Origin: a virus
Length of the DNA stretch: 64,000 nt
Direction: 5' to 3' (one strand)
IMG/VR virus record: IMGVR_UViG_3300044732_000737
Span: 1-64,000 of that record
Position numbers and translations under genes: made by a program. The notes beneath the pieces were generated by a model. It was not told the origin of the DNA. It worked only from the letters and a program-made list of their open reading frames with translations, and searched no databases. Numbering within the stretch: the stretch's first letter is position 1; the number at the start of each line of letters is the position of its first letter. Of this stretch, positions 1 to 64,000 are shown piece after piece.

Positions 1-243
1 TGCTTGAGTAATACGAGCAATAGTACTATCTTTGCTTTCCATAGGAAATGGACGAAGGTAAACGTCCAGATCTTTAGCTACCTTACCTAAAGCCCAATCT
101 CTGGGTGCTCCGCCTAAAAGACAAGAGTCGGGATCAACCATATGCAACAAATTTAATGCTGCATTTGCACATGTCTTTTGTGATTCAATAGTTTTAACCA
201 AGGATAAGTTATCCATAAAGTCTTTCAGATTAGTGTACATCAT
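1..243 (-). CDS. Nucleotidyltransferase-like protein (partial, 3' end outside window)
   Basis: The reading frame starts with two adjacent ATGs (243 and 240), overlaps the end of the DNA polymerase gene and runs off the window edge without a stop. About 80 residues are visible. The stretch LLGGAPRDWALGK-x-AKDLDVYL matches the GG-x-RD and D-x-D pattern of the polymerase-beta/CCA-adding nucleotidyltransferase fold. Proteins of this kind occur beside DNA polymerase in several phages. Substrate and role cannot be told; the diagnostic C-terminal part is missing. Confidence 0.7.
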   Translation of the reverse strand, partial: MMYTNLKDFMDNLSLVKTIESQKTCANAALNLLHMVDPDSCLLGGAPRDWALGKVAKDLDVYLRPFPMESKDSTIARITQA

Positions 244-2107
244 ACCAATTATTACCAATTTTAGATTCACCGTCCATAATTTCCACACCAAATAACTTAG
301 GACCGTCTTGGAAAGCTTTCTTAGCAATCTCAGCAGCTCTTTCAGCATATTCAGTAGGGACCTCAAATTCAATCTCATCGTGATAAAATATCAAGGGATT
401 GAATGGTATGTTTTCCTCTTGGAGTCTCACATAAGTAAGAGCAGTAGCTGCTTTACATGTAATAGCCTCACAACTCTGTAATAGATAATTGAGAGACTTA
501 TGGGCAGACTCACAAGGAATCTTACGACCATCTAATGCAGGGATCCAAGGATTACCGTGGTTCTCTGTCTTGTTATAGACTGCATTAATACGTTTAATTA
601 ATGAAGCTAGTCCTGGAATACGCTTTGCAAACTCAGCCTTAATTTTATTGCCTAGTTTAGCATTACGAACACCAGTTAAAATTAAAGAAACCTTCTCACC
701 ACCAGCACCAAACAAATAAGCATAAATGAATGGCTTTGCTAACTTACGAGAAATAGTTGGATCTTTAATAATCTTGGGAAAGTTTGCCTGTTCTTCAGTC
801 ATTACTGCTGTAAGCACATCAGCATTCTTTTGGTGTACATCTCCATTTAAAACTTCATTAGTATATTCATCATTCTTTAGATAATGACATAAAGCTCTAA
901 ATTGATTACCAGAAGAATCAGCGCCAATGATTGTATAGCCAGGAGTGGCAACAAATAACTTTCTAATATCTGCACCCCACTCGGAATCAGCACCTGGAAC
1001 ATTGACAATACCGCTATGTCTAGCACGACCAGTTGGAGTAGAGATAGTAAAACAACTACCATGTAATCGATTATTCTCATCTAAGTTCTCCATCCATCCA
1101 GACAGAATAGAATGTCTAGATCGAGTAGTATAGTATTTATCAATTAACATACCTACCTCACCTAATTTTTCAAGTGAACTAGTTGTTAGCTTTTCAGAAA
1201 CTTTAATAAACTCGTTTCCTTGCTTTTTCCAGTTCCAATCATCAGGCACCCATCCGATTTTATGTAGATAAATTTTAACCGAATCAATATTGCCTAGATC
1301 AGGCTGTACATACTCAAATCGTTGATAAGGGCCCTCTACCAGACGTACATCCCTGCCATTAGTAGCATCAATATTAAAATATCGAGCAGTAGTGGCATCG
1401 TAGTTACCGTTCTTAATCCATCGTGGTATCTTAGGTTCTTTATCCAAGACTTTAGTTTCAACACTGAGTCTCGGCTCAATAATTGACTGAACTTCTGCCA
1501 TCTGAGCTTCCATGTCAGCCAATAGTTTTGTAGCAGCGTCTTTATCAAATTGCCATCCTATATATTCTGCATCAGCACAAAACTGTGCAGTTAGATGCTC
1601 GTTTTTAATAGAGGTCTTAAGATATTGTTTCTTTTCAAACATACCTTTTAGTTCTTTGTTAATGAACTTAAAAACTCTTACGTTAATTTTTACGTCTTCT
1701 CTACACCGATGTAGCATCTCTGCTGAGTATTGACTCCAGTCTTCATGCTCAACTTTAGATTGCCCAAGGTACTCACCCCATACAGCTAGAGAATGCTTTC
1801 CATTAAATCGATCATAGTCAACTACCTGAGACAATAGCATTGTATCATATAGTTTAATCTCTTTATTGGGAGCCCAATTGTATAGTTTTCGGAGAACAAG
1901 TAAATCATAGCCAATAATGTTATGGCCAATTAAACTTGTTGCTTTCGATAGGTGTTGTAAGCCTTGTTCTAAGCTTGGATATTGAGAGTCATAATCAGTA
2001 AAGATTAACTCCTCACCTGTAACAGTGTCATTTGTTACGATCATCCAGACTTTACTTACGGTGTCTAGTAGACCATCGCTTTCGATGTCAAATACTAGAT
2101 TACTCAT
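230..2107 (-). CDS. Family A (T7-type) DNA polymerase with 3'-5' exonuclease domain
   Basis: Replicative DNA polymerase of 625 residues (T7 gp5 has 704). The N-terminal proofreading exonuclease shows Exo I as D7-x-E9, Exo II around H62-N63 to D68 and Exo III with D138 in a CRED context. The palm and fingers show motif A with D397 (GADSSGNQFR), motif B with R454-K455...K458-x-F-x-Y462 and motif C H576-D577-E578. All catalytic residues are present, so the enzyme should polymerise and proofread. The start MSNLVFDIESDG places Exo I at the usual distance from the N-terminus. It overlaps the DUF3310 gene upstream by 8 nt and the nucleotidyltransferase-like gene downstream. Primase-helicase is not seen and probably lies beyond base 1. 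Confidence 0.97.
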   Translation of the reverse strand: MSNLVFDIESDGLLDTVSKVWMIVTNDTVTGEELIFTDYDSQYPSLEQGLQHLSKATSLIGHNIIGYDLLVLRKLYNWAPNKEIKLYDTMLLSQVVDYDRFNGKHSLAVWGEYLGQSKVEHEDWSQYSAEMLHRCREDVKINVRVFKFINKELKGMFEKKQYLKTSIKNEHLTAQFCADAEYIGWQFDKDAATKLLADMEAQMAEVQSIIEPRLSVETKVLDKEPKIPRWIKNGNYDATTARYFNIDATNGRDVRLVEGPYQRFEYVQPDLGNIDSVKIYLHKIGWVPDDWNWKKQGNEFIKVSEKLTTSSLEKLGEVGMLIDKYYTTRSRHSILSGWMENLDENNRLHGSCFTISTPTGRARHSGIVNVPGADSEWGADIRKLFVATPGYTIIGADSSGNQFRALCHYLKNDEYTNEVLNGDVHQKNADVLTAVMTEEQANFPKIIKDPTISRKLAKPFIYAYLFGAGGEKVSLILTGVRNAKLGNKIKAEFAKRIPGLASLIKRINAVYNKTENHGNPWIPALDGRKIPCESAHKSLNYLLQSCEAITCKAATALTYVRLQEENIPFNPLIFYHDEIEFEVPTEYAERAAEIAKKAFQDGPKLFGVEIMDGESKIGNNWYDVH

Positions 2108-2660
2108 TTAAAATTTTTTCTATGTCTTTAATTTTGATTGGTTGATTATTGTTTTTAGTATAAGCAAGTAGGAATTTTAAATACCACAATGCTTTACCTA
2201 ATTCTTGTTGTTCAGCATCTTTACCACCTAAACGGTCTAAATACTTTCGTACTTGTAGTTCAACTGCAGCCTTGAAACAAGCAGGATCTCTAAAGCTTGG
2301 TAAATACTGCATAGTCTCTAGCCATTGTAAATCCATTACATAACCCTGATAATGGCTAGGGTTAATAGCGTCTTTCTTTGCAGGATTCTCTTTTAAATAT
2401 TTCATTAATTGATCAACTTCCCATTCATCATTACCATCTTCTGCAGCCCATTGCTTTAACAGTTTACGATATTCCAGAATGGCTTGAACTGTGTTTAATT
2501 CTTTAGAACGGTTCTTTGCGCTAGTAGGCCAAACACATTTAATAGTAAAGAAGTTTTCATTATTTTTCCATGCCTCTACAGCATTCTCAAAATCGTTAAA
2601 TGTTCCTACTACGCCTCTTTGGTCGTCATAAGAGTATACTTCATAAACTGGTGTATACAT
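2100..2660 (-). CDS. DUF3310 domain protein (T7 gp1.7-like C-terminus)
   Basis: A protein of 186 residues. The C-terminal half (from about residue 97, INPSHYQ, to the end) matches the DUF3310 pattern: an N-P-x-H-Y start, then a Cys/Phe-Lys-A helix, then V-R-KYLDRLGGKD and a long final helix. This domain is found in T7 gp1.7, a nucleotide kinase, and in many other phage proteins of unknown role. The first 95 residues are not recognised. The gene abuts DNA polymerase, so a part in nucleotide supply is likely but inferred. Confidence 0.8.
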   Translation of the reverse strand: MYTPVYEVYSYDDQRGVVGTFNDFENAVEAWKNNENFFTIKCVWPTSAKNRSKELNTVQAILEYRKLLKQWAAEDGNDEWEVDQLMKYLKENPAKKDAINPSHYQGYVMDLQWLETMQYLPSFRDPACFKAAVELQVRKYLDRLGGKDAEQQELGKALWYLKFLLAYTKNNNQPIKIKDIEKILNE

Positions 2661-2661
2661 T

Positions 2662-2826
2662 TTAATCCTTTACCTCATATTTTTTGCCTTCTTCGATTGC
2701 CTCTTTAAGCATATGAATAAAAGCATAGTTTAATAAATACTCTCGTGCTTCGTTGTCTAAATCTAAAACTACATTAGCACTACCGTCTTCGTTTTCTTTT
2801 ACTGTAGTTACTGTAAACTTTATCAA
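2662..2826 (-). CDS. Small conserved phage protein, TTG start
   Basis: A 54-residue acidic protein beginning MIKFTVTTVKENEDGSANV when TTG at 2826 is read as Met. The TTG overlaps the TGA stop of the gene before it (TTGA), a translational-coupling arrangement. The frame is open from there to TAA at 2662, two bases before the next ATG. The N-terminal wording (EDGSANVVLDLD) resembles a small protein seen in many phage early and replication regions. Function unknown. Confidence 0.7.
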   Translation of the reverse strand: MIKFTVTTVKENEDGSANVVLDLDNEAREYLLNYAFIHMLKEAIEEGKKYEVKD

Positions 2827-3086
2827 TATACATCTCCGTTTTCTTTAATTTTAAGGTCTTCATACGGTGCCGCTACTCTTCGATAAAACTCAATTTTAGC
2901 GCCTTCTAAAGCACCTACAATATCATTGATAGCTTGGTAGTTACCTTTATCTGTACGGTTGAAGTAATCTCGTACAATAGAAGTAATAACAAAGTTTAAT
3001 TCTCCTGGAGTAGTACACAAATCACCTACTTCCGCTACACTTTTTGTGTGTAAAAACTGTTTAAAGTCTTGTCTAATATATGGCAT
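2823..3086 (-). CDS. Hypothetical protein
   Basis: An 87-residue protein beginning MPYIRQDFKQFL. I chose the ATG at 3086 because it overlaps the stop of the preceding gene as TAATG; a start five codons upstream would give needless overlap. The middle (PGELNFVITSIVRDYF) and the charged C-terminus look helical. It resembles a small protein common near phage replication genes, with no known role. Confidence 0.75.
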   Translation of the reverse strand: MPYIRQDFKQFLHTKSVAEVGDLCTTPGELNFVITSIVRDYFNRTDKGNYQAINDIVGALEGAKIEFYRRVAAPYEDLKIKENGDVY

Positions 3087-3277
3087 TAATTTTCTTCCCA
3101 AAGGCTTGCATGATAAACCTTAACTTTTAATTTTGGATAGTGAGCTTTAACATCTCTCACTTTAACTGCTACTTGTTTTAAACTAGTAAAAACGCACTCC
3201 TGAGTTGCTTTACTAATAGGCACGTTATGCTCTATAGTTTCATCATCAGGATCTACGTAAGTAACAAAGAATGGCAT
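3086..3277 (-). CDS. Hypothetical protein
   Basis: A 63-residue protein starting MPFFVTYVDPDDETIEHN, joined by a TAATG overlap to the next gene and overlapping the stop of the deoxyribosyltransferase-like gene upstream. Not recognised. No membrane segment or Cys cluster. Placement in a tightly packed operon supports that it is translated. Confidence 0.65.
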   Translation of the reverse strand: MPFFVTYVDPDDETIEHNVPISKATQECVFTSLKQVAVKVRDVKAHYPKLKVKVYHASLWEEN

Positions 3278-3690
3278 TAATCGATATACTCCGTAATAAT
3301 AGTATCACATGCCTTTTCTACTGTTGATCTCCACTCTGTGACTAATGACTCAAAAAATGGGTGAATAGTAGAGGCATCTGCTTTAAATGCAATTACTGGT
3401 TTACGTAGTACATAAGAAGCATAGAATACTTCCATGGCAGTACCGTGTTTAGCAACTGTAGGATTATCTAAGTTAACAAGAATCAGGTCTGACTCTTGAA
3501 TATCACGAAGATCTAACTCAAATATCCTTTTCATATATTTAGGTTTAAAGTCATGAACCCTACGAGTAGGATCAAGAACTTTTTGATCTGCTTGCTTAAG
3601 TAATTGAGTAGCAATATCACGCCAACCTTTTGCATCTTCAACAGAGACATGCTCCATTGGACCTGCTAAATAAATTGTTCTTTGTTTCAT
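3277..3690 (-). CDS. Nucleoside 2-deoxyribosyltransferase-like protein
   Basis: A protein of 137 residues. The N-terminal IYLAGPME is the glycine-containing loop typical of the nucleoside 2-deoxyribosyltransferase fold. It is followed by DLRDIQESDLILVNLD and GTAMEVFYASYVLRKPVIAF, where the Glu of GTAMEV matches the family's catalytic or structural Glu. Such enzymes swap bases on deoxyribosides, or in related families hydrolyse nucleotides. In a phage this suggests nucleotide salvage or modification, but the substrate cannot be read from the sequence. Neighbours are SSB, the DUF3310 gene and DNA polymerase. Confidence 0.8.
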   Translation of the reverse strand: MKQRTIYLAGPMEHVSVEDAKGWRDIATQLLKQADQKVLDPTRRVHDFKPKYMKRIFELDLRDIQESDLILVNLDNPTVAKHGTAMEVFYASYVLRKPVIAFKADASTIHPFFESLVTEWRSTVEKACDTIITEYID

Positions 3691-3691
3691 T

Positions 3692-3991
3692 TTATAACTC
3701 GTTTAAAATACGCATATAATTTGCTGTATACCAAAGACCACCTTGACTTTCAGGCCGTTGATGTTTTGTATAGTCTTGAATTTCAATCTTACACCATACT
3801 CTACCTTTAGGGCTCAAGTGTGGTGCATTAGGTGTAGAACAGCAATGCCATCCCGGACGATAGGCATAACCTACAGTAGGGTGAGACTCTGCTCCATAAA
3901 GAACACCTGATTGTATCTTCTGTTTCCGATTAATAAACAATGGTCCATAAGTACCATCTTTTCTTTTCTTAAAAAGTTTATATGCAATCAT
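3692..3991 (-). CDS. Hypothetical protein with conserved YRPGWHCC motif
   Basis: A protein of 99 residues. The centre reads VGYAYRPGWHCCSTPNAPHLS, with two adjacent cysteines and two histidines, followed by KGRVWCKIEIQDY. The pattern recalls a small protein conserved in phages and some bacteria whose function I do not know; metal binding by Cys and His is possible. It is one base away from the deoxyribosyltransferase-like gene. Confidence 0.7.
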   Translation of the reverse strand: MIAYKLFKKRKDGTYGPLFINRKQKIQSGVLYGAESHPTVGYAYRPGWHCCSTPNAPHLSPKGRVWCKIEIQDYTKHQRPESQGGLWYTANYMRILNEL

Positions 3992-4233
3992 TATGAATTA
4001 TATGTTAACCAGTCGGGTTCCATTGTTACTAAATGTTGGATTAACCCAATGTTTTCTACTACAGTAATTTCAGAAACTTCTTTGAGAAACTCTCGTTCAC
4101 TCATTGGAGTTTCGATTGTACAAACAGTAAAATCTTTATTGTATGAAAAGTCATCTCCAAGTTTACATAGGAGAAGCATTTCAAATTCACTAATAGGATC
4201 AGTGAATGTCAGCGTGTATTCAGAAGTAACCAA
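3991..4233 (-). CDS. Hypothetical protein, TTG start likely
   Basis: About 80 residues, ending at the ATG of the next gene. No ATG lies at a sensible place. I prefer TTG at 4233, which follows a GGAG motif by seven bases and overlaps the stop of the upstream membrane-protein gene; the frame is open to 4278. The protein (from VTSEYTLTFTDPISEFE) is acidic and not recognised. Confidence 0.55.
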   Translation of the reverse strand: MVTSEYTLTFTDPISEFEMLLLCKLGDDFSYNKDFTVCTIETPMSEREFLKEVSEITVVENIGLIQHLVTMEPDWLTYNS

Positions 4234-4399
4234 GAACTGCTCCGATGAAGGGTACAAAGACACCGATAATACGGCCAATAATCCAACCTAATGGAGTATC
4301 AGCATTCATTGCTAGTATAGCTATAAAGTTTGCAATCCATCCGTAAATAGAAGCTACTACAACAGCTAAACCAACTACACTTGCAATAGTATTTGCCAT
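4220..4399 (-). CDS. Small membrane protein, two predicted helices
   Basis: A 59-residue protein starting MANTIASVVGLAVVVASI. Two hydrophobic segments are visible, about residues 4-31 and 39-58, separated by MNADTPLG. A good ribosome site (AAAGGAAAT) precedes the ATG. It is the first gene after SSB in this operon. Role unknown; a membrane-targeted early or middle function is only a guess. Confidence 0.75.
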   Translation of the reverse strand: MANTIASVVGLAVVVASIYGWIANFIAILAMNADTPLGWIIGRIIGVFVPFIGAVLGYF

Positions 4400-4445
4400 T
4401 TAATTTCCTTTGATAAAATAGGAGACCGAAGTCCCCTAAATTTAA

Positions 4446-4949
4446 TTAATAAGGATTGTCATCCTCATCATCACCACCGTCAGCATCTGCTACACGAACG
4501 ATCTCTGTCTCAGTCATTTCAAACTCATCATCAGATGCTTTTGGAATGTATTCGTTGAGCTTAGTAATTTGAACTGCCATCAACATAGATGCAATCTTAC
4601 CTTCATCACCATACTCATATTGGAAAATACGAACATTACCTACTGAACCGTTACCGATGCTCATTGGGTTAATATCATTTAAACCACCATCAATAACCTT
4701 TACAGGCTGATTGACTTCACCATCTTTCTTTTTAGACTTCTTGCGAAGAGTAACAGAATAAAATACTTTACCGTCATCATCTTCTACAGTCTTAGGCTTC
4801 AAGTTGAGTGCGGCCCACTCATTCTTAACTTTCTTGTCTCGAGTTCGAATCTGAACTTCCCATGTAGGTTGCTCTTTATTAAACTTAGCATTTGGTTTCT
4901 TGGGATCAAGACGTGGGTAGAATAACTCAACATTTTTTAAAATAGCCAT
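4446..4949 (-). CDS. Single-stranded DNA-binding protein (DUF2815/gp2.5-like)
   Basis: A protein of 167 residues. It begins MAILKNVELFYPRLDPKKP and contains a beta-rich body with basic patches (LRKKSKKKDGE), ending in a strongly acidic tail with DGGDDEDDNPY. This is the layout of phage OB-fold SSBs, where the acidic tail contacts DNA polymerase and helicase. It is the first gene after the T7-type promoter at 5015..5038, giving a leader of about 70 nt, so the phage RNA polymerase probably transcribes it. The family assignment rests on layout and start motif. Confidence 0.85.
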   Translation of the reverse strand: MAILKNVELFYPRLDPKKPNAKFNKEQPTWEVQIRTRDKKVKNEWAALNLKPKTVEDDDGKVFYSVTLRKKSKKKDGEVNQPVKVIDGGLNDINPMSIGNGSVGNVRIFQYEYGDEGKIASMLMAVQITKLNEYIPKASDDEFEMTETEIVRVADADGGDDEDDNPY

Positions 4950-5014
4950 AGCTTTTTAGTTCCTTACTTTTAATTTCCAATTAATAAAAGGTATACATCA
5001 CAAAATGCATACCA

Positions 5015-5038
5015 TTGTGCTTTAGCGTACCCTGGTAA
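5015..5038 (-). promoter_or_regulatory. T7-type phage promoter (variant P1)
   Basis: Minus-strand ACCAGGGTACGCTAAAGCAC, matching the other four sites except for T for G and a GCACAA start in place of GAGAGA. The predicted transcript starts at G5020. It lies between the RNA polymerase stop (5042) and the SSB start (4949). In T7, changes in the +1 to +6 region lower promoter strength, so this may be a weaker or middle-class promoter. Confidence 0.75.
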
Positions 5039-5041
5039 AAC

Positions 5042-7210
5042 TTAACAAAAAGCATAATCCGAGTACACGATCTGTCCTACATCAAGATTACCCCTCTCAG
5101 GAATAAGGTCTTCACAGTGAAGTTCAGACAATAATTTCTCTAAGGGTTTGGCTTTATAGAACTCTACAAACTGTTCTCTTACTCTATAAAACAAATCATC
5201 CATACGTCCCGGTAAAGTACCGAAAGAATCATGGACAACAGTCATTTCATATGGTGCAGACACTACAGTCATTGTCAAGTGAGCAGCATCGAAACTATGA
5301 ACGATGTTTGGTGCAGCACCTGTCTTTTGGGAATCTTTGTTAATAGTTGCTTCTTCCCAAGTCTGAAGTTGAATCTTTAATTCTTCTTCTCCGTACTTCA
5401 ACTTAGTACGTACAATAGATGGCTTACGATATGCCTGAACTACTGGGAAGTTAGTTACAGGTGTAGTCCATTTTAAAAACACTTCTTTTTCATTAGATCT
5501 TTGTGCAAGATTTTGAAACATACGAAGCATTGTGGCTGGCCCTTTAAGTTTCTCATAACAAGTCTCAAAGACCAAGTCACCTAGCAAAGCACCCCAGAGG
5601 TGTTCCTTGTCACGGAGATACTCAGACATATCACGGGTATCATCAATAATCTGTTGACCCATGCCGTATGCAGTACCACCGTAACCGAGAGTCATTACAT
5701 TTCTCTTTACTACTTTACGCTGATCTTTTGGATTATCAATGTTAAGCCAGTAAATAGGAAATAACTTTTCTCGTATAGCTCGATTCTGATTACGCCATTC
5801 TTGAGCAGCAGCATAAGCTAAGGCCTTCTGCTCTGTCTTGTCTGGTGCATCAAAGTAAGCCTTTTGAAGTTCCTTAGCTTTACTGTAAACTGAATCGAAT
5901 TGATTACGTTCTTCATCAGTAAGCTTATCTGCCATTTCCTGTAAATGTTGCCATACATATTTTGCAATATACATGTACACATCACCAGGAAGATCTTGAG
6001 GGACTAAATTAACTAATGGTGCAATGTCTTCATCTTGAGACATAGCTACTAGGTGCTGAACACCGTTATTAGAGCCATCGATATACACTGGAAGTGCACA
6101 CTGATAGTCTTCTAACTTGTTACCTAGCATTAGCCATTCTTTGATTTTCCTTAGTTCATTACAAGCAGCTAAGAAAGAGAATGGAGCATCGGTATCAATC
6201 CAACCTTGGTTAATAGTTGGTTTCTCTGCATAAGATAAGAATAAATTAATGTTCTCATCTACGAACTCAGCCCTCTGCTTTAGCGTCACCTTGTCGTTAC
6301 CAAAAGAATTGGCAGTATGTACCTTTAGCCAGAACAAACCATTTTCACCGAGAGGTGTGGCCTGATCTAGTAATAGTAGACCTTTTGCGTTATCGCTAGA
6401 CTGCTCGTGTAAAAATGCAGTGTTGACATACACTCGACCACGAAAGTCAAAGTTATACACATGATAGAAGGCATTATCTAGGTGAGTTAAAGCTAATTGT
6501 TCAATAGCTTCTGCTTCAATTAGCAATGACTTTCTTTTCTCTTCATCAATCTCAGAGTGTAGTTTGAAAGGACTAGTCGGATTCTCTTTATGGAGGAAAT
6601 GCTGATATACTTTGAATACATCTTTATTGATCCGCCATCCAGTAGCCTGTAGCTTATTCAGAATATCATACAAGGTTTGCTTGTCGTTATTCTTAAACTG
6701 AGCTAATGCTGTAGAATGACCTTTCTTAATAATTGGTACACCTAAGTTATTGTAAGCAGAGTCCCAGGGTGTTGCTTTTTCTCTAAGAGGAAATATATCA
6801 ACTTTAGTTTGATCTATTAAACTCCAGAGATCTTTAATTGCTTTCCAATCTTTTACTTGAAAGAAATAAGCTTGATATTTACTTTTCTTGCCGTTCTTGT
6901 ATGTGTACTTTAATCTAAAAGAAAGAACTCCACATTCAATATAAGCAATACAAATAAACCAGCCAACCTGTGCATCAGAGATAGTATCGTTAGGTAAGTC
7001 AAGTGTTTGTCTAACCCTTCTACCAATGGTAGCGATAATGTCTACTAATGTACCTTGTCTCTCAAGTCCACGTAATATATGAGGATATGAGATGTCTACT
7101 AATGTTTTTGCATCATAATCCTTTAAATAGTGAGTGTAGATATTCCGGTCTGCACGTAAATTTTCTTGCCGTTTACTAATATCACTTACTAATTTATTTA
7201 ATATCGTCAT
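5042..7210 (-). CDS. Single-subunit DNA-directed RNA polymerase (T7-like)
   Basis: A 722-residue enzyme with every catalytic landmark: D255-x-x-G-R259 (DFRGRVY), motif A D378 (YIDGSNNGVQH), motif B K502...Y510 with the diagnostic eight-residue spacing (KRNVMTLGYGG) and motif C H660-D661 (VVHDSFGT). The C-terminus ends DYAFC, resembling the aromatic foot of T7 RNAP (FAFA). T7 RNAP has 883 residues and its DxxGR motif lies about 165 residues further in, so the N-terminal domain here is short. The start is ATG in MTILNKLVSDIS. A UUCG-capped terminator lies upstream and a T7-type promoter directly downstream. The five repeated promoter-like sites in the window are its probable targets. Confidence 0.97.
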   Translation of the reverse strand: MTILNKLVSDISKRQENLRADRNIYTHYLKDYDAKTLVDISYPHILRGLERQGTLVDIIATIGRRVRQTLDLPNDTISDAQVGWFICIAYIECGVLSFRLKYTYKNGKKSKYQAYFFQVKDWKAIKDLWSLIDQTKVDIFPLREKATPWDSAYNNLGVPIIKKGHSTALAQFKNNDKQTLYDILNKLQATGWRINKDVFKVYQHFLHKENPTSPFKLHSEIDEEKRKSLLIEAEAIEQLALTHLDNAFYHVYNFDFRGRVYVNTAFLHEQSSDNAKGLLLLDQATPLGENGLFWLKVHTANSFGNDKVTLKQRAEFVDENINLFLSYAEKPTINQGWIDTDAPFSFLAACNELRKIKEWLMLGNKLEDYQCALPVYIDGSNNGVQHLVAMSQDEDIAPLVNLVPQDLPGDVYMYIAKYVWQHLQEMADKLTDEERNQFDSVYSKAKELQKAYFDAPDKTEQKALAYAAAQEWRNQNRAIREKLFPIYWLNIDNPKDQRKVVKRNVMTLGYGGTAYGMGQQIIDDTRDMSEYLRDKEHLWGALLGDLVFETCYEKLKGPATMLRMFQNLAQRSNEKEVFLKWTTPVTNFPVVQAYRKPSIVRTKLKYGEEELKIQLQTWEEATINKDSQKTGAAPNIVHSFDAAHLTMTVVSAPYEMTVVHDSFGTLPGRMDDLFYRVREQFVEFYKAKPLEKLLSELHCEDLIPERGNLDVGQIVYSDYAFC

Positions 7211-7324
7211 TATTATTCTGTTTTATCTTTTAAGAATTTGAGAAGATTGTTTGATACTTGTTTTCCGATTAAAACCCCGAATAAGAGTAAGAGTGTTGTA
7301 ATTATAATTATACTCCAATTTGAT
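7211..7324 (-). promoter_or_regulatory. RNA polymerase gene leader with two overlapping TATAAT boxes
   Basis: Between the upstream terminator and the RNAP start there are two overlapping minus-strand TATAAT hexamers (7307..7312 and 7301..7306). No good TTGACA-like -35 stands 16-18 bases upstream, so a host sigma-70 promoter is only possible. A hydrophobic frame (LLLLFGVLIGKQVSNNLLKF) also runs here but has no ATG, GTG or TTG start. The T7-type promoter motif is absent. Confidence 0.35.
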
Positions 7325-7368
7325 TAAAAAAGTGAACTCTGCCGCCCCCCGAAGGAGACGGCAAGTTC
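7325..7368 (-). terminator. Strong UUCG-capped intrinsic terminator
   Basis: On the minus strand the RNA folds into about 15 base pairs (GAACUUGCCGUCUCC against GGGGGCGGCAGAGUUC, one bulged G) closed by a UUCG tetraloop, followed by ACUUUUUU. It stands between the small membrane gene ending at 7372 and the RNA polymerase gene, so it should block upstream transcription from entering the polymerase gene. Confidence 0.9.
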
Positions 7369-7371
7369 GGT

Positions 7372-7518
7372 TCATTTTCGTAATAGCTCCAGTAAAGTGA
7401 AAGATACGCTCGAAAGCAGGATAACGATTGCTAAAAACAAAATGTATTTTGCAAACAAGGTAATAGCTGTAACTGCAAAAGCAAATATACAGATATACCA
7501 AATGCTCATACTAATCAT
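7372..7518 (-). CDS. Small membrane protein
   Basis: A 48-residue protein, MISMSIWYICIFAFAVTA..., almost entirely hydrophobic with one or two membrane helices and a short charged end (LLELLRK). The ATG at 7518 is eight bases after AAGGA; an in-frame ATG at 7527 is possible but sits on the ribosome site. It overlaps the end of the preceding membrane-protein gene and stops four bases before the terminator. Function unknown. Confidence 0.6.
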   Translation of the reverse strand: MISMSIWYICIFAFAVTAITLFAKYILFLAIVILLSSVSFTLLELLRK

Positions 7519-7699
7519 TTCTTTCATCCTTTTTCCTTATTTTTAAATGAGAGAATACCACACCAGCAATACCCCATAAGGTAGTCATCACTAACAATGT
7601 AATTAGCGTCTTAACAATGGTTGATAAGACAACTAAAGAATACATTGAAGTAAGTAAACCTATAAAGGATATCACTGCTAGGATGGATAACGAAATCAT
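7511..7699 (-). CDS. Small membrane protein, two helices
   Basis: A 62-residue protein starting MISLSILAVISFIGLLTSMY, with hydrophobic segments at about 1-28 and 30-50 and a basic tail KIRKKDERND that would face the cytoplasm. It overlaps neighbours on both sides by a few bases, as expected in a coupled operon. Not recognised. Confidence 0.7.
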   Translation of the reverse strand: MISLSILAVISFIGLLTSMYSLVVLSTIVKTLITLLVMTTLWGIAGVVFSHLKIRKKDERND

Positions 7700-7794
7700 T
7701 TAACTGGCCTTCCTAAATAAGCTAAAACAAAAGCTACTGTATATGTAACTGCATAGTACATAATAGGTAACAAGAAAAAGCTCAAGATTGACAT
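7696..7794 (-). CDS. Membrane micro-protein (32 residues)
   Basis: The frame reads MSILSFFLLPIMYYAVTYTV... and ends GRPVK, with its TGA overlapping the next ATG. A single hydrophobic helix fills most of it. An AAT-rich ribosome site (AGGAAATAAA) precedes the start. Small, but coupled to its neighbours and fully open. Confidence 0.55.
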   Translation of the reverse strand: MSILSFFLLPIMYYAVTYTVAFVLAYLGRPVK

Positions 7795-7795
7795 T

Positions 7796-8029
7796 TTATT
7801 TCCTAATAGTGTTAACATGACCGATTTGTTTAAATCGTTGATTAACTAGTCGCATTGGATTGGCTTTCCAATGATCAAGTTCTTCACCGATTTTATTGAA
7901 GAATTCCAGACTATGTGGTTCATGGCGAACTTTAGCATAGTTGAAAATCTCTTTACTGACTTGGTAGACATAGCCTTCCTCATCAGCAATCTTTACATCA
8001 GAATAGGCAGGTGGACATTTAGTACACAT
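7796..8029 (-). CDS. Hypothetical protein
   Basis: A 77-residue soluble protein, MCTKCPPAYSDVKIADEEGYV... . The N-terminal C-x-x-C might bind a metal, but there is no second pair. A CGGAG ribosome site precedes the ATG. Not recognised. Confidence 0.7.
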   Translation of the reverse strand: MCTKCPPAYSDVKIADEEGYVYQVSKEIFNYAKVRHEPHSLEFFNKIGEELDHWKANPMRLVNQRFKQIGHVNTIRK

Positions 8030-8030
8030 T

Positions 8031-8285
8031 TTAAACTCCGAGTTTTTTATCTACAAAGACTAAGTCTTCAATAGCTTTGAAAATCCTACGAAAGTCTTCA
8101 GCAGACTCTGTAAGGACAGAAGCTACAGTTTCTCCACTCATGTATGCTGATTTAACATCATACAAAGAAGGAGACACTACAGCCTGCAAGAAGTCGTCAT
8201 ATACAGTTACTTCAACAGAGTCGAAGGCATTGTACTGAACAGCTTCTATAGTATAATCACCAGCTTTTAAAGTTAGTCTAGGCAT
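8031..8285 (-). CDS. Hypothetical protein
   Basis: An 84-residue protein beginning MPRLTLKAGDYTIEAVQYN, predicted mixed beta and alpha. Two bases separate it from the gene before. No family recognised. Confidence 0.7.
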   Translation of the reverse strand: MPRLTLKAGDYTIEAVQYNAFDSVEVTVYDDFLQAVVSPSLYDVKSAYMSGETVASVLTESAEDFRRIFKAIEDLVFVDKKLGV

Positions 8286-8287
8286 AA

Positions 8288-8533
8288 TTAATTCTCAAAT
8301 ACTTGATCGTAAATTGTACTGAATTCAATAATAGAACCATCAAGCTGAACTTCATTACACATTCTCTCAATTAGATCTTTAGAGTAACTTGTAGCATAAA
8401 TTGCTGGTATACCCTTAGTGTCATTTGAGAAAATATATGTGAGGCCAAACTCTTCTAATGATTCAATTACTTCTTGTGCTGTAGTTCCAAAGTTATCCCC
8501 ATAAAGAGGATTCAACAGTAAGTACCTAGGCAT
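8288..8533 (-). CDS. Hypothetical protein
   Basis: About 81 residues beginning MPRYLLLNPLYGDNFGTTAQ. I prefer this ATG because AAGGAAA stands five to six bases before it. An in-frame ATG at 8581 (MNSNSNRIKEL), which overlaps the previous stop as ATGA, is the alternative and would add 16 residues. Not recognised. Confidence 0.6.
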   Translation of the reverse strand: MPRYLLLNPLYGDNFGTTAQEVIESLEEFGLTYIFSNDTKGIPAIYATSYSKDLIERMCNEVQLDGSIIEFSTIYDQVFEN

Positions 8534-8577
8534 AGACTTTCCTTTATCAAGTTCTTTGATTCGATTTGAGTTACTAT

Positions 8578-8697
8578 TCATACTATTACAATCTCCACTA
8601 GTTCTGGAAGATATGCTTCAAGATCTTTTAGATTAGTTGTCTTAGTAATCAAGTAACCGCTTTTCTTAGAATACACGTAGTACATTACTTCAGTCAT
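8578..8697 (-). CDS. Micro-protein (39 residues)
   Basis: Reads MTEVMYYVYSKKSGYLITKT and ends LPELVEIVIV. A clear AAAGGAAT ribosome site stands upstream, and its stop overlaps the ATG at 8581. It looks like a small soluble alpha/beta peptide. Function unknown. Confidence 0.6.
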   Translation of the reverse strand: MTEVMYYVYSKKSGYLITKTTNLKDLEAYLPELVEIVIV

Positions 8698-8714
8698 TTT
8701 AATTCCTTTGTTGA

Positions 8715-8813
8715 TTAGAACAGAGCGTCAAGACCGTGCAGTACCAAAGCTAACAAACCCATTGAAACTGCAACTACTGTAACAGCATCCATAAGCTTTT
8801 CATTTACTTTCAT
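8715..8813 (-). CDS. Membrane micro-protein (32 residues), first gene of the RNA polymerase operon
   Basis: Reads MKVNEKLMDAVTVVAVSMGL and ends HGLDALF, one hydrophobic helix. AAAAAGGAAAATC before the ATG is a strong ribosome site, better than most in this region, which supports translation. It is the first frame after the terminator at 8901..8936. Confidence 0.65.
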   Translation of the reverse strand: MKVNEKLMDAVTVVAVSMGLLALVLHGLDALF

Positions 8814-8847
8814 GATTTTCCTTTTTGAGTTAATAAGATTAGAGTCC

Positions 8848-8874
8848 TATCTTTTAAGATATTCTTCTATTATA
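8848..8874 (-). promoter_or_regulatory. Possible early promoter region with TATAAT and small hairpin
   Basis: Between the fibre-operon terminator and the first RNAP-operon gene the minus strand has a perfect TATAAT (8869..8874) but no good -35. Just downstream is a 5-bp hairpin (TATCT-TAAA-AGATA, 8848..8861). The T7-type motif is absent. A promoter is expected here by layout; which polymerase would use it is unknown. Confidence 0.35.
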
Positions 8875-8900
8875 GATACGTCATTTTTCTCACTTTTTTT

Positions 8901-8936
8901 TTGATAAAAAAGGCCACCCTTTTTACGGGGTGACCA
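8901..8936 (-). terminator. Intrinsic terminator after the tail-fibre operon
   Basis: Minus-strand stem GGUCACCC / GGGUGGCC (8 bp with one G-U), loop of about eight bases, then UUUUUU. It follows the stop of the DUF6447-like gene at 8943 by seven bases and closes the structural region. Confidence 0.9.
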
Positions 8937-8942
8937 TTAACT

Positions 8943-9176
8943 TTAAGCAGGTACTGGTTGAGTCTCTGCTGGTTGCTCTTCTGATAAAGCTTTCTTAAGC
9001 ATATCAAAGAACGTGTTACGACCTACTTGGAGTTGATCCAAGTTGAATTTAGAGGAGTCGATTTTGCGATCTAAGTCTGCAACATGGTTTAACAACATTT
9101 GCTGTTGTTGACTCATGTCCTCATACTTGTATTCTACGCCATCGATATTTACAGGGGTCTTTTCATTTTTTCCCAT
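8943..9176 (-). CDS. Small coiled-coil protein, DUF6447-like
   Basis: A 77-residue protein: VNIDGVEYKYEDMSQQQQ near the start, then a helical stretch (LLNHVADLDRKIDSSKFNLD) and a Pro/Thr/Glu-rich end. The IDG-x-EY-x-x-EDLS-like opening followed by a coiled coil is the pattern of DUF6447 proteins, found at the end of fibre operons in aquatic phages. Role unknown; possibly virion-associated given its position. Confidence 0.7.
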   Translation of the reverse strand: MGKNEKTPVNIDGVEYKYEDMSQQQQMLLNHVADLDRKIDSSKFNLDQLQVGRNTFFDMLKKALSEEQPAETQPVPA

Positions 9177-9196
9177 TTTAATTTCCTTTTTAAATT

Positions 9197-9219
9197 GTCA
9201 CTAAATGTCAGGTAGTGAC
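9197..9219 (-). other. Stem-loop between fibre-associated genes
   Basis: Perfect 7-bp inverted repeat GTCACTA ... TAGTGAC with a 9-base loop, followed by only a short AT stretch. It could be a weak terminator, an RNA-processing site or a stabilising 3' hairpin for the gene ending at 9251. Confidence 0.5.
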
Positions 9220-9250
9220 TTCCTGTTATATTTGTTTGATTATCTTTTAA

Positions 9251-9850
9251 TTAGAGGTAACCATTAGATAGTCCAATAGTAATACCAGTTCGTGTAGTTA
9301 ATACAGGTGAACCTGAAGAGCTTGAAGATATTTCTACAGTGTATGTAGCGGTTATTTGGTTAGCTGGACTTTGAAAGATAACGATTTCTCTACCTGAGTT
9401 TAATTGAAGCCAGCCAGTAGAAGCGGTAGATGCAGCATCTGCTCCAGGACCTCCTGTTGCTGTTTTCGTAAATCGAATCCAATAATTTGATCCTATACCG
9501 CTAGTAGTTGGGTTACCCCAAGTTTGGCCAAGGGATTGATATCCAAAATCATAACCATACTGATCCATAGTTCCATTAGCATTCCACCGAATACCTGCGC
9601 CAGCTGTTTCTCCGAAGGAGTAAAACACATCATCAATAAAGTAACCATTACCAAAACCGCTTGAATAAGCTACTGTAAAGTTCGCTTTACCCCAGCCATC
9701 GCTCATTGAAATAGTTGTGCCACTTCCAGTCTTTTGAAACAAAGATCTAAGAGCAGAATCATTCATATCAATGGTAGCAGTGGCTGATCGTCCAAGTTCA
9801 GTGTTTACTTGGTTTAATGATATAGTACTGCCAGATCCTGGAAGTGCCAT
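9251..9850 (-). CDS. Fibre-associated structural protein
   Basis: A protein of 199 residues. The first 55 residues (ISLNQVNTELG, then MNDSALRSLF and ISMSDGWGK) form a module seen at the N-terminus of many phage tail and fibre proteins. The rest is Gly/Ser/Tyr-rich beta structure. It lies after the second fibre gene and two small fibre-associated genes, so an adhesin or fibre-tip role is likely but inferred. Confidence 0.7.
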   Translation of the reverse strand: MALPGSGSTISLNQVNTELGRSATATIDMNDSALRSLFQKTGSGTTISMSDGWGKANFTVAYSSGFGNGYFIDDVFYSFGETAGAGIRWNANGTMDQYGYDFGYQSLGQTWGNPTTSGIGSNYWIRFTKTATGGPGADAASTASTGWLQLNSGREIVIFQSPANQITATYTVEISSSSSGSPVLTTRTGITIGLSNGYL

Positions 9851-9852
9851 AA

Positions 9853-10203
9853 TTATGCCTCAGTAGGTGTTGCTTCTGGGGCAGGTGCCCAAGGCATTGG
9901 GGTAGAAACCAAAGCAGCTTTTGCAACTTCTTTCCCTAACACATATTCAATATGTGCTTTGATAGCAGGAATGCGCTCATCTGTAGCTTCAACCCAAGCC
10001 ATAACAGCAGTTTCTGTTAGACTAGTCAATGGTACAAAGTTAGCAGAATCAGGATCACCAAGCTCGGTTGTCTGTGGTAATTCAAACTTCTGACCAGCCT
10101 CTTCACCGATTAGTGTCCATTCAACTTGTTTCACTGTGTTTTCTAATCCGTTAACTGTAGCAGTACGGATACCGTTAATTTTAATTGTAAATGCAATTGC
10201 CAT
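9853..10203 (-). CDS. Small fibre-associated protein, paralogue A (DUF7936-like)
   Basis: A 116-residue protein beginning MAIAFTIKINGIRTATVNG. Plan shared with the proteins at 10206..10553 and 15068..15433: an N-terminal beta segment describing its own strands, a middle W-x-x-x-G-x-x segment, then F-x-P-x-x-x-LTE-x-x-x-x-x-W and a helix. The C-terminus MPWAPAPEATPTEA closely matches paralogue C (MPWAPAPETPAPTPA), which fixes the relationship. The family recalls DUF7936, common next to fibres in aquatic phages. Possibly a fibre accessory or chaperone; not known. Confidence 0.7.
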   Translation of the reverse strand: MAIAFTIKINGIRTATVNGLENTVKQVEWTLIGEEAGQKFELPQTTELGDPDSANFVPLTSLTETAVMAWVEATDERIPAIKAHIEYVLGKEVAKAALVSTPMPWAPAPEATPTEA

Positions 10204-10205
10204 AT

Positions 10206-10553
10206 TTACTCCTGTTTAGCCAATTCTTGACTTATAATGTTTTTAAAAATCTGTATTAATTCTTCAGGTATTGAATCATCAAGCCATTCCAAAATAATTT
10301 CATTTGTAATTTGATCATACGGTATATAATTGTTTTGATCAAATACTGAAGGTGTTACAGTAACTTCACCTGTAGAGGGGTTAGTTGTTTCAATTGGTTT
10401 TAATTCAAAAGGAATAACTCCCTGACAAAACGAAGAATTACCTGATTCATTTGTACCTACATAATCATAATGAATATGAGAAATAATATCAGGTATTCCA
10501 TATACTTTGGTACGACTTAATTGTCGGACATTAAATGTGTATGTGATATTCAT
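10206..10553 (-). CDS. Small fibre-associated protein, paralogue B
   Basis: A 115-residue protein, MNITYTFNVRQLSRTKVYG... . It shares the fold plan of paralogues A and C (YIPYDQITNEIILEWLDD aligns with FIPFSELTEEIILNWIKA of C) but lacks the Pro-Ala-rich tail and carries a unique insertion ETTNPSTGEVTVTPSVFDQ. Its ATG overlaps the stop of the 1495-residue fibre gene. Confidence 0.7.
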   Translation of the reverse strand: MNITYTFNVRQLSRTKVYGIPDIISHIHYDYVGTNESGNSSFCQGVIPFELKPIETTNPSTGEVTVTPSVFDQNNYIPYDQITNEIILEWLDDSIPEELIQIFKNIISQELAKQE

Positions 10554-13500
10554 GAGTTAACTTTCTTTTCTAATTCTTCTATTTTAGAGTTTAATTTTTC
10601 AACTGTAGAAGTTAATTCTTTAATAGCTTCAATAAACAAACCAGCCATGTTACCATATTGAACACCATACTCATCTACATCTTTTGCATAAGTAACTGCT
10701 TCGGGTAAAACTTCATTTACTTCTTGGGCAATTACTCCAATTTGACGTTTGTTAGTATCAACTTTATCGTCATTTGTTTCAATACGTTTGTAAAATACAC
10801 CACGTAATTTGTTAACAGTAGCAAGGGCGTTGTCAACAGTTACAATTTCTCTTTTCTTACGAACGTCTGAATAAGCAACTACGTTACCTGTTGAATAGAT
10901 ACCGCCATCTACATACATAGCATATGCTGAACTTGTTGATGATGTTCTTACACCAAGGCAAGCATTACCTACAGACCAATAATAGACCCAGTATGTGTAG
11001 TTATATAGACCACCGTTTCCACCGCTATCAAACATACCAATAGTTGCGTTGTTAGAACTTGGGAGTCTTATTCCGGAATAACTATTTTTAATTCCAGACA
11101 ATTGCATTGGTCCGTATGTGCTGTCGTTTGCATGCCAATGTGGTGTGCCAGATGAGTTAGGCCAATAAGTACCATAATTACCATCCATTTGAATCCAGTT
11201 GTTTGGACGGAAATAGCCACCTCCGGCTAATGTTAACTGATACAAATATGAAACACCATTTGGATTTACGTAATAACCTGTGTCAGCGTAATCGTAAAAA
11301 ATTGGGGATCTGAAAGAACCATCACTAGCAACCTGAGAAAAAATACCGCCAGATGCGCCATTGCCAAAGTTAACAGCGGTACCTGCATAGTAGTTGAGAT
11401 ACATAGCATTACCAGCTTTTGCATCTAAGTGCAAATTACCATCTGTGGTTGTAACACTTGCGTAGGCGGTATTCCAATTACCATTCCCACCAACAATAAG
11501 ATACTGCCCCCAAGAAACGTTAGGGCCAAACAAAGCACCGCCACGCATACGCAGTGCTGTATTACTTGTACTGTTAGGGTCTATATAGTAACCAGTATCA
11601 TTTCTGTCATAAAAAATAGGTGCTCTAAGATCATCCGGTACTGAATTAATATTACCTGTATGAAGCATCTCTACCCAGCTTCTTGGAGTTGCCCAAGAAC
11701 TTCTCCAGAAGAATCTATTATCCGCTTCTCCGGCACATACCATTTGGAAACCGTACACATTTGCGCTATTTTGATGGTTATAATGACATCCCTGCAAGCC
11801 CACGTAGTGGGAAGACAAACCACCAGCAGGTGCACTTCCAGGGTTACTCCAACTATCAATATAACCAGAGCCCCAATTAGAAAAGATGGTAGTTAAATCA
11901 ATTGTACCATTACCCATTGTACCATTACGATAATTTGCTGAACCAGCGTATCTAGCTGCATAGGGCGAGTTTGCTGACATTGCATTCATGTCATTGTAAC
12001 TCATAGTGAATTCACTAAGCTTATACAGATTAGATGTACTATTTGGATCTACAAAATATCCAGTGTCTTGCTGATCATAAAATAAATTAGCTCGCATGTC
12101 ACTAGTATTTATCTGACTGCCGCCATTTACTTGTATTTGGGCATTAAAATAAAAATTACTCAGGCTAGTATAAATATGAGCATGGCCACTATTTGCAGGT
12201 CCAAACTGAATCCAACCATAAGGTGTGGTATTACGCATACCCCAGTCACCCGCATGGATGTAGTACCCGCCATCGCCAAAGTCAATACTAGATTGTCTAC
12301 TTCTACCTGCAGGGTCTGTAAAGTAGGCTGTGTTATTATTGTCGTAATAAATTGGCGCTCTGACATCTCCTGCATATAAAATATTTTCTACACGGACATT
12401 GTTATCACCCTTGGCAATAGAAAATACTTCTGTTCCACTATAGTATTTAATAGAATTGTTATAAAAACGTATACCACCGTAATTATAAGCGGCACCTATC
12501 TTAATACCAGTATGCCAATCTAAAGTTAATTTTGTGTAATTACCACCATAATTTTCTAATGTGGTTCCAATAGAATATCCTTGAATATCACTTTCATTAT
12601 GGCTATTAAAGAATAATGTACCTTGTCCAGCAGTGTCGTATACTGTTCCACTAGTATATCCTAAATCAAGGGATTTTAATTCACTTTTACTATTTGGGTC
12701 TACGTAATAAGTAGTATCATTGCTGTCGTAAAATATTGGTGCACGCAACGAGCTAGATGCTTGACCAGTACCGCCACTTAATGTAAATGTCCAATTACTG
12801 CCATAGCCATAGTTATCAAAATTATAGGAATTGGCATTAAAGTAACGATTTCCACCGCTAGTATAATCTCGAGAACCCCATGAGCCAACGCTACCTGCTG
12901 TGCCACCTAGATGCAAAATACCTGCAAAATGTGAGTCGCCTGCTATTGATAAACGTGTATCAGGTGTTGCACCGCCTAGACCTAAACTATAAAGTCTAGA
13001 GTTACCATTAGGGCTTGTGTAATAACTAGTGTCGTCGCTGTCATAAAAGATTGGTGCACGAGACGAGTTTATCGAAAGCGAGTAATCGCTCATTAAACGG
13101 AAAGTTTCTGCGCTACCAGTACCCATTCGTACCCAAGCGTTGCCGCCAGCTACAAGGCTACTACCTCGAGCAAACAAATTCAAACTATTTGCGTCTGAAA
13201 CAATCGTAATACCTTCTGGAGTATATGGAGGGAAATTATCCCCTGGGCCTTTAATTAAAAAGTAACCAGCATCTGCAGCTGTTGATGAGCTTGTACTTTT
13301 AGAAAAGAAAAATCCTGCATATCCACCATCAGATGGTGCTTGAATACCTAAGTCATAATTTCTACGTACTCCTGAAGACACTCCTGTCCAAGGAACGGAG
13401 CCTGCGGAACCAGCGCTACTAGCAGAACCAGTAACGTTAATGCTCCAAGTACCAGATGCATTTGACTGCACAGCACTAGTAAAATGAGCAATACTTGCTT

Positions 13501-15037
13501 TACGATAAAAACCGTCACTGCCTTGTGTAGTAATCACCTGTGAAACAGGAGCGTTTTCACTATTGCCAGTATTACTATTAATATAATTAAAGTAAGAATA
13601 CCCATTACCATCTCTAGTTGGGATAGTGTTTGCACCTACTGCGTCTTGAGCTGGTTTATTTCCTAAATTGTTAGAGTTAGAAGCTGTCGTAGCAGTAGCC
13701 GAATTGCCGCTAATGCTAATACCCCAAGTACCAGAAGCACCGCCACCTGTTAATGTTGGGGCGTAGGAGTTGTAATTACCTGCGGTAAGTACTTGGCTGC
13801 CATTCTGTGTAATTGCGCCAAGAGTATTAAATGCGCCATTGTCGGTAAACCTAAACCTTTCAGTTGGTGTACCAGATACATTTGTCATGAAGCGCAAAGA
13901 CCACCCAGTGTTATCACCAAACTGAATATAGTTTGAGAATGGGCTGGTTGAGTTGGCAAAAGATAAATTACCAGTCAGCGTACCGCCAGCTAATGGCAAG
14001 TACGTACTAGCCGCTGATGCAGAAGTCAAATACCCTGACAACGCAGCACTGGTAATATACCCGCTAGGATTACTAGAGTTATAAGGCGTATATCCCAATG
14101 CAGTAGTAACCATTCCAGAGGTAATACCTGAAATATAACCGCTAGGATTAGTAGCATTATATGGAGTAAACCCAAGAGCAGTAGTTACATTTGAACTAGT
14201 AATGCCTGTAATATATCCATTAGGGTTAGTACTGTTATAAGGTGTAAATCCAAGAGCAGTCGTAACTTGGCTTGATGTAATGCCAGTCAGATATCCACTT
14301 GGATTAGTAGCATTATAAGGAGTAAACCCTAATGCACCAGTAACATCTGCTGAACTTAAAGTAATAGCACCAGTGCGAGTATTAAAGCTAGTCACACCAC
14401 CAACAATATTAATAACACCTGTGGTTGAGTTGTATGAACCAGCACCAGTAACGCTAATAGATGCCCTAGCACGAGCATCCGTGAAATAAAGATTTGTTCC
14501 CTCTACAATACCTGAAGTACTGGGGGTTGTATAACTAAACACACCTGTTGCAGAGTTATAGCTTAGGTCACCAGAGGCACTAACCGCACCTCTAGCTAAA
14601 GTATCCGTATATTGTGTAATAGTAGTGCTAATAGCACCAGTAGTAGAATTATAACTAATCCCAGTACTGGCACTTAGAGCACCTCTAGCACGAGCATCTG
14701 TATAGTAAAGGTTAGTACCCTCACTAATTCCTGATGTCGAAGGAGTTGTATAGCTGAAAACACCAGTTGCTGAATTGTAACTGAGGCTTCCAGAAGCACT
14801 TACAGATGCCCGAGAACGAGCATCCGTAAAGTACAAGTTTGTATTTTCTATAATGTTAGCAGTTGTGGGCTTATTTAGAAGATCTGAGTAAGATCCGCTT
14901 GTAGCTACAGCATGTAAGCCTAGAGCGGCCTTAGCATCAGCTTGGGAGCTTCCGCCAGTACCGCCATAAGCAATGCCTAGTATACCACTAGAATCTGTGC
15001 CCTCTGCTAATTTAGATAAATTACGTGGTATACTCAT
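10550..15037 (-). CDS. Tail fibre with S74 intramolecular chaperone (1495 residues)
   Basis: The N-terminus carries short fibre repeats (FTDARSRASVSASGSLSYNS type), then four copies of ALGFTPYNATNPSGYI-like repeats. The central part has six copies of a module R-x-PIFYD-x-x-DT-x-YY-x-DPN spaced about 100-130 residues. The C-terminal domain (VVAYSDVRKKREIVTVDNAL... GVIAQEVNEVLPEAV) is a Peptidase S74/endosialidase chaperone, which trimerises the fibre and then cuts itself off; the Ser of YSD is the expected cleavage residue. A coiled coil ends the protein. It is the second fibre of the operon and probably binds the host surface. Confidence 0.9.
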   Translation of the reverse strand: MSIPRNLSKLAEGTDSSGILGIAYGGTGGSSQADAKAALGLHAVATSGSYSDLLNKPTTANIIENTNLYFTDARSRASVSASGSLSYNSATGVFSYTTPSTSGISEGTNLYYTDARARGALSASTGISYNSTTGAISTTITQYTDTLARGAVSASGDLSYNSATGVFSYTTPSTSGIVEGTNLYFTDARARASISVTGAGSYNSTTGVINIVGGVTSFNTRTGAITLSSADVTGALGFTPYNATNPSGYLTGITSSQVTTALGFTPYNSTNPNGYITGITSSNVTTALGFTPYNATNPSGYISGITSGMVTTALGYTPYNSSNPSGYITSAALSGYLTSASAASTYLPLAGGTLTGNLSFANSTSPFSNYIQFGDNTGWSLRFMTNVSGTPTERFRFTDNGAFNTLGAITQNGSQVLTAGNYNSYAPTLTGGGASGTWGISISGNSATATTASNSNNLGNKPAQDAVGANTIPTRDGNGYSYFNYINSNTGNSENAPVSQVITTQGSDGFYRKASIAHFTSAVQSNASGTWSINVTGSASSAGSAGSVPWTGVSSGVRRNYDLGIQAPSDGGYAGFFFSKSTSSSTAADAGYFLIKGPGDNFPPYTPEGITIVSDANSLNLFARGSSLVAGGNAWVRMGTGSAETFRLMSDYSLSINSSRAPIFYDSDDTSYYTSPNGNSRLYSLGLGGATPDTRLSIAGDSHFAGILHLGGTAGSVGSWGSRDYTSGGNRYFNANSYNFDNYGYGSNWTFTLSGGTGQASSSLRAPIFYDSNDTTYYVDPNSKSELKSLDLGYTSGTVYDTAGQGTLFFNSHNESDIQGYSIGTTLENYGGNYTKLTLDWHTGIKIGAAYNYGGIRFYNNSIKYYSGTEVFSIAKGDNNVRVENILYAGDVRAPIYYDNNNTAYFTDPAGRSRQSSIDFGDGGYYIHAGDWGMRNTTPYGWIQFGPANSGHAHIYTSLSNFYFNAQIQVNGGSQINTSDMRANLFYDQQDTGYFVDPNSTSNLYKLSEFTMSYNDMNAMSANSPYAARYAGSANYRNGTMGNGTIDLTTIFSNWGSGYIDSWSNPGSAPAGGLSSHYVGLQGCHYNHQNSANVYGFQMVCAGEADNRFFWRSSWATPRSWVEMLHTGNINSVPDDLRAPIFYDRNDTGYYIDPNSTSNTALRMRGGALFGPNVSWGQYLIVGGNGNWNTAYASVTTTDGNLHLDAKAGNAMYLNYYAGTAVNFGNGASGGIFSQVASDGSFRSPIFYDYADTGYYVNPNGVSYLYQLTLAGGGYFRPNNWIQMDGNYGTYWPNSSGTPHWHANDSTYGPMQLSGIKNSYSGIRLPSSNNATIGMFDSGGNGGLYNYTYWVYYWSVGNACLGVRTSSTSSAYAMYVDGGIYSTGNVVAYSDVRKKREIVTVDNALATVNKLRGVFYKRIETNDDKVDTNKRQIGVIAQEVNEVLPEAVTYAKDVDEYGVQYGNMAGLFIEAIKELTSTVEKLNSKIEELEKKVNS

Positions 15038-15067
15038 TAAGTACCTCTTTTGGTTTTGTTGTTAACC

Positions 15068-15433
15068 TTATGCGGGTGTTGGAGCAGGTGTCTCTGGAGC
15101 AGGAGCCCAAGGCATCTGGGCCTCGGTTACTGGATTGTGCTTCTCATCAATCTGCTTTTGAATTTGAGCATTTACGTGCTCTTCGTAACCGCCAACAACT
15201 ACTGCTTTAATCCAGTTCAGAATGATCTCTTCAGTCAGCTCTGAGAATGGAATAAAGGTTGAACCTTCAGGCATGGTTGTTGAAGTAAATGGGGTTGCTC
15301 CCGAGAAAGTACCCTCGTGTCCGTCCTCATCTACACCAGTCTTGGTCCAGTAAGTTTGAACAACAGCGCTCTGATGAGCACCTTCGGTTTTTGTCTTTAA
15401 GGAAGTAACTTTCCATGTGTATGTAACGGCCAT
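15068..15433 (-). CDS. Small fibre-associated protein, paralogue C (DUF7936-like)
   Basis: A 121-residue protein starting MAVTYTWKVTSLKTKTEGAH, located directly after the giant fibre. Its C-terminus MPWAPAPETPAPTPA nearly repeats that of paralogue A, and its middle (FIPFSELTEEIILNWIKA) matches paralogue B. One such gene after each large fibre suggests a partner role. Function unknown. Confidence 0.7.
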   Translation of the reverse strand: MAVTYTWKVTSLKTKTEGAHQSAVVQTYWTKTGVDEDGHEGTFSGATPFTSTTMPEGSTFIPFSELTEEIILNWIKAVVVGGYEEHVNAQIQKQIDEKHNPVTEAQMPWAPAPETPAPTPA

Positions 15434-15464
15434 AATTTTCTCCTAAAATTGGCTATAGTAAAAG

Positions 15465-18400
15465 TTAGCGGTTTGCTAACAAGGATTTGACTAGTGATTT
15501 TAATTCATCTAGTTCTGATTGTTGTTGTTGTAGTTGTGAACGTAATGTTGTGACTTCAGTGTCTTGCTCTTTGATGGCTTCTACCAAGAGACCTACCATA
15601 TTGCCATAAGCAACATTTCTTAAGCCATCTTCATCTTGTTCTACAACTTCAGGTAAAACCTTTTCAACTTGTTGAGCAATTACACCAGAGTATCTACGGG
15701 TTTTGTCGTCTAAGTCGTTTCTAGTATAAGTTACGCCTTGAATCAGTTTTACTTTACTTAAAGCATTATCAATTACTTGAATATTTTCTTTTAGTTTAAT
15801 ATCTGAATAAGCTGTAACATTTCCTGTAACGATTAAGTCGTTGCCATTAAAGTAGCCCGAGCCATTTATGTTTCCAGTGTTTCCTGAAATATATGCATCA
15901 ACTGCAGTATATCCGTTTACTGAATGGAACACAATTCTTCCAGTAGCAGCGATTCGAACACGATCATGAATTGTTGAAGTGTCTGGATCGTTACCTTTAA
16001 AGATTAACAATTCGGATTGGTCAGCAGCTCCCCACAATCTGTCAATAATTGCTGCGTGGTCGTAAGCACCTGCACCATCTCCACTGTTTCCATAGAAACG
16101 AATAGCATTACCTGTAGTACCTCCATCAGCTGGGGAAATTTGAATACCGCCAATGCGAGAAGTACCGGCTGGATCTACATAATAACCAGTGTCGGGGCTG
16201 TCGTAAAAGATTGGTGCACGGAAAGAACCACTAGCAAAGACATTACCACCAGTATCAACACCTGCAACAGTAGCGGTTGCGGCTTCAGAATAAAAGTGGA
16301 AACTTTCATTGCCAACTAAAACATTAGCCATCCTTTTGCCGACATACCAACCACTACCAGAACCTCCATTGTAACGAACCATGGCCTCATAGCCATTACC
16401 TGGGTTAATGTATAAGTATTTATCACTAGATCCAACAATAGTTAGATTAGAAAACGATGCTATTGGATTATTGGTTGTAAAATTTAAAGAACTTCCATCC
16501 CAATACATACCCCTACGAGAACCCCAAGAATTGTCGCCACCCATTGACCAGAAACCGTTGTTTTCACCAGCAACATAACAACCATCGACCAAAATACCCA
16601 TCTGATTAGCATTTGGCAAACCATTACCAAAAGCGATTTCGCCTCCGTTAACAGCAAGACCACTCCAACGAGAGCCTGGTAGCCCAGAACCATACCACCC
16701 ACCACCAATAGGGAGAGTGTAACTGGTGTAGTTATCTGCATGCAGGACTTGATTACCACCTTGCGTTAAGGCTCCTACAGAGTTCACAGTACCTGTTGGC
16801 GAAATTGTAAGTCGGTTGTTCCAGCCACCACTAGCATCTGGATCTGCAACTGCTGGGGCATCATAGGTTTGAAAGCGAATTGCGGGGGCACGAAGGGTAA
16901 TGTAGTCCGGACCTGCTCCCCCAGTTGCGTTGTCATTTGAATGGAACAGCAAAAGCTCAGTAATCTCATTTCCAACGTTGGGATCACCTGCTGGAATAGT
17001 GCGAGAAATAATATATGCATTTGGGTCGCCCGGAGTTGGGCCAATTCGTATCCCATCAGAGAACGTAGTACGTCCAGAAACTGTTCCACCAGTTAAAGGT
17101 AATGCGTAAGAATTGTAATTACCTGCATGAAGTGCGGTATTCCCGCCAATAGTGACTGATCCGGTATCGGTTGCCAGTGCGCATCCCCCGTATGTCGAGA
17201 GACCATATGATGGTGCACTGCGAGACCCCCATCCGGCAGGTGATCCAATGTGCACTCGCTCGTAGATGTGAAGAAAATCTCCGCTCTGACTACCAACAGC
17301 ACGGCCACGAATTGTACCTACGGAAATTGCGTTATCATCGGTGCGAGAAAAAGTTGCTGTTCCTGTAACTGTACCTCCACTCAAAGGCAAGGAATAAGAG
17401 CTGTAATTACTAGCAGTGAGCATAGTATTTCCACCCCATCTAGGGGCTTGACCAGCTTCAAGTTTAAAAACGTCAGCTGTAGTACCAGCGTCAGCACTTC
17501 GAATAATAATATCAAACACACCAGCTATAGAACTTGCTGCTGATTTGTAGGCCCTAAAGTATGCTCGGTGGTGTAAACCATCTGTGTCGTTCTGTTGAAA
17601 ACCAAGCTGAATTCTTCCACCAGACGTGTAATTCTGGAAGGTAATGTGCTCAGTGCTTGCTGTATCAAAACGAAGATATTGGATGCCACCAGCAGTTAAT
17701 GGTAAGGCGTAAGAATTATAGTTACCTGCGTGAAGAATTTGGTTGCCATTGTTTGTTACAACACCTGCTTTAGTCAGTCGCAAAATATTGTCAATTTGCG
17801 CTCCACCATTATTAGCTCCAAACACGAGGTCGTCACTACTATCAAGAGCGGTAAATCCAACATACCAGTTTCCGTCATCTCCTGCACGGTTACGTCTCCA
17901 TCGCAGTCCACCCCAAGTTGATGTGCTAGGCATTTGAAAAGCAAGGCCCTCTGCCCAACTTGAAGGTACAGGTGTAATACTTAGATTGCCACTTAAAGAA
18001 CCGCCTGTTAAAGGTAATTTTGAGCTATCTGTTGCAGATGTTGCTGTAGCTGCGTTACCCGTAATGTTAATATTCCAAGTACCAGAGGCTCCATTACCAG
18101 TCAGTGTAGGAGCATATGAGTTGTAATTACCATCATGAATAAACTGACGCCACGCTTGCCAATTTGCACCAGATTGTCTGCGGAACCATACACGATCATC
18201 ATAAAAATTTACATCTATTTGTGCGCCCCATACTGCTGCACCTTCAATACCTCCCCAAGAAAGATAGTGGTGGTCACCATCTGCAGGTTGGTTATAAGCT
18301 CCGCCAGAGGGGATATAATTTGTTCCAGCAGTAAAGGTATCAACTGCTGTAGACAACGCATTGAAATTACTATTTGTAGTACGCACTGCGTTAAGACTAC

Positions 18401-21400
18401 GAGCTTTGTAATCTTGACTATTACCTGCATGGAGAACTTGACTACCTCCTTGAGTAAGAGCGCCTGTTATGTTAACATTACCAGAGCCATCAATCCGGAT
18501 ACCAGTCGAATTGCTATCACGCCCAAACCACGCATAACCATCATATGCATCAATATACGCTGTGCCGTTAGTGTTTTGCCCAACTCGCAATTGATTGTTG
18601 ATACGTACAAGACCAGATACTGTTCCACCACTTAGTGGTAATGCATAAGAGTTGTAATTCCCAGCATGAAGGATGTTGTTATTATTAATAAAAGCAAATG
18701 AGCCATCAGCAGCGATACGTGTTGACAAACTGCCATCAGCCTTACGCAACAATAATTCACCAACATTCGTAGAAAACCAAATACCTGAATAATTTTCGTA
18801 TCCAGAAGTTCTTGAGTATACACCCCAGGAGCTAGAATCCGTAGTAGTAAGAACAGGGCCAGTTAATGTACCACCAGATAATGGTAAATAGGAGCTTAAC
18901 GCAGAACTTGTAATATACCCGCTTGGATTAGTAGCATTATAAGGTGTAAAACCTAAAGCAGTTGTTACATTAGAGCTAGTAATCTCACTCCTAATTGTAG
19001 CAGAACTCTTATTTTCTACACTACCTAAACCAACATCTGAGTTGTTTAAAGTTACAACACCTGTCTTACCAGCAACTGAATCTACAGCACCACTAGTAAT
19101 ATAAATGTAGGTAGTTCCAGACCAACGATAAGTTTTGTTAGTGTCTAACGCTACATAAATCTTTCCAGTAGTTCCTGCCCCGGGAAATGAAGCTAAGTTA
19201 GTGTACTCAAGTACATCATCGACATAGCTAGGCAATTGACTTGCAGGTACTAAGCCTGATCCATCAAGACTAGCATAGCCATTGGCATTACCTTTGTTAG
19301 CAACATTTTCAGGAGTGTACCCTAATGCTGTTGTTACATTGCCAGAAGTAATTCCAGAAATGTAGCCATTTGGGTTAGTACTATTATAAGGTGTAAATCC
19401 AAGGGCACCAGTAACATCGCCTGAAGTCAAACTAATTGCACCTGTACGAGTATTAAAACTTGTCACTCCCCCAACAATATTAATTACGCCAGTACCAGAA
19501 TCATAAGACCCTGCGCCTGTAACTGATATTGCAGAACGAGCACCAGCAGTAGTAATATAGTTAGATGGGTTAGTAGCAGGGTATGCACCAAGATTAGTTA
19601 AGGCACCACTTGCTGTAGTAGCTCCTGTACCGCCATTAGCGATTGGTAGCGTACCGGTTACATTTCCAACATCTACTAAGGACCAAGAAGTTTCTGTACC
19701 ATTTGTATTTAGAAACTTATTTGCATTAGTTGTTTGAGAAGGTAATAAACTGGCTTTTACTGCAGCAGATACAGTTCTAATATTATCTACATGCAAATAC
19801 TGTGGATGGTCATCATCACTGAGACCTGATAAGTTAGAATGGTCATTTACAGCAGCAGCAGAGACACCTGCAGATTGTACAGCCCTAAGGTCGTAGATTT
19901 CTCTTAATCTTGCATTTGGAGTATTCTCATATCCATCATTTCCCTGGAAAATAAGTTTATATAAAGGTCTAAACTCAAGAGAGGGGAAGTTAGTTAATAT
20001 CAGTTCTTCAAACTTTGCAGATTGAGCATTAGATAATGTAGTTAAGTTTGATTGACTAATAATAGCCATAACTGGATGGTTAAGGTTATTAGTTGCAATA
20101 ATCCAAGAACAAGTATAATCATTGTTAAGTACATCTGCTGTTAGCCACACTCCTCCAGAATAATAGTTATACTGAGGTCTGGCAGTACCCTGTTTTAAAG
20201 GGTAGTCTGTCGCAGTATCTAAAATCCATTCGGAAGCACCACTAAGACGCAATACAGGAATCTTTGCAGGAAACAATAGATTTTGTGTCCAGGTATTTTG
20301 AGTAGGTGTTGCTGTTGAAACAACATTAATTTCTAAGTCTTCATCAAAGAATGTACCACTCTCAATACTAATCTGTGCATCTGAATTAAGGTCACCTGTA
20401 CCAGATAGAGTATAACCATTTGCTGCAAATCCACTAGCAATAACTGCTCCACGAGTTCTATGTAAGTACTCATGAGTAGCCCAATCTAGGGTTGTACCAT
20501 GTCTTTCATCAGCAAAGTATGCAGCTTGTCCAGTTGTTGCATTCCAATAAACATAAGATACTGGAGTATCAGTGTCCCAAGTAAAGTAGGTAGTTTTATA
20601 AGATAATACACCTAAGCTACTATAGTAAATATAATACAAGGCTGTTGTATTAGGTAAAGTTATTGTTTGTGCAGTTGAAACTACATTCTTAACACCTTTA
20701 CACCATACTTCAAAAGAACCACCTACTGGACTAATTGTAAATACTCTAGTAGTTGAATTAAATGAAATACTAGAATCATTTTTATTAACAAAACCAATTG
20801 GCTCTTTAGTCGCTGAAACAATATTGTCAATTAGAGCACCTTGAGCAGCAGTAGCATAAGCTGTGCTGTCTGTTGTAGCCGCAGTACCCAATCCAAGATT
20901 AGTTCTTGCGCCAGCAGCTGTAGTGGCTCCTGTACCTCCCGATTCAATATCAACAGTACCAATAATGTTTTCAGCAAGTACTTGACCAACACCATAAACA
21001 TTATAAACCAAGGCATCAACTGCCGCTCCTGCACTAGCAGGTACAGTTAGTGTAAATGAAGTTTCATTAGTTGCTGTGTAGTCTGAAGTTTTTAACAATA
21101 CACCGTTAACATAAACTTGAATTGAGCCTAGTGGATAAGTTACATTGAATATAGTTTGTCCAGCAGTAGCCGTAAAGCTTGTGCGTGTGTAGGCGCTTGT
21201 AGGTAAATTAACTGTTGCCCAATAAGCTGCTGTACCATCAGTTCTCAGGAACTTATCAGCATGAGTGGCCTGTGGAGGCAAAGCATCTACAGTAGCCCAA
21301 GAAGCATTTGTTCCGTCTGTTGTTAAGAATTGTCCATTATGAGTTGCCTGTGTAGGTAACGCATTAATTGTTTTATTTTTCCATGTACTAGTGGCTGATT

Positions 21401-24395
21401 CATATTCTAGAATCTGGCCATTAGTGGCCGAAGTAATTGTTACATCTGTTAAGCCGTCTAAGTTATATCCGTTAGCTAGGGCTGAAGTACCAAGACCTAG
21501 ATTAGTTCTTGCTGTTACAACGTTAGTTAGGTCTGAAAGATTATTACTACCAAGTAAGTAACCATCACCAGACATATAAGCGGCAACCCATGCAGTACCC
21601 GTATAAACTCTCATTCCTTGAAGAGTAGTATTAAAGTACAATGCACCAACAACTAAGGTGTTACCATCGTTGTCTAATGTTGGATTAGAAGCTTTTTCGC
21701 CTAGATATTTATCGTCAAAATTGTCAAAAGCAGCTAGAGCTTGATCACGAGCAGCTTCAGCGGCAACTTTAGCAGATCCTGCAGCAGTGGCACTATTAGC
21801 CGCACTGGTAGCAGATGTATCCGCATTAATAGCTGAAATATTTGCAGCACTTGCAGAAGTACTAGCGGAAGAAGCAGAAGCTGCAGCATTACTAGCTTGG
21901 GTACTCGCAGTTGTAGCTGAGGTACTTGCATTACTAGCGGAAGTACTTGCAGCTGTTGCTGAGTTACTAGCATTAGTTGCTTGTGTACTCGCAGTATTAG
22001 CCGATGCAGTGGCACTAGTAGCAGAATTAGCCGCACTAGTAGCAGAGGCGCTTGCCTCATCAGCTTTAGTGCTTGCCGTATTTGCATAACCAGTAACTGT
22101 AGTAACTGTGTTTGCAGCAGCAATAGAACTTGCTAAAGCATTGTCTGCATAGATCTCTGCGTTAGATTCAGAGGTATCAGCAGAGCTAGCTGAAGTAGCG
22201 GCATTAGACGCATATGTGTTTGCAGCACTAGCACTGGTAGCCGCATTAGTCTCACTAAGGGCAGCAGCATTAGCAGAGTTACCTGCAAGAGTTGCACTTG
22301 TGCTAGCTGAAGCAGAACTTGTATTTGCACTTGAAGCTGAGTTAGCAGCATTAGTTGCGCTAGTTGCGGCATTAGCGGCACTTGTAGTTGCACTACTTGC
22401 GGCACTGGTTGCTTCAGCAGCTTTAGTAGTTGCTGTTGCGGCTGAACCACTAGCGCTTGTTGCAGAGACACTTGCTTCACTAGCTTTAGTTGTTGCAGTA
22501 GCCGCAGCAGTTGTGGCGATACCTTCGCTTAATGCAGATGAGGTAGCGCTTGCTGCAGAGTTAGTAGCACTTGTAGCCGCATCATTGGCGCTTGTAGAAG
22601 CTTCAGCAGCTTTAGTAGTTGCTGTATTTGCGCTAGCAAGAGCATTCGCTTCAGAGGTATCTGCGTTCGCTTCAGAGATACCAGCATTAGTAGCTGAGGT
22701 AGCGGCACTAGCGGCTGAGTTAGCAGCATTAGTCGCTGAATTAGCAGAAGCTAAAGCGCTATTAGCTGAATTAGTAGCTGAGGTAGCACTTGCTGTTGCG
22801 CTATTAGCAGAGTTAGTTGCTTGTGTAGTTGCTGTAGTTGCACTTGTTGCAGCATTAGTAGCACTTACTCCAGAGGCCGAAGCATATGAAGAAGCTAAGT
22901 CAGCACTTGTTGCAGCAGCATTCTTATAGTTAAGAGCATAGTTTTCAGATGCACTAGCATTGATCTCAGAGCTCTCAGCAGCATTCTCAGAAGCCAAAGC
23001 AGCATCAGCACTTGCATCAGCGGCATCAGCAGAGGAGGCAGCTTCAGCGGCTTTATTAATTGCTGTAGTAGCATAGCTCTGTGAAGTGGCAGCACTAGAA
23101 GCAGCTTGAGAAGCACTTAATGCGGCATTCTGAGAAGCTGTTTGTGCAGTAGCATCATAGAACTGCCAACCAGTAGATGTATAAACTTTTAACTTATTCT
23201 CTACGCTATTAAAGTACTCAGCACCAATCATTACTGGGTCACCATTACCGTCTAAGGTAGGGTCAGCATTAAGTTCGCCTAAATAGGTACTTCTAAAGGA
23301 TGCCAAACTAGCTTCAGCGGCAGCCTGAGCAGCGGCAGCATCAGCGGCACTTTGAGCAGCTTCAGCGGCTTTTAATGTGGCTGTACTAGCTGAGGTAGAT
23401 GCAGAGGTAGCACTAAGAACTGCTTGAGCAGCACTTGTAGACGCTTCTGTAGCTTTAGTTGAAGCAGTAGCAGCGCTATTAGAAGCTTCAGAGGCTTTTG
23501 TTGTAGCAGTTGATGCACTAGCGCTTGCTGAGTCTTTCGAAACTAAAGCATCAGCCTGACTAGCAGCAGCTGCAGTAGCACTATTGGTAGCACTTGTAGC
23601 CTGTGTAGTAGCTGTAGTAGCTGAAATAGCAGCTTGGTTAGCGCTTGTGTTAGCACTTGTAGCACTGTTAAGAGCAGACGTTGCACTAGATGCGGCATTG
23701 TCTTCACTGTTGTCTGCATTAGTAGCGCTTGTAGCAGCACTTGCAGCACTTAGACTTGCGGCTAAGGCCTGAGAGTTTGCATTGGTAGAACTTGCTAAGG
23801 CAGAAGAGGCAGATGCTTGAGCTTCATTACGATACAGTAAAGCATTAGCTTCTGAGCTTGCAGCAGCATCTTCACTAGCTGCAGCATCAGCGGCAGATAA
23901 CTCAGAGTCAATAGCACTATCTTCTGAAGCATCAGCCCAATTACTTGCTTCCAGGGCGCTAGCCGCAGCATTAATAGCACTTTGTGCAGAGTTGTTTGAC
24001 TGAGCAGCGGCAGTAACTGCACTTTGAGCGGCAGCATTAGCGCTTGCACTAGCAGCACCTGCACTAGTAGAGGAGTTACTTGCGCTTGTAGCAGAAGCAG
24101 TAGCACTATTACTAGCGGATGTAGCTGAGGTAGCTGCAGCAGCAGCAGACGCAACAGCTAAGGCTGACTTTTCAGCAATTGAGGCTAGCTCGTCAGAAAA
24201 TTCTTGAGCAGTACCTGTGTATCCATTTTGAACAGCAATTTCATATGCGCTGTAACCTTGTGCACCTTGACCCCCAGTACGAGACAAGGACATTATGTAG
24301 TCAACTGTCTGTACCGTTAAAATATTATTTTGAGTTGTTAAGTCTAGTGTAATCGCATTAGGATTAACTGTAACTTCATAATTTTGTGTAGCCAT
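15465..24395 (-). CDS. Giant tail fibre with S74 intramolecular chaperone (2976 residues)
   Basis: After an N-terminal part of about 65 residues (virion-attachment candidate, ending GGQGAQGYSAYE), some 900 residues are almost pure Ala/Ser/Thr/Asn in heptad-like runs, as in the shaft of lambda Stf. Two EYFNS/LYFNT modules (YLGELNADPTLDGNGDP and YLGEKASNPTLDNDGNT) interrupt it. The middle has repeated PLSGGTLTG / HAGNYNSYALPLSGGTVSG units, many ending ILHAGNYNSYA. Near the end is one RAPIFYDSPDTGYYVDPAG module. The C-terminus (VTAYSDIKLKENIQVIDNAL... GVIAQQVEKVLPEVV) is a self-cleaving S74 chaperone followed by a coiled coil. It is probably the main side fibre. Confidence 0.92.
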   Translation of the reverse strand: MATQNYEVTVNPNAITLDLTTQNNILTVQTVDYIMSLSRTGGQGAQGYSAYEIAVQNGYTGTAQEFSDELASIAEKSALAVASAAAAATSATSASNSATASATSASNSSTSAGAASASANAAAQSAVTAAAQSNNSAQSAINAAASALEASNWADASEDSAIDSELSAADAAASEDAAASSEANALLYRNEAQASASSALASSTNANSQALAASLSAASAATSATNADNSEDNAASSATSALNSATSANTSANQAAISATTATTQATSATNSATAAAASQADALVSKDSASASASTATTKASEASNSAATASTKATEASTSAAQAVLSATSASTSASTATLKAAEAAQSAADAAAAQAAAEASLASFRSTYLGELNADPTLDGNGDPVMIGAEYFNSVENKLKVYTSTGWQFYDATAQTASQNAALSASQAASSAATSQSYATTAINKAAEAASSADAADASADAALASENAAESSEINASASENYALNYKNAAATSADLASSYASASGVSATNAATSATTATTQATNSANSATASATSATNSANSALASANSATNAANSAASAATSATNAGISEANADTSEANALASANTATTKAAEASTSANDAATSATNSAASATSSALSEGIATTAAATATTKASEASVSATSASGSAATATTKAAEATSAASSATTSAANAATSATNAANSASSANTSSASASTSATLAGNSANAAALSETNAATSASAANTYASNAATSASSADTSESNAEIYADNALASSIAAANTVTTVTGYANTASTKADEASASATSAANSATSATASANTASTQATNASNSATAASTSASNASTSATTASTQASNAAASASSASTSASAANISAINADTSATSAANSATAAGSAKVAAEAARDQALAAFDNFDDKYLGEKASNPTLDNDGNTLVVGALYFNTTLQGMRVYTGTAWVAAYMSGDGYLLGSNNLSDLTNVVTARTNLGLGTSALANGYNLDGLTDVTITSATNGQILEYESATSTWKNKTINALPTQATHNGQFLTTDGTNASWATVDALPPQATHADKFLRTDGTAAYWATVNLPTSAYTRTSFTATAGQTIFNVTYPLGSIQVYVNGVLLKTSDYTATNETSFTLTVPASAGAAVDALVYNVYGVGQVLAENIIGTVDIESGGTGATTAAGARTNLGLGTAATTDSTAYATAAQGALIDNIVSATKEPIGFVNKNDSSISFNSTTRVFTISPVGGSFEVWCKGVKNVVSTAQTITLPNTTALYYIYYSSLGVLSYKTTYFTWDTDTPVSYVYWNATTGQAAYFADERHGTTLDWATHEYLHRTRGAVIASGFAANGYTLSGTGDLNSDAQISIESGTFFDEDLEINVVSTATPTQNTWTQNLLFPAKIPVLRLSGASEWILDTATDYPLKQGTARPQYNYYSGGVWLTADVLNNDYTCSWIIATNNLNHPVMAIISQSNLTTLSNAQSAKFEELILTNFPSLEFRPLYKLIFQGNDGYENTPNARLREIYDLRAVQSAGVSAAAVNDHSNLSGLSDDDHPQYLHVDNIRTVSAAVKASLLPSQTTNANKFLNTNGTETSWSLVDVGNVTGTLPIANGGTGATTASGALTNLGAYPATNPSNYITTAGARSAISVTGAGSYDSGTGVINIVGGVTSFNTRTGAISLTSGDVTGALGFTPYNSTNPNGYISGITSGNVTTALGYTPENVANKGNANGYASLDGSGLVPASQLPSYVDDVLEYTNLASFPGAGTTGKIYVALDTNKTYRWSGTTYIYITSGAVDSVAGKTGVVTLNNSDVGLGSVENKSSATIRSEITSSNVTTALGFTPYNATNPSGYITSSALSSYLPLSGGTLTGPVLTTTDSSSWGVYSRTSGYENYSGIWFSTNVGELLLRKADGSLSTRIAADGSFAFINNNNILHAGNYNSYALPLSGGTVSGLVRINNQLRVGQNTNGTAYIDAYDGYAWFGRDSNSTGIRIDGSGNVNITGALTQGGSQVLHAGNSQDYKARSLNAVRTTNSNFNALSTAVDTFTAGTNYIPSGGAYNQPADGDHHYLSWGGIEGAAVWGAQIDVNFYDDRVWFRRQSGANWQAWRQFIHDGNYNSYAPTLTGNGASGTWNINITGNAATATSATDSSKLPLTGGSLSGNLSITPVPSSWAEGLAFQMPSTSTWGGLRWRRNRAGDDGNWYVGFTALDSSDDLVFGANNGGAQIDNILRLTKAGVVTNNGNQILHAGNYNSYALPLTAGGIQYLRFDTASTEHITFQNYTSGGRIQLGFQQNDTDGLHHRAYFRAYKSAASSIAGVFDIIIRSADAGTTADVFKLEAGQAPRWGGNTMLTASNYSSYSLPLSGGTVTGTATFSRTDDNAISVGTIRGRAVGSQSGDFLHIYERVHIGSPAGWGSRSAPSYGLSTYGGCALATDTGSVTIGGNTALHAGNYNSYALPLTGGTVSGRTTFSDGIRIGPTPGDPNAYIISRTIPAGDPNVGNEITELLLFHSNDNATGGAGPDYITLRAPAIRFQTYDAPAVADPDASGGWNNRLTISPTGTVNSVGALTQGGNQVLHADNYTSYTLPIGGGWYGSGLPGSRWSGLAVNGGEIAFGNGLPNANQMGILVDGCYVAGENNGFWSMGGDNSWGSRRGMYWDGSSLNFTTNNPIASFSNLTIVGSSDKYLYINPGNGYEAMVRYNGGSGSGWYVGKRMANVLVGNESFHFYSEAATATVAGVDTGGNVFASGSFRAPIFYDSPDTGYYVDPAGTSRIGGIQISPADGGTTGNAIRFYGNSGDGAGAYDHAAIIDRLWGAADQSELLIFKGNDPDTSTIHDRVRIAATGRIVFHSVNGYTAVDAYISGNTGNINGSGYFNGNDLIVTGNVTAYSDIKLKENIQVIDNALSKVKLIQGVTYTRNDLDDKTRRYSGVIAQQVEKVLPEVVEQDEDGLRNVAYGNMVGLLVEAIKEQDTEVTTLRSQLQQQQSELDELKSLVKSLLANR
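21720..24180 (-). repeat. Ala/Ser-rich low-complexity repeat coding for a fibre shaft
   Basis: The DNA is a run of diverged GCTAGTGCT/GCAACTAGC-like codons over about 2.4 kb, coding the Ala/Ser/Thr shaft of the giant fibre. It creates long open frames in other frames and on the plus strand that are not genes. Likely prone to slippage or unequal recombination. Confidence 0.85.
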
Positions 24396-24396
24396 A

Positions 24397-24834
24397 TTAT
24401 GCCTCTGTTGGAGAATATCTTACTTCAATTAGACCCCTAAAAGGTTTCCACACTTGTTTACGAGTACCAATACCAGTATCACGAATTTCTAAATCAATAA
24501 AACCGTATACAGGTTTGTTTGGTGTTGGTTGTGTTGCCCAGCCAGTAATTAATGTTTCTGGAATAACCATGATAAACTGGTTATTAGTGTCAGCTGTATC
24601 CAATAAAGGAATAGTTACAACTGCGCCACCTGGTCTTACTGAATCAGGAATAGCTCCTGATCCATCATTATTCGCTTCTACGACTTTACTAAAAATTTCA
24701 TAATCAGAAATGTTAGTAAGCCAAGATAGGGTTAAGTTTAAGTGTATCTGTTCACCCTTGATAACAGATACTAATACTGCACCATCATCAGATATCAAAT
24801 CTTTTGATGCAGACGTAATTTTACTTCTTGCCAT
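24397..24834 (-). CDS. Probable tail-fibre accessory/structural protein
   Basis: A 145-residue beta-rich protein. It contains GEQIHLNLTLSWLTNISDYEIFSKVVEANNDG and a C-terminal YGFIDLEIRDTGIG...RGLIEVRYSPTE, the plan of small baseplate/fibre-attachment proteins that precede fibres in phage operons. One base separates it from the giant fibre start. Assignment is by context. Confidence 0.6.
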   Translation of the reverse strand: MARSKITSASKDLISDDGAVLVSVIKGEQIHLNLTLSWLTNISDYEIFSKVVEANNDGSGAIPDSVRPGGAVVTIPLLDTADTNNQFIMVIPETLITGWATQPTPNKPVYGFIDLEIRDTGIGTRKQVWKPFRGLIEVRYSPTEA

Positions 24835-24870
24835 TTTTGTTCCCTTCTCGATCCTCAGATGGAGTTCAGG

Positions 24871-25329
24871 TTAATCAATTGGATAAATTAAACTTTTGTT
24901 TCTCTTTATCCAGCCTTGTTTGAGTAACACTCGATTGAATGTTTCATAGTTATCTAGTTCACTAGACGTAACTACTAGACGAATATTCTTTTCTCTAGCA
25001 GCCTCTATCATTGCTTCATGGACAAGAATTAATGCTTTTACAGCAGAATATCCAGATAAGCTACAATGGTAATATAATTGATACAATACTTTTTCTCTAG
25101 AATGAAGGTATGGTCTAGTTGCTTTTGCAGCTATCCAACCAACTAGTTCATCATTGTATTTAACAATCCTGAAGAAATCACCACGTTTAGCAAGAGCTAT
25201 CAGGTTTTCCCTACAGTAAACTTCATCTATTTCGATTTCATTTGATTCATAATGACTAAATAATTCTAATGAAATATCTAGGCATTTATCGATTTCTTCT
25301 AATGTTCTTATTTTATCTATTAATATCAT
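24871..25329 (-). CDS. GNAT-like acetyltransferase
   Basis: A 152-residue protein with the GNAT order: a helical start, KYNDELVGWIAAKATRPY (beta4), YYHCSLSGYSAVKALILVHEA (region of the acetyl-CoA loop and helix 3), IRLVVTSSELDNYETFNRVLLKQGW (beta5, helix 4 and the N-x-x-x-x-x-x-x-L-x-x-x-GW signature). The usual Q/R-x-x-G-x-G/A loop is weak here (SLSGYSAVKA), so activity is uncertain. It is the first gene after promoter P2 and upstream of the fibres. Phage GNAT proteins of unknown substrate are common in this position. Confidence 0.7.
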   Translation of the reverse strand: MILIDKIRTLEEIDKCLDISLELFSHYESNEIEIDEVYCRENLIALAKRGDFFRIVKYNDELVGWIAAKATRPYLHSREKVLYQLYYHCSLSGYSAVKALILVHEAMIEAAREKNIRLVVTSSELDNYETFNRVLLKQGWIKRNKSLIYPID

Positions 25330-25359
25330 ATATAATATATTACCTAGGGGAGCCTAGGA

Positions 25360-25384
25360 TCTCTCTTTAGCGTCCCCTGGTAAA
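25360..25384 (-). promoter_or_regulatory. T7-type phage promoter P2 with hairpin leader
   Basis: Minus-strand CAGGGGACGCTAAAGAGAGA, with a TTTAC run before it. By alignment to T3/T7 (CTAAAGGGAGA) the transcript starts at G25365. The first RNA bases contain CCUAGG-CUCC-CCUAGG (25342..25357), a six-base-pair hairpin. It drives the GNAT-fibre operon. The predicted leader before the ATG at 25329 is only about 36 nt. Confidence 0.88.
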
Positions 25385-25388
25385 TTGA

Positions 25389-25814
25389 TTAATTTGGTTT
25401 AGTTGGCCAAATAACATCAAAAGGATAACCTGATTGTGTGGTTATATCCCTAAGCTCTTGACGATAATTTGTCCAAGCTGTTTGTTTTTCTACACTTAAT
25501 GGATTATTAGGTAATTGAGTCCAGTCAGAACTTGATAACAGCATATATCTCTTTCTTTTAACCTCAATTTCTTTTAGCTGAGAGTTTTCTACCCAAGAAA
25601 AAGTTGCATCATTCCAAAAACAGGAGTTTGATGGTTTTTCTGATTTCTTTATAACTGCACCATCCTGAAAATAATGAGTATCAGGTGCGCATAAACTATC
25701 TGTTTCTAGGAATATATCTTCTGGATATTTTTGCTTTGTTACTTCAAAGGAATCTTCATCTAGTCCATAACCTTGTTGTAAAATGTTTTTAGATATTCTT
25801 GCATAAAATTTCAT
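25389..25814 (-). CDS. Tail assembly chaperone-like protein (Phage_tail_APC family)
   Basis: A 141-residue protein. The C-terminal half contains KRYMLLSSSDWTQLPNNPLS, then AWTNYRQELRDI and YPFDVIWPTKP, the DWTQLP...W-x-x-YRQ-x-LRD pattern of the tail-tip/fibre-associated Phage_tail_APC family. It starts at the stop codon of the J-like gene (ATG overlapping TAATG) and ends just before promoter P2, so it is the last gene of the tail operon. Confidence 0.8.
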   Translation of the reverse strand: MKFYARISKNILQQGYGLDEDSFEVTKQKYPEDIFLETDSLCAPDTHYFQDGAVIKKSEKPSNSCFWNDATFSWVENSQLKEIEVKRKRYMLLSSSDWTQLPNNPLSVEKQTAWTNYRQELRDITTQSGYPFDVIWPTKPN

Positions 25815-28800
25815 TAGCGTCTCCGAATAAATGCACTTAAAACAATGTTTTGAAAAGCGTAAGAACCACCATTACCAAAACCACCTGCTAATCCATAGGA
25901 ATAACCATTTAAACTTAAAGTCTGAGTACCACTTGTACTAACTGTTGCTGTTGCTCGAATAACTTTAGAAGATACCCAGCCCTCTAAAGCTGTGATAGGA
26001 CTAGTGTCACTTATGCCGCCAAGGTTTGTAATATTAGAACTCTTTGTTTCTGTAACAACAACTCCATTAAACTGAAGTTGAGCTCTTAAAACAGAAATGT
26101 AGGTGTACTCATCCCAAATATAGGGATAAAGTGTATTAACCCTAGGATCAAAGGTTGCTTCAAGTAATACCACATCTCCTGCATTAGCATAAAATGAGAT
26201 TGATGCAAAAGTATCAACGAGAGGCCCGTATACAGAACCTTGCCACCATCTATGGAAACCATTATAAGAACCATATGCGGCTGTTGTAACAGCGTTAGTA
26301 TTGATATTTCCAGTAGCAACTACATTACCATTAAGCGTCATTTGACTGCCATTATAGCTAATGTTAGTAGAACTATTACCTAAAGCAAAAGTACCAGTGC
26401 TATTTAGTATGCCACCTGATCCAGTCATTGAAGTACCAGATACAGCAGGAGAACCTCCTACTTGAAGAGAATTTGTAAATACAGTACCACTGTTGATTTT
26501 ATCAGCGGTAATCGTATTTGCAGCAATTTTACTTGCATCAATAGTTCCAGCGCCAATATTTCCAGCAGTTAATATGCCAACCTGAGCCGTACCTATAGCT
26601 GCGCCTGAAATGTATGTAGAAACATTACCGCTTGTAATTGTGTTTAGAGTAGCAAACCCACCAGCACCAAGAGTACCTAATGTTATATTACTATTTAATA
26701 TACCAGCAGGAGCATTTACTAAATCTGTTCTAACAGCGCCTAAACCACCAGCGGTAACTACGCCACCACCAGCACCATATAAAGTACCATCTGAACCAAT
26801 TGAAATAGCACTATTAGCTACCGCTGTACCATTTCCAGTTCCAATACCATTAATGGTGTTCCCTGAAACACTAATTGCAGAATTGGCAACTGCAGTGTTA
26901 TTACCAGTCCCAATACCAGTAATATTACCACCAGACACAGCTATTGCACTATTAGCAACTACTGTTCCAGTACCCGTACCAATACCTGAAAGTGCTCCAT
27001 TAACAATATTAATTTCATTATTAGCTACTACTGTTCCAGTACCTGTACCAATACCATTAATTGAGCCACTAGAAATAGTAATAGCTGAATTAGCAACTAA
27101 TGTCCCAGTACCTGTACCAATACCGCTAATAGCACCACCTGAAATAGTAATTTGGCTATTTGCAACAGCGGTGCCTGCACCAGTAGAGGTACCACGGATT
27201 ATACCTGAAGCATCTACAGATGTATTATTGGCTGCTAAGACCCAGCTACCAGAAATTTTCTGGTATAACTGGAAAATATCTGTTGCATAAAAGATATCAC
27301 CATCTGCACCAGTAGGTCTACTTGCAATTGCACCTTGTGTAAATACATTTTTAGTTGCATCTAATGCACCTGAATAACCAAGACCACTAATTGTTACTGT
27401 ACCACCCCCAGCATTATTAAGTGTACCATTACTACTTAAGCTGATATTACTATTTAATATTCCAGCAGGAGCATTGCCTAGGCTAGTCTGTACTGCGTTA
27501 ATACCAGTAGCTGTGACTCCACCTGATGCAACAGGTCCACCAGAAACACTTAATGTGCCATTAGAATTGAGAGTTAATCCGATATTATTGTTTAAGATGC
27601 CAGCAGGAGCATTACCTAAGCTAGTTTGTACTGCGTTAATACCAGTAGCTGTAACTGTACCTCCACCTGCCCCAGACAAAGTACCATTTGATGCAATAGA
27701 TATATTACTATTTAACCATCCTGATGAAGCTGTAATTCTTGAAAAGTCAAGATTAGTCCCTGATCCAAAGATCACATTACCTGAAGCATCTTTAATTGTA
27801 AGTCCACGAGTATCAATGTTACTTGGTACTACAACTTGCCCATTAAGTGTTATAACACTACCGTTATAAGTAATATTATTATTAGTATTACCAACGGCAA
27901 ACTGACCATTTGAGTACACAACTGCACCTGCACCAGTCATTGTTGTACCGCTAATTTCAGCTGTACTAGATTTGATTGTACCAGATACTGTTAGATTACC
28001 TGTATTAGTTGTGATAGCTGATAGGCTACCTACTTTTAAAGCGGACAAATAAGGTACATTCCAAATAGTGTTATTTGTTACTGGATCATAAACACCATCA
28101 GATTGATAAACAGATTCACCCGCACTAATAACTGGAGGAGTAGCTTGCCATACTGTATCTGCACCCCATGATCCATTTGCAGGATACGAATTAATACCAG
28201 AGGTAGTAATGGTAGAGGGTGTAGAAGCCAAAGAAGTTAATGTTGTTTTACTATAACAAATTCTAGCAGAGGCACCTTGTTGTCCAGGAGAACCAGGAGA
28301 ACCGTTAGTGCCATTTGTACCAGCATAACTTATAGCAACTATACTGGCGTTAGTCCAGTTAATTTGAGTACTTGTAGTAGTTGCACTATCGGATATATTT
28401 ACACTTGCAGCCCATAAGGTAAATCCTGGACTAGGCGGATTCTGAATTGTTGAATTCCAATCCGTAGGTACATTATTAAATGAAGATGTTGCCCAAGTAT
28501 AAGTAGATGATCCTACTGGCCCTGCAGGTAAAGAGGCTGCCCAGCGATAAACTGTAGGTCTAGCTACTTGTAGTCCAGGAAGTCCTGTTGCACCATTTGA
28601 TGTAATTGATGCTATAGTAACTCCACTTGACCAGTCTACAACGGTATCAACTGTGCCTCCAGCAGCTGTGATTGACTTTGTAGCAGTCCAAAGTTGAATG
28701 CCTGAAGTTCCTGGATTTGTAGAAATATAAGTCAGCCAGTTATTACCTCCCGCATAAGCGGAATTTGTTCCTGTAGTCCAATTATACGCAGAAATATTAT

Positions 28801-31636
28801 TTGGGTTTCCGGGTTGAGTTGGAGACCATTGGTATAGTGTAGCTGTTGCATATTTAGCTCCAGGATCTCCTGGGTCTCCTTTAACTCCAATTCCAGTTGC
28901 ACCAGTTATTGCCTTTGATAAAGAAATTTCCTTTGAAAGAATAATGTTATCAATACCTAGAGTTAAATAAATAGTTGCATATTGATCATTAATTGCAGTT
29001 ATAGTAACTACGCCTTGAGAAATAGTAGCATTACAACCTACTGGATTAATTGAGTATGAAATTTCTGCTGGAGGCACTACATTTAAACCTCTGTAAAGAT
29101 ACATCTCTACAGTTTTAGGTAGTTGACCAGCTAAGGGAACTCCATCTTTATTACAAGTAAAGGTTAACGAATCATTTGATAAAACTATTGCATAAGGTAA
29201 GGCATCTTCTGCAGGTATTAAATTTGTCAACGCAGTTGTTGCCATGTTAGATAATCTACCTGCCTTGGACAACGCCCTTACACCAAAAATTGTTTTACTT
29301 ATTCTTAGTGCTGGAAGATTAAAGGTAGTATCTGTAGTTCTACCTAGCTCAGTCCATATAATTTGGTTGTTTACATCTATATTGCCTGGAATATAATAGT
29401 AGGTAATATAAGAGTCTAATGCACTTGTATCTACGCCAGTCCAAGATAATCGACCTGAAGAGTTTAAGATTTCAGTGTCTTGTTGTGTATAGGATAAGTT
29501 AGTAGGAGTGCCAAATACAAAGTTGTAAATGTTAGGTGTTTTGATATATTCGTTATCGTTAACATTCCATGCCAACTGCGTAGAGTCAAACCTAGTAGCA
29601 TTAACTTCACAAACACCTTCTTCAGTAATCTTTACTTCATTTACTCGTAAATAAAGATCAGTACCTACTCCTAGATTTAGAGTAGTACTATTTAGCTTTA
29701 TAAAGTCACCTGGCTCTAAAAATTTGTCTTTGATTACATATTTAAATTGTATACCAAACGCACTACGGCTAACACGAACTAATTCTTCAGCCTTAGCTAG
29801 TGCATGGTAGTAGTCTGTAACACCATCAGCAAAGATATCTGTCTCTAATTCTAATCCGTTATCCTCGGCTTTCATTGCATTGTAGATAGCCGCATCATTA
29901 ACAATAGTCAAAAAGCTAGTATAGTTTTCAGATCTAGTAGTCCAAAAGATAAATGCACCTTTACTGATTTTAACGGCAACACCTTTAGAGCCAACGTTAT
30001 CATCAGTACCTTGTACTCGAATACGATACTCTGTATTTGCAGTTAAAGCAAAACTACCCGTCTTAGTAGTATTAAAATTTCCATGACTATCAGAGTAAAC
30101 TGGAGTACCATTAGCAGTAGTTACTGTAATTGTACAATTATTATCCGCTGTAAATTCAATATTAAAAGTCCCAGTTTCTTTTACAAAGAACTTCCATGTT
30201 TGGTCAAAGGAAGAACCCGAACCCGACCATACCGCATATTTCTTAAGAAGATTACCACCTGCATTATCAGGCCAACCTTTGTCTTCTGCTACTGGATATT
30301 TAAATCCACCAATACCTCTTAGAGATGTACCTGAAACTTTTGGAGGCCAAGATACTGTATCTTCTTTGAAGTTTTCGGATTCATTGTGGAACCTTACAGT
30401 ACATTGATTTAGTCTCTCACTAGAGCTTGGCCAATTAATATTGACTGTGTTATCTAAGATTAAATCAGAATCTGTTAAGTTTGCAGCAATAGTTATTGCT
30501 TCATTATTTGCAGGATATTGCAAATTAAGTTTATATTTTCCACCTGACCATACCAATCTGGCATCACCCATTGTAGAAAGAATAATCTCTACATTTTCTC
30601 TTAATGGCTTTTGAGTATCAATAATTGCATTACACTCGTATAACCTTACATCTCTAGAAGCAGCTAATGGGGTTATTCCTTCTGCTCCAGAGCTACCATC
30701 TGTAGGGAAATAAACCTTACCACCAACAAGCGCATCCTGTAATACTACTTGATCGCAAATTACTTTTGCATTGTAAAAAGATTCTAAGTCTATCAAAGAG
30801 ATATCCATACCCTTGCCAGAGGTTTTATCTAGTAAATAGTCTAGTAAACACAAAGCAGAATTGTTAGAATAATTTAGTGTCGGTGTTAAAGCGTAAGTAT
30901 AATTATCTACTGTACCTGACCTAATAATATTCTTTATCTTTTTACCTTCAATAAAAAACTGTAGCATAGGTACGCCATTAAATGCAGGATTATCCCTATC
31001 TAATTTTACTACAACAGAAGCGTATGCAATACCTACAGTATTTTTTACTTGTGTAAATACAGAATTAACTCTTTCAGGATTATTAGCCGACATTACACTA
31101 TCTGCAATGGCAGAATCACCGTAGTGTAAATCAATACGAGTTCCCGAATTTAGTTTAGTCTCTGTATAAATATTTGGGTTTTCAGCATCTCCACTATCGT
31201 ACGTGGTAGTAGCAGATGAATTTAAGTCCGGATCATCAGAATAGCGGGACTCATCATAGACAACATCATACACATTGCTAATTGGACCCTGACATAAGGC
31301 CTGTTGGAAAAACAAAAATTCATTGTTCTTTCCATTTATATTGTTATTAAATCCAGGATTAGTAATTACTTTATCGCTATTAGGTGTTGTATATACATAA
31401 TTGCTAGCTACATTATGGTAGGATCTAACCCCACCTACCTTTGCTCTTCCGTAAACAATAGGTAAGGTGACACCCTCTCCTTCCACTACAAGCTCATAAC
31501 CTTTTCTTGCTTCTGCAGCTGCTTGGGCTGCTTTCTTCATTTTTCTAGCTTGAACAATTTGATATGAGATTGATGCAATTGTAATCCATGTGCTTACTGT
31601 TAAACTAAAAATTTTGTAAGCTAATATCTCTGCCAT
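25814..31636 (-). CDS. Tail tip / host-specificity protein (gpJ-like, 1940 residues)
   Basis: The start at 31636 (MAEILAYKIFS) follows GGGGGAAGG and overlaps the preceding stop as TAATG. Order along the protein: an N-terminal hydrophobic segment, a central gpJ-type baseplate-hub region (about 40-750, with QALCQGPISNVYDVVYDES and FLEPGDFIKL), a fibronectin-like part, a collagen-like GDPGDPGAK stretch, two copies of a Trp-rich module of about 90 residues, DUF1983-like coiled-coil units (ISGTTMTGAGAVVYSNGQFA type, twice) and seven GIGTGTGT-x-VAN-x-AI repeats. It ends FIRRR. It forms the tip that meets the host receptor. Confidence 0.88.
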   Translation of the reverse strand: MAEILAYKIFSLTVSTWITIASISYQIVQARKMKKAAQAAAEARKGYELVVEGEGVTLPIVYGRAKVGGVRSYHNVASNYVYTTPNSDKVITNPGFNNNINGKNNEFLFFQQALCQGPISNVYDVVYDESRYSDDPDLNSSATTTYDSGDAENPNIYTETKLNSGTRIDLHYGDSAIADSVMSANNPERVNSVFTQVKNTVGIAYASVVVKLDRDNPAFNGVPMLQFFIEGKKIKNIIRSGTVDNYTYALTPTLNYSNNSALCLLDYLLDKTSGKGMDISLIDLESFYNAKVICDQVVLQDALVGGKVYFPTDGSSGAEGITPLAASRDVRLYECNAIIDTQKPLRENVEIILSTMGDARLVWSGGKYKLNLQYPANNEAITIAANLTDSDLILDNTVNINWPSSSERLNQCTVRFHNESENFKEDTVSWPPKVSGTSLRGIGGFKYPVAEDKGWPDNAGGNLLKKYAVWSGSGSSFDQTWKFFVKETGTFNIEFTADNNCTITVTTANGTPVYSDSHGNFNTTKTGSFALTANTEYRIRVQGTDDNVGSKGVAVKISKGAFIFWTTRSENYTSFLTIVNDAAIYNAMKAEDNGLELETDIFADGVTDYYHALAKAEELVRVSRSAFGIQFKYVIKDKFLEPGDFIKLNSTTLNLGVGTDLYLRVNEVKITEEGVCEVNATRFDSTQLAWNVNDNEYIKTPNIYNFVFGTPTNLSYTQQDTEILNSSGRLSWTGVDTSALDSYITYYYIPGNIDVNNQIIWTELGRTTDTTFNLPALRISKTIFGVRALSKAGRLSNMATTALTNLIPAEDALPYAIVLSNDSLTFTCNKDGVPLAGQLPKTVEMYLYRGLNVVPPAEISYSINPVGCNATISQGVVTITAINDQYATIYLTLGIDNIILSKEISLSKAITGATGIGVKGDPGDPGAKYATATLYQWSPTQPGNPNNISAYNWTTGTNSAYAGGNNWLTYISTNPGTSGIQLWTATKSITAAGGTVDTVVDWSSGVTIASITSNGATGLPGLQVARPTVYRWAASLPAGPVGSSTYTWATSSFNNVPTDWNSTIQNPPSPGFTLWAASVNISDSATTTSTQINWTNASIVAISYAGTNGTNGSPGSPGQQGASARICYSKTTLTSLASTPSTITTSGINSYPANGSWGADTVWQATPPVISAGESVYQSDGVYDPVTNNTIWNVPYLSALKVGSLSAITTNTGNLTVSGTIKSSTAEISGTTMTGAGAVVYSNGQFAVGNTNNNITYNGSVITLNGQVVVPSNIDTRGLTIKDASGNVIFGSGTNLDFSRITASSGWLNSNISIASNGTLSGAGGGTVTATGINAVQTSLGNAPAGILNNNIGLTLNSNGTLSVSGGPVASGGVTATGINAVQTSLGNAPAGILNSNISLSSNGTLNNAGGGTVTISGLGYSGALDATKNVFTQGAIASRPTGADGDIFYATDIFQLYQKISGSWVLAANNTSVDASGIIRGTSTGAGTAVANSQITISGGAISGIGTGTGTLVANSAITISSGSINGIGTGTGTVVANNEINIVNGALSGIGTGTGTVVANSAIAVSGGNITGIGTGNNTAVANSAISVSGNTINGIGTGNGTAVANSAISIGSDGTLYGAGGGVVTAGGLGAVRTDLVNAPAGILNSNITLGTLGAGGFATLNTITSGNVSTYISGAAIGTAQVGILTAGNIGAGTIDASKIAANTITADKINSGTVFTNSLQVGGSPAVSGTSMTGSGGILNSTGTFALGNSSTNISYNGSQMTLNGNVVATGNINTNAVTTAAYGSYNGFHRWWQGSVYGPLVDTFASISFYANAGDVVLLEATFDPRVNTLYPYIWDEYTYISVLRAQLQFNGVVVTETKSSNITNLGGISDTSPITALEGWVSSKVIRATATVSTSGTQTLSLNGYSYGLAGGFGNGGSYAFQNIVLSAFIRRR

Positions 31637-32232
31637 TATACCTTCCCCCATTTAAGTTGTAAAACTCCTGAGCCTTCATAAATTTGGTCAAAGGCAGTAT
31701 CCGAGGAATCTCTAGATGCAGATGCATCCTTTGTTGTATAAAAAGGTTTAGTCATATCCAAATCATTCATTGGGCTTGAACAGCCAATATTTAAAAGGAC
31801 TTCACCTGTTTCTGCAGTATTTATACTATAGTCTGTAGAGTCAATTGCTCCACGATAAATTGTAATGATATTTGAAATATCTGTCTCTACTTGTTTAGTA
31901 GTTTGATTTACAAAGCCTAATTTTACATCTACGATTTTCCCTATTAAACCAGAATCAATAGTTGCGCCAAATGTAAAATTTGGATCTGCAAAACTAATTT
32001 TAAATAGTTCTCTATCTACAGTAGATGATAGCTTAGGTGTATCAATTCTAACAATCTTACCATCACCTAAATAGGTTGCAATTGGTGTTACACCATTATA
32101 AATTGTTAGCTCTCTAAAGTAAGTAGAGGTCTTATAAGAATTAGTAGGAGATAACACTACCTCTACTAAATAAAAAGCCTCTATTACTGGTTGTGCCAAT
32201 ATATCTTGGACTGTTTGACTGAATTTTATCAT
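31636..32232 (-). CDS. Tail hub / baseplate protein
   Basis: A 198-residue protein, MIKFSQTVQDILAQPVIEAFYLVEV... . It resembles DUF2163-type tail proteins found between the distal tail protein and gpJ (LVEVVLSPTNSYKTSTYFREL, then GLIGKIVDVKLGFVN and IITIYRGAIDSTDY). It overlaps its neighbours by ATGA and TAATG. Assignment rests mainly on position and pattern. Confidence 0.7.
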   Translation of the reverse strand: MIKFSQTVQDILAQPVIEAFYLVEVVLSPTNSYKTSTYFRELTIYNGVTPIATYLGDGKIVRIDTPKLSSTVDRELFKISFADPNFTFGATIDSGLIGKIVDVKLGFVNQTTKQVETDISNIITIYRGAIDSTDYSINTAETGEVLLNIGCSSPMNDLDMTKPFYTTKDASASRDSSDTAFDQIYEGSGVLQLKWGKV

Positions 32233-32819
32233 AATTTTTCTAATAACCTTATCTGTCCTGTATCCATTAAGATACCATCACTATAAACCATTCCTGTGAC
32301 TACATCTGTATCATATAAACATTCCATCTGAACATTATCTCCATAAGTCATAGTTCCTGCTACATTTGAAACAAGAGGAGGAAATATCGTTAATACTCCA
32401 TTACCTGTTAAATTAGCAGTAGTCATATAAACTTTAGAATGATTTGAAAACTTTACAAATGTACCTTTAGGTAATAAATTAAAGAGTCCAGTTGAAATAA
32501 CAACTTGACTTTGACCAGCTACCCCTGAAACTGTAGGGATTCCAACAGCTGTTCTAGCTTTAACAACTCCATAGTTTTGGGGTACAATTACTGTCACTGT
32601 TTCAGAATAACCCTTAGTCACTAAATTAACCATTAGGTCTTGAGCATCAGTCGTAAGAGGCTCAAGGCCAGCGTCGATTTCCCAACGTTGAGCACTCCTA
32701 CGGCTAATAAATCGTTTTAGTGATAGGGTATCTGAAACGAAGACTGGCTGATTGCTTTTGATTGTTAGCGGTGCTGTGAATCTTGCAATCACCTCTCCAT
32801 TGTCATAGATACCATACAT
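32229..32819 (-). CDS. Minor tail / distal tail protein
   Basis: A 196-residue beta-rich protein, MYGIYDNGEVIARFTAPLTI... , first gene after the tape measure. In siphovirus gene order this slot holds the distal tail protein that caps the tube. The motif RRSAQRWEIDAGLEPLTTDAQ is typical of such proteins in related phages. No catalytic motif. Confidence 0.65.
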   Translation of the reverse strand: MYGIYDNGEVIARFTAPLTIKSNQPVFVSDTLSLKRFISRRSAQRWEIDAGLEPLTTDAQDLMVNLVTKGYSETVTVIVPQNYGVVKARTAVGIPTVSGVAGQSQVVISTGLFNLLPKGTFVKFSNHSKVYMTTANLTGNGVLTIFPPLVSNVAGTMTYGDNVQMECLYDTDVVTGMVYSDGILMDTGQIRLLEKL

Positions 32820-32823
32820 AATT

Positions 32824-35800
32824 TTACCTTAATCCTTTCTCTCTATTGTGGGAGTTAACCCCCTCAGCAATAGATGGGAGCATTCTATAAATTTCCGATT
32901 TTGTTTGACGACTAATATCGCCTGTAATATTTAGATTAATTACTTGTTGATTTTGATTAGACATTGCAGAAGCAACTCTAGCTTGTTGGGCCTCATTTAG
33001 GATAACTTCACCTGCATGAGCAAGTACTGGAGTAGCACTACCCATGTTGCCAGGAATAACACCACCAGCAGCAAATCCAGGCAAGAAACTAAAGAAAGAG
33101 CTAAGACCAGAGAATCCTTTACTAAAGAAATCTCCAATACCACTTCCAAAGACCTTCAGTTTATCTGCGAATCCACCTAGTATACCATCTTTATTACCTA
33201 TCAGACCTTCAAGTCCTTGAGTAATTTTTACATACATTGGTTTTGCTTCAGAAGAGCCTAGCTCTCCAAATATACTTGTACCTAAAGATTGACCTAAGCT
33301 TTTACTAATATCCCTAAATAAAAAGTCACCTATTTGATTAGAAAAGTTATCTATAACCGTGTTACTAAAAGCGTCAAAGAATGCTTTACCGGCATTATCC
33401 TTGCCTTTCAAAATGTCAGAGATTAAAGTCTTTCCTTGACCCAAGAAAGCTTGTTGTAATGATTGTTGACGAGATCTTTCGTCAGTAATTTGTCTTTCTT
33501 GTTCAATTAAAACAGCTCTTCTAGCAATTAGTCCTTGTAAAGTTTCACCTTCAAGTAATTGATTGTTACTAATTTTCTCGTTTAGTTTGTCTAATTCAAT
33601 TCTATCTTTAATTAGCTTATTCTTTTTAGCCTCATCAAGACCTAAAATAACGGTAAGATCTAACCCAAGTAATGCAGCTTGTTTGCCTAAAGTATTCGCA
33701 GTAAGTAGTTCTTTTCTTTGTCTTTCAAGATTCTTCTTACGTTGTTCTGCCCTAGCCCTCTCATCTAGATTAGCCTGAGTAGCCCCTTTAGTTTGCAAGT
33801 TCTTGATCTTCTCTTCTTCGTCAATTATCTTCTTAGTCAATGCAAGGATATTTTCTCTTGTTTTTGCATCATAAGATAAATAATCAGCTAAATCAATATT
33901 TAAAGAGGCTAATGCGTCTTTTAATGATAACCCTAGTAATTTACTTGCTTCCTCTGTTTTGGCTTTAATTGTTGCTTTATTCTTAGAGAAATCAAGTAAG
34001 TTAGCCAATAAAGATTTGCTTGGATCATATTTTTGATCTAATGCAGTTTCAATATCTTTAGATATTGCAGTAATTTTACCTATAGTTTCTGCAGAAAGTT
34101 CTCCAAAAGATTTATCTAATAAATCAGGAGAAAACCTAAATAATTCCGTAAATGTATTGTTTAAAGTTTTAGGGCTAACTTTATCATCAAATTCTTTAAT
34201 CTGTTTATCTAAAGTTTCTTTAAATTCTCCAGCCTTAACTAAATCAAGTGGTAACCCAGTTTTACTTTTTGGTAAGCTATTAATATTACTAATAGTAATA
34301 CCAATTTTAGTTAGATCATTAATTACTTCAGTTAAAGGTATTTTAGATTTAATTACATCATCTATCTTTGATTTGACATTTGATTTATTAAGCTGATCTT
34401 CTAAATTCTCTAAGGCAGTCTTTTCTTTCTCTTTTGGCTTAGGTGTAAAACCTTCACGAATTTTTCTAATTTCCTCGGTTACTACCTTACCCCTAGCAGC
34501 AATTTGTTTTCTAACTTTATCTAAATCACCTCTACCCCCTACTGTTGTATTTTCAATTTGTGAGGCTTGTAGTTGTAATTGATTAGCTTCAGTTATTAAG
34601 CTTACTAATTTTTGTTGATCCTTAAGCGGAGCAGAGTAAATTTTACTAAAATCAGATAATGCATTAAAGTTAAGATTAAGCAATGCATCCGCAAATCCAC
34701 TAGAAGCTGCCTTTGCTTGGTTTAATTGGTAAGTAATACCTACAGTCTCTAGTCTAATTCTTTGAGCTAAACTTTCTGCTTTCTTAAAATCTTCACCTAT
34801 TCTTGCTGCTTCTAATTCTTTAGTTAATACACCAACATTTCTAATTCTATCGTATAATGCCGTAAATTGGCGCTCACCTAAGTTTAACAAGTCAACCCAA
34901 TTAACACCAGAAATATTTGCAGTTTTTAATGCTGTTTCTATTTGATACTTAATAGTATCAGAAGCACCTTTTTCTAACTGTAATGAGACATCAATTTTTA
35001 TATCAGAAATTGCTGCATTTATATTTGAGGCTTCAGTTGCATCTTTGGTCTTAAGTAGCTGGGCTTGTAACTGTTTTAGCTTCTCAACTTTATCTTTTAG
35101 TCCAGGAAGATCTTCAACATTAAACACACCGTTTGCATCGTAGGATATTTTTAGAGCATCTAAATTTTCTTTAAGATTTTTAATGTCCCCTTGAAATACT
35201 GTAACTTCAATATTACGAACTTTAACATCTCTAGCACGAGTAGCAACTGCAGCATAATCTTTTACAGCCTTTTCTAATTCTTCTTTTGCCTGTTGGATAT
35301 CTGCTCTCTGTTGAGCCCTTTCTTCAGGAGAAAGAAAGAATCCACGGAATCCTTCTGCATTACGAAGATTTTTGAGTGCCTCATCTCTTGCTTGCGCTGT
35401 TTTATTAATAGAAGCAACAAGTTGTTGTCTTTCTTCTCCTAACAAATCCCCTTTACCAATATCCGCAAATTCTTGAAATGCAAAATCAATTAATGCTGCT
35501 GAGTCAATAATGTCTTGACCTAAATAAGATACATCTGTCCTAATACTATTAGTTAACCTTTTGCTCCAATCACTAAAAATTTCAGCTGATTGATCTCCAT
35601 TTAAAATTAAACCTATTCTTTGACCAAAGTTAGTAAAGAATCCATAAGCAATGTTTGCATCAAATAGTTCATTGAATGGAAATGCAAAGAAGTTATAGAG
35701 CGCATCTAAAGGATAAGCAACCACTCTAGCTAATGCAGAAGTAGCAACCTGACTTACCTCAGCAGCTAATTTTAATATAGACTTCTCAACTTTTGCAGGT

Positions 35801-38800
35801 TCTGCTTTAAAGTTTAAAGTAGCAATTCTAGCATCAAAGGCAATATCTTGCCCTTGGGTTTTGCTAACTCTTTCACTAAACTTTTCATATCTATTTAATA
35901 AAGTTTCTATTTGCTTTGTTGTCTTCTCTGAAACTTCACCAAGCTCTTTTGATTCTTCTTTAGCTGCGCCTATAGATTTTTCTATAGCTTTTGACAAACT
36001 AGTAAACTCACTTACATCTTTTGGATTAATGTATTTTAAAGAAATTTGATCAGAAGAATTATTAAACTTAGTTGATAACTCAGGATTAATTTGTTTTAGG
36101 TTATTAGAAATATTAGTTGCACGTTTGCTAAACTTTTCAAACTGGCTAAATTCTTGAATAGCTCTTGGTATTGCTTCCTTTATACCTGTAGTAAACTCAA
36201 TCAAGGTGTTAGTTGTTTTTCTTAAACCATCACTAAACTTTTCTGTGAATGTGTCCCCATCACCAATAGTATAAATTAAAGCTCCAAATAAAGTAATAAC
36301 CCCAGTTGCTGCTGCTGCAGTACCTGTTAAAATAGGTATGAGTCTAGCTAACCAAGATACTTTATTCGAAGGGCCCATTAGAGCTGCATCTTTTAATAAT
36401 CCAAATTGTTTTAACACAAACTCAAAAGCCTTTGAGACGCCTGCACGAACAGAAGAACTACTTAGTAAAAACCATCCTAGTAAACCGCCTTCTAAAGCAT
36501 AATTAGATACTGTAGCAGCAATGTCCATTACTCCAGCTTTTGCTTCAGTAGTAAATAAAGTAATTAATGCACTTAATGCGATTACTGTACCTGCTTTACC
36601 GAATAATATTTTTCCGATTGCGCCTGTAGTTCCAAAAGTAGCGCCTAAACCCGCTAGTCCAGTAAATTTACCTTTTACAAACTCTAGGAATAAGTCTAGT
36701 TCCGCCTTTATTTTACTAGCTGCATTTAGCCCAGTAGCAGAGTTTAATATTGTATTTTTACTTACATCATTAGCTGCTTCTTTAGCAATACTACTTGCAG
36801 TGTTAACATAACTACCAAATGAATATGTTACTCCATCTGGTTTAGAACCAAGTATGAGGGCTTTTAGTAAGGAATCACCTGTCTTTGTAGCAGATGCAGC
36901 CTTATCTGCAGATTCTTTTGCTGTCTTAGTGAAATTACTAAACATATCTTTATCCATGCCAGCACCAGCCATTGAGAAGTCAGCAGCAGTAAAGCCACCT
37001 TTCATTCCTGCCTTTGGTCCAAAAATAAAATCAGATAAGGATAGTCCACCAGCTAAGAAAGATTTCTTACGTTCTTCATCAGTTACCCTCTTAATACCAG
37101 TAAACAATTTAGCAATTGTTGACTTTGCATTAGTTAGAATAGTTCCAGCAACGGTGCCATTATCAAATAATCTGGCAAACATATTTTGTAATACTGAACT
37201 ACCTGCAGTTTGTGCAGTGATCATTGCTGTAATCTTTAAAAGAATACTCCTGACAGTATCAACTAGAATTTTACCGGCTACATCTCTACCTAAAATTGCA
37301 GTAAGTAAAAGTGGTGTTGCAACAAATGCGGCCTGTACAAAGTTTACTTCTTTTGTAAATACAGAGAGCAAAGCTGTAATACCGGCTACAGCGAAAGCGA
37401 CATCAACCTTATCACCAAACACACGTTTAATAATTGATTCTTGTGTAAGTTTCTGTGTAGCGCTAGAAGATAAGATACCTCCTAATCCTTTGCTAACTTC
37501 TGAAATTTGTTTTGTAATTTGATCAAAACCAACAACTCCAAATATCATTAAAGGTAAAATCCCAGTTTCACCTAATGTTAAAAGATTTAAAATACCTTTA
37601 ATACCATTACCAATAAGACCTAAATCACCTAGGAATTCGTTAATAAAACCTGAGCTAAAGCTTATGATTGCTCCGATAATAGAAGGGATTTCTTCAACAG
37701 CACCTTTTAATAAAGTTGCAAGAGTAGAACCTAAGTTCTTACCAATTTCACCAATGATTGAAAAATCAAAAACAGAGGATAATCCATTTTCTAAAGCAGA
37801 ACCTAAATTCTTTGCTAGATTAATTCCTAATACAGCAACAAAAGTAGATAATGCTGCGGGACTAACTAAAGAGGCAATAATGCCACCAACAACGGCAGTA
37901 GACGCAACCCTAGCTGCTTTTTCTAATGAATCAGAATTAATTGATAACGTGTCTGTAATTTGTCCGCCAAAGTCACCAAAAGAAAAATCTTTCCTTGATA
38001 GGTTACTAAATAAGTTTATTACGGAAGAACTAAAAGCTTTTATTTTCCTGGTACCCTCAGATACTAATTTATCTGACCAGTCCAAAATTCCTTCTACCAT
38101 GTCTGGCCAGTAAGAACGACCAACTACTTTATCGTAAATATCGAAAAATACCGCTTTAACTTTAATTCCAAAGGCACGAATATCAAGATACACATTGTTT
38201 AAAAGTTTAGTATACTTGTCTATTCTTTTTACACTCTCCTCATAATATCCAGCGTACTGTAGCTCAATCCCAAGGTTATGCCTAGCTCGCATTCCAATAC
38301 CTGCAGCCGCCCTAACTAGAGCTGCATTACCTCTTCCAACTTGTTCAGTTGCTGATTTATAAAAACCAGATAAAGAGGAAAATAAATTTGAGGAAAAAGA
38401 AGAACTTAAAGCATCTTTAAATTTAATACCAAAAGTAATAAATAGTCTTAATGTGTCATCAAGTAAAGTTATAATTGAGTTTTTAACTGCCTTTGTAGAT
38501 ACTTGAAACCCTGTTGCAAATTTGTTTATGTTTAAAAGTCCAATTGATGAAACCATTAGCACTAAACTATTTGTAACACTTACAGCAAACTTCTCGGTGT
38601 ATGCGGAAAATCCAGAAAGGCTAAAGATAAATCGGCCAATAGTATTTGACACGTTACCTAATACACCTCCAAATGACCTTCCTAATTCAATTAAATATGA
38701 ACCAACAGATTGTGTTGCTAACTGGAAAGCAATAATAAATTTTTGGAAAATGACTGCGCCTAGTCTGTCAAAGAGTCTTATTATTTCAGATACATAATCT

Positions 38801-40191
38801 CCAATTGCTTTTATTTTGTCAAATCTCACATTGCCAATAACAATTAATTTATTTTCTAAAAGACCTAGACTAGCTAAGAATTCTCTGAATGGCATTAGGA
38901 ATTTAACAATCTCTCGATAGTTTAAGGCATCTAATAATGCTGTACCAATCTCTACGTCACCTGAAAGTATTTTCCACCATCCTTGTAGACTAGTCAAGTC
39001 TGGGTCTTTAATTACTTGCACAAGATTAGCAATATTCTTTTGTAGTTCAGGTATAGATTTTGACAAGGCTATTCTTGATATTGCATCAAAAAAGTCAGAT
39101 TTATAATCTACGCCAAAGAATTGTAATGTTCTTCTAAATACAGCTGCAGTTGCTGTCAATACGCTTTTTAACCTTATAGACTCTTCTGTATAAAGTTTTA
39201 GGAATGCAATATTTAGATTAGCACCTAATTGAAGTTGTAAAAAGGATACAACTGGAATTAATCTTTTAATCTCAATACTTAATTGAGCAAACAATGGAGC
39301 TACTGATCTACCTAAATCTGCTGCAGTATCAATTGTGTTTTGAATACTAGCGGAAATAATAACTGCAGAGGTAACTATTGCATTTCTATTTTCAGCTATA
39401 ATATCTGCTGCTACACTAATTGCTTTAGCTATTCCAGGAGTTGTTCCTGTTTCAGTAAAAATTTCACCTAAAGTTAGTCCCGATATGTTTCTTATTTTTA
39501 ATAAAGATTGACTAATTGTTAATCCTACTTTTTCAAATTCAGCAGAGATTTGTTTAGATTGACTAGATAGTGCATCAAAAATAGCTTCGGTAGTTACTTT
39601 ACCTTCTTGAGCTAAAGCACGAAGCTCTCCAAGGCTTACCCCTAGGCCATCTGCGATAGCTCTAGCGAGTCTAGGTGTTTGTTCAAATACTGAGTTAAGC
39701 TCTTCTCCACGGAGAGTGCCTGACTGTAAACCCTGATTAAGCTGGGTTAAAGCTGCTTTAATAGAGTCTGCAGAACCACCAGAGACAATGCTTGCCTTCT
39801 GAATAGTATCTGTAATTTTTAAAATTTCACTAGAAGGCTTTTTAAGAGATTTTGCTAATCCCGAAAATACTTCTGTCGTTGATTCAATGCTTGTTCTTGT
39901 GTTTTGGGATATCTTAACAAGTTCTTGTTGAACTCGAATAAGCTCGCCCATATTATCTATACTTAATGAAAGTCTAGAATTTAATTGAACAAAAGAATCA
40001 GAGGTTTTCTGCACAACAGCTGCAAAGCTGAATCCTGCAACAACTCCTGCAACGCTCTTAGCGAGAGAGGCAATCGAATCTGCTGTCGATTTTGCTGTAT
40101 TCTCAATACCTTGGACTGACTTATTCAGTTTATTAAGGTCACGCTGGGCCTGTTGAGAATCAGAAGATATCGTAAATTGAATATCTGACAT
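32824..40191 (-). CDS. Tape measure protein (2455 residues)
   Basis: Residues about 60-240 hold the tape-measure domain (RLARAIADGLGVSLGELRAL, then GKVTTEAIFDAL). Long helical stretches and several hydrophobic segments (for example ALSTFVAVLGINLAKNLG and AAAATGVITLFGALIYTIG) fill the middle. The C-terminus has the common GFAAGGVIPGN...VLAHAGEVILNEAQ motif. It sets tail length and is ejected through the tube. AAGGAGAAATC precedes the ATG. By the usual 1.5 angstrom per residue the tail would be about 350 nm, long for a siphovirus. Confidence 0.95.
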   Translation of the reverse strand: MSDIQFTISSDSQQAQRDLNKLNKSVQGIENTAKSTADSIASLAKSVAGVVAGFSFAAVVQKTSDSFVQLNSRLSLSIDNMGELIRVQQELVKISQNTRTSIESTTEVFSGLAKSLKKPSSEILKITDTIQKASIVSGGSADSIKAALTQLNQGLQSGTLRGEELNSVFEQTPRLARAIADGLGVSLGELRALAQEGKVTTEAIFDALSSQSKQISAEFEKVGLTISQSLLKIRNISGLTLGEIFTETGTTPGIAKAISVAADIIAENRNAIVTSAVIISASIQNTIDTAADLGRSVAPLFAQLSIEIKRLIPVVSFLQLQLGANLNIAFLKLYTEESIRLKSVLTATAAVFRRTLQFFGVDYKSDFFDAISRIALSKSIPELQKNIANLVQVIKDPDLTSLQGWWKILSGDVEIGTALLDALNYREIVKFLMPFREFLASLGLLENKLIVIGNVRFDKIKAIGDYVSEIIRLFDRLGAVIFQKFIIAFQLATQSVGSYLIELGRSFGGVLGNVSNTIGRFIFSLSGFSAYTEKFAVSVTNSLVLMVSSIGLLNINKFATGFQVSTKAVKNSIITLLDDTLRLFITFGIKFKDALSSSFSSNLFSSLSGFYKSATEQVGRGNAALVRAAAGIGMRARHNLGIELQYAGYYEESVKRIDKYTKLLNNVYLDIRAFGIKVKAVFFDIYDKVVGRSYWPDMVEGILDWSDKLVSEGTRKIKAFSSSVINLFSNLSRKDFSFGDFGGQITDTLSINSDSLEKAARVASTAVVGGIIASLVSPAALSTFVAVLGINLAKNLGSALENGLSSVFDFSIIGEIGKNLGSTLATLLKGAVEEIPSIIGAIISFSSGFINEFLGDLGLIGNGIKGILNLLTLGETGILPLMIFGVVGFDQITKQISEVSKGLGGILSSSATQKLTQESIIKRVFGDKVDVAFAVAGITALLSVFTKEVNFVQAAFVATPLLLTAILGRDVAGKILVDTVRSILLKITAMITAQTAGSSVLQNMFARLFDNGTVAGTILTNAKSTIAKLFTGIKRVTDEERKKSFLAGGLSLSDFIFGPKAGMKGGFTAADFSMAGAGMDKDMFSNFTKTAKESADKAASATKTGDSLLKALILGSKPDGVTYSFGSYVNTASSIAKEAANDVSKNTILNSATGLNAASKIKAELDLFLEFVKGKFTGLAGLGATFGTTGAIGKILFGKAGTVIALSALITLFTTEAKAGVMDIAATVSNYALEGGLLGWFLLSSSSVRAGVSKAFEFVLKQFGLLKDAALMGPSNKVSWLARLIPILTGTAAAATGVITLFGALIYTIGDGDTFTEKFSDGLRKTTNTLIEFTTGIKEAIPRAIQEFSQFEKFSKRATNISNNLKQINPELSTKFNNSSDQISLKYINPKDVSEFTSLSKAIEKSIGAAKEESKELGEVSEKTTKQIETLLNRYEKFSERVSKTQGQDIAFDARIATLNFKAEPAKVEKSILKLAAEVSQVATSALARVVAYPLDALYNFFAFPFNELFDANIAYGFFTNFGQRIGLILNGDQSAEIFSDWSKRLTNSIRTDVSYLGQDIIDSAALIDFAFQEFADIGKGDLLGEERQQLVASINKTAQARDEALKNLRNAEGFRGFFLSPEERAQQRADIQQAKEELEKAVKDYAAVATRARDVKVRNIEVTVFQGDIKNLKENLDALKISYDANGVFNVEDLPGLKDKVEKLKQLQAQLLKTKDATEASNINAAISDIKIDVSLQLEKGASDTIKYQIETALKTANISGVNWVDLLNLGERQFTALYDRIRNVGVLTKELEAARIGEDFKKAESLAQRIRLETVGITYQLNQAKAASSGFADALLNLNFNALSDFSKIYSAPLKDQQKLVSLITEANQLQLQASQIENTTVGGRGDLDKVRKQIAARGKVVTEEIRKIREGFTPKPKEKEKTALENLEDQLNKSNVKSKIDDVIKSKIPLTEVINDLTKIGITISNINSLPKSKTGLPLDLVKAGEFKETLDKQIKEFDDKVSPKTLNNTFTELFRFSPDLLDKSFGELSAETIGKITAISKDIETALDQKYDPSKSLLANLLDFSKNKATIKAKTEEASKLLGLSLKDALASLNIDLADYLSYDAKTRENILALTKKIIDEEEKIKNLQTKGATQANLDERARAEQRKKNLERQRKELLTANTLGKQAALLGLDLTVILGLDEAKKNKLIKDRIELDKLNEKISNNQLLEGETLQGLIARRAVLIEQERQITDERSRQQSLQQAFLGQGKTLISDILKGKDNAGKAFFDAFSNTVIDNFSNQIGDFLFRDISKSLGQSLGTSIFGELGSSEAKPMYVKITQGLEGLIGNKDGILGGFADKLKVFGSGIGDFFSKGFSGLSSFFSFLPGFAAGGVIPGNMGSATPVLAHAGEVILNEAQQARVASAMSNQNQQVINLNITGDISRQTKSEIYRMLPSIAEGVNSHNREKGLR

Positions 40192-40206
40192 GATTTCTCC
40201 TTAAGT

Positions 40207-40246
40207 TAAAAAAGCCCTTAATATGTTTTTAGGCACATCAAGGGCT
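40207..40246 (-). terminator. Intrinsic terminator or attenuator before the tape measure gene
   Basis: Minus-strand AGCCCUU ... AAGGGCU perfect 7-bp stem with a partly paired inner part (GAUGU/ACAU), then UUUUUU. It lies between the gp10-like tail gene and the tape measure start, inside the tail operon, so it probably lowers rather than stops downstream transcription. Confidence 0.8.
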
Positions 40247-40255
40247 AGGGAATGG

Positions 40256-40609
40256 TTATTCAATTGTGAAACCATTTTGTAAAATTGTATTTTCAATAAA
40301 GTATGGAGCAGCCTGTCTAGAGTGTCCAGCATTCAAATATACAATATAACCAGCATCATTAGATACTGTGTATTTCTTTCCAAAAAGATTGAAGAGTAAT
40401 GGGGAATACTTAACATTATAAGCTAATCCCGGTGAATTCAAAGTATTTAAACTCCATCTACTTCTTGCATATCCTGTATCGATAGGTGTAGCAAGGACAA
40501 GCTCTTCGACTAGTTTATTTATTCTTTCTTCAGACTCTATATTAACTGTATCACTCATCTTTTTTATAAGTGATCCAAGTAGAGTTTTACTCCCTGTGAT
40601 CTTGATCAT
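40256..40609 (-). CDS. HK97 gp10-like tail component
   Basis: About 117 residues from MIKITGSKTLLGSLIKK. I chose ATG 40609 because GGGAGG stands eight bases before it; the frame is open further upstream to 40684 but that part overlaps the chaperone gene in another frame. The motif TPIDTGYARSRWSLN, then INAGHSRQ-like YLNAGHSRQAAPYFIE near the end, is the gp10/minor tail protein Z pattern (head-tail or tail completion). Confidence 0.8.
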   Translation of the reverse strand: MIKITGSKTLLGSLIKKMSDTVNIESEERINKLVEELVLATPIDTGYARSRWSLNTLNSPGLAYNVKYSPLLFNLFGKKYTVSNDAGYIVYLNAGHSRQAAPYFIENTILQNGFTIE

Positions 40610-40976
40610 CGATAGATACCTCCCATTTAATATTCTCTGATACTGCAGCTTGTTGCAACCTAGCGAATAATCCAGAGGAAACAAGAGTACGGCTTAACCT
40701 TCTCTCTTCGGCTTCTCGATCAGCTACCTTCTTTATTTGGGCTAAAGAATTAAATAATGCCTCTGGTTTTTGTTTAACACCTTGAGCGGCTAATAACATA
40801 TACGCTCTATTGTCATTTCTCCAACCAATAGGTCTTTCTTTAAAATACAATAGCCAATTTACTAACTCATCATATGGCATTTCACTTGTCAGTTGGTATA
40901 CTGGCATTTTTAAATGAAATGCTAATTCATAGATTTCTAATAAATCAGCAGGAATTGTATTTACTTCTTGACGTTT
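40587..40976 (-). CDS. Tail assembly chaperone extension (gpT-like), reached by -1 frameshift
   Basis: The frame continues without a stop from the slippery site at 40973..40979 through 22 codons (RQEVNTIPADLLEIYELAFH...) into an internal ATG at 40907 (MPVYQLTSEMPYDEL) and ends at 40587. The part ELVNWLLYFKERPIGWRNDNR resembles gpT-type chaperones. As in lambda gpG/gpGT, the fusion of the 95-residue protein with this part probably recruits the tape measure during tail assembly. Independent initiation at 40907 is a less likely alternative. Confidence 0.85.
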   Translation of the reverse strand, partial: KRQEVNTIPADLLEIYELAFHLKMPVYQLTSEMPYDELVNWLLYFKERPIGWRNDNRAYMLLAAQGVKQKPEALFNSLAQIKKVADREAEERRLSRTLVSSGLFARLQQAAVSENIKWEVSIDDQDHRE

Positions 40977-41248
40977 CCCAAGCCTGAGAATTCAAGAATA
41001 TCACTAGATAAACGGCTTAGTTCTTCTAGTGGGAATTGTTCAATTTCGTCTGAAGAAAGGCTATCTGCACCTTCTACAGCGTTAGTGATTACGAAAGACA
41101 GTACTTCCATGCTATTATCTTTCTCACCTGCATTTTGTGTAAGTTCTTGGATTGCCATAACTTGTGCTACGGTTAGCTTGTTGATTACAACTTCTTCTCC
41201 AAGAAATTTAACTTTCTTAGTCATTTTCTTACCGATTAAATGTTTCAT
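40961..41248 (-). CDS. Tail assembly chaperone (gpG-like)
   Basis: A 95-residue protein, MKHLIGKKMTKKVKFLGEEV... , acidic and helical in its second half. Its last codons read GGC TTG GGA AAC GTC, placing G-GGA-AAC in frame as a slippery heptamer seven codons before the stop region. It lies between tail tube and tape measure, exactly where gpG is found. A second Met at residue 9 (MTKKVKF) is an alternative start. Confidence 0.85.
   Translation of the reverse strand: MKHLIGKKMTKKVKFLGEEVVINKLTVAQVMAIQELTQNAGEKDNSMEVLSFVITNAVEGADSLSSDEIEQFPLEELSRLSSDILEFSGLGNVKK
40973..40979 (-). other. Programmed -1 ribosomal frameshift site GGGAAAC
   Basis: Heptamer X-XXY-YYZ with X=G, Y=A, Z=C in the zero frame of the gpG-like gene. 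Slipping back one base continues into the gpT-like frame with no stop codon for 129 codons. Lambda uses the closely related GGGAAAG at the same genetic position. Confidence 0.85.
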
Positions 41249-41265
41249 TTTATATTTCCTTACTT

Positions 41266-41511
41266 TTACTTATTATCACTAAATAGATGTTTGTTGTTCT
41301 CTTGAAAATCATCTAATACCTTGCGTACAGTATGTAACACCGATAATGTTTCCATAATCTCTTTACCTACTTGACTATCCTTATCGAAGTCTTGAAACCT
41401 CTCAAATGATTTACGAATACTAATATCAACACTACGTCTCATATGACGGAATGTAGTTTTCATAACAAATGATTTACTGAATGGTGGTTTATCTTCTTTA
41501 TTATCAACCAT
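41266..41511 (-). CDS. Hypothetical protein in the tail operon
   Basis: An 81-residue charged helical protein, MVDNKEDKPPFSKSFVMKTT... . First gene after promoter P3 with AAGGATAATT before its ATG. Not recognised; its position next to the tail chaperone suggests tail assembly, by context only. Confidence 0.7.
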   Translation of the reverse strand: MVDNKEDKPPFSKSFVMKTTFRHMRRSVDISIRKSFERFQDFDKDSQVGKEIMETLSVLHTVRKVLDDFQENNKHLFSDNK

Positions 41512-41557
41512 AATTATCCTTAAATACTATATAATACTACCTAGGGGAGGCCTCAGA

Positions 41558-41583
41558 TCTCTCTTTAGCGTCCCCTGGTAAAA
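41558..41583 (-). promoter_or_regulatory. T7-type phage promoter P3 with hairpin leader
   Basis: Minus-strand CAGGGGACGCTAAAGAGAGA identical to P2 over the core; start G41563. The first RNA bases (GAGAGAUCUGAGGCCUCCCC, then UAGGUA) nearly copy the P2 leader and can form a GAGG/CCUC stem. It splits the structural region between tail tube and tail chaperone genes. Confidence 0.88.
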
Positions 41584-41607
41584 AGGGGAAATTAATCCCC
41601 TAAGCCA

Positions 41608-42159
41608 TTAAGATGCGTTTACAGTTGCTGGACCGTAGAACTGGCTTTGTACAGACAAAGTCAAAGTTGCTTGGTTAGCGTCTGTTAACTGTGGGCTTAC
41701 TAGCAAAGCTTCTAACTTACCAACGAAGTAGAAGTTAGAGTTAGCACCAGCACCTAAACCCAATGCGTTAGTCTCAAGACTAGCTGGCTTGGAGTTCAAG
41801 AGGGAGAACTGGAAAGCATATTGCTTACCGTCACCAACTCTAGCACCTAGACCACCTACAGTTGTAGGATCCCACTCGGAAGGCACGTAGTTAATCGTGA
41901 GTTCGAGGTTAGGAGCGTCAGATTGACCTTGAATCTGCTGTGATGTTGCTGAACCATAAACAGGAACGTTAACAATGTTAGCAGGAGTACCGATTTGTGG
42001 GAACTCACGAACGTTCTTGATTTCTTTGAATGCTGTATCATCAGCAAACAAAGCTACTAATTCTGATAGCGTATCAGCTGAAGTAATATTTGTGATAGCG
42101 GTAGTATTAACTGCGAGAGCAGAAAAGATACCAGCGCCAATTGAAGTAATGTGTGCCAT
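41608..42159 (-). CDS. Major tail (tube) protein
   Basis: A protein of 183 residues. NVREFPQIGTPANIVNVPVYG and the beta-rich body ending LTLSVQSQFYGPATVNA match the plan of siphovirus tail tube subunits. It sits after the tail terminator and before the gpG-like chaperone. GGAGA stands nine bases before the ATG. Many copies should stack to form the tail tube. Confidence 0.85.
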   Translation of the reverse strand: MAHITSIGAGIFSALAVNTTAITNITSADTLSELVALFADDTAFKEIKNVREFPQIGTPANIVNVPVYGSATSQQIQGQSDAPNLELTINYVPSEWDPTTVGGLGARVGDGKQYAFQFSLLNSKPASLETNALGLGAGANSNFYFVGKLEALLVSPQLTDANQATLTLSVQSQFYGPATVNAS

Positions 42160-42164
42160 GTTAT

Positions 42165-42566
42165 TTATTCTCCATAAGCTTTAAAATTTATTGAATAATC
42201 ACCACGATAAAGAGATTTATCTGCGGGATCAAGGCCAAGCTTTACTAAAGTGCTTGTGCCAAATTGGGTTCCATTTGTCAAAGTCTTCCCTTGAAAAAAT
42301 GAATCTATTGAGTCAGCAATGCTAAACAGTTGAGCATCACCGTTTCCTGCTTTAACAAAAATCGAAAGGATTAGCATCCCAGATAATTTTTTCTTAAGTC
42401 CATGAGCATCAACAGTAGACTTGCCAGGTAATATTGTTATTCTGATAAATGCAGAGGAACTATCAATAGCTCCGCTATAATTATCAGGATAAGCTTTATA
42501 ACCAGTAGCAGTCCAAGCAGAAGATGCAAATACACCATAAACATCTGATTTTAATTTACTGAACAT
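42165..42566 (-). CDS. Tail terminator protein (DUF4128-like)
   Basis: A 133-residue protein, MFSKLKSDVYGVFASSAWTA... . The pattern FIRITILPGKSTVDAHG...KKLSGMLILSIFVKAG followed by DSIDSFFQGKTL is that of tail-end terminators that stop tube growth and join the head. Position between head closure and tube genes agrees. Confidence 0.8.
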   Translation of the reverse strand: MFSKLKSDVYGVFASSAWTATGYKAYPDNYSGAIDSSSAFIRITILPGKSTVDAHGLKKKLSGMLILSIFVKAGNGDAQLFSIADSIDSFFQGKTLTNGTQFGTSTLVKLGLDPADKSLYRGDYSINFKAYGE

Positions 42567-42567
42567 A

Positions 42568-42912
42568 TTAAACTCCCGCTAAAGAGAGTACAACTATGAA
42601 CTCATCCTTTGAAATAATATTACAACCGTATTCTACGGAATCAATTGTTACCCGAGAGTAGCGACTGAAATTAATTGTTTTATCATTTTTAATTGTAAGA
42701 GAAGTTGTTGTTACAGGAATTCCAGACTCATAAGTTTTAGACATACTTAAAAAACCAATGGTTGTGTAAGCTTGGTCTGTCTTAACTATTGAACCTGTGC
42801 TAAAACTAAATCCACTAACGATTTTATTGTCAAAAGTAACAGATACAGATAGATCTTTTAATTTTTCAAAAGCAGTATCTACGGATCCTTGTACTTTTGA
42901 TTTGAGAGACAT
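42568..42912 (-). CDS. Head closure / head-tail joining protein
   Basis: A 114-residue beta-rich protein, MSLKSKVQGSVDTAFEKLKD... . No distinctive motif, but the slot between the head-tail adaptor and the tail terminator is that of the head-closure (stopper) protein. It is one base from the upstream gene. Confidence 0.65.
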   Translation of the reverse strand: MSLKSKVQGSVDTAFEKLKDLSVSVTFDNKIVSGFSFSTGSIVKTDQAYTTIGFLSMSKTYESGIPVTTTSLTIKNDKTINFSRYSRVTIDSVEYGCNIISKDEFIVVLSLAGV

Positions 42913-43410
42913 TTAGTTTGCCCTCCACCATTGGCTAGAGCCTTGGTTTACTAAAAGTGGTTTTAGGTATTTCTTAACAAGACTAGGAACAACGGGTGTT
43001 CTAGTTGTGTCATTATTACTATCTTTCAATGTAATCGTACCAATAGAAATTTCTTCAAAGTTTTGAGATTTATTATCTAACAAATTTTCATTAGACAATA
43101 AATGATGAGCCATTTCTAAAACAGCTTGTTTCATTCTTTTTGGAATTTCAGATTCACCATAAGTAATACTTCGCCCTAATCTAGGATCAAAAGTTGAAGC
43201 CCCTTTACGAGGCCACGCAAGACTCTGTGTGGAACTGACAGCAACACCAATAAATTGATTTTCATCAAGTAAAAGAGTTGCAGTCACTAATGCTGACTCT
43301 TGGTCATCATCCTGAGCATTTATCCATGCACCCGCATCAATACGAGTATCAAAGTATGCTTCAGCTTCGACCATAGTTACATATGTGTTTGTACCTAGGA
43401 CTAGTGCCAT
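42913..43410 (-). CDS. Head-tail adaptor (DnaT-like family)
   Basis: A 165-residue protein: TYVTMVEAEAYFDTRIDAGAW, ATLLLDENQFIG, then LAWPRKG and IPKRMKQAVLEMAHHLL. This matches the phage family labelled DnaT-like ssDNA-binding protein, which by position and fold acts as the adaptor ring under the portal. It lies directly after the major capsid protein. Confidence 0.8.
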   Translation of the reverse strand: MALVLGTNTYVTMVEAEAYFDTRIDAGAWINAQDDDQESALVTATLLLDENQFIGVAVSSTQSLAWPRKGASTFDPRLGRSITYGESEIPKRMKQAVLEMAHHLLSNENLLDNKSQNFEEISIGTITLKDSNNDTTRTPVVPSLVKKYLKPLLVNQGSSQWWRAN

Positions 43411-43427
43411 CAGTTCCTCCTAATGGA

Positions 43428-44519
43428 TTAAGCGTGGAGAATAGGTAGAATACCTAAGTTCAATGCGCTCATCTTACGTGCCCATGAACCAGCAGTGGCA
43501 TAATTAGCGTTGCTAGCGAAGGCATTAGTAGCGCCAGCCCAGTCGTAACCCATTGGGTGTACAACGAAACCATAGCGATACCAGATAGCGGTAGAACCAC
43601 CACCAGTATAAGAAGCAGCTGAACGATCAACTTCAACAGGTGTAGGAACAGCAATGTTTGTAAAGCTGATAGCACCTGGCTTGCAGATGAATGTGGTCTT
43701 TACAGAACGGTCATTTACGTTAGCAGAGGCAGACAAGTCACCTTGAGCAACACGGCTCAAGATCAAACGGAACTTACCACCGAACACGGTTTGGAATGTC
43801 AAGTTACCATCGGTAACAGTTGTGACATCAACCAAGTTAGCAGCACGCAACTCAGCCAACACTTCAGGTGAAGTGATCATGTACATGAAGTCTGGCTCAT
43901 AATCCTTAAAGCCCATACCTAGAGCTTGGAATAAACGCTGACCACGAGCAGCACCAATAGCTGTAGCGTCAAACAGCTTACGCTGATCAGATGCAGAAGT
44001 AGCAGCAGCACCAAAGGTACCGGCAGCGTTAATATCTACGAAGCTACCAACACCAGCGCCATCAGCGTCTGTGTCATAACCAACGATACCAGCACCACGA
44101 GAAACTTCGTATGCAGCTACACCTTTAAGTGTGGCGATAACGGCATCAGACTCGTCTTGGCTACGAACTTCAGAGAAGTCACGAGCAATCTTAGAGAGGC
44201 CATCTTGTTGTGAAACAACTTGTTGTAGATTGACTTGCTCAGAACCAAAGGTACGAACTGTCTTAATGTAGTCAGCAATTTCGGTAGACACATCAGTGTA
44301 AGTACCTGCATTGGCGACAGAGAGGCTAGCAACGTTAATGTTAGCTGCCAAAGGCTTGTACCAGCGCATTTGACCAATGAAGCTTTCGCCTGTTGGGTCA
44401 ATACGGGCATCAGTACCAACGATGCCAGTGCTGTTAAGCTTCTTGGCATTTGTGTACATTTCGTCAGCGTATGCAGAAATAGCAATAGCTACGTTTTGGA
44501 ACATTGTATGATTAATCAT
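43428..44519 (-). CDS. Major capsid protein
   Basis: A 363-residue protein, MINHTMFQNVAIAISAYADEMY... . Ala- and Gly-rich with an ordered C-terminal domain (FVVHPMGYDWAGATNAFASN, then ARKMSALNLGILPILHA). It follows the scaffold and has the best ribosome site of the region (CACAGGAGATTTTTTAA). Size and position support an HK97-fold shell protein without a fused delta domain. Confidence 0.85.
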   Translation of the reverse strand: MINHTMFQNVAIAISAYADEMYTNAKKLNSTGIVGTDARIDPTGESFIGQMRWYKPLAANINVASLSVANAGTYTDVSTEIADYIKTVRTFGSEQVNLQQVVSQQDGLSKIARDFSEVRSQDESDAVIATLKGVAAYEVSRGAGIVGYDTDADGAGVGSFVDINAAGTFGAAATSASDQRKLFDATAIGAARGQRLFQALGMGFKDYEPDFMYMITSPEVLAELRAANLVDVTTVTDGNLTFQTVFGGKFRLILSRVAQGDLSASANVNDRSVKTTFICKPGAISFTNIAVPTPVEVDRSAASYTGGGSTAIWYRYGFVVHPMGYDWAGATNAFASNANYATAGSWARKMSALNLGILPILHA

Positions 44520-44539
44520 TTAAAAAATCTCCTGTGATT

Positions 44540-45235
44540 TTAAAAGGTGAAGCTACCAAGCTTTCCACCTGCGGCAAGTGCTAACACTTCCTCGGTGGTC
44601 ATTTCAGTAATCTTCTTGTTGGGATCGAGTTTGGGAGTACCGTTCATATTGTTACTACCACCCCCTGAATTAGATTTAGGTTTAAATAGGAAGGAATTAT
44701 CTTCATTCTTCACATATTGTCCTACAAAATCTTTGATTGATACACCTGATTTATGAATCCATGCACCAGTCTCTGGATCTTGGATGAGTTGATCGATAAT
44801 ATCACGATAAGCCATTTGGCTAGATCGGTCATTACGGAAATCAAGGTTAGTTAATGCATTGCGAACTGCACCATCTCTAGTGAGTTCAGTTACTTTGCTT
44901 TCGGCCAACGCAAGCTTCTCAGTGAGTTCTGCGAGCTTCATCTCAGCAACTTCTTTATGCTTACCTTCGTCCTCCAAAGCTTTCATCTTACGTTGTTTAG
45001 CTTCATCTTCTAAACGAACACGCTCTTTAACAGCATTGTCACGTTCTTGATATGCTTTATCTAAACTAACTTTAATTTTAGAAAGACGCTCTTCAACCAA
45101 ACGGTTAATCATGTCTTCTGTATCTTTGTTGTTAGTACCGCCTCCACCAGTATCAACCTGATCGGCTTGAAACTCTGGGTTAGGTGTGGTACCATCATCG
45201 AGGAACTCTTTGTTTCCGAACTTATCTACTTTCAT
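44540..45235 (-). CDS. Capsid scaffold protein
   Basis: A 231-residue protein with a disordered Gly-rich start, a long coiled coil (about residues 45-115, EERLSKIKVSLDKAYQERDN and on), then RDGAVRNALTNLDFRNDRSS and a C-terminal part (DFVGQYVKNEDNSFLFKPKS) typical of scaffolds of the DUF4355/gp20-like type. It precedes the capsid gene. Confidence 0.85.
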   Translation of the reverse strand: MKVDKFGNKEFLDDGTTPNPEFQADQVDTGGGGTNNKDTEDMINRLVEERLSKIKVSLDKAYQERDNAVKERVRLEDEAKQRKMKALEDEGKHKEVAEMKLAELTEKLALAESKVTELTRDGAVRNALTNLDFRNDRSSQMAYRDIIDQLIQDPETGAWIHKSGVSIKDFVGQYVKNEDNSFLFKPKSNSGGGSNNMNGTPKLDPNKKITEMTTEEVLALAAGGKLGSFTF

Positions 45236-45301
45236 CTTTGTTTTCCTTTGGCACAGCCATTTAATTTTAATTTTTTAGGGTTTAGTTACAAACTTAAACT
45301 C

Positions 45302-48300
45302 TTACGGTCCAATACCATACCAATCCATACCTTTAGGTATAGGAGCTAGTATATCTTTTCTCGTAATTTTGTTGCGAGGATTTAGTAAGCCATCCTCAAT
45401 AGCTTTTTGGCGAAGTCGATTGTATGTTTCATTTGACATACCTTCTTCTTTTAGTGCCAGTAATGTTTTCTCTATTGTCTCACCTTCTAAAGCATCTGCA
45501 TAGATTTCTCTAAGAGCTACTTTGGACTTTGCTGCTTGTCCTATGTTGGTGAAGAAAGCATCGTGAATCGTTGCGGTTTCAATACCACTTTTACGACCCC
45601 ATAAATGAAATCTTCTTACAATAGCGGCATCATTCATGTGGTTACCGTTAACCCCCATGCCAATGCCAGCCCTTTGGAGGCTTGATTTTCCTAGAAGTGA
45701 AGCATCTTCTGCTCGATCTTCGTAAATATTACGGACCATCCTGTTAGCTTCTTTGTCATAGAACTCAATGCTAGTTTGGATTTTAGGTCTGTATCTCTGG
45801 TATAAAGTCTTACCATCAAATGTTACCCAAGGTACATCGACCTTCTGAGTTTCATCAACGTAAGCTTTAGCAGCTTCTTTCCAGAATTGTACGAATTTTT
45901 GAGTTACTGGTGCTCTCTCAGCTAGTCTCCGAGACATAATCTCTGACACTGCCTTGAAGTCTTGAGGACCAATTAGTCCCTTACGAGCATTCATTAACTT
46001 ATCGACAAACGCTTCTACGTCTGGGTGAGAATCACGAGCGTGTGCTAAAAGTTCTTGCCCCACAGAGGTTTCACCTTCAACAACTTCGTTTAACTCACGT
46101 TTTAATTGTTTAAGACCAAATACGACATTTTCAGCTCCTAGCCTATCTGCCTCTTTAATCTTTGCATCTATAATATTAGTTACTCCACGAAGTTCTTCAC
46201 GGGTAACAACAGTATATCCTTTTGTCTCTAACACTGAAGCAAACTTAGCTTCAATATTAGCTGCTTGTGTTGCTTTACCTGCACCATAGAAAGAAACCAT
46301 GTTTTGTGCTTTTGCAGCCTTTTGAAGATCTGTCCACTGAACATTAGCATCTCTCAATCCTTGTATTTTCTGAAACTCTGGATCAGACACTGTATCCATA
46401 GCTACTAAGTCATACAAACGATTTTTTTGTAATGTAGGTAATACGTTTGAGTTGATTGAAATATCTCTATCCCCAGTACTTAATCCGATGATCTGAGCAC
46501 CAGAGGATGAAGCATCATTCTCAATCATTAATTTTGTCTTATATGTCGCTAGTTTATTTACATCAGTAAAGTCACCACCTACATGATCATATATACGAGC
46601 ATACTCAATAGCTAGTCTGGAGATTTTTGGAATCTCTTCTGCCTCAGTAGCTCTGATAATAGGATGCTCTAGAAATTCCCTGATACGCCTATCACGTTGG
46701 GTAGTTTCCCTCATTAGGCGACCTAAACTTAAAATATCTCTTTGATTTCTCATAAAGATTTCCATCCGACCTGCTTGTGTTAACGCCTCAGTAGCTGGAC
46801 CAATCATAGAACCAGTTTGAATCATTAACTCCTGAACAATTTCAGGTGTAACGGCCTCTGCCTTAGCAGTATTCAAGAACGGACGAACAACTTCACCACC
46901 AGTAGGTGTTAAGAAACCTTGATAGTAAACACGACCACGACCATCGATATTAGCAACAACGCTAAATGGCTTTCCAGTATCTCGATGATACTTTACAGTC
47001 TGCATAAAGCTATATCCCTGATCTCCACGAGTCAAAATAAGTTTTCTAAAGTCATTTAAGTCATCATACTTTTTTACATTTCCACGAGGATCTCTAAAGC
47101 GAACAACATCTTCCATAAATCCAGCATACTCATTATCAACCTCATATTTCACTGACATTGTGTGATTAAGCATATCAGCAAAATCACGATCAATTAGTAC
47201 TCTGTCATAATTAGCATTAGCTCTACGTGTAATAATCGGAATACCTGTGTTATTGCCTCTAGCATCAAAATAAGTCTTAGCTCCAGGTCTTACATAAAGC
47301 TTATCTCTATCAGAGTTAATACCAATTCGTTTTGCTAATAAAGCACTACGATTAGCCCTTTGTAAGTTGAGCATATCTTTATTTAAGATCTGAACTTCAC
47401 GACTAACAGTATCTCTCCAAGGACCACTAGCACGACCAGTCTCAAGATCAACAACTGATCTCCTAGTCTTGCCACGCATAAGTACACGGATGTAGCCTTT
47501 GTCTTTTAATGCTGTAAGAATCTGCGATCCATCAGCATGGTAGTCTTGTAGTGTAGGCTTAAAGAATGGGAAGTCTGCGACATTCCAAGATTCTCTTAGT
47601 GTTTTACCTACATTAATTGCCAATGAATCGTAGTCAGTTGACTTACCATCAGCAACAACAGTCAATACCTTTGATAAGGTATCAATTGCTTTCTTGTCGT
47701 TTAAACCGCCCTCTACTAATTGATTTAAATAACTTTGTCTTCGTTTACCGAATAAAAACTCTAAGTCCACAATCTTACGATAGTCTTCTCTTCTGTTTCT
47801 TAAGAATTCATCAATTAATCTTTCACTAGGTACTTTGTCTTTAAAAAAGAGTTTAGCTCCAGGAACATTACTTAACAAGAATTTAACTACTTTGTCTTTG
47901 AAGTTATCAACACCAATTCTGGGAGCACCTCTAAACCAAGTATATACAGGAGTTCTTCCAGTATAATACAAAGATCTAGCTAATGGCCTACCTTCTGTAG
48001 TAGCCCAATTACGAACATAACGTTGATTATCAATATTATTTTCGATAATCTCGTCAAATGTATAGTACTTACCAAAGATCTGAACTTTAGCTGGCTCTCC
48101 AGCGACCCCATAAGAATCAAACTGCTGAGATCTAGCTCTTGATCTACGATCTAAAATACGGCTTGTGTTAACTACAGAATATTGCATTTCACCACGAGTA
48201 ACATTCATAAAGTTAACCCATGGTTGCTTATCGTTATTGTATCGCTCAAAAATAACACGTAGATTCTCTGCAATAGCAGTCTGTTGATTTACAGATACTG

Positions 48301-49720
48301 AATCATCTAAGCTTTCAACGAATTGTTGAATCCATGCTTTTTGTTCTTGATTAAGAGCCTTAGAATTTTTAATAAAGTCTATACGTTCTTGTAATACATT
48401 AAAGTCTGGATCATAAAGTAAAGTAGAACTTTGTTCGCCTGTGAAAGGATCAAAGCTATTGTTACGTTCATCAAACTCATTGTTTGCTCTAATTCGAACT
48501 GATCGTTTACCTGCTAGAGTAGTACCACGATAATCTACTAAAGAAATAGTCTGAGCAGTATTCTCAGTGTCTGCAATATACATTGCCTTTAACTGTTTAG
48601 TAGCCTCTGTATTCCTCATTAGTTCATATGGTCTAGCCACATTAATTGCAAACAGATTAGACTCTGCCTCGGCTACAGCTGACTGCCTAGTTGGGAAGAA
48701 ACTTGTTCTTGCATTATCAAGCTTCCTTAATGCAGCAATGCTTAGTTGTTGACCTTTAGCAGTCGTAAATGCTTTTACATCCAAAATACCTTTCTGTAAT
48801 AGTCCAGCACGCTCCTCACTACCTAGATGTTTAACTTGAACCATCATAGGCTGGCGCTTAAGCCAAGAACCGTAAGTTTCTACTGGTGGTAAACTACCAT
48901 CAACAAGTTTTTCAGAAGTTTCTCTTAGCTTGTTAACCTTTACTCTTGTATCTTTTGCCTCAGCAGCTTTTAATAGTTCTTCTTTGTTCTTTAAAACAGG
49001 AACCATAGAGCTACGGCAATTCCAGTGAAGTGGTGGTCTAAATCTTAGATCATCAATCTTGTATACTTGGCCATCATGGTGTGCACAGACTCTTGAAGTT
49101 CTATTGTCTAGTACAGCAGTAAATCTGTAACCTTTTAAAACCTCTTTATTACGATCCATTACTAAATTAAGCGCTTGTGCTTGTGTATTAGTAATAGCAG
49201 TCCTAACTAAAACCTTAGCCTGAACCTCAGTCAGGGTGGTTGTTTTAATTACATCTGAAATAATTTCTTTTACTGGCTTATTGTCTGCTAAACCAGATTT
49301 AATCTTTCCATCAATCCTAGCAAGTTCACTCGTACCAACAGTATCAAAGTGATCCCTTAAGCTTTTGGATGCTGTAATGTTAGGTCCAATAAGTTTAGGA
49401 ATAGCATCACTACCCCTAGGCTTTTGAACTCTGAAGAATGAACCAGCACTCTTCTCTAAATTGTTAGCATGAAAGCTTACAGAGGCATCTGCATAGTCAC
49501 TAACTGAATTGCTAGCAATCATGTGCAACTCTTTTGTTGCTCGAGTTACCTCTGGCTTTACATCGGCCTTAATGTTCTTTGTTAAGAGTACTCTAAGGCG
49601 CTTTTGATGTCTACGAATGCCCCTACTTACATTAGTGGAGGTCTCCGCTTCATATAGTCTTGTATCAGCTAAGTGCTGTACAATTCTGTCATAAATTTCC
49701 GTATTAATAGGAGTTGGCAT
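45302..49720 (-). CDS. MuF head protein fused to a single-subunit RNA polymerase (1472 residues)
   Basis: The start (MPTPINTEIYDRIV) is chosen because AAGGGG precedes ATG 49720. Residues about 165-245 form a MuF domain: ITNTQAQALN, LDNRTSRVCAHHDGQVY (D205, C212) and PPLHWNCRSSMVPV. From about residue 430 on comes an RNA polymerase module with D926-x-x-G-R930 (NIDGRGRVYYQG), motif A D1069 (ENDASSSGAQ), motif B K1137-x7-Y1145 (KAQNMVSFYGAG) and motif C H1386-D1387 (ATIHDAFFTN). All key T7/N4 residues are kept. B-to-C spacing of 250 is nearer N4 vRNAP than T7 (about 180). MuF proteins are internal virion proteins beside the portal, so a virion-carried RNAP is inferred. Confidence 0.9.
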   Translation of the reverse strand: MPTPINTEIYDRIVQHLADTRLYEAETSTNVSRGIRRHQKRLRVLLTKNIKADVKPEVTRATKELHMIASNSVSDYADASVSFHANNLEKSAGSFFRVQKPRGSDAIPKLIGPNITASKSLRDHFDTVGTSELARIDGKIKSGLADNKPVKEIISDVIKTTTLTEVQAKVLVRTAITNTQAQALNLVMDRNKEVLKGYRFTAVLDNRTSRVCAHHDGQVYKIDDLRFRPPLHWNCRSSMVPVLKNKEELLKAAEAKDTRVKVNKLRETSEKLVDGSLPPVETYGSWLKRQPMMVQVKHLGSEERAGLLQKGILDVKAFTTAKGQQLSIAALRKLDNARTSFFPTRQSAVAEAESNLFAINVARPYELMRNTEATKQLKAMYIADTENTAQTISLVDYRGTTLAGKRSVRIRANNEFDERNNSFDPFTGEQSSTLLYDPDFNVLQERIDFIKNSKALNQEQKAWIQQFVESLDDSVSVNQQTAIAENLRVIFERYNNDKQPWVNFMNVTRGEMQYSVVNTSRILDRRSRARSQQFDSYGVAGEPAKVQIFGKYYTFDEIIENNIDNQRYVRNWATTEGRPLARSLYYTGRTPVYTWFRGAPRIGVDNFKDKVVKFLLSNVPGAKLFFKDKVPSERLIDEFLRNRREDYRKIVDLEFLFGKRRQSYLNQLVEGGLNDKKAIDTLSKVLTVVADGKSTDYDSLAINVGKTLRESWNVADFPFFKPTLQDYHADGSQILTALKDKGYIRVLMRGKTRRSVVDLETGRASGPWRDTVSREVQILNKDMLNLQRANRSALLAKRIGINSDRDKLYVRPGAKTYFDARGNNTGIPIITRRANANYDRVLIDRDFADMLNHTMSVKYEVDNEYAGFMEDVVRFRDPRGNVKKYDDLNDFRKLILTRGDQGYSFMQTVKYHRDTGKPFSVVANIDGRGRVYYQGFLTPTGGEVVRPFLNTAKAEAVTPEIVQELMIQTGSMIGPATEALTQAGRMEIFMRNQRDILSLGRLMRETTQRDRRIREFLEHPIIRATEAEEIPKISRLAIEYARIYDHVGGDFTDVNKLATYKTKLMIENDASSSGAQIIGLSTGDRDISINSNVLPTLQKNRLYDLVAMDTVSDPEFQKIQGLRDANVQWTDLQKAAKAQNMVSFYGAGKATQAANIEAKFASVLETKGYTVVTREELRGVTNIIDAKIKEADRLGAENVVFGLKQLKRELNEVVEGETSVGQELLAHARDSHPDVEAFVDKLMNARKGLIGPQDFKAVSEIMSRRLAERAPVTQKFVQFWKEAAKAYVDETQKVDVPWVTFDGKTLYQRYRPKIQTSIEFYDKEANRMVRNIYEDRAEDASLLGKSSLQRAGIGMGVNGNHMNDAAIVRRFHLWGRKSGIETATIHDAFFTNIGQAAKSKVALREIYADALEGETIEKTLLALKEEGMSNETYNRLRQKAIEDGLLNPRNKITRKDILAPIPKGMDWYGIGP

Positions 49721-49765
49721 ATTTCCCCTTGATACCATACAATATATGCATCAAGGATGCCCGTA

Positions 49766-51391
49766 TTATACAGTGTTGTCGTTGTCATCGTCCCTATTAT
49801 TAGGGCGCATATTATCTGTGTCTGAGATAGAAGAATCTATGCTCATTGCCTTAGTGTCTACTAGAGGGTCACTCTGGATCTCTGCTATGCCATCTTCATC
49901 GTTGTACTCAGCTGGGAGCACATCATTGAACTTAGCAATAGAAATAAATGTAGAACGTGGAATAATACCTTGCTGGTACCACTCTGTAACTAGTCTCATC
50001 CAGTCTGCGCCTACTGGTGTAGGATTAAAGTCAGCACTTAATGTGAACTTAATATCTGTTGGAAGAACATCAATATTGTATTTCCACTTAAGCATTACTG
50101 TAATAATCTGTCTCATTGTCTCTGAGATACGAGTATTGAGCATACCTAGTTGGGCAGTCTGAGCAGCATTACGGATTTCTAGACTTACGCCTGACTCACC
50201 TGAAGAGCCCTCTGGTGAAAGCATACGAATGCCCATACGAGCCATTTCTTCAATAGTAGCCGCAATAGCTTTTTCCATATCTGCTAAAGCGCCTGTTGGA
50301 GTGTCCAATGCTCTAATGTCGTCTCCAGCACGGAGCTTAATCCATGAGCCAAGACCTGCCTCTACAATAGTTTCAAACTCTTCATCAGTCATATCTGACA
50401 TTACTACTGGAGTGTATGTAGCTGCACCATAAAGTAAGTGATTACGTCGGCTAATCTTGTTGTACAAGGCAATCTCACGATCAATCAATGATTGTAGGAT
50501 TGGTTCAACAGGGTCGATCTGACCATTCAATGGATAGGCAGGAATGAAGTTCATTCTCTCACCGTTCATCAAAGGTACTTCTGTACGTGTCTTTACCCAT
50601 GCTGCATTAGCATTGTCTGTTTGATACTTGGATGTAACATTACCATTAATAACGCTTACAGACTCATTAGTGTCTCGTGTGTAAGTATCTACGACAAGCA
50701 GTCCTGACTCATCTAAATAATAGTGAGTAACAGTGTCTACATAGTCTGGGTGGAATTCATTTTTAGAATAGTCTTCCATGTAGTAACGGAAAAGTAAACT
50801 TGTTAATACTTGTTTGTTAGTATTACGGTCTTGACCCCTACGCCAGTTAATAATGTTCTCTGCTTGAATGAGCATTACATATGGGGACAAAGCCTTGGCC
50901 TCTTCCATAGTGAGAGCGTCTGGATTAGCTACTGTAGGGTAGTCTACCAAACACCAAGCCCTAGAAGACTGTAGCTCTTCCCATATAGCCGCATCTAAGA
51001 AACCATGTAGTGAAGTACCATCAGCACCAAAAGAAGTACGAATCCAGTCTTCAGTTCCTTCAGGAAATACATTCTCTGGAAGCTCAATAGCTGCTTGCTT
51101 ACGTAATAAGCCGCCTACAAGAACCTTAGCATACTGTGCTGTTAGTCCAGGAAGCTCACCCTCAGCACGATAAAAGTTGTACTGTTGCGAACTCATTGTG
51201 GGAGAGAAGGGTAATAGTAAGTTATTGTACGTTACAGTATCAATTGAGTCATCATATGCTCTTGCATGAGTCTGTCCATTAAGAACAGCTCTAGCCCTCT
51301 CCCAGAGAGGCCGCATAGACTCATATGCTGCGTTAGGATCCCCAAGGCTCTTCGTCTTAGCCTTTGATGGGGTCGTTGTTAGGTTTGCCAT
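49766..51391 (-). CDS. Portal protein (DUF4055-like)
   Basis: A 541-residue protein. AAYESMRPLWERARAVLNGQ and LPGLTAQYAKVLVGGLLRKQ near the start, a stem region around LIDREIALYNKISRRNHLLY, and EEMARMGIRMLSPEGSSGES are the plan of SPP1 gp6/DUF4055 portals. The dodecameric ring packages DNA and connects the tail. It stands between PhoH and the MuF-RNAP gene, the usual portal-MuF-scaffold-capsid order. Confidence 0.9.
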   Translation of the reverse strand: MANLTTTPSKAKTKSLGDPNAAYESMRPLWERARAVLNGQTHARAYDDSIDTVTYNNLLLPFSPTMSSQQYNFYRAEGELPGLTAQYAKVLVGGLLRKQAAIELPENVFPEGTEDWIRTSFGADGTSLHGFLDAAIWEELQSSRAWCLVDYPTVANPDALTMEEAKALSPYVMLIQAENIINWRRGQDRNTNKQVLTSLLFRYYMEDYSKNEFHPDYVDTVTHYYLDESGLLVVDTYTRDTNESVSVINGNVTSKYQTDNANAAWVKTRTEVPLMNGERMNFIPAYPLNGQIDPVEPILQSLIDREIALYNKISRRNHLLYGAATYTPVVMSDMTDEEFETIVEAGLGSWIKLRAGDDIRALDTPTGALADMEKAIAATIEEMARMGIRMLSPEGSSGESGVSLEIRNAAQTAQLGMLNTRISETMRQIITVMLKWKYNIDVLPTDIKFTLSADFNPTPVGADWMRLVTEWYQQGIIPRSTFISIAKFNDVLPAEYNDEDGIAEIQSDPLVDTKAMSIDSSISDTDNMRPNNRDDDNDNTV

Positions 51392-52117
51392 TTAAAGTTT
51401 CTCCTCCATAAGCATCCTAACAATCTTCGCAACGATGTCTGAGCGAACAATATCGTCTACACCAAACTCGATGATAGGAATGTCAATGTTATGTTTCTTG
51501 CATAGTTGGACAAATTTAAGAATGTCCTTACCACTGTTAATATCACTCTGGGCAGGATCGCCACAGAGGACCATTTTAGAGTTCTCACCAAGGCGTGTTG
51601 TAATCGCCTTTAACTCTTCAAATGTTAAATTCTGACACTCGTCTACAATGACAAGTGAGTTTTCATAAGATCGACCACGAATAGTTTCTAGTGGTTGGAT
51701 CTCGATTGAACCTTTGTTTACTAAGTACTGATAGAAGCCTAACCCGAAAGACTTCTCTAAAACACTAGTAATAGGCATTAACCAAGGAGCCATCTTATCA
51801 GCGATGGTCCCTGGAAAATGTCCTAAAGATTTTCCCGTAGCTACATTAGCTCTACTTAAAATTATTTTGTCATACTTGCCTGTTAAGAACAAGGATGCTA
51901 CCATAGATGAGGAGCAATAAGTTTTACCTGTACCAGCGCAGCCAATAGTGACAGTGATAGGGTAATGACGAATTGCAGTAAGGAGATTGTCCTGTTTGTC
52001 ATTCTTAGGTTGAACGTGGAATGGCCTTGGGGCCTTAATAACTTTAACATTAGATTGGTAATCCTCAATATGTGATACTTGAGCTTGTTTACGTGGAACT
52101 TTACGGGTTTTTTGCAT
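51392..52117 (-). CDS. PhoH-like ATPase
   Basis: A 241-residue P-loop protein: Walker A G59-CAGTGKT, then RANVATGKSLGHFPGTIADK, SIEIQPLETIRGRSY, Walker B SLVIVDECQN and KMVLCGDPAQSD (sensor). These are the PhoH family motifs. PhoH proteins are common in aquatic phages and are thought to act on RNA or in host stress, but the role is unsettled. One base separates it from the portal gene. Confidence 0.93.
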   Translation of the reverse strand: MQKTRKVPRKQAQVSHIEDYQSNVKVIKAPRPFHVQPKNDKQDNLLTAIRHYPITVTIGCAGTGKTYCSSSMVASLFLTGKYDKIILSRANVATGKSLGHFPGTIADKMAPWLMPITSVLEKSFGLGFYQYLVNKGSIEIQPLETIRGRSYENSLVIVDECQNLTFEELKAITTRLGENSKMVLCGDPAQSDINSGKDILKFVQLCKKHNIDIPIIEFGVDDIVRSDIVAKIVRMLMEEKL

Positions 52118-52128
52118 TAGCTAAATCC

Positions 52129-52311
52129 TTACTTCTTTGGTACTTCAGTACCCTCTAGCTTTTTATGAACTTTAATTTCTTTACAGACTTCTTTAGACTT
52201 ACCAGTCTTAGGATCTTTAGTCTCTTTACAGACCTTCTTTGTTGTTGGCTCTGCTGAATAAACAGTAGGAACAACAAACAAAAGGGCAAATAGTAGTGCT
52301 AATTGTTTCAT
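52129..52311 (-). CDS. Small secreted lysine-rich protein
   Basis: A 60-residue protein with a clear Sec signal peptide (MKQLALLFALLFVVPTVYSA, cleavage expected after YSA). The mature part is about 40 residues with two cysteines in KKVCKETKDPKTGKSKEVCK, which could form one disulfide in the periplasm. AAGGATTAAAATG gives a good start. Not recognised. Confidence 0.75.
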   Translation of the reverse strand: MKQLALLFALLFVVPTVYSAEPTTKKVCKETKDPKTGKSKEVCKEIKVHKKLEGTEVPKK

Positions 52312-52320
52312 TTTAATCCT

Positions 52321-52767
52321 TTAAATAGGAGGATGATCTGGAGGTGGAGGAGCTAGCTTACCACCATAACCTGTAGTTACTTGCGGTTGTGGAGGTGGCG
52401 AAGCTTGTTGCATAGGTGCATTTTGAGGAGCTGCCATAGGGGTAGCCATAGGCTGACCTGGAGGTGGCCCTGAAGCAGCACCAGCCATCTTCTCTTGACC
52501 TCTTGACCATGCAGTAATACCCAGTACAGCACCCATAGCCATATGGAACAAACCACCACCCTGAAGGGTTAATGGAGCCCACTGTCTAAAGGCATCATTC
52601 TGAACAGCAGTTTCCCAGAACTGTACAATTGTAAACATAATAGGAAACAAGATAAAGTCAGAGGCACATACACACATGTACATTACTGCCATCATTGGAC
52701 GCCACTTTTTCTGGATCCAACTTTCTTCTTCTTTCTTAGGAGCCTCGTCCTTAATTTCTTCTGACAT
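52321..52767 (-). CDS. Holin-like membrane protein
   Basis: A 148-residue protein: charged N-terminus, RPMMAVMYMCVCASDFILFP (helix 1), a middle helix around PIMFTIVQFWETAV, then WAPLTLQGGGLFHMAMGAVL (helix 2/3), and a Pro/Gln-rich cytoplasmic tail. This layout matches holin-type proteins of aquatic phages that lie near spanin and endolysin genes. Function is inferred from layout and context. Confidence 0.6.
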   Translation of the reverse strand: MSEEIKDEAPKKEEESWIQKKWRPMMAVMYMCVCASDFILFPIMFTIVQFWETAVQNDAFRQWAPLTLQGGGLFHMAMGAVLGITAWSRGQEKMAGAASGPPPGQPMATPMAAPQNAPMQQASPPPQPQVTTGYGGKLAPPPPDHPPI

Positions 52768-52776
52768 AAGAATTCC

Positions 52777-53325
52777 TTAAATTGTTAGTGGTAGCCACAA
52801 CCATACGGCTTGTGACATTAGCAGTGATGCTACAGCACCTACGCCAATACTGGCTCTAAATAGATTACGATTAACAGCAAGAATAGATGCGGTTAATAAC
52901 ACGATAGCAATCTGGAATAGTGACCCTGCATAAGTATAGAATGGAGAACGTTGTTTAGCTACTGCTCTCTCAGCCTCTAGCTTACGAGCCTTGGCCATAA
53001 GTTCTTTCTTACCTTCGCCTGTAGCAGGTTCAGATTCATACCTGTCAATCTTCTTTTGTAATTCTTCTGCCTTAGCGGTGTTACCTTTGGATAGAGCATT
53101 CTCTTTAGAGATTTCAGCTAGGCGACCTTTGATGTCCTTAGACTGATAGAATGCCCATGTGTTGTTTGCATCGATTGTGTTGTTCAATACCTTAGAACTA
53201 TTAGATCCACCCATAAGAGTGTTAATAGCTAACAATGCAGCAAGCACTGTAATAACCCAGCCAGCCTTATCCTTTAGTAGAGCTTCTCTTTCGCTTCTGC
53301 TTAGAGGTTTCTTTTCTTCTGTCAT
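52777..53325 (-). CDS. DUF4337-like membrane protein
   Basis: A 182-residue protein: charged start (KPLSRSEREALLKDKAG), helix WVITVLAALLAINTLMG, the DUF4337 signature ANNTWAFYQSKDIKGRLAE, a helical linker, then two helices (SLFQIAIVLLTASILAVN and GVGAVASLLMSQAVWLWL). Membrane-bound, role unknown. Located within the lysis-area gene group. Confidence 0.8.
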   Translation of the reverse strand: MTEEKKPLSRSEREALLKDKAGWVITVLAALLAINTLMGGSNSSKVLNNTIDANNTWAFYQSKDIKGRLAEISKENALSKGNTAKAEELQKKIDRYESEPATGEGKKELMAKARKLEAERAVAKQRSPFYTYAGSLFQIAIVLLTASILAVNRNLFRASIGVGAVASLLMSQAVWLWLPLTI

Positions 53326-53333
53326 AATGCTCC

Positions 53334-53486
53334 TTAGAAAGGTAGGTATTTGTTGATTAGGCCATTAACGATTCTGTCTGAGAGATCATTTGGTAAATAT
53401 TTAAGGAAGCCTAGGAAATATAAAGCTACAGCACCGTAGCAAAATATTTTAAAGCATAGGTCTGCAGTCTTCTGATACTCGTTCAT
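53334..53486 (-). CDS. Small membrane protein (50 residues)
   Basis: Reads MNEYQKTADLCFKIFCYGAV, with a hydrophobic stretch (FKIFCYGAVALYFLGFLKYL) and a polar end. The ATG overlaps the stop of the preceding gene (ATGA) and the stop is a few bases before the DUF4337 start. Not recognised. Confidence 0.65.
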   Translation of the reverse strand: MNEYQKTADLCFKIFCYGAVALYFLGFLKYLPNDLSDRIVNGLINKYLPF

Positions 53487-53977
53487 CGTCCACACCCACC
53501 TGGAGGACATAGATTGCTAAGTTCGTTAATGCCAACAAACAAGAGAAACAGTACAAAGAACACAGCACCAACAGCAATAGCTATTTGTGTATAGTACTCT
53601 TCATCCTCTTTAGCCCTCTTCTCTGCATCTTTAAGCTTTCGCATAGCAATGGCATCATCACGATCCATCTCAGCTTGGCGAGATTTAATTTTATTCCATA
53701 CATCTATCTTACCTGTCTGCATAAAGAGCATCTTTAACTCTTCCTCAAATGCTCGAGCTTGCTCAAGAGCCATTTCGATTTGCAGTGCAGTGCCCATATT
53801 AGAGCCTTTGCCAGACTGTTTAGCTTCGATCATAGCTCTAGTGGCTACGCTCTTAGCATCAAACATCTTACCGATCATAGGGGCTAACGAGCCCAGATCA
53901 TTGGCTACCTTACTAGCCTTCTTAACCATGCTAATTGCTGATTGTATACCAGCAAGAGCTGTGATTGGATCAATCAT
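53483..53977 (-). CDS. Hypothetical protein with C-terminal membrane anchor
   Basis: A 164-residue protein: Ala/Ser-rich helical start, a long coiled coil (about 60-125), then one helix AIAVGAVFFVLFLLFVGINE and a Cys-Gly end LCPPGGCGR. This plan is seen in late-region proteins of T7-like aquatic phages, sometimes suggested to be virion-associated. Function not known. Confidence 0.75.
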   Translation of the reverse strand: MIDPITALAGIQSAISMVKKASKVANDLGSLAPMIGKMFDAKSVATRAMIEAKQSGKGSNMGTALQIEMALEQARAFEEELKMLFMQTGKIDVWNKIKSRQAEMDRDDAIAMRKLKDAEKRAKEDEEYYTQIAIAVGAVFFVLFLLFVGINELSNLCPPGGCGR

Positions 53978-54129
53978 TTTCTTTTCCCTTTATCCGTTTT
54001 GTCATTGTTCTTCCACTTTAAACAACTGACCTTACGGTTATAAACGGGTCCCTGCCATGTCCATCTCTCACAGACGGGGGCTTTTGGGTCATAACCAGCT
54101 AACACTAAGGTAAGAAGAATAGTAGACAT
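53974..54129 (-). CDS. Small protein with signal-like start and two cysteines
   Basis: A 51-residue frame, MSTILLTLVLAGYDPKAPVC, then ERWTWQGPVYNRKVSCLKWK and a Lys-rich tail. The short hydrophobic start could export or anchor it; the two Cys could pair outside the cytoplasm. The start touches the endolysin stop and the stop overlaps the next ATG. Function unknown. Confidence 0.6.
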   Translation of the reverse strand: MSTILLTLVLAGYDPKAPVCERWTWQGPVYNRKVSCLKWKNNDKTDKGKRK

Positions 54130-54744
54130 TTACACACCTAGTACATGGAGTGCATGTGCATAGTGCTTTTTACGGTCCTCGATACCAATGGTACCTCCGT
54201 TAATTTTTCTTGTTAATGTCTCTATATCGCCTTGATCTGCCCATTTATTTAAGTTATTAGTTTCCCAGAACCAGCAAGCACTCTGTGCAGCACCTTCAAA
54301 GGTACTCATGTACTCACTAGCTTCCTCTGCGGAAATACCAATAGACTCAGCAAACCAAAAATAATTATCTTTACCTGTTAACTGTATTAGGCCTCTACCA
54401 GAGTACCTATATCCATCTCCTGAAGCCTCATCTCCATTACCCATACGATTAGCGTAGACCTTGTTAGCAATAGCTTCAGGCTTACCTGCGAACTGCCTTG
54501 CTAGTTCATCATTAGGGAAATACTTAGGGAAGATTCTTCGGAGTGTCTCCCAACGATAGTTGAGATTTTCTTTAATCATTGTAAACTCGCCTGACTCATG
54601 AGCACATTGAGCAACGAATGCTGCAATACGCTTCTCGGTATCAATACCATAGTCGGGTAGGAGTTGTTCTAAGGCATGATGCCAATATGTGACATGCTTA
54701 TTACGTGGAATAAGTTGTCTAAGCTGATCTAGTGTTAGTATCAT
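54130..54744 (-). CDS. Endolysin, GH19 (chitinase-like) family
   Basis: A 204-residue enzyme. FVAQCAHESGEF (H49, E50, E53) carries the catalytic Glu and GYRYSGRGLIQLTGKDNY is the family signature; the end (LTRKINGGTIGIEDRKKHY) is also typical. GH19 phage lysins cut the glycan strand of peptidoglycan. No signal peptide, so it needs a holin. It overlaps the o-spanin gene by four bases (ATGA). Confidence 0.95.
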   Translation of the reverse strand: MILTLDQLRQLIPRNKHVTYWHHALEQLLPDYGIDTEKRIAAFVAQCAHESGEFTMIKENLNYRWETLRRIFPKYFPNDELARQFAGKPEAIANKVYANRMGNGDEASGDGYRYSGRGLIQLTGKDNYFWFAESIGISAEEASEYMSTFEGAAQSACWFWETNNLNKWADQGDIETLTRKINGGTIGIEDRKKHYAHALHVLGV

Positions 54745-55004
54745 TTAAGCGCCTCAAACAGTTTCTTTTGTTGTGTATACCACTCACTCCAACCTTCAAC
54801 ACGGTTAGCACATAAGTGATATTCGGAATAGTTAGTCACAATGGTCTTTGTGAGTTCTGATAGCTCAGGCTTTTCGTCTGCTACCTTTAATTTAGGGCAC
54901 AGAGTAAGTAACTCTTTAGGTGCCTCTGGGAACTTGGCCACTACAGGGACTACTGTAGAGCATCCTGATATTACTAGGGTAGACAATAGTATAAGCTTCT
55001 TCAT
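54741..55004 (-). CDS. Outer-membrane spanin lipoprotein (Rz1-like)
   Basis: An 87-residue lipoprotein: MKKLILLSTLVISGC with the lipobox VISGC (Cys15), then a short Pro-containing stretch, CPKLKVADEKPELSELTKTI and a helical end (YSEYHLCANRVEGWSEWYTQ) found in separate-gene o-spanins. It should join the i-spanin across the periplasm to fuse the membranes at lysis. It overlaps both neighbours by four bases. It indicates a Gram-negative host. Confidence 0.9.
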   Translation of the reverse strand: MKKLILLSTLVISGCSTVVPVVAKFPEAPKELLTLCPKLKVADEKPELSELTKTIVTNYSEYHLCANRVEGWSEWYTQQKKLFEALK

Positions 55005-55390
55005 TGTGTAGCCGCCTTATTGTGTATTGTAATAACCTCTGGAGGGATCTTACATTGATCATTGTATTTAACAATCTCACGATCAATATATTTGATCTGC
55101 ACATCAGCAGCTTCTTTAACGATCTTCTCTTTAGTTACTATTTTGGTTACTATTTGTGTGTTAACCTCAGACTTCTTAGCCTCTAATGCTGCTATTTGTT
55201 CCTCTAGTGATTTAACCCTAGCTTCCCAGACATTATTACAAGACTTATATCCTGCAATAAATAATGCAGCAAATATTAAACCTACAGCAATAGGTCTATA
55301 ACGGTCAAACTCTTTAACTACAAAACCTAGCAAGCCCACCATAAAGACAATAAACACTAACCACATTGGTATATAGTTAATTAAAAACAT
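55001..55390 (-). CDS. Inner-membrane spanin (Rz-like)
   Basis: A 129-residue protein with two hydrophobic segments (about 1-24 and 34-48), then a periplasmic coiled coil (WEARVKSLEEQIAALEAKKS and on) ending CKIPPEVITIHNKAA, the typical Rz end. Having two membrane segments is unusual for an i-spanin, which normally has one N-terminal anchor. First gene of the endolysin-spanin group. Confidence 0.85.
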   Translation of the reverse strand: MFLINYIPMWLVFIVFMVGLLGFVVKEFDRYRPIAVGLIFAALFIAGYKSCNNVWEARVKSLEEQIAALEAKKSEVNTQIVTKIVTKEKIVKEAADVQIKYIDREIVKYNDQCKIPPEVITIHNKAATQ

Positions 55391-55424
55391 TGTAATCCTT
55401 TTGGCTAACGCCAGTTATAAAGAA

Positions 55425-55493
55425 GAGCAGTAGTGGGATTCGAACTCACATTCCAGAGATAACGTCTGATTCTACCTATTGAACTATACTACT
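55425..55493 (-). tRNA. tRNA-like element, anticodon uncertain
   Basis: On the minus strand AGTAGTA pairs with TACTGCT (7-bp acceptor). The D arm is GTTC...GAAT with AATAGGTA loop, and the T arm is GTGAG-TTCGAAT-CCCAC with the standard TTCGAAT loop. The anticodon arm is irregular: TCAGA/TCTGG closes a CGTTATC loop with G at position 33 in place of U, and the space from D to T arm is four bases short. Read literally the anticodon is UUA. No CCA is encoded. A degenerate or unusual tRNA is the safest call. Confidence 0.6.
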
Positions 55494-55582
55494 CTAGTGA
55501 CGCCTTTTACTGTAGCGACAACAGCCCTAAGGTGGGTTCTTGCTGAATATCTCATGAACTTAATCACTTGACTATCAGATTG

Positions 55583-55873
55583 TTATTTAAATTTGTTTGT
55601 CCACTTAACTACCCATGCCCAATAAGCAGCACTCATTCTGCCCTTCTGGATATCAGCCTTATGTCTAGCATAGAAGGCTTCTCTACGTGCTTGGTAGGAG
55701 TCTGACTCACCATCCTTGGGAGGAGACCCAGTAACACCTTGAGCACCAAAGCGAATAAGCTTAATAGTGTCACCTTCTTTGGCTAACACTGCATGTGAGT
55801 TAGTTGAATTACCTGGGGTTTTCTTTGGTTTGTTATAACCTTCAAAGGTTTCACCACGATATTCAATAGCCAT
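55583..55873 (-). CDS. Conserved phage hypothetical protein
   Basis: A 96-residue basic protein: MAIEYRGETFEGYNKPKKTP, then NSHAVLAKEGDTIKLIRFGA and QGVTGSPPKDGE, ending RMSAAYWAWVVKWTNKFK. The LIRFG-x-QGV-x-G motif is seen in a protein encoded beside TerL in many T7-like aquatic phages. Role unknown. Confidence 0.8.
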   Translation of the reverse strand: MAIEYRGETFEGYNKPKKTPGNSTNSHAVLAKEGDTIKLIRFGAQGVTGSPPKDGESDSYQARREAFYARHKADIQKGRMSAAYWAWVVKWTNKFK

Positions 55874-55875
55874 AA

Positions 55876-55944
55876 TTATTTCTTCCTACGCTTGTGATAA
55901 GATTCTTCACGCTTTTCATTATCACGTTTCTTTTTATTTGACAT
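55876..55944 (-). CDS. Basic micro-protein (22 residues)
   Basis: Reads MSNKKKRDNEKREESYHKRR and ends KK; more than half its residues are charged. AAAGGATTATT stands before the ATG, and the frame lies exactly between the TerL stop and the next start. Translation is likely but unproven. Confidence 0.45.
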   Translation of the reverse strand: MSNKKKRDNEKREESYHKRRKK

Positions 55945-55953
55945 AATAATCCT

Positions 55954-57279
55954 TTAAAACATAAAGCCTTTAGTAACTGTCTTAGTACCTGAACGAACAG
56001 GAAATAAGTATTCAACAGCATAACGAAGAGCATCTGTCCAGTGTTCTACGTTCTCTGCCTTAGATATCTGTGCTGTATTTGGATTGTTTTCAACCCATAC
56101 AGTTCTTTCAAGAGACCTAATAGTGTGTTCTGCTCTAGGGTGTACATACATATCGATATCACCATGAGCATTCTTAAACTTACGGTTAACAGCAGCTACT
56201 GAGTCAACAATAGGAGGAGCAGCCTTGTGTGCTCTACAGATAATACCATGACTCTCTAAGATGGAGAAGTCAGTAGCGCCAGCAACAGCACTAGTCTTCC
56301 TAGCTCGTCCTGCAGGGTCTGGATAAGCGAATACTTTATGACCTTTATCCTTGAATTGTCCTTTAAGCTTCTTAGCTAATTGTTCAGTATCGAGAACATT
56401 CTGCATGTCCTCTAAGATATGAATCTGTCCAGCTCTAACAGCAAAGACTACAGCAGCCATAATGCCAATGTTAAAGTCAATAGCCACATGGACATCTTCT
56501 TTGTTTGTTGTCTCTACATTGAAGTATGGTAGATCAGCAGTCACATGAGTCTTACGATCAAACATGTAGAATACCTTAGCGCCAGAGTCCTCAAAGGAAC
56601 ACTCATACTCTCGAGCAAACTTCATAGGGTCAATCAGACGCTTAGTCCTCTCGATCTCTTCCACAGAGAGATATGGGGAGTCCCTATAGGTATATCTAAA
56701 GGTCTTCCAACGGTTGTCCATAGACTCAAAGTTAGTCATGTCGTAGAAGTAATTCATACCCTTAGGTGTACCAATAATAAGAGCCTTATGGTTACCTGCC
56801 CAACGTGTAGTCATAGCAGGTTGAATAATAGATTCCCAAGACTCTTTAAGTCCTGGCTGACCAGTCCAGTCAGAGACCTCATCTCCAACAACAAAGTACT
56901 GACCCGATCCCCGCATCCTCTCAGAGGCTTCATAGGACCATAGCTTAAGCTTCACATTGTTCTGAAACCAGAATGTTCCAGCTGTCTGAGATGACTTCTC
57001 AGCATAATCCTCTAAGCCTAGGTTGTAGGCTAGTAGAGGCCAATAAATATCTAACGACTGTTGGTATGTTGGACAGATAATCGAGACGTTCTTATTAGGA
57101 ACATCTTCAGGCATCTCTAGCAACTCATGAACAGCCATTGTAGCAGCAACACTAGCAAGGTAACTCTTACCAAAGCCTCGTGAAGCTACTGTAGCAGCAT
57201 ATCTAGTGCCACCCTTTTCTGAGAACAAATACTTTAATACTTCAGACTGACCTCTGTGTAATTTAATTTCATTTGACAT
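55954..57279 (-). CDS. Terminase large subunit
   Basis: A 441-residue packaging motor. ATPase: Walker A S33-RGFGKS, VSIICPTYQQSLDIYW, Walker B around YFVVGDEVSDW, coupling motif LIIGTPKG. Nuclease: first Asp in VHVAIDFNIGI, PDPAGRAR, and the C-terminal HWTDALRYAVEYLFP, with the Asp of the last metal site. It cuts and pumps DNA through the portal. It is preceded by two small genes, one of which may be TerS. Confidence 0.95.
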   Translation of the reverse strand: MSNEIKLHRGQSEVLKYLFSEKGGTRYAATVASRGFGKSYLASVAATMAVHELLEMPEDVPNKNVSIICPTYQQSLDIYWPLLAYNLGLEDYAEKSSQTAGTFWFQNNVKLKLWSYEASERMRGSGQYFVVGDEVSDWTGQPGLKESWESIIQPAMTTRWAGNHKALIIGTPKGMNYFYDMTNFESMDNRWKTFRYTYRDSPYLSVEEIERTKRLIDPMKFAREYECSFEDSGAKVFYMFDRKTHVTADLPYFNVETTNKEDVHVAIDFNIGIMAAVVFAVRAGQIHILEDMQNVLDTEQLAKKLKGQFKDKGHKVFAYPDPAGRARKTSAVAGATDFSILESHGIICRAHKAAPPIVDSVAAVNRKFKNAHGDIDMYVHPRAEHTIRSLERTVWVENNPNTAQISKAENVEHWTDALRYAVEYLFPVRSGTKTVTKGFMF

Positions 57280-57486
57280 TTAAACGATCACATCAACCTT
57301 ATCTTTGGTTACGATGTCCTTCTTCTTATTACATTGTCTAAGCTCTTCAAGTTTTTTATTGAACTGAGCTAACTCGTATCGTGCTTGGATGCCTTCTTGG
57401 AAGATCTTGTTGGAGGCTTCTTTTAGTTGCATGATAGCATTTGTATAGTACTCAATGCTGTATTCTGCTGCTGATTGTACTCTCAT
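57280..57486 (-). CDS. Hypothetical helical protein
   Basis: A 68-residue protein, MRVQSAAEYSIEYYTNAIMQ..., helical throughout with a Lys-rich end. AAAAAGGAATACAT gives a clear start and the stop touches TerL. Small helical proteins here can be terminase partners, but no motif proves it. Confidence 0.7.
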   Translation of the reverse strand: MRVQSAAEYSIEYYTNAIMQLKEASNKIFQEGIQARYELAQFNKKLEELRQCNKKKDIVTKDKVDVIV

Positions 57487-57553
57487 ATGTATTCCTTTTT
57501 ATTGTATACGTAACTGTAATAATTTTATCTATTTTATTTCAGTGTATACTTAA

Positions 57554-57952
57554 TTATTCATTTGTGAAGACAATCTTAAGCGGCTTTTTATCTTCAATTA
57601 CTTGTTCACTCTTCTCAGGCACCTGTCTGTAACCATATCGCATGAGCGTATTCATCACACTTGTCTGGATGTTCAAGAGGTTCGCTAAGGCCACTGCAGA
57701 GTACCTTGTTTGGCCACTCTCCATAGCATTAATCTTATCCTGCACCTTGTAGTAGTGATCTACAAGTTTCTCAATAGGGTCAAATCCTAGTGTTTGAAGC
57801 TTCTTAACTGATTCTTTTGAATAGATTGTGGTAGTTCCCTTTGGGCGACCCTGTCCAGGTCTAAGTCCACCACGGGTTCTCTCTGACACATTTGGGTCTT
57901 GAACTACCCCAGTTGAGGTATCTTTGACCTCTTTGTTTGTTGAGGTAGTCAT
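57554..57952 (-). CDS. Candidate small terminase subunit
   Basis: A 132-residue protein with a disordered start, RGGLRPGQGRPKGTTTIYSK (basic, DNA-binding candidate), then helices (KLQTLGFDPIEKLVDHYYKV, and LANLLNIQTSVMNTLMRYGY). GRPKG followed by a helical bundle two genes upstream of TerL is the expected shape and place of TerS. The call is by context and pattern. Confidence 0.6.
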   Translation of the reverse strand: MTTSTNKEVKDTSTGVVQDPNVSERTRGGLRPGQGRPKGTTTIYSKESVKKLQTLGFDPIEKLVDHYYKVQDKINAMESGQTRYSAVALANLLNIQTSVMNTLMRYGYRQVPEKSEQVIEDKKPLKIVFTNE

Positions 57953-57958
57953 AATGTA

Positions 57959-58099
57959 TTATTTCTTATTCTTTGGTTTATATTTCTTGGCTAAATCTAG
58001 AGCAATAGCTACTGCTTGAGCATGAGGTTTACCCTCTTTTTCAAGAGTCCTAATGTTAGCACTCACGGTTTTATCACCGTAGCCCTTCTTAAGCGGCAT
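57959..58099 (-). CDS. DUF6496-like small protein
   Basis: A 46-residue protein, MPLKKGYGDKTVSANIRTLE, then KEGKPHAQAVAIALDLAKKY. The pattern MPLKKG-x-S-x-K-x-I-x-x-NI-x-x-x-x-x-x-G-x-P-x-x-QAVAIAL is that of DUF6496, very common beside phage terminase genes. Function unknown. Confidence 0.8.
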   Translation of the reverse strand: MPLKKGYGDKTVSANIRTLEKEGKPHAQAVAIALDLAKKYKPKNKK

Positions 58100-58379
58100 T
58101 TTTAGCTCCACGTCTGGTTGTGGTTTTAGCAGGGGTCTTTACAACAGGAACAATATTGTTACTGTGTAATTGAATCTTTAGATCAGAGATCATAGTAAGC
58201 AGCTCTTCTTTGTCTCTGAGCAACTTATCAACCTTGCCCTCAAGCTTCTTAACTTCAGACATGAGCAGTTCAGTCAATTGATCGTGAGCTTCTTGTCGTT
58301 GCTTATCTTTGCTATGCAAGTAGGTCCAGAAGGCACCTGTACTTAACACAACAATAGCCATTTGAATAATCGATTCCAT
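58089..58379 (-). CDS. Small protein with one membrane helix and coiled coil
   Basis: About 96 residues from MESIIQMAIVVLSTGAFWTY (start at 58379 after AAAAGGAATTAAA). One N-terminal membrane helix, then a coiled coil (QLTELLMSEVKKLEGKVDKL and on) and a basic Thr/Arg end. Could be a class III holin or a spanin-like protein; position at the head of the late operon leaves this open. Confidence 0.7.
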   Translation of the reverse strand: MESIIQMAIVVLSTGAFWTYLHSKDKQRQEAHDQLTELLMSEVKKLEGKVDKLLRDKEELLTMISDLKIQLHSNNIVPVVKTPAKTTTRRGAKNAA

Positions 58380-58415
58380 TTTAATTCCTTTTAGTATAAA
58401 ATCCATAGACACTGG

Positions 58416-58448
58416 GAGACACCTTCTACCTTGAACAGGTAGTGTCTC
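58416..58448 (-). promoter_or_regulatory. Structured leader hairpin before the late operon
   Basis: In the minus-strand RNA, GAGACA pairs with UGUCUC and CUACCU with AGGUAG, separated by a four-base bulge and capped by a GUUCA loop. It stands about 40 bases before the first start codon of the operon. It may tune mRNA stability or translation. No known riboswitch class was recognised. Confidence 0.5.
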
Positions 58449-58487
58449 TACACAAGTGTTACAGAATGATATTTAAATAATATTTTA

Positions 58488-58512
58488 AAGTACTCTTTAA
58501 AGTACTCCTTTA
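58488..58512 (-). repeat. Tandem near-palindromic repeat in the late leader
   Basis: Two adjacent copies of AAAGTACTCTTT / AAAGTACTCCTTT, each nearly its own reverse complement, within a very AT-rich stretch (58471..58550). This has the look of a paired protein-binding site, but no binding partner can be named. Confidence 0.5.
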
Positions 58513-58629
58513 AAAATATTTTATAATATTATTTTTAATAAACAACAACAATAATTAATGTACCTTAATGCTACCGCTATTAAGTTACTCTTTTAATATT
58601 AACCCCCTAAATCCCCCTTTTGGATAGGA

Positions 58630-58654
58630 TTCTCTCTTTAGCGTCACCTGGTAC
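58630..58654 (-). promoter_or_regulatory. T7-type phage promoter P4
   Basis: Minus-strand CAGGTGACGCTAAAGAGAGA; one base (T for G) differs from P2/P3. Start at G58636. It follows a strong terminator at once and heads the packaging-lysis-head operon, with a leader of about 257 nt before ATG 58379. Confidence 0.87.
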
Positions 58655-58659
58655 TTTTT

Positions 58660-58739
58660 GACAAAAAAAAAAAGAATTACCCCTCCAGAGTACCCTCTAA
58701 CCACCCCCGAAGGAGCAGTCAAAGAGTACCCTGGAGGGG
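58660..58739 (-). terminator. Very strong UUCG-capped terminator
   Basis: The minus-strand RNA folds into about 28 base pairs (outer CCCCUCCA / UGGAGGGG, many G-U pairs, one bulged G) closed by CUCC-UUCG-GGGG, followed after five bases by a run of U. It ends the one-gene SleB unit and insulates promoter P4. Confidence 0.9.
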
Positions 58740-58763
58740 AGGTTTAAGTTAAGCACTTAAGGG

Positions 58764-59237
58764 CTATGCATAGAATAAATGGTTTCCAATTGTAACTGTG
58801 TGAGTTAACTTCTTAGACCATTTGGGTAAGACGTAGTTAGCATGATAGAATAATGACCCCTTTGTAGGATCTTTGAGTCTGCCCTGTAAGTAGTTAGTAG
58901 CAATAGCATGAGCTACTTGGTACTGTGATTTGTTCTTTGGATAGTGGTTCTTTAATAGCTTTACCCAAGAGAATTGGTAGGGTTGATACACAACCTTACA
59001 CACAGAGGAGGGATAGCCCTGAGCCAGTAGTCTGTTTATTGTGACTGCTGCTACTGCTATCTGACCTTTAATAGATTCTCCTCGAGCCTCATGGTAAATG
59101 TTATGAGCTAGACAATCTATATCTTTCTTTCCAAAGGCTAAAATAGGCTTAGGAATAGTGTGAAATACAGCTGATTCAGTTACAGTGCTTGTTTGCATAG
59201 GAAAAAGAATCAGCAACAAAATTGCTAAATTTCTCAT
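58764..59237 (-). CDS. SleB-like cell-wall hydrolase (Hydrolase_2)
   Basis: About 157 residues from MRNLAILLLILFP; this ATG is preferred because AGAAGG stands nine bases upstream, just after promoter P5. A signal peptide or anchor is followed by LAHNIYHEARGES (catalytic Glu50), VAAVTINRLLAQGYPSSVCK and VVYQPYQFSW, the full SleB/CwlJ signature. It should be exported and cleave peptidoglycan. It is alone between P5 and the UUCG terminator, away from the GH19 endolysin. Confidence 0.93.
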   Translation of the reverse strand: MRNLAILLLILFPMQTSTVTESAVFHTIPKPILAFGKKDIDCLAHNIYHEARGESIKGQIAVAAVTINRLLAQGYPSSVCKVVYQPYQFSWVKLLKNHYPKNKSQYQVAHAIATNYLQGRLKDPTKGSLFYHANYVLPKWSKKLTHTVTIGNHLFYA

Positions 59238-59249
59238 AGTTTGCACCTT

Positions 59250-59275
59250 CTTTCTCTTTAGCGTCCCCTGGTGGT
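59250..59275 (-). promoter_or_regulatory. T7-type phage promoter P5
   Basis: Minus-strand CAGGGGACGCTAAAGAGAAA, start G59256. The leader before the SleB ATG is only about 19 nt and contains its ribosome site. Located two bases after the stop of the upstream gene. Confidence 0.87.
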
Positions 59276-59277
59276 TT

Positions 59278-59499
59278 TTAGCTTACAAATACTGCTGTTT
59301 TAACTTCTGCTTCAGGATGACTACTAGGCTCAGTCACAAGGTCGTGGGGCCCATAATACCATTCATCGAATACATTTAATGCAATATTACAAGTACCTAC
59401 TCCAGTAATCTCCACTACACCGCCCTCATAGCCAGCTCTCACAATCATAAGATCAGGGTCTAGCTTGCTTAGTTCTGCGATAAGTTGTTTAACTTTCAT
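59278..59499 (-). CDS. Conserved phage hypothetical protein
   Basis: A 73-residue protein, MKVKQLIAELSKLDPDLMIV, then AGYEGGVVEITGVGT. This matches a small protein common in phages (MKVKELIE-x-L-x-x-LDP-x-L-x-V). AAGGAAACAACC precedes the ATG. Function unknown. Last gene of the early cluster before P5. Confidence 0.8.
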   Translation of the reverse strand: MKVKQLIAELSKLDPDLMIVRAGYEGGVVEITGVGTCNIALNVFDEWYYGPHDLVTEPSSHPEAEVKTAVFVS

Positions 59500-59693
59500 G
59501 GTTGTTTCCTTAATCTGATTAAGTCTTCATACTTGGCTATACCATCCCAGAAGCCATCCTCATAGTCTCTAGAGTGTTTACCAACCAACTCTACCTCTTT
59601 ACGGAGACCTGCACACTTTTCACGTTCATTCAAAATAGCTAGTTTGATAAAGTCCAGTACTTCAATTGTTTCTTGTTCATCTATTGCCCTCAT
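59496..59693 (-). CDS. Hypothetical protein
   Basis: A 65-residue helical protein, MRAIDEQETIEVLDFIKLAI..., coupled to its neighbours by four-base overlaps at both ends. It may form a coiled coil around NEREKCAGLRKEVELVGKHS. Not recognised. Confidence 0.7.
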   Translation of the reverse strand: MRAIDEQETIEVLDFIKLAILNEREKCAGLRKEVELVGKHSRDYEDGFWDGIAKYEDLIRLRKQP

Positions 59694-59932
59694 GAGTTTT
59701 TCTGCCTAATATAAGCCTCAAGATCCCTAGCAATGAACCAAGTGTCTCCATCATAGTACCTACCAAAGTTATTCACAACTTCCTTTTCAGTTAAACTCTT
59801 CCACTCTGCTCTAGATTCAAAGTGATAGGGTTGACCTGTAGCCTCTATCTCTTGACCTAACCTCTGAACTTCACGCATAACATTCTCTCTTTTAACACGA
59901 TCAAACTCATCATCTTCATCTGTGTGTATCAT
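59690..59932 (-). CDS. Hypothetical protein
   Basis: An 80-residue acidic protein, MIHTDEDDEFDRVKRENVMR. The C-terminal half (NNFGRYYDGDTWFIARDLEA) looks alpha/beta. AAAAGGATAGATAT before the ATG is a good ribosome site. No family recognised. Confidence 0.7.
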   Translation of the reverse strand: MIHTDEDDEFDRVKRENVMREVQRLGQEIEATGQPYHFESRAEWKSLTEKEVVNNFGRYYDGDTWFIARDLEAYIRQKNS

Positions 59933-59961
59933 TTTATATCTATCCTTTTAAATTCATAAGT

Positions 59962-60312
59962 TTAGCGTCCATCAATAGCCTCCAAGCATTTAGTGTGTTG
60001 ATGTTGGTAGAACTCATTTATACTATTTGCTGATATAGTGTAACCTTTAGGATACCAGACAATATTGTATGCACGAGCCTTTTCAACAGCATCCCTACAA
60101 GCTTTACGCTCTTTGTCTACTGCAGTCTTAACTAGGAGCTTAATGTTTTTATCTATGGCATCGAGTACTGCCTTAGCGGTTTCGTCTACAGTCAAGTCGG
60201 GATTAACTGTCACGCCTGTAGCACTGATCCTTAAAGCCTCAACTGAGGGAGAACCATTAAAGAACACAATACTGTTTGTAACTTGTTTATGTAACTCATA
60301 TACCTCAGTCAT
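59962..60312 (-). CDS. Hypothetical protein
   Basis: A 116-residue protein, MTEVYELHKQVTNSIVFFNG. Its ATG overlaps the previous stop. A central helix (VDETAKAVLDAIDKNIKLLV) and ERKACRDAVEKARAY are visible. Not recognised. Confidence 0.7.
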   Translation of the reverse strand: MTEVYELHKQVTNSIVFFNGSPSVEALRISATGVTVNPDLTVDETAKAVLDAIDKNIKLLVKTAVDKERKACRDAVEKARAYNIVWYPKGYTISANSINEFYQHQHTKCLEAIDGR

Positions 60313-60487
60313 AGTCTAAACCTAGTTGCCTAGCATTCTCAGCCTTCTCTTCTAAGGCATCCTGAGCTTTATCAAACTCTTTATCACGTTCTTTTTGACC
60401 CTTATCACGACCAAAGATCAAATCCCATCTAGCTTCATACTGCTCTTGAGCCACGCTAAATGGCCTTGGCGTAGATCCTTTACTCAT
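60305..60487 (-). CDS. Conserved small phage protein (PRPFSV-type)
   Basis: About 60 residues from MSKGSTPRPFSVAQEQYEAR, then WDLIFGRDKG. The pattern SKG-x-x-PRP-x-x-x...W-x-x-IFGK is a very frequent small phage protein of unknown role, which supports ATG 60487 over the ATG at 60535 that would overlap the preceding gene by 47 bases. Confidence 0.75.
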   Translation of the reverse strand: MSKGSTPRPFSVAQEQYEARWDLIFGRDKGQKERDKEFDKAQDALEEKAENARQLGLDYD

Positions 60488-60488
60488 A

Positions 60489-60992
60489 TTAGTCCCATAG
60501 TCCTTGATAGTATTTTCCAAATAGCCTAAATCCATTTTGAATTCGAGCCTCGTGTTTTTCTAAACCTTTCATATCAATCTTGAAATTATCATCTATGCCC
60601 GTTACTGCTTCCACATGAAAAGGATAGTCTCTAGATTTAATGAACTGAAAATCAGTTGAACCTGAGTAAAATTGAGCATCATGATTATCATCTAGCTTTT
60701 GAGCAAAAGACCAGATCATTTGATCAAGCACCCAATCCCATCTCTTAAAGTAGTTTGCATCACTCTCCCAAGGATGTTCTGTAGGAGGTGCGCTAGTACT
60801 CTTAAGTTCATCAGGCACATCTTCGTCATCTACCTTAGGGGCTCCGCTTAGCTTCTGTCTAAACTTAACCAATGCAGGGTGAATAATATGCGCTAGTGTA
60901 TGGTCTAAACTCCAAATGTCATAGTTATCAATTGTGACATCGATCTCTCGATCTTGGTCGTCGTAACGGTATTCACCAATTAAAACTTTCAT
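60489..60992 (-). CDS. Conserved phage hypothetical protein
   Basis: A 167-residue protein: DQDREIDVTIDNYDIWSLDH, LVKFRQKLSGAPKVDDEDVP, FKRWDWVLDQMIWSFAQKLD and a C-terminal EARIQNGFRLFGKYYQGLW. The order VKFR...VDDEDVP...W-x-WVLD-x-MIW-x-F is shared by proteins of many unrelated phages. No function is known. Confidence 0.8.
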   Translation of the reverse strand: MKVLIGEYRYDDQDREIDVTIDNYDIWSLDHTLAHIIHPALVKFRQKLSGAPKVDDEDVPDELKSTSAPPTEHPWESDANYFKRWDWVLDQMIWSFAQKLDDNHDAQFYSGSTDFQFIKSRDYPFHVEAVTGIDDNFKIDMKGLEKHEARIQNGFRLFGKYYQGLWD

Positions 60993-61303
60993 GCGTTCCT
61001 TTTTATATGCTTGATTTCAGGTATCTGCCAATGATCGTCAATTACACTAATCATTTTTAAACCCCTTTTATTATCCCACAATACAAATGGCCCTTTTACA
61101 CCAATATTTAAACTCATAATATCAAATACATTTTGATTATAAATACCAGTGTATATTTGATTACTAACCACTGCTCTCATCATACGCCTACCATGTATTG
61201 AAGTATATTCACTTACAAAAGAAATTACAGCTTTATCATAAAGTTCAAATGTTTTAAAACTACCTGAAACATAATCTTTAAATCGTTTTTTCAATTGCAT
61301 CAT
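60989..61303 (-). CDS. Hypothetical protein
   Basis: A 104-residue basic protein, MMQLKKRFKDYVSGSFKTFE. Overlaps the next gene by four bases. Beta-rich with IYTGIYNQNVFDIMSLN. Not recognised. Confidence 0.7.
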   Translation of the reverse strand: MMQLKKRFKDYVSGSFKTFELYDKAVISFVSEYTSIHGRRMMRAVVSNQIYTGIYNQNVFDIMSLNIGVKGPFVLWDNKRGLKMISVIDDHWQIPEIKHIKRNA

Positions 61304-61313
61304 AACTAGTCTG

Positions 61314-61622
61314 TTAAATAAGTTTTACATTAATCAATTCTTGTGTGTTGCCATCAAACTCAAACTCAACATTATCATTCTCCCAATGTTCTGAAGTGCG
61401 AAGAGCAATGTCTTTGCCAACCATCCTCGCTTTTAGTTTAAATTTAAAATTAGGTTTAATTACTGGCTTTAATCGATATTCCGTATTATGGTTAAAAGGA
61501 GGCAAAGCACCTCCAAAAGCAGTTAATGTAGGAATATCAATCCACTCATTAAAACTTTTATATTGAATTACCTTATCTTCAAGATAAGCGATAATTAAGT
61601 CATGATGCGGATGAATTTTCAT
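61314..61622 (-). CDS. Hypothetical protein
   Basis: A 102-residue protein, MKIHPHHDLIIAYLEDKVIQ. The PPFNHNTEYRLKP stretch recalls small phage proteins whose sequence describes a W/Y-containing beta domain (for example EYR-x-KP repeats of DUF-type early proteins). Function unknown. Confidence 0.7.
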   Translation of the reverse strand: MKIHPHHDLIIAYLEDKVIQYKSFNEWIDIPTLTAFGGALPPFNHNTEYRLKPVIKPNFKFKLKARMVGKDIALRTSEHWENDNVEFEFDGNTQELINVKLI

Positions 61623-61845
61623 AAAACTCCTGGGTGATAAAATTGTTTCTCATAAGCTGGTTTCTTACATGATCAGGCAAGAAATAAACACCGTCATAGT
61701 CTTTTAATTTCATATCTTCATCAAACCAAAGACCACCTCCGTTTTCATCTCCATAGATCTTGTCCTCAAACCAACCATACTTACCATTTGTATCAATCTG
61801 AATAGTAAATCTATTAGTTGATAAGTCTAAATTGTAACGACTCAA
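61600..61845 (-). CDS. Hypothetical protein
   Basis: An 81-residue protein, MSRYNLDLSTNRFTIQIDTN, with GDENGGGLWFDEDMKLKDYD and VYFLPDHVRNQL. It overlaps both neighbours by 20-30 bases, more than most here, so its exact start is uncertain. Not recognised. Confidence 0.65.
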   Translation of the reverse strand: MSRYNLDLSTNRFTIQIDTNGKYGWFEDKIYGDENGGGLWFDEDMKLKDYDGVYFLPDHVRNQLMRNNFITQEFYENSSAS

Positions 61846-62449
61846 CTTCTGCCTCTTCTAATGAAATAACATTGTATATTGTATTAAGTGTCTCATAAGT
61901 ATTATCAGATAACTGTTCAACAATAGCGCTTGATAAGATCCATTGGTTTACTAGATCAGGCCTACCTTCATGGCTAGCACAAATGCCTCTTAAGTGATAA
62001 TTAGAGCTATCATGAGAAGCCTTGTAGAACTCACCTCCAATCCCATTAACCAATATAGCTAATGGTTTCCCTTTACGGAATATTAATTCGTCTTGAAACA
62101 CTTTTGTCAAGTGTGCACGAGCATAGCCCTCATCAATAATCTTTTGAATATGATCTGTAGACAAGAACTTAAGCTTTTTCCATGTAAGGGGCCCTTTACC
62201 TTCTTTACCATATGTACCCCAACGGAACCATTCACGAATCTTAGAGTGAGGATCATCGGTATAAACTGAAAGATCTTCACCATTATCGTCCTCATACCAA
62301 GTACGCCTAATGTACTGTACACCTCCGTCAATCATATACAATCGACCATTGGCATCCACATGCTCCACATAGTCGTGAACATGACATGACTGAAGTACAG
62401 TACCGTCAGGTGTCCTTAAAACATTAGCTAATAATTTACGTTCATTCAT
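61814..62449 (-). CDS. Conserved phage hypothetical protein
   Basis: A 211-residue protein. The order LRTPDGTVLQSCHVHDYVEH, then YMIDGGVQYIRR, VYTDDPHSKIREWFRWGTYG and LSTDHIQKIIDEGYA is shared with a family present in many different phages. The several His and Asp residues near the N-terminus hint at metal binding. Function unknown. Confidence 0.8.
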   Translation of the reverse strand: MNERKLLANVLRTPDGTVLQSCHVHDYVEHVDANGRLYMIDGGVQYIRRTWYEDDNGEDLSVYTDDPHSKIREWFRWGTYGKEGKGPLTWKKLKFLSTDHIQKIIDEGYARAHLTKVFQDELIFRKGKPLAILVNGIGGEFYKASHDSSNYHLRGICASHEGRPDLVNQWILSSAIVEQLSDNTYETLNTIYNVISLEEAEVESLQFRLIN

Positions 62450-62631
62450 TTAACATCTCCACTTTTTACTAACCATTCAAATGTATTCCAAAGTTGTCTA
62501 AACTTTAAATCATAATACTTTGCTAAAGTCTCAATATCATTCTCGTTATCTATTTTTCTTAGATCTTCAATTACATGCATACAAGCAAGGATGTCTTGTT
62601 CAAGATCGAATCTTGTGGTTTCTTTTTCCAT
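62446..62631 (-). CDS. Hypothetical helical protein
   Basis: A 61-residue acidic helical protein, MEKETTRFDLEQDILACMHV. ATGA overlap with the next gene. Its 5' part overlaps the upstream 54-residue frame by 61 bases. Not recognised. Confidence 0.65.
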   Translation of the reverse strand: MEKETTRFDLEQDILACMHVIEDLRKIDNENDIETLAKYYDLKFRQLWNTFEWLVKSGDVK

Positions 62632-62735
62632 ATAATGTATATTCCGTTTGCATTAGATTTAGCCCATTCAAAGGCCGCTTTACGAGTCTTAAAAATTTTA
62701 TCTGGATTTCCTTTTGTTCTACAAATCCATTTCAT
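62571..62735 (-). CDS. Small basic protein
   Basis: A 54-residue frame, MKWICRTKGNPDKIFKTRKA, starting inside the stop of the preceding gene (ATGA). The first 40 residues look like a compact W-rich domain; the last 20 lie over the start of the next gene in another frame. Confidence 0.55.
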   Translation of the reverse strand: MKWICRTKGNPDKIFKTRKAAFEWAKSNANGIYIIWKKKPQDSILNKTSLLVCM

Positions 62736-62875
62736 GATGCTAACATCCATAGGCCAATATTAGCAAATGCATAACCCGTGTATGCAATCGTCATACCCAT
62801 GTTACCTAGGTAAAACTGTTCAGCAGCTACATAGGTGTAGATAGCGCCTGTAAGTGCAATTAACCAACCACTCAT
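62732..62875 (-). CDS. Small membrane protein (47 residues)
   Basis: Reads MSGWLIALTGAIYTYVAAEQ, then FYLGNMGMTIAYTGYAFANI and GLWMLAS: two membrane helices with a short loop. The pattern GYAFANIGLWM is shared with small proteins of aquatic T7-like phages. Function unknown. Confidence 0.75.
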   Translation of the reverse strand: MSGWLIALTGAIYTYVAAEQFYLGNMGMTIAYTGYAFANIGLWMLAS

Positions 62876-63096
62876 TTTATTTCCTCATAGTGTGTCCCAT
62901 TATAGGATTCAATAAATTTCCATTTACGCTCACATGAACTACAACTTAAATTTCCAGTTGTAATATTCAAATCAGCCTGTAAGTTATTACCATTACGATC
63001 ATATGCAGGTAAAGTGTATGCAGCAGTTCTAACAGTGTTAGTAATGTAGAATCTACAGTCACTTCTCAAACAACTTAATAATTCAAAATTTGTCAT
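62872..63096 (-). CDS. Hypothetical Cys-rich protein
   Basis: A 74-residue protein with CLRSDC near the start and CSSC at 52-55, a possible four-Cys zinc site. Coupled by ATGA to both neighbours. Not recognised. Confidence 0.65.
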   Translation of the reverse strand: MTNFELLSCLRSDCRFYITNTVRTAAYTLPAYDRNGNNLQADLNITTGNLSCSSCERKWKFIESYNGTHYEEIK

Positions 63097-63395
63097 GTGT
63101 GTTCTATTATTTCAATTCCAGCTTCTTTTATAGCTGATAAGCAGATTGGGCAAGGTTTAGCATTTAATGGGTCACCCTGTCTACCATATCTAGCTACAAA
63201 GATTCTGTGTGCTTTACTAAGATCTTTGCATTTAAGAATAGCATGTACTTCAGCATGAAGATAAATCTTATATGGTTCACCAACCTCTTCGGCATGACGT
63301 GCCATTAGAGGGTGGCTCTTCACATAATTGTTATATCCAACTGAGAGTACACGGCCCTTCTTATCATACACGATGGCAGTCAGGGCGTGTCTCAT
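63093..63395 (-). CDS. dCMP/cytidine deaminase-like protein
   Basis: A 100-residue zinc-dependent deaminase core: H47-A-E49 (YLHAEVHAIL) and P-C82-P-I-C85 supply the zinc ligands and the proton-shuttle Glu. It is shorter than cellular dCMP deaminases and lacks the dCTP-binding insert, so it may be unregulated or act on another base. It fits nucleotide supply for phage DNA. Confidence 0.88.
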   Translation of the reverse strand: MRHALTAIVYDKKGRVLSVGYNNYVKSHPLMARHAEEVGEPYKIYLHAEVHAILKCKDLSKAHRIFVARYGRQGDPLNAKPCPICLSAIKEAGIEIIEHT

Positions 63396-63396
63396 A

Positions 63397-63663
63397 CTAT
63401 TTAATATTAGCCTTAATTATAGTTTGCAAATCAACTAAGGTTTTAATTTTCTTCTTAAAGAATCTACGATTAGTCTTTGCATGGTTTAGCATTATAAATG
63501 CATGCTTGCTATCACTACTAGTATCAGCCTTATCTGCTTTTTCATAATAAAAAGATTCAGACCCTTTTATTGTAGCAGCAAATTCCTCAGCAAAGCTAAT
63601 CTGTTCTGCAATAATTTTCTCTAAACGCTGATAATGCTTCTTAGTCAAAGTACGCTGTGTCAT
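63397..63663 (-). CDS. Hypothetical helical protein
   Basis: About 88 residues from MTQRTLTKKHYQRLEKIIAE; ATG 63663 overlaps the upstream gene slightly and follows AGGAAAGA. Basic and helical. Not recognised. Confidence 0.65.
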   Translation of the reverse strand: MTQRTLTKKHYQRLEKIIAEQISFAEEFAATIKGSESFYYEKADKADTSSDSKHAFIMLNHAKTNRRFFKKKIKTLVDLQTIIKANIK

Positions 63664-63922
63664 TCTTTCTTTCCTCAAGTGTTGCTAAGTAATACCCTTT
63701 AATATCATCAATAATATTGTCAACAAGAATGTCTACAATATCAACTCCTTTAAGTGTAGCACTTAGTACACAAACAACTTCTGCATAGTCTGGGTCTATT
63801 TTTAATCCAGTACCCCATTCAGCAGCACCCTTTTCTTCAGGCATGTACTCTATTTCTACCTCTAAATACAGAGGTTTATAATTTGTCTTGTAATAGACAT
63901 TATAAGTAAATTTTTCAATCAT
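63641..63922 (-). CDS. Hypothetical protein
   Basis: A 93-residue protein, MIEKFTYNVYYKTNYKPLYL. EVEIEYMPEEKGAAEWGTGL followed by a helical half suggests an alpha/beta fold. Not recognised. Confidence 0.65.
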   Translation of the reverse strand: MIEKFTYNVYYKTNYKPLYLEVEIEYMPEEKGAAEWGTGLKIDPDYAEVVCVLSATLKGVDIVDILVDNIIDDIKGYYLATLEERKNDTAYFD

Positions 63923-64000
63923 CGTGTTAATGCTCCAAGGATAATGTTAATTGCTTGCACAATATGCATTTGTTCCATAGGTTCTAATTGATGCCAAGGT
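63919..64000 (-). CDS. Partial gene, 5' end outside window
   Basis: An open frame enters from the right edge and ends at 63919 (... MEQMHIVQAINIILGALTR, stop), overlapping the next ATG as ATGA. Only 26 residues are visible, so no function can be given. Confidence 0.6.
   Translation of the reverse strand, partial: PWHQLEPMEQMHIVQAINIILGALTR

Follow-up and report, generated by a model that had tools for sequence, protein, structure and literature searches.

A head protein gene that continues into an RNA polymerase

The window (the whole stretch of 64,000 nucleotides analysed here) contains one gene, at 45302-49738, that encodes a MuF head protein and a complete single-subunit RNA polymerase (RNAP) in the same frame; it lies on the minus strand, as do all window features given below. 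Counted from the first ATG, the protein has 1478 amino acids. The true start is probably 49720 (M7), where several close relatives start, giving a gene at 45302-49720 and 1472 amino acids; an earlier sequence-only reading of this DNA also chose this start, and because it counted from M7 its residue numbers are 6 below ours. The protein consists of a MuF module (residues ~7-400), a linker and the RNAP (residues ~446-1478). The MuF module, which is SPP1-gp7-like and would bind the portal (residues 7-400; 48539-49720; AlphaFold model of residues 1-560), matched Pfam Phage_Mu_F PF04233 (7e-11, residues 148-245) and NCBIfam phageSPP1_gp7 TIGR01641 (1.3e-15, residues 146-248), both above cut-off, as well as phrog_241 over residues 46-437. 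A fold search of the MuF half against the PDB gave no significant match, so the MuF assignment rests on the sequence models. The linker (residues ~401-445; 48404-48538) is predicted to be flexible, with pLDDT below 50 at residues 400-427 and 436-442, and the AlphaFold model of the RNAP module is also disordered at its beginning.

The RNAP module (residues 446-1478; 45305-48403) has an intact active site. The DxxGR motif D932-x-R934-G-R936 (46931-46945; T7 D421-R425), motif A D1075ASSSGAQ (46493-46516; T7 D537) and motif C H1392-D1393 (45560-45565; T7 H811-D812) were aligned with T7 RNAP, while motif B K1143-AQNMVSF-Y1151-GAG (46277-46312; T7 K631/M635/Y639/G640) was assigned through the K-x3-M-x3-YG pattern, the profile alignment misplacing this motif. 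The D, R and R of DxxGR, the motif A Asp, the motif B Lys and Tyr-Gly and the motif C His-Asp are invariant in 54 relatives with identity down to 31%, and dN/dS of the RNAP core is 0.07-0.10. The sequence-only reading had called a fusion between a MuF head protein and a complete single-subunit RNAP; the curated domain models and the intact motifs confirm this, and every motif that it quoted, including the MuF signatures LDNRTSRVCAHHDGQVY and PPLHWNCRS, is present in the protein.

The fusion gene sits in the head module between the portal gene directly upstream (49766-51391; phrog_145, E 2.5e-58) and a scaffold-like gene directly downstream (44540-45235; phrog_206, E 2.4e-11), followed by the major head protein gene (43428-44519; phrog_247, E 1.8e-27). 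A tape measure protein gene, separate from the fusion (32824-40191; phrog_3519, E 1.1e-65), indicates a long-tailed virion. In SPP1, the portal draws gp7 into the procapsid, and the current view is that toxins fused to the C-terminus of MuF proteins are delivered by the same route (PMC6316719, PMC5576092). The window protein shares with SPP1 gp7 and the MuF-toxin proteins a MuF module encoded after the portal gene and, C-terminally, a cargo domain. In contrast, the MuF cargos described in these papers are toxins and other effectors (PMC5576092, PMC6316719), whereas the window protein carries an RNA polymerase. We found no paper describing a MuF-RNAP fusion, in line with the sequence-only reading, to which no described system with this architecture was known.

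A search of viral metagenomes, which the sequence-only reading had proposed, returned at least 476 IMG/VR loci encoding this polymerase, and the fusion is kept across two divergent clades (marine and sludge). Among 127 ORFs with complete ends, 118 are whole fusions and nine have an interruption at motif B or close to it, with group I introns detected in eight of the nine. Since the 118 relatives come from other assemblies and have the same complete fusion as one ORF, an assembly error does not explain the frame. The one bacterial genome scanned for prophage or cellular copies gave MuF-domain matches only. Three published genomes contain the fusion, annotated as minor head, head or hypothetical protein: those of roseophages DSS3_VP1 and DSS3_PM1 (Naomviridae; QGH74596.1 and QGH74736.1, orthologues with 48.7% identity over 99%) and EBPR siphovirus 1 (gp47/gp49, an orthologue with 32% over 90%), in which the gene is split inside motif B by an insert carrying an HNH endonuclease gene. 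With DSS3_VP1, a member of the Naomviridae, the window phage shares core genes, among them the MuF-RNAP (48.7%), a free RNAP (49.3%), DNA polymerase (38.8%), primase-helicase and RNR.

Relationship of the polymerase module to T7 and N4 enzymes

The fused RNAP matched Pfam RNA_pol (7e-7; 28.9 bits, cut-off 22) and the PHROG RNA polymerase family (6e-23); a PF00940 search of control genomes gave no match. The AlphaFold model of the module (pLDDT 79.7, pTM 0.74), a check proposed with the sequence-only reading, predicts the right-hand fold of T7-type RNAPs. Foldseek aligned nearly the whole model with T7 RNAP 1cez (E 3.9e-19, probability 1.00) at a TM of only 0.42-0.50, which suggests that the domains are shifted. 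The N4 virion RNAPs matched the model more weakly than T7 RNAP, which argues that the fused polymerase is, as modelled and by sequence, T7-type rather than N4-type. The sequence-only reading had likened the enzyme, by its length and motif B-C spacing, more to the N4 mini-vRNAP than to T7 RNAP and had suggested HHpred and Foldseek comparisons; T7-type enzymes came first in our comparisons of this kind, and kinship with N4 was unsupported by phmmer, profile search, hhalign and Foldseek ranking. The N4 mini-vRNAP was not detected by a profile, the N4 profile being built from a single sequence. What stood of that comparison was the N4-like spacing of motifs B and C, which are separated by 242 residues in the fused enzyme compared to ~173 in T7 RNAP.

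With T7 RNAP and the phages' own free RNAP, the fused enzyme has the fold and all catalytic motifs in common; it differs from T7 RNAP in being fused to a head protein and in sequence (~13% identity in the structure alignment). We saw no sign that it arose by duplication of the free RNAP that the phage encodes (hhalign score 105.8 with T7/P-SSP7 compared to 72.7 with the free RNAPs). N4 gp50 and the other Schitoviridae vRNAPs belong to the same single-subunit superfamily and also have a B-C distance longer than that of T7 (PMC12633501, PMC5512222). The N4 enzyme, which is packaged and ejected as we infer for the window protein, has ~3500 amino acids, occurs in a short-tailed phage, lacks MuF and uses DNA-hairpin promoters (PMC12633501, PMC5512222), whereas the window protein has 1478, a predicted fold closer to T7 and a candidate promoter without an N4-type hairpin.

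A free RNA polymerase and two promoter classes

In addition to the fusion, the window encodes a second, unfused T7-like RNAP of 722 amino acids (5042-7210; PF00940 3.9e-80, phrog_414 1e-130), presumably non-virion and also present in all reasonably complete related records checked. A T3/T7-like motif, ACCAGGNGACGCTAAAG, occurs at 59256-59272, and further copies lie at 58636-58652, 41563-41579 and 25365-25381; these are presumed promoters of the free RNAP. A copy with one mismatch directly follows the free RNAP gene (5020-5036). The first motif search (widths 12 and 16) also gave weaker motifs, which resembled ribosome-binding sites or noise and were discarded. This polymerase, the two promoter classes and the large family with its two cultured phages were not part of the sequence-only reading.

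A 26-bp element that differs from the T3/T7-like motif, TGMGNAAAAnnnnGYATCTWWWATGA, lies upstream of the free RNAP gene. The sole window match to this family consensus, GTGAGAAAAATGACGTATCTATAAT (8867-8893), comes just after a terminator-like hairpin that ends the upstream operon (8912-8935). Five small ORFs (7223-8581: 8288-8581, 8031-8285, 7796-8029, 7511-7699 and 7223-7501) separate it from the free RNAP gene; the four of these that were scanned had no Pfam match. DSS3_VP1 has the element (TGAGAAAACTAAGGCATCTATAATGA) at VP1 35796 and 36243. In both clades it is sense-oriented with one 26-bp spacing. The exact marine form was found in 13 IMG/VR contigs, 12 of which have genes in common with the window phage, and in the sludge clade there were 33 sense matches compared to 2 antisense, and each of the 12 records had an element 1.7-7.3 kb ahead of the free RNAP. 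When records were retrieved by a 16-mer of the element, a single-subunit RNAP was present in all 18 that had the upstream TGCG and in none of the 7 that lacked it. When compared for N4-like hairpins, the candidate sites had no stem-loop in common (one of five tested folds moderately). These sequence patterns make the element the best candidate for the early promoter of the fused enzyme, with which we pair it by inference. EBPR siphovirus 1, whose record is partial, gave no match to it.

A proposed two-polymerase cascade and its alternatives

A virion RNAP is the best reading of the fusion, and we consider it likely that the MuF-RNAP is anchored in the head, has its early promoter at 8867-8893 and heads a two-RNAP cascade. 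Like SPP1 gp7, the MuF module would attach to the portal within the procapsid and so bring a few copies of the T7-type RNAP into the head. During infection, the fusion protein would exit through the tail together with the DNA, and in the cell it would actively read the double-stranded early promoter, which would drive the few small genes and the free RNAP. The free RNAP would next use its own set of promoters, distinct from the early one, to transcribe structural genes and others. With the polymerase attached to a protein located in the head at the DNA exit, the phage is likely to deliver a transcription enzyme of its own along with its DNA and would not need the host's to start infection. A point that counts against this mechanism is that a 1472-residue protein would have to unfold to traverse the long tail.

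T7-like phages have their early genes read by host RNAP, and the perfect TATAAT within the marine-clade element could let host RNAP use it as a sigma-70-type promoter, leaving the packaged enzyme for another purpose such as pulling in the genome by transcription. We regard this as unlikely: the element has no -35 box, a sigma-70 scan does not call the site, and the sludge-clade form has TTATAT in place of TATAAT, yet keeps the upstream block and the spacing. In addition, the element was not found in Kolga, which among relatives with a MuF domain and a free RNAP of the same kind but no fusion is the nearest, although this outgroup is a single and distant one, with 28% identity in the free RNAP. 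The Kolga result also counts against a second alternative, in which both promoter classes would be read by the free RNAP and the MuF-RNAP would have only a late role, such as replication priming or head assembly. The element accompanies the free RNAP as strictly as it does the fusion, some fragments showing the free RNAP only, so co-occurrence alone cannot tell which enzyme reads it. However, the free RNAP has a distinct motif of its own and cannot be the first user of the element, since its own gene lies downstream, which makes this second alternative improbable. Least probable of all are a polymerase domain that has lost catalysis and persists as a structural relic, and one that is removed by cleavage and left unpackaged, given the invariant catalytic residues, the low dN/dS of the core, the introns at or near motif B and the retention of the fusion in two divergent clades.

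The proposed virion role resembles that in Thermus phage P23-45, in which the virion RNAP gp96 is fused to the tape measure and gp64 is a free RNAP (PMC10770324). Both systems would have a virion RNAP fused to a siphovirus structural protein, a second free RNAP encoded among early genes and two promoter motifs, the early one restricted to relatives with the fusion (PMC10770324). In the window, too, the gene of the free RNAP follows a candidate early promoter class that is confined, as judged with one outgroup, to phages with the fusion. The fold, carrier and virion location all differ: the P23-45 enzymes are two-barrel and cellular-type (DxDxD) and the virion one is on the tail tape measure, whereas the window enzyme is T7-type and on a MuF head protein. 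The predicted T7-type fold on MuF and the separate tape measure gene set the enzyme apart from the P23-45-type RNAP, and the two-RNAP cascade would resemble that of P23-45 with unrelated parts.

A little less firmly, we think it probable that these phages represent a separate class of virion RNAP, in which a T7-type enzyme is anchored in the head by its fusion to MuF and has a double-stranded early promoter of its own; this would make a large siphovirus family independent of host RNAP from entry. New here are a combination of polymerase and carrier for which we found no description, a specific promoter sequence proposed for it, and a second T7-like RNAP, free of any fusion and with presumed promoters of its own, together with the distinct 26-bp element upstream of its gene. 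If the reading is true, host RNAP may be dispensable for the start of infection in a large group of environmental siphoviruses, the range of MuF cargos widens from toxins to transcription machinery, a new promoter-polymerase pair becomes available for in vitro use, and P23-45, N4 and these phages would exemplify repeated evolution of bringing one's own RNAP, with unrelated polymerases fused to different ejected proteins. The cultured DSS3_VP1, which infects Ruegeria pomeroyi DSS-3, and DSS3_PM1 allow the whole proposal to be tested together. The DNA of DSS3_VP1 contains deoxyuridine (PMC12697855), which makes the fit of the fused enzyme to such a template testable, and the record of the window phage encodes a dCTP deaminase homologous to that of VP1 (record positions 76526-76852).

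A MuF head protein fused to a T7-type RNA polymerase

The MuF-RNAP gene lies at 45302-49738 on the minus strand as a single open frame of 1478 amino acids, in which methionine 7, at 49720, is the likelier start. The domain model scans placed its product above the curated cut-offs for both the MuF/SPP1-gp7 protein and RNA polymerase, and the frame is open throughout, which bears out the sequence-only reading of a MuF head protein and an RNA polymerase in one frame. In the AlphaFold model of residues 1-560, a disordered linker (approximately 400-442) separates the two modules. The portal gene is directly upstream and the scaffold and major head protein genes are directly downstream, in a parent IMG/VR record of 77,817 bp in which one strand carries essentially all genes. 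A tape measure gene is also present, which indicates a long-tailed virion. A PhoH-like gene (51392-52117) adjoins the portal gene on its upstream side, and the packaging region of roseophage DSS3_VP1 likewise has one.

The active site is intact, as the catalytic residues of all four motifs (DxxGR, A, B and C) are invariant among 54 sequences with identity down to 31%. In addition, the dN/dS of the polymerase core was 0.07-0.10, which indicates strong purifying selection. When residues 430-1478 were modeled (pLDDT 79.7, pTM 0.74), the best-ranked Foldseek match was T7 RNAP (E 3.9e-19), with mitochondrial RNAPs just behind; the TM-scores of 0.4-0.5 mean that subdomain placement is poorly reproduced. 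Profile alignment covered T7 residues 76-878. The closer likeness to the N4 mini-vRNAP proposed earlier was not upheld, since T7-like phage RNAPs (~1e-20) ranked ahead of N4-type virion RNAPs (~1e-11) in the viral library.

Relatives, interrupted genes and the Kolga outgroup

The IMG/VR scans confirmed at least 476 MuF-RNAP loci, so the search of viral metagenomes suggested with the sequence-only reading did yield further fusions. The whole protein is encoded by two published roseophages, DSS3_VP1 and DSS3_PM1 (48.7% identity), where it is annotated 'minor head protein-like', and a large clade from sludge and freshwater, to which EBPR siphovirus 1 belongs, shows ~30% identity to the window protein. 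In one scan of a bacterial genome collection no fused copies were found, which fits lytic phages.

Among the 127 ends-complete family ORFs, 118 are whole fusions and 9 end at or near motif B, eight of the latter with a group I intron and an HNH ORF at the break (Rfam). Most interrupted genes break between KAQNMV and TFYGAG, including that of EBPR siphovirus 1, which is split into pieces around an HNH endonuclease gene and had no Rfam match above threshold at this site. The L139 homologue has a second group I intron (12771-13034), placed within the conserved VNG|NHSNDA segment shortly ahead of motif C. Free-RNAP genes of the sludge clade carry group I introns as well (L326:1643-1925 and L327:2253-2451). 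In another homologue (L322:1201-6117), motif A is directly preceded by ~150 additional in-frame residues that look ParB-like on visual inspection. The large terminase of DSS3_VP1 (MN602266.1, 4390-6410), annotated as two segments separated by an ORF (4390-5385 and 5904-6410), is possibly another interrupted gene.

The nearest phage with a related MuF protein as well as a related free RNAP is Pelagibacter phage Kolga, whose MuF C-terminus is metallopeptidase-like in place of the polymerase; thus, the MuF cargo slot seems exchangeable. This terminal HExxH domain (L328:2995-4896) matched PF15890 at 9e-5, below that model's cut-off.

Two motif classes and a candidate early promoter

The phage encodes a second, unfused T7-like RNAP (5042-7210, minus strand). 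The candidate early promoter, GTGAGAAAAATGACGTATCTATAAT (8869-8893), stands directly after a terminator and before five small ORFs and the free RNAP gene, and its consensus has one match in the whole window versus 0.08 expected. It is nearly unchanged across the marine clade (21 sites). The exact marine 27-mer was found in 13 IMG/VR contigs, 12 of which have genes in common with the window phage; the remaining one, a short sequence, has the same terminator upstream. The sludge-clade form, TGCGgaAAaannggGTATCTTATATGAaAg, has identical spacing, and its 40 sites were partly selected on the core plus TGCG, which inflates their information content. In the 12 sludge-clade records with a free RNAP, matches were 33 sense and 2 antisense, and in all 12 a copy of the element preceded the free RNAP by 1.7-7.3 kb. 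Records fetched solely via a 16-mer of the element were split by the upstream TGCG: a single-subunit RNAP was present in 18/18 with TGCG, most large ones also having MuF-RNAP, and neither polymerase was present in any of the 7 without it. The element is absent from Kolga at up to 3 mismatches.

The second class, the strand-specific motif ACCAGGNGACGCTAAAG, occurs in the window as five intergenic copies and one weaker copy within the free RNAP gene, resembles the T3/T7 promoter end and is conserved in close relatives. The DSS3_VP1 version, ATAGGTTACGTTAAAGAAGG, has nine copies, every one of which lies on the upstream side of the free RNAP gene, within that record's structural half. Both versions are putative free-RNAP promoters.

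A proposed order of transcription

In SPP1 the portal recruits gp7 into the procapsid, and C-terminal toxins fused to MuF proteins are probably delivered by this route (PMC6316719, PMC5576092). We propose that the polymerase would be packaged as MuF cargo, enter the cell together with the DNA and transcribe from the early element, whereby the free RNAP would be made and then read the second motif class. The same logic was demonstrated experimentally for P23-45, in which the virion RNAP is fused to the tape measure and the AT-rich early promoters are missing from relatives without the fusion (PMC10770324). The two-RNAP logic would be shared, whereas here the enzymes are T7-type and the carrier is a head protein. 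A survey of polyvalent proteins found N4-like virion RNAPs restricted to N4-like phages (PMC5512222). The sequence-only reading had called the architecture undescribed, and we found no description of it in the open-access literature, a search outside which the original DSS3 phage description lies. Both virion RNAPs and MuF cargo fusions were known already; what appears new is the joining of the two with an enzyme of T7 type and an early promoter shared across the family.

A tRNA-like gene with a UUA anticodon (55424-55494, minus strand) is conserved in a relative (L197:15522-15592). With this anticodon it would decode the UAA stop codon, although TAA is the most frequent stop (66 of 91 called genes). 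Outside the window, the parent record (76526-76852) encodes a homologue, at 37.5% identity, of the dCTP deaminase that DSS3_VP1 uses for deoxyuridine DNA. The DNA of the window phage may also be modified.
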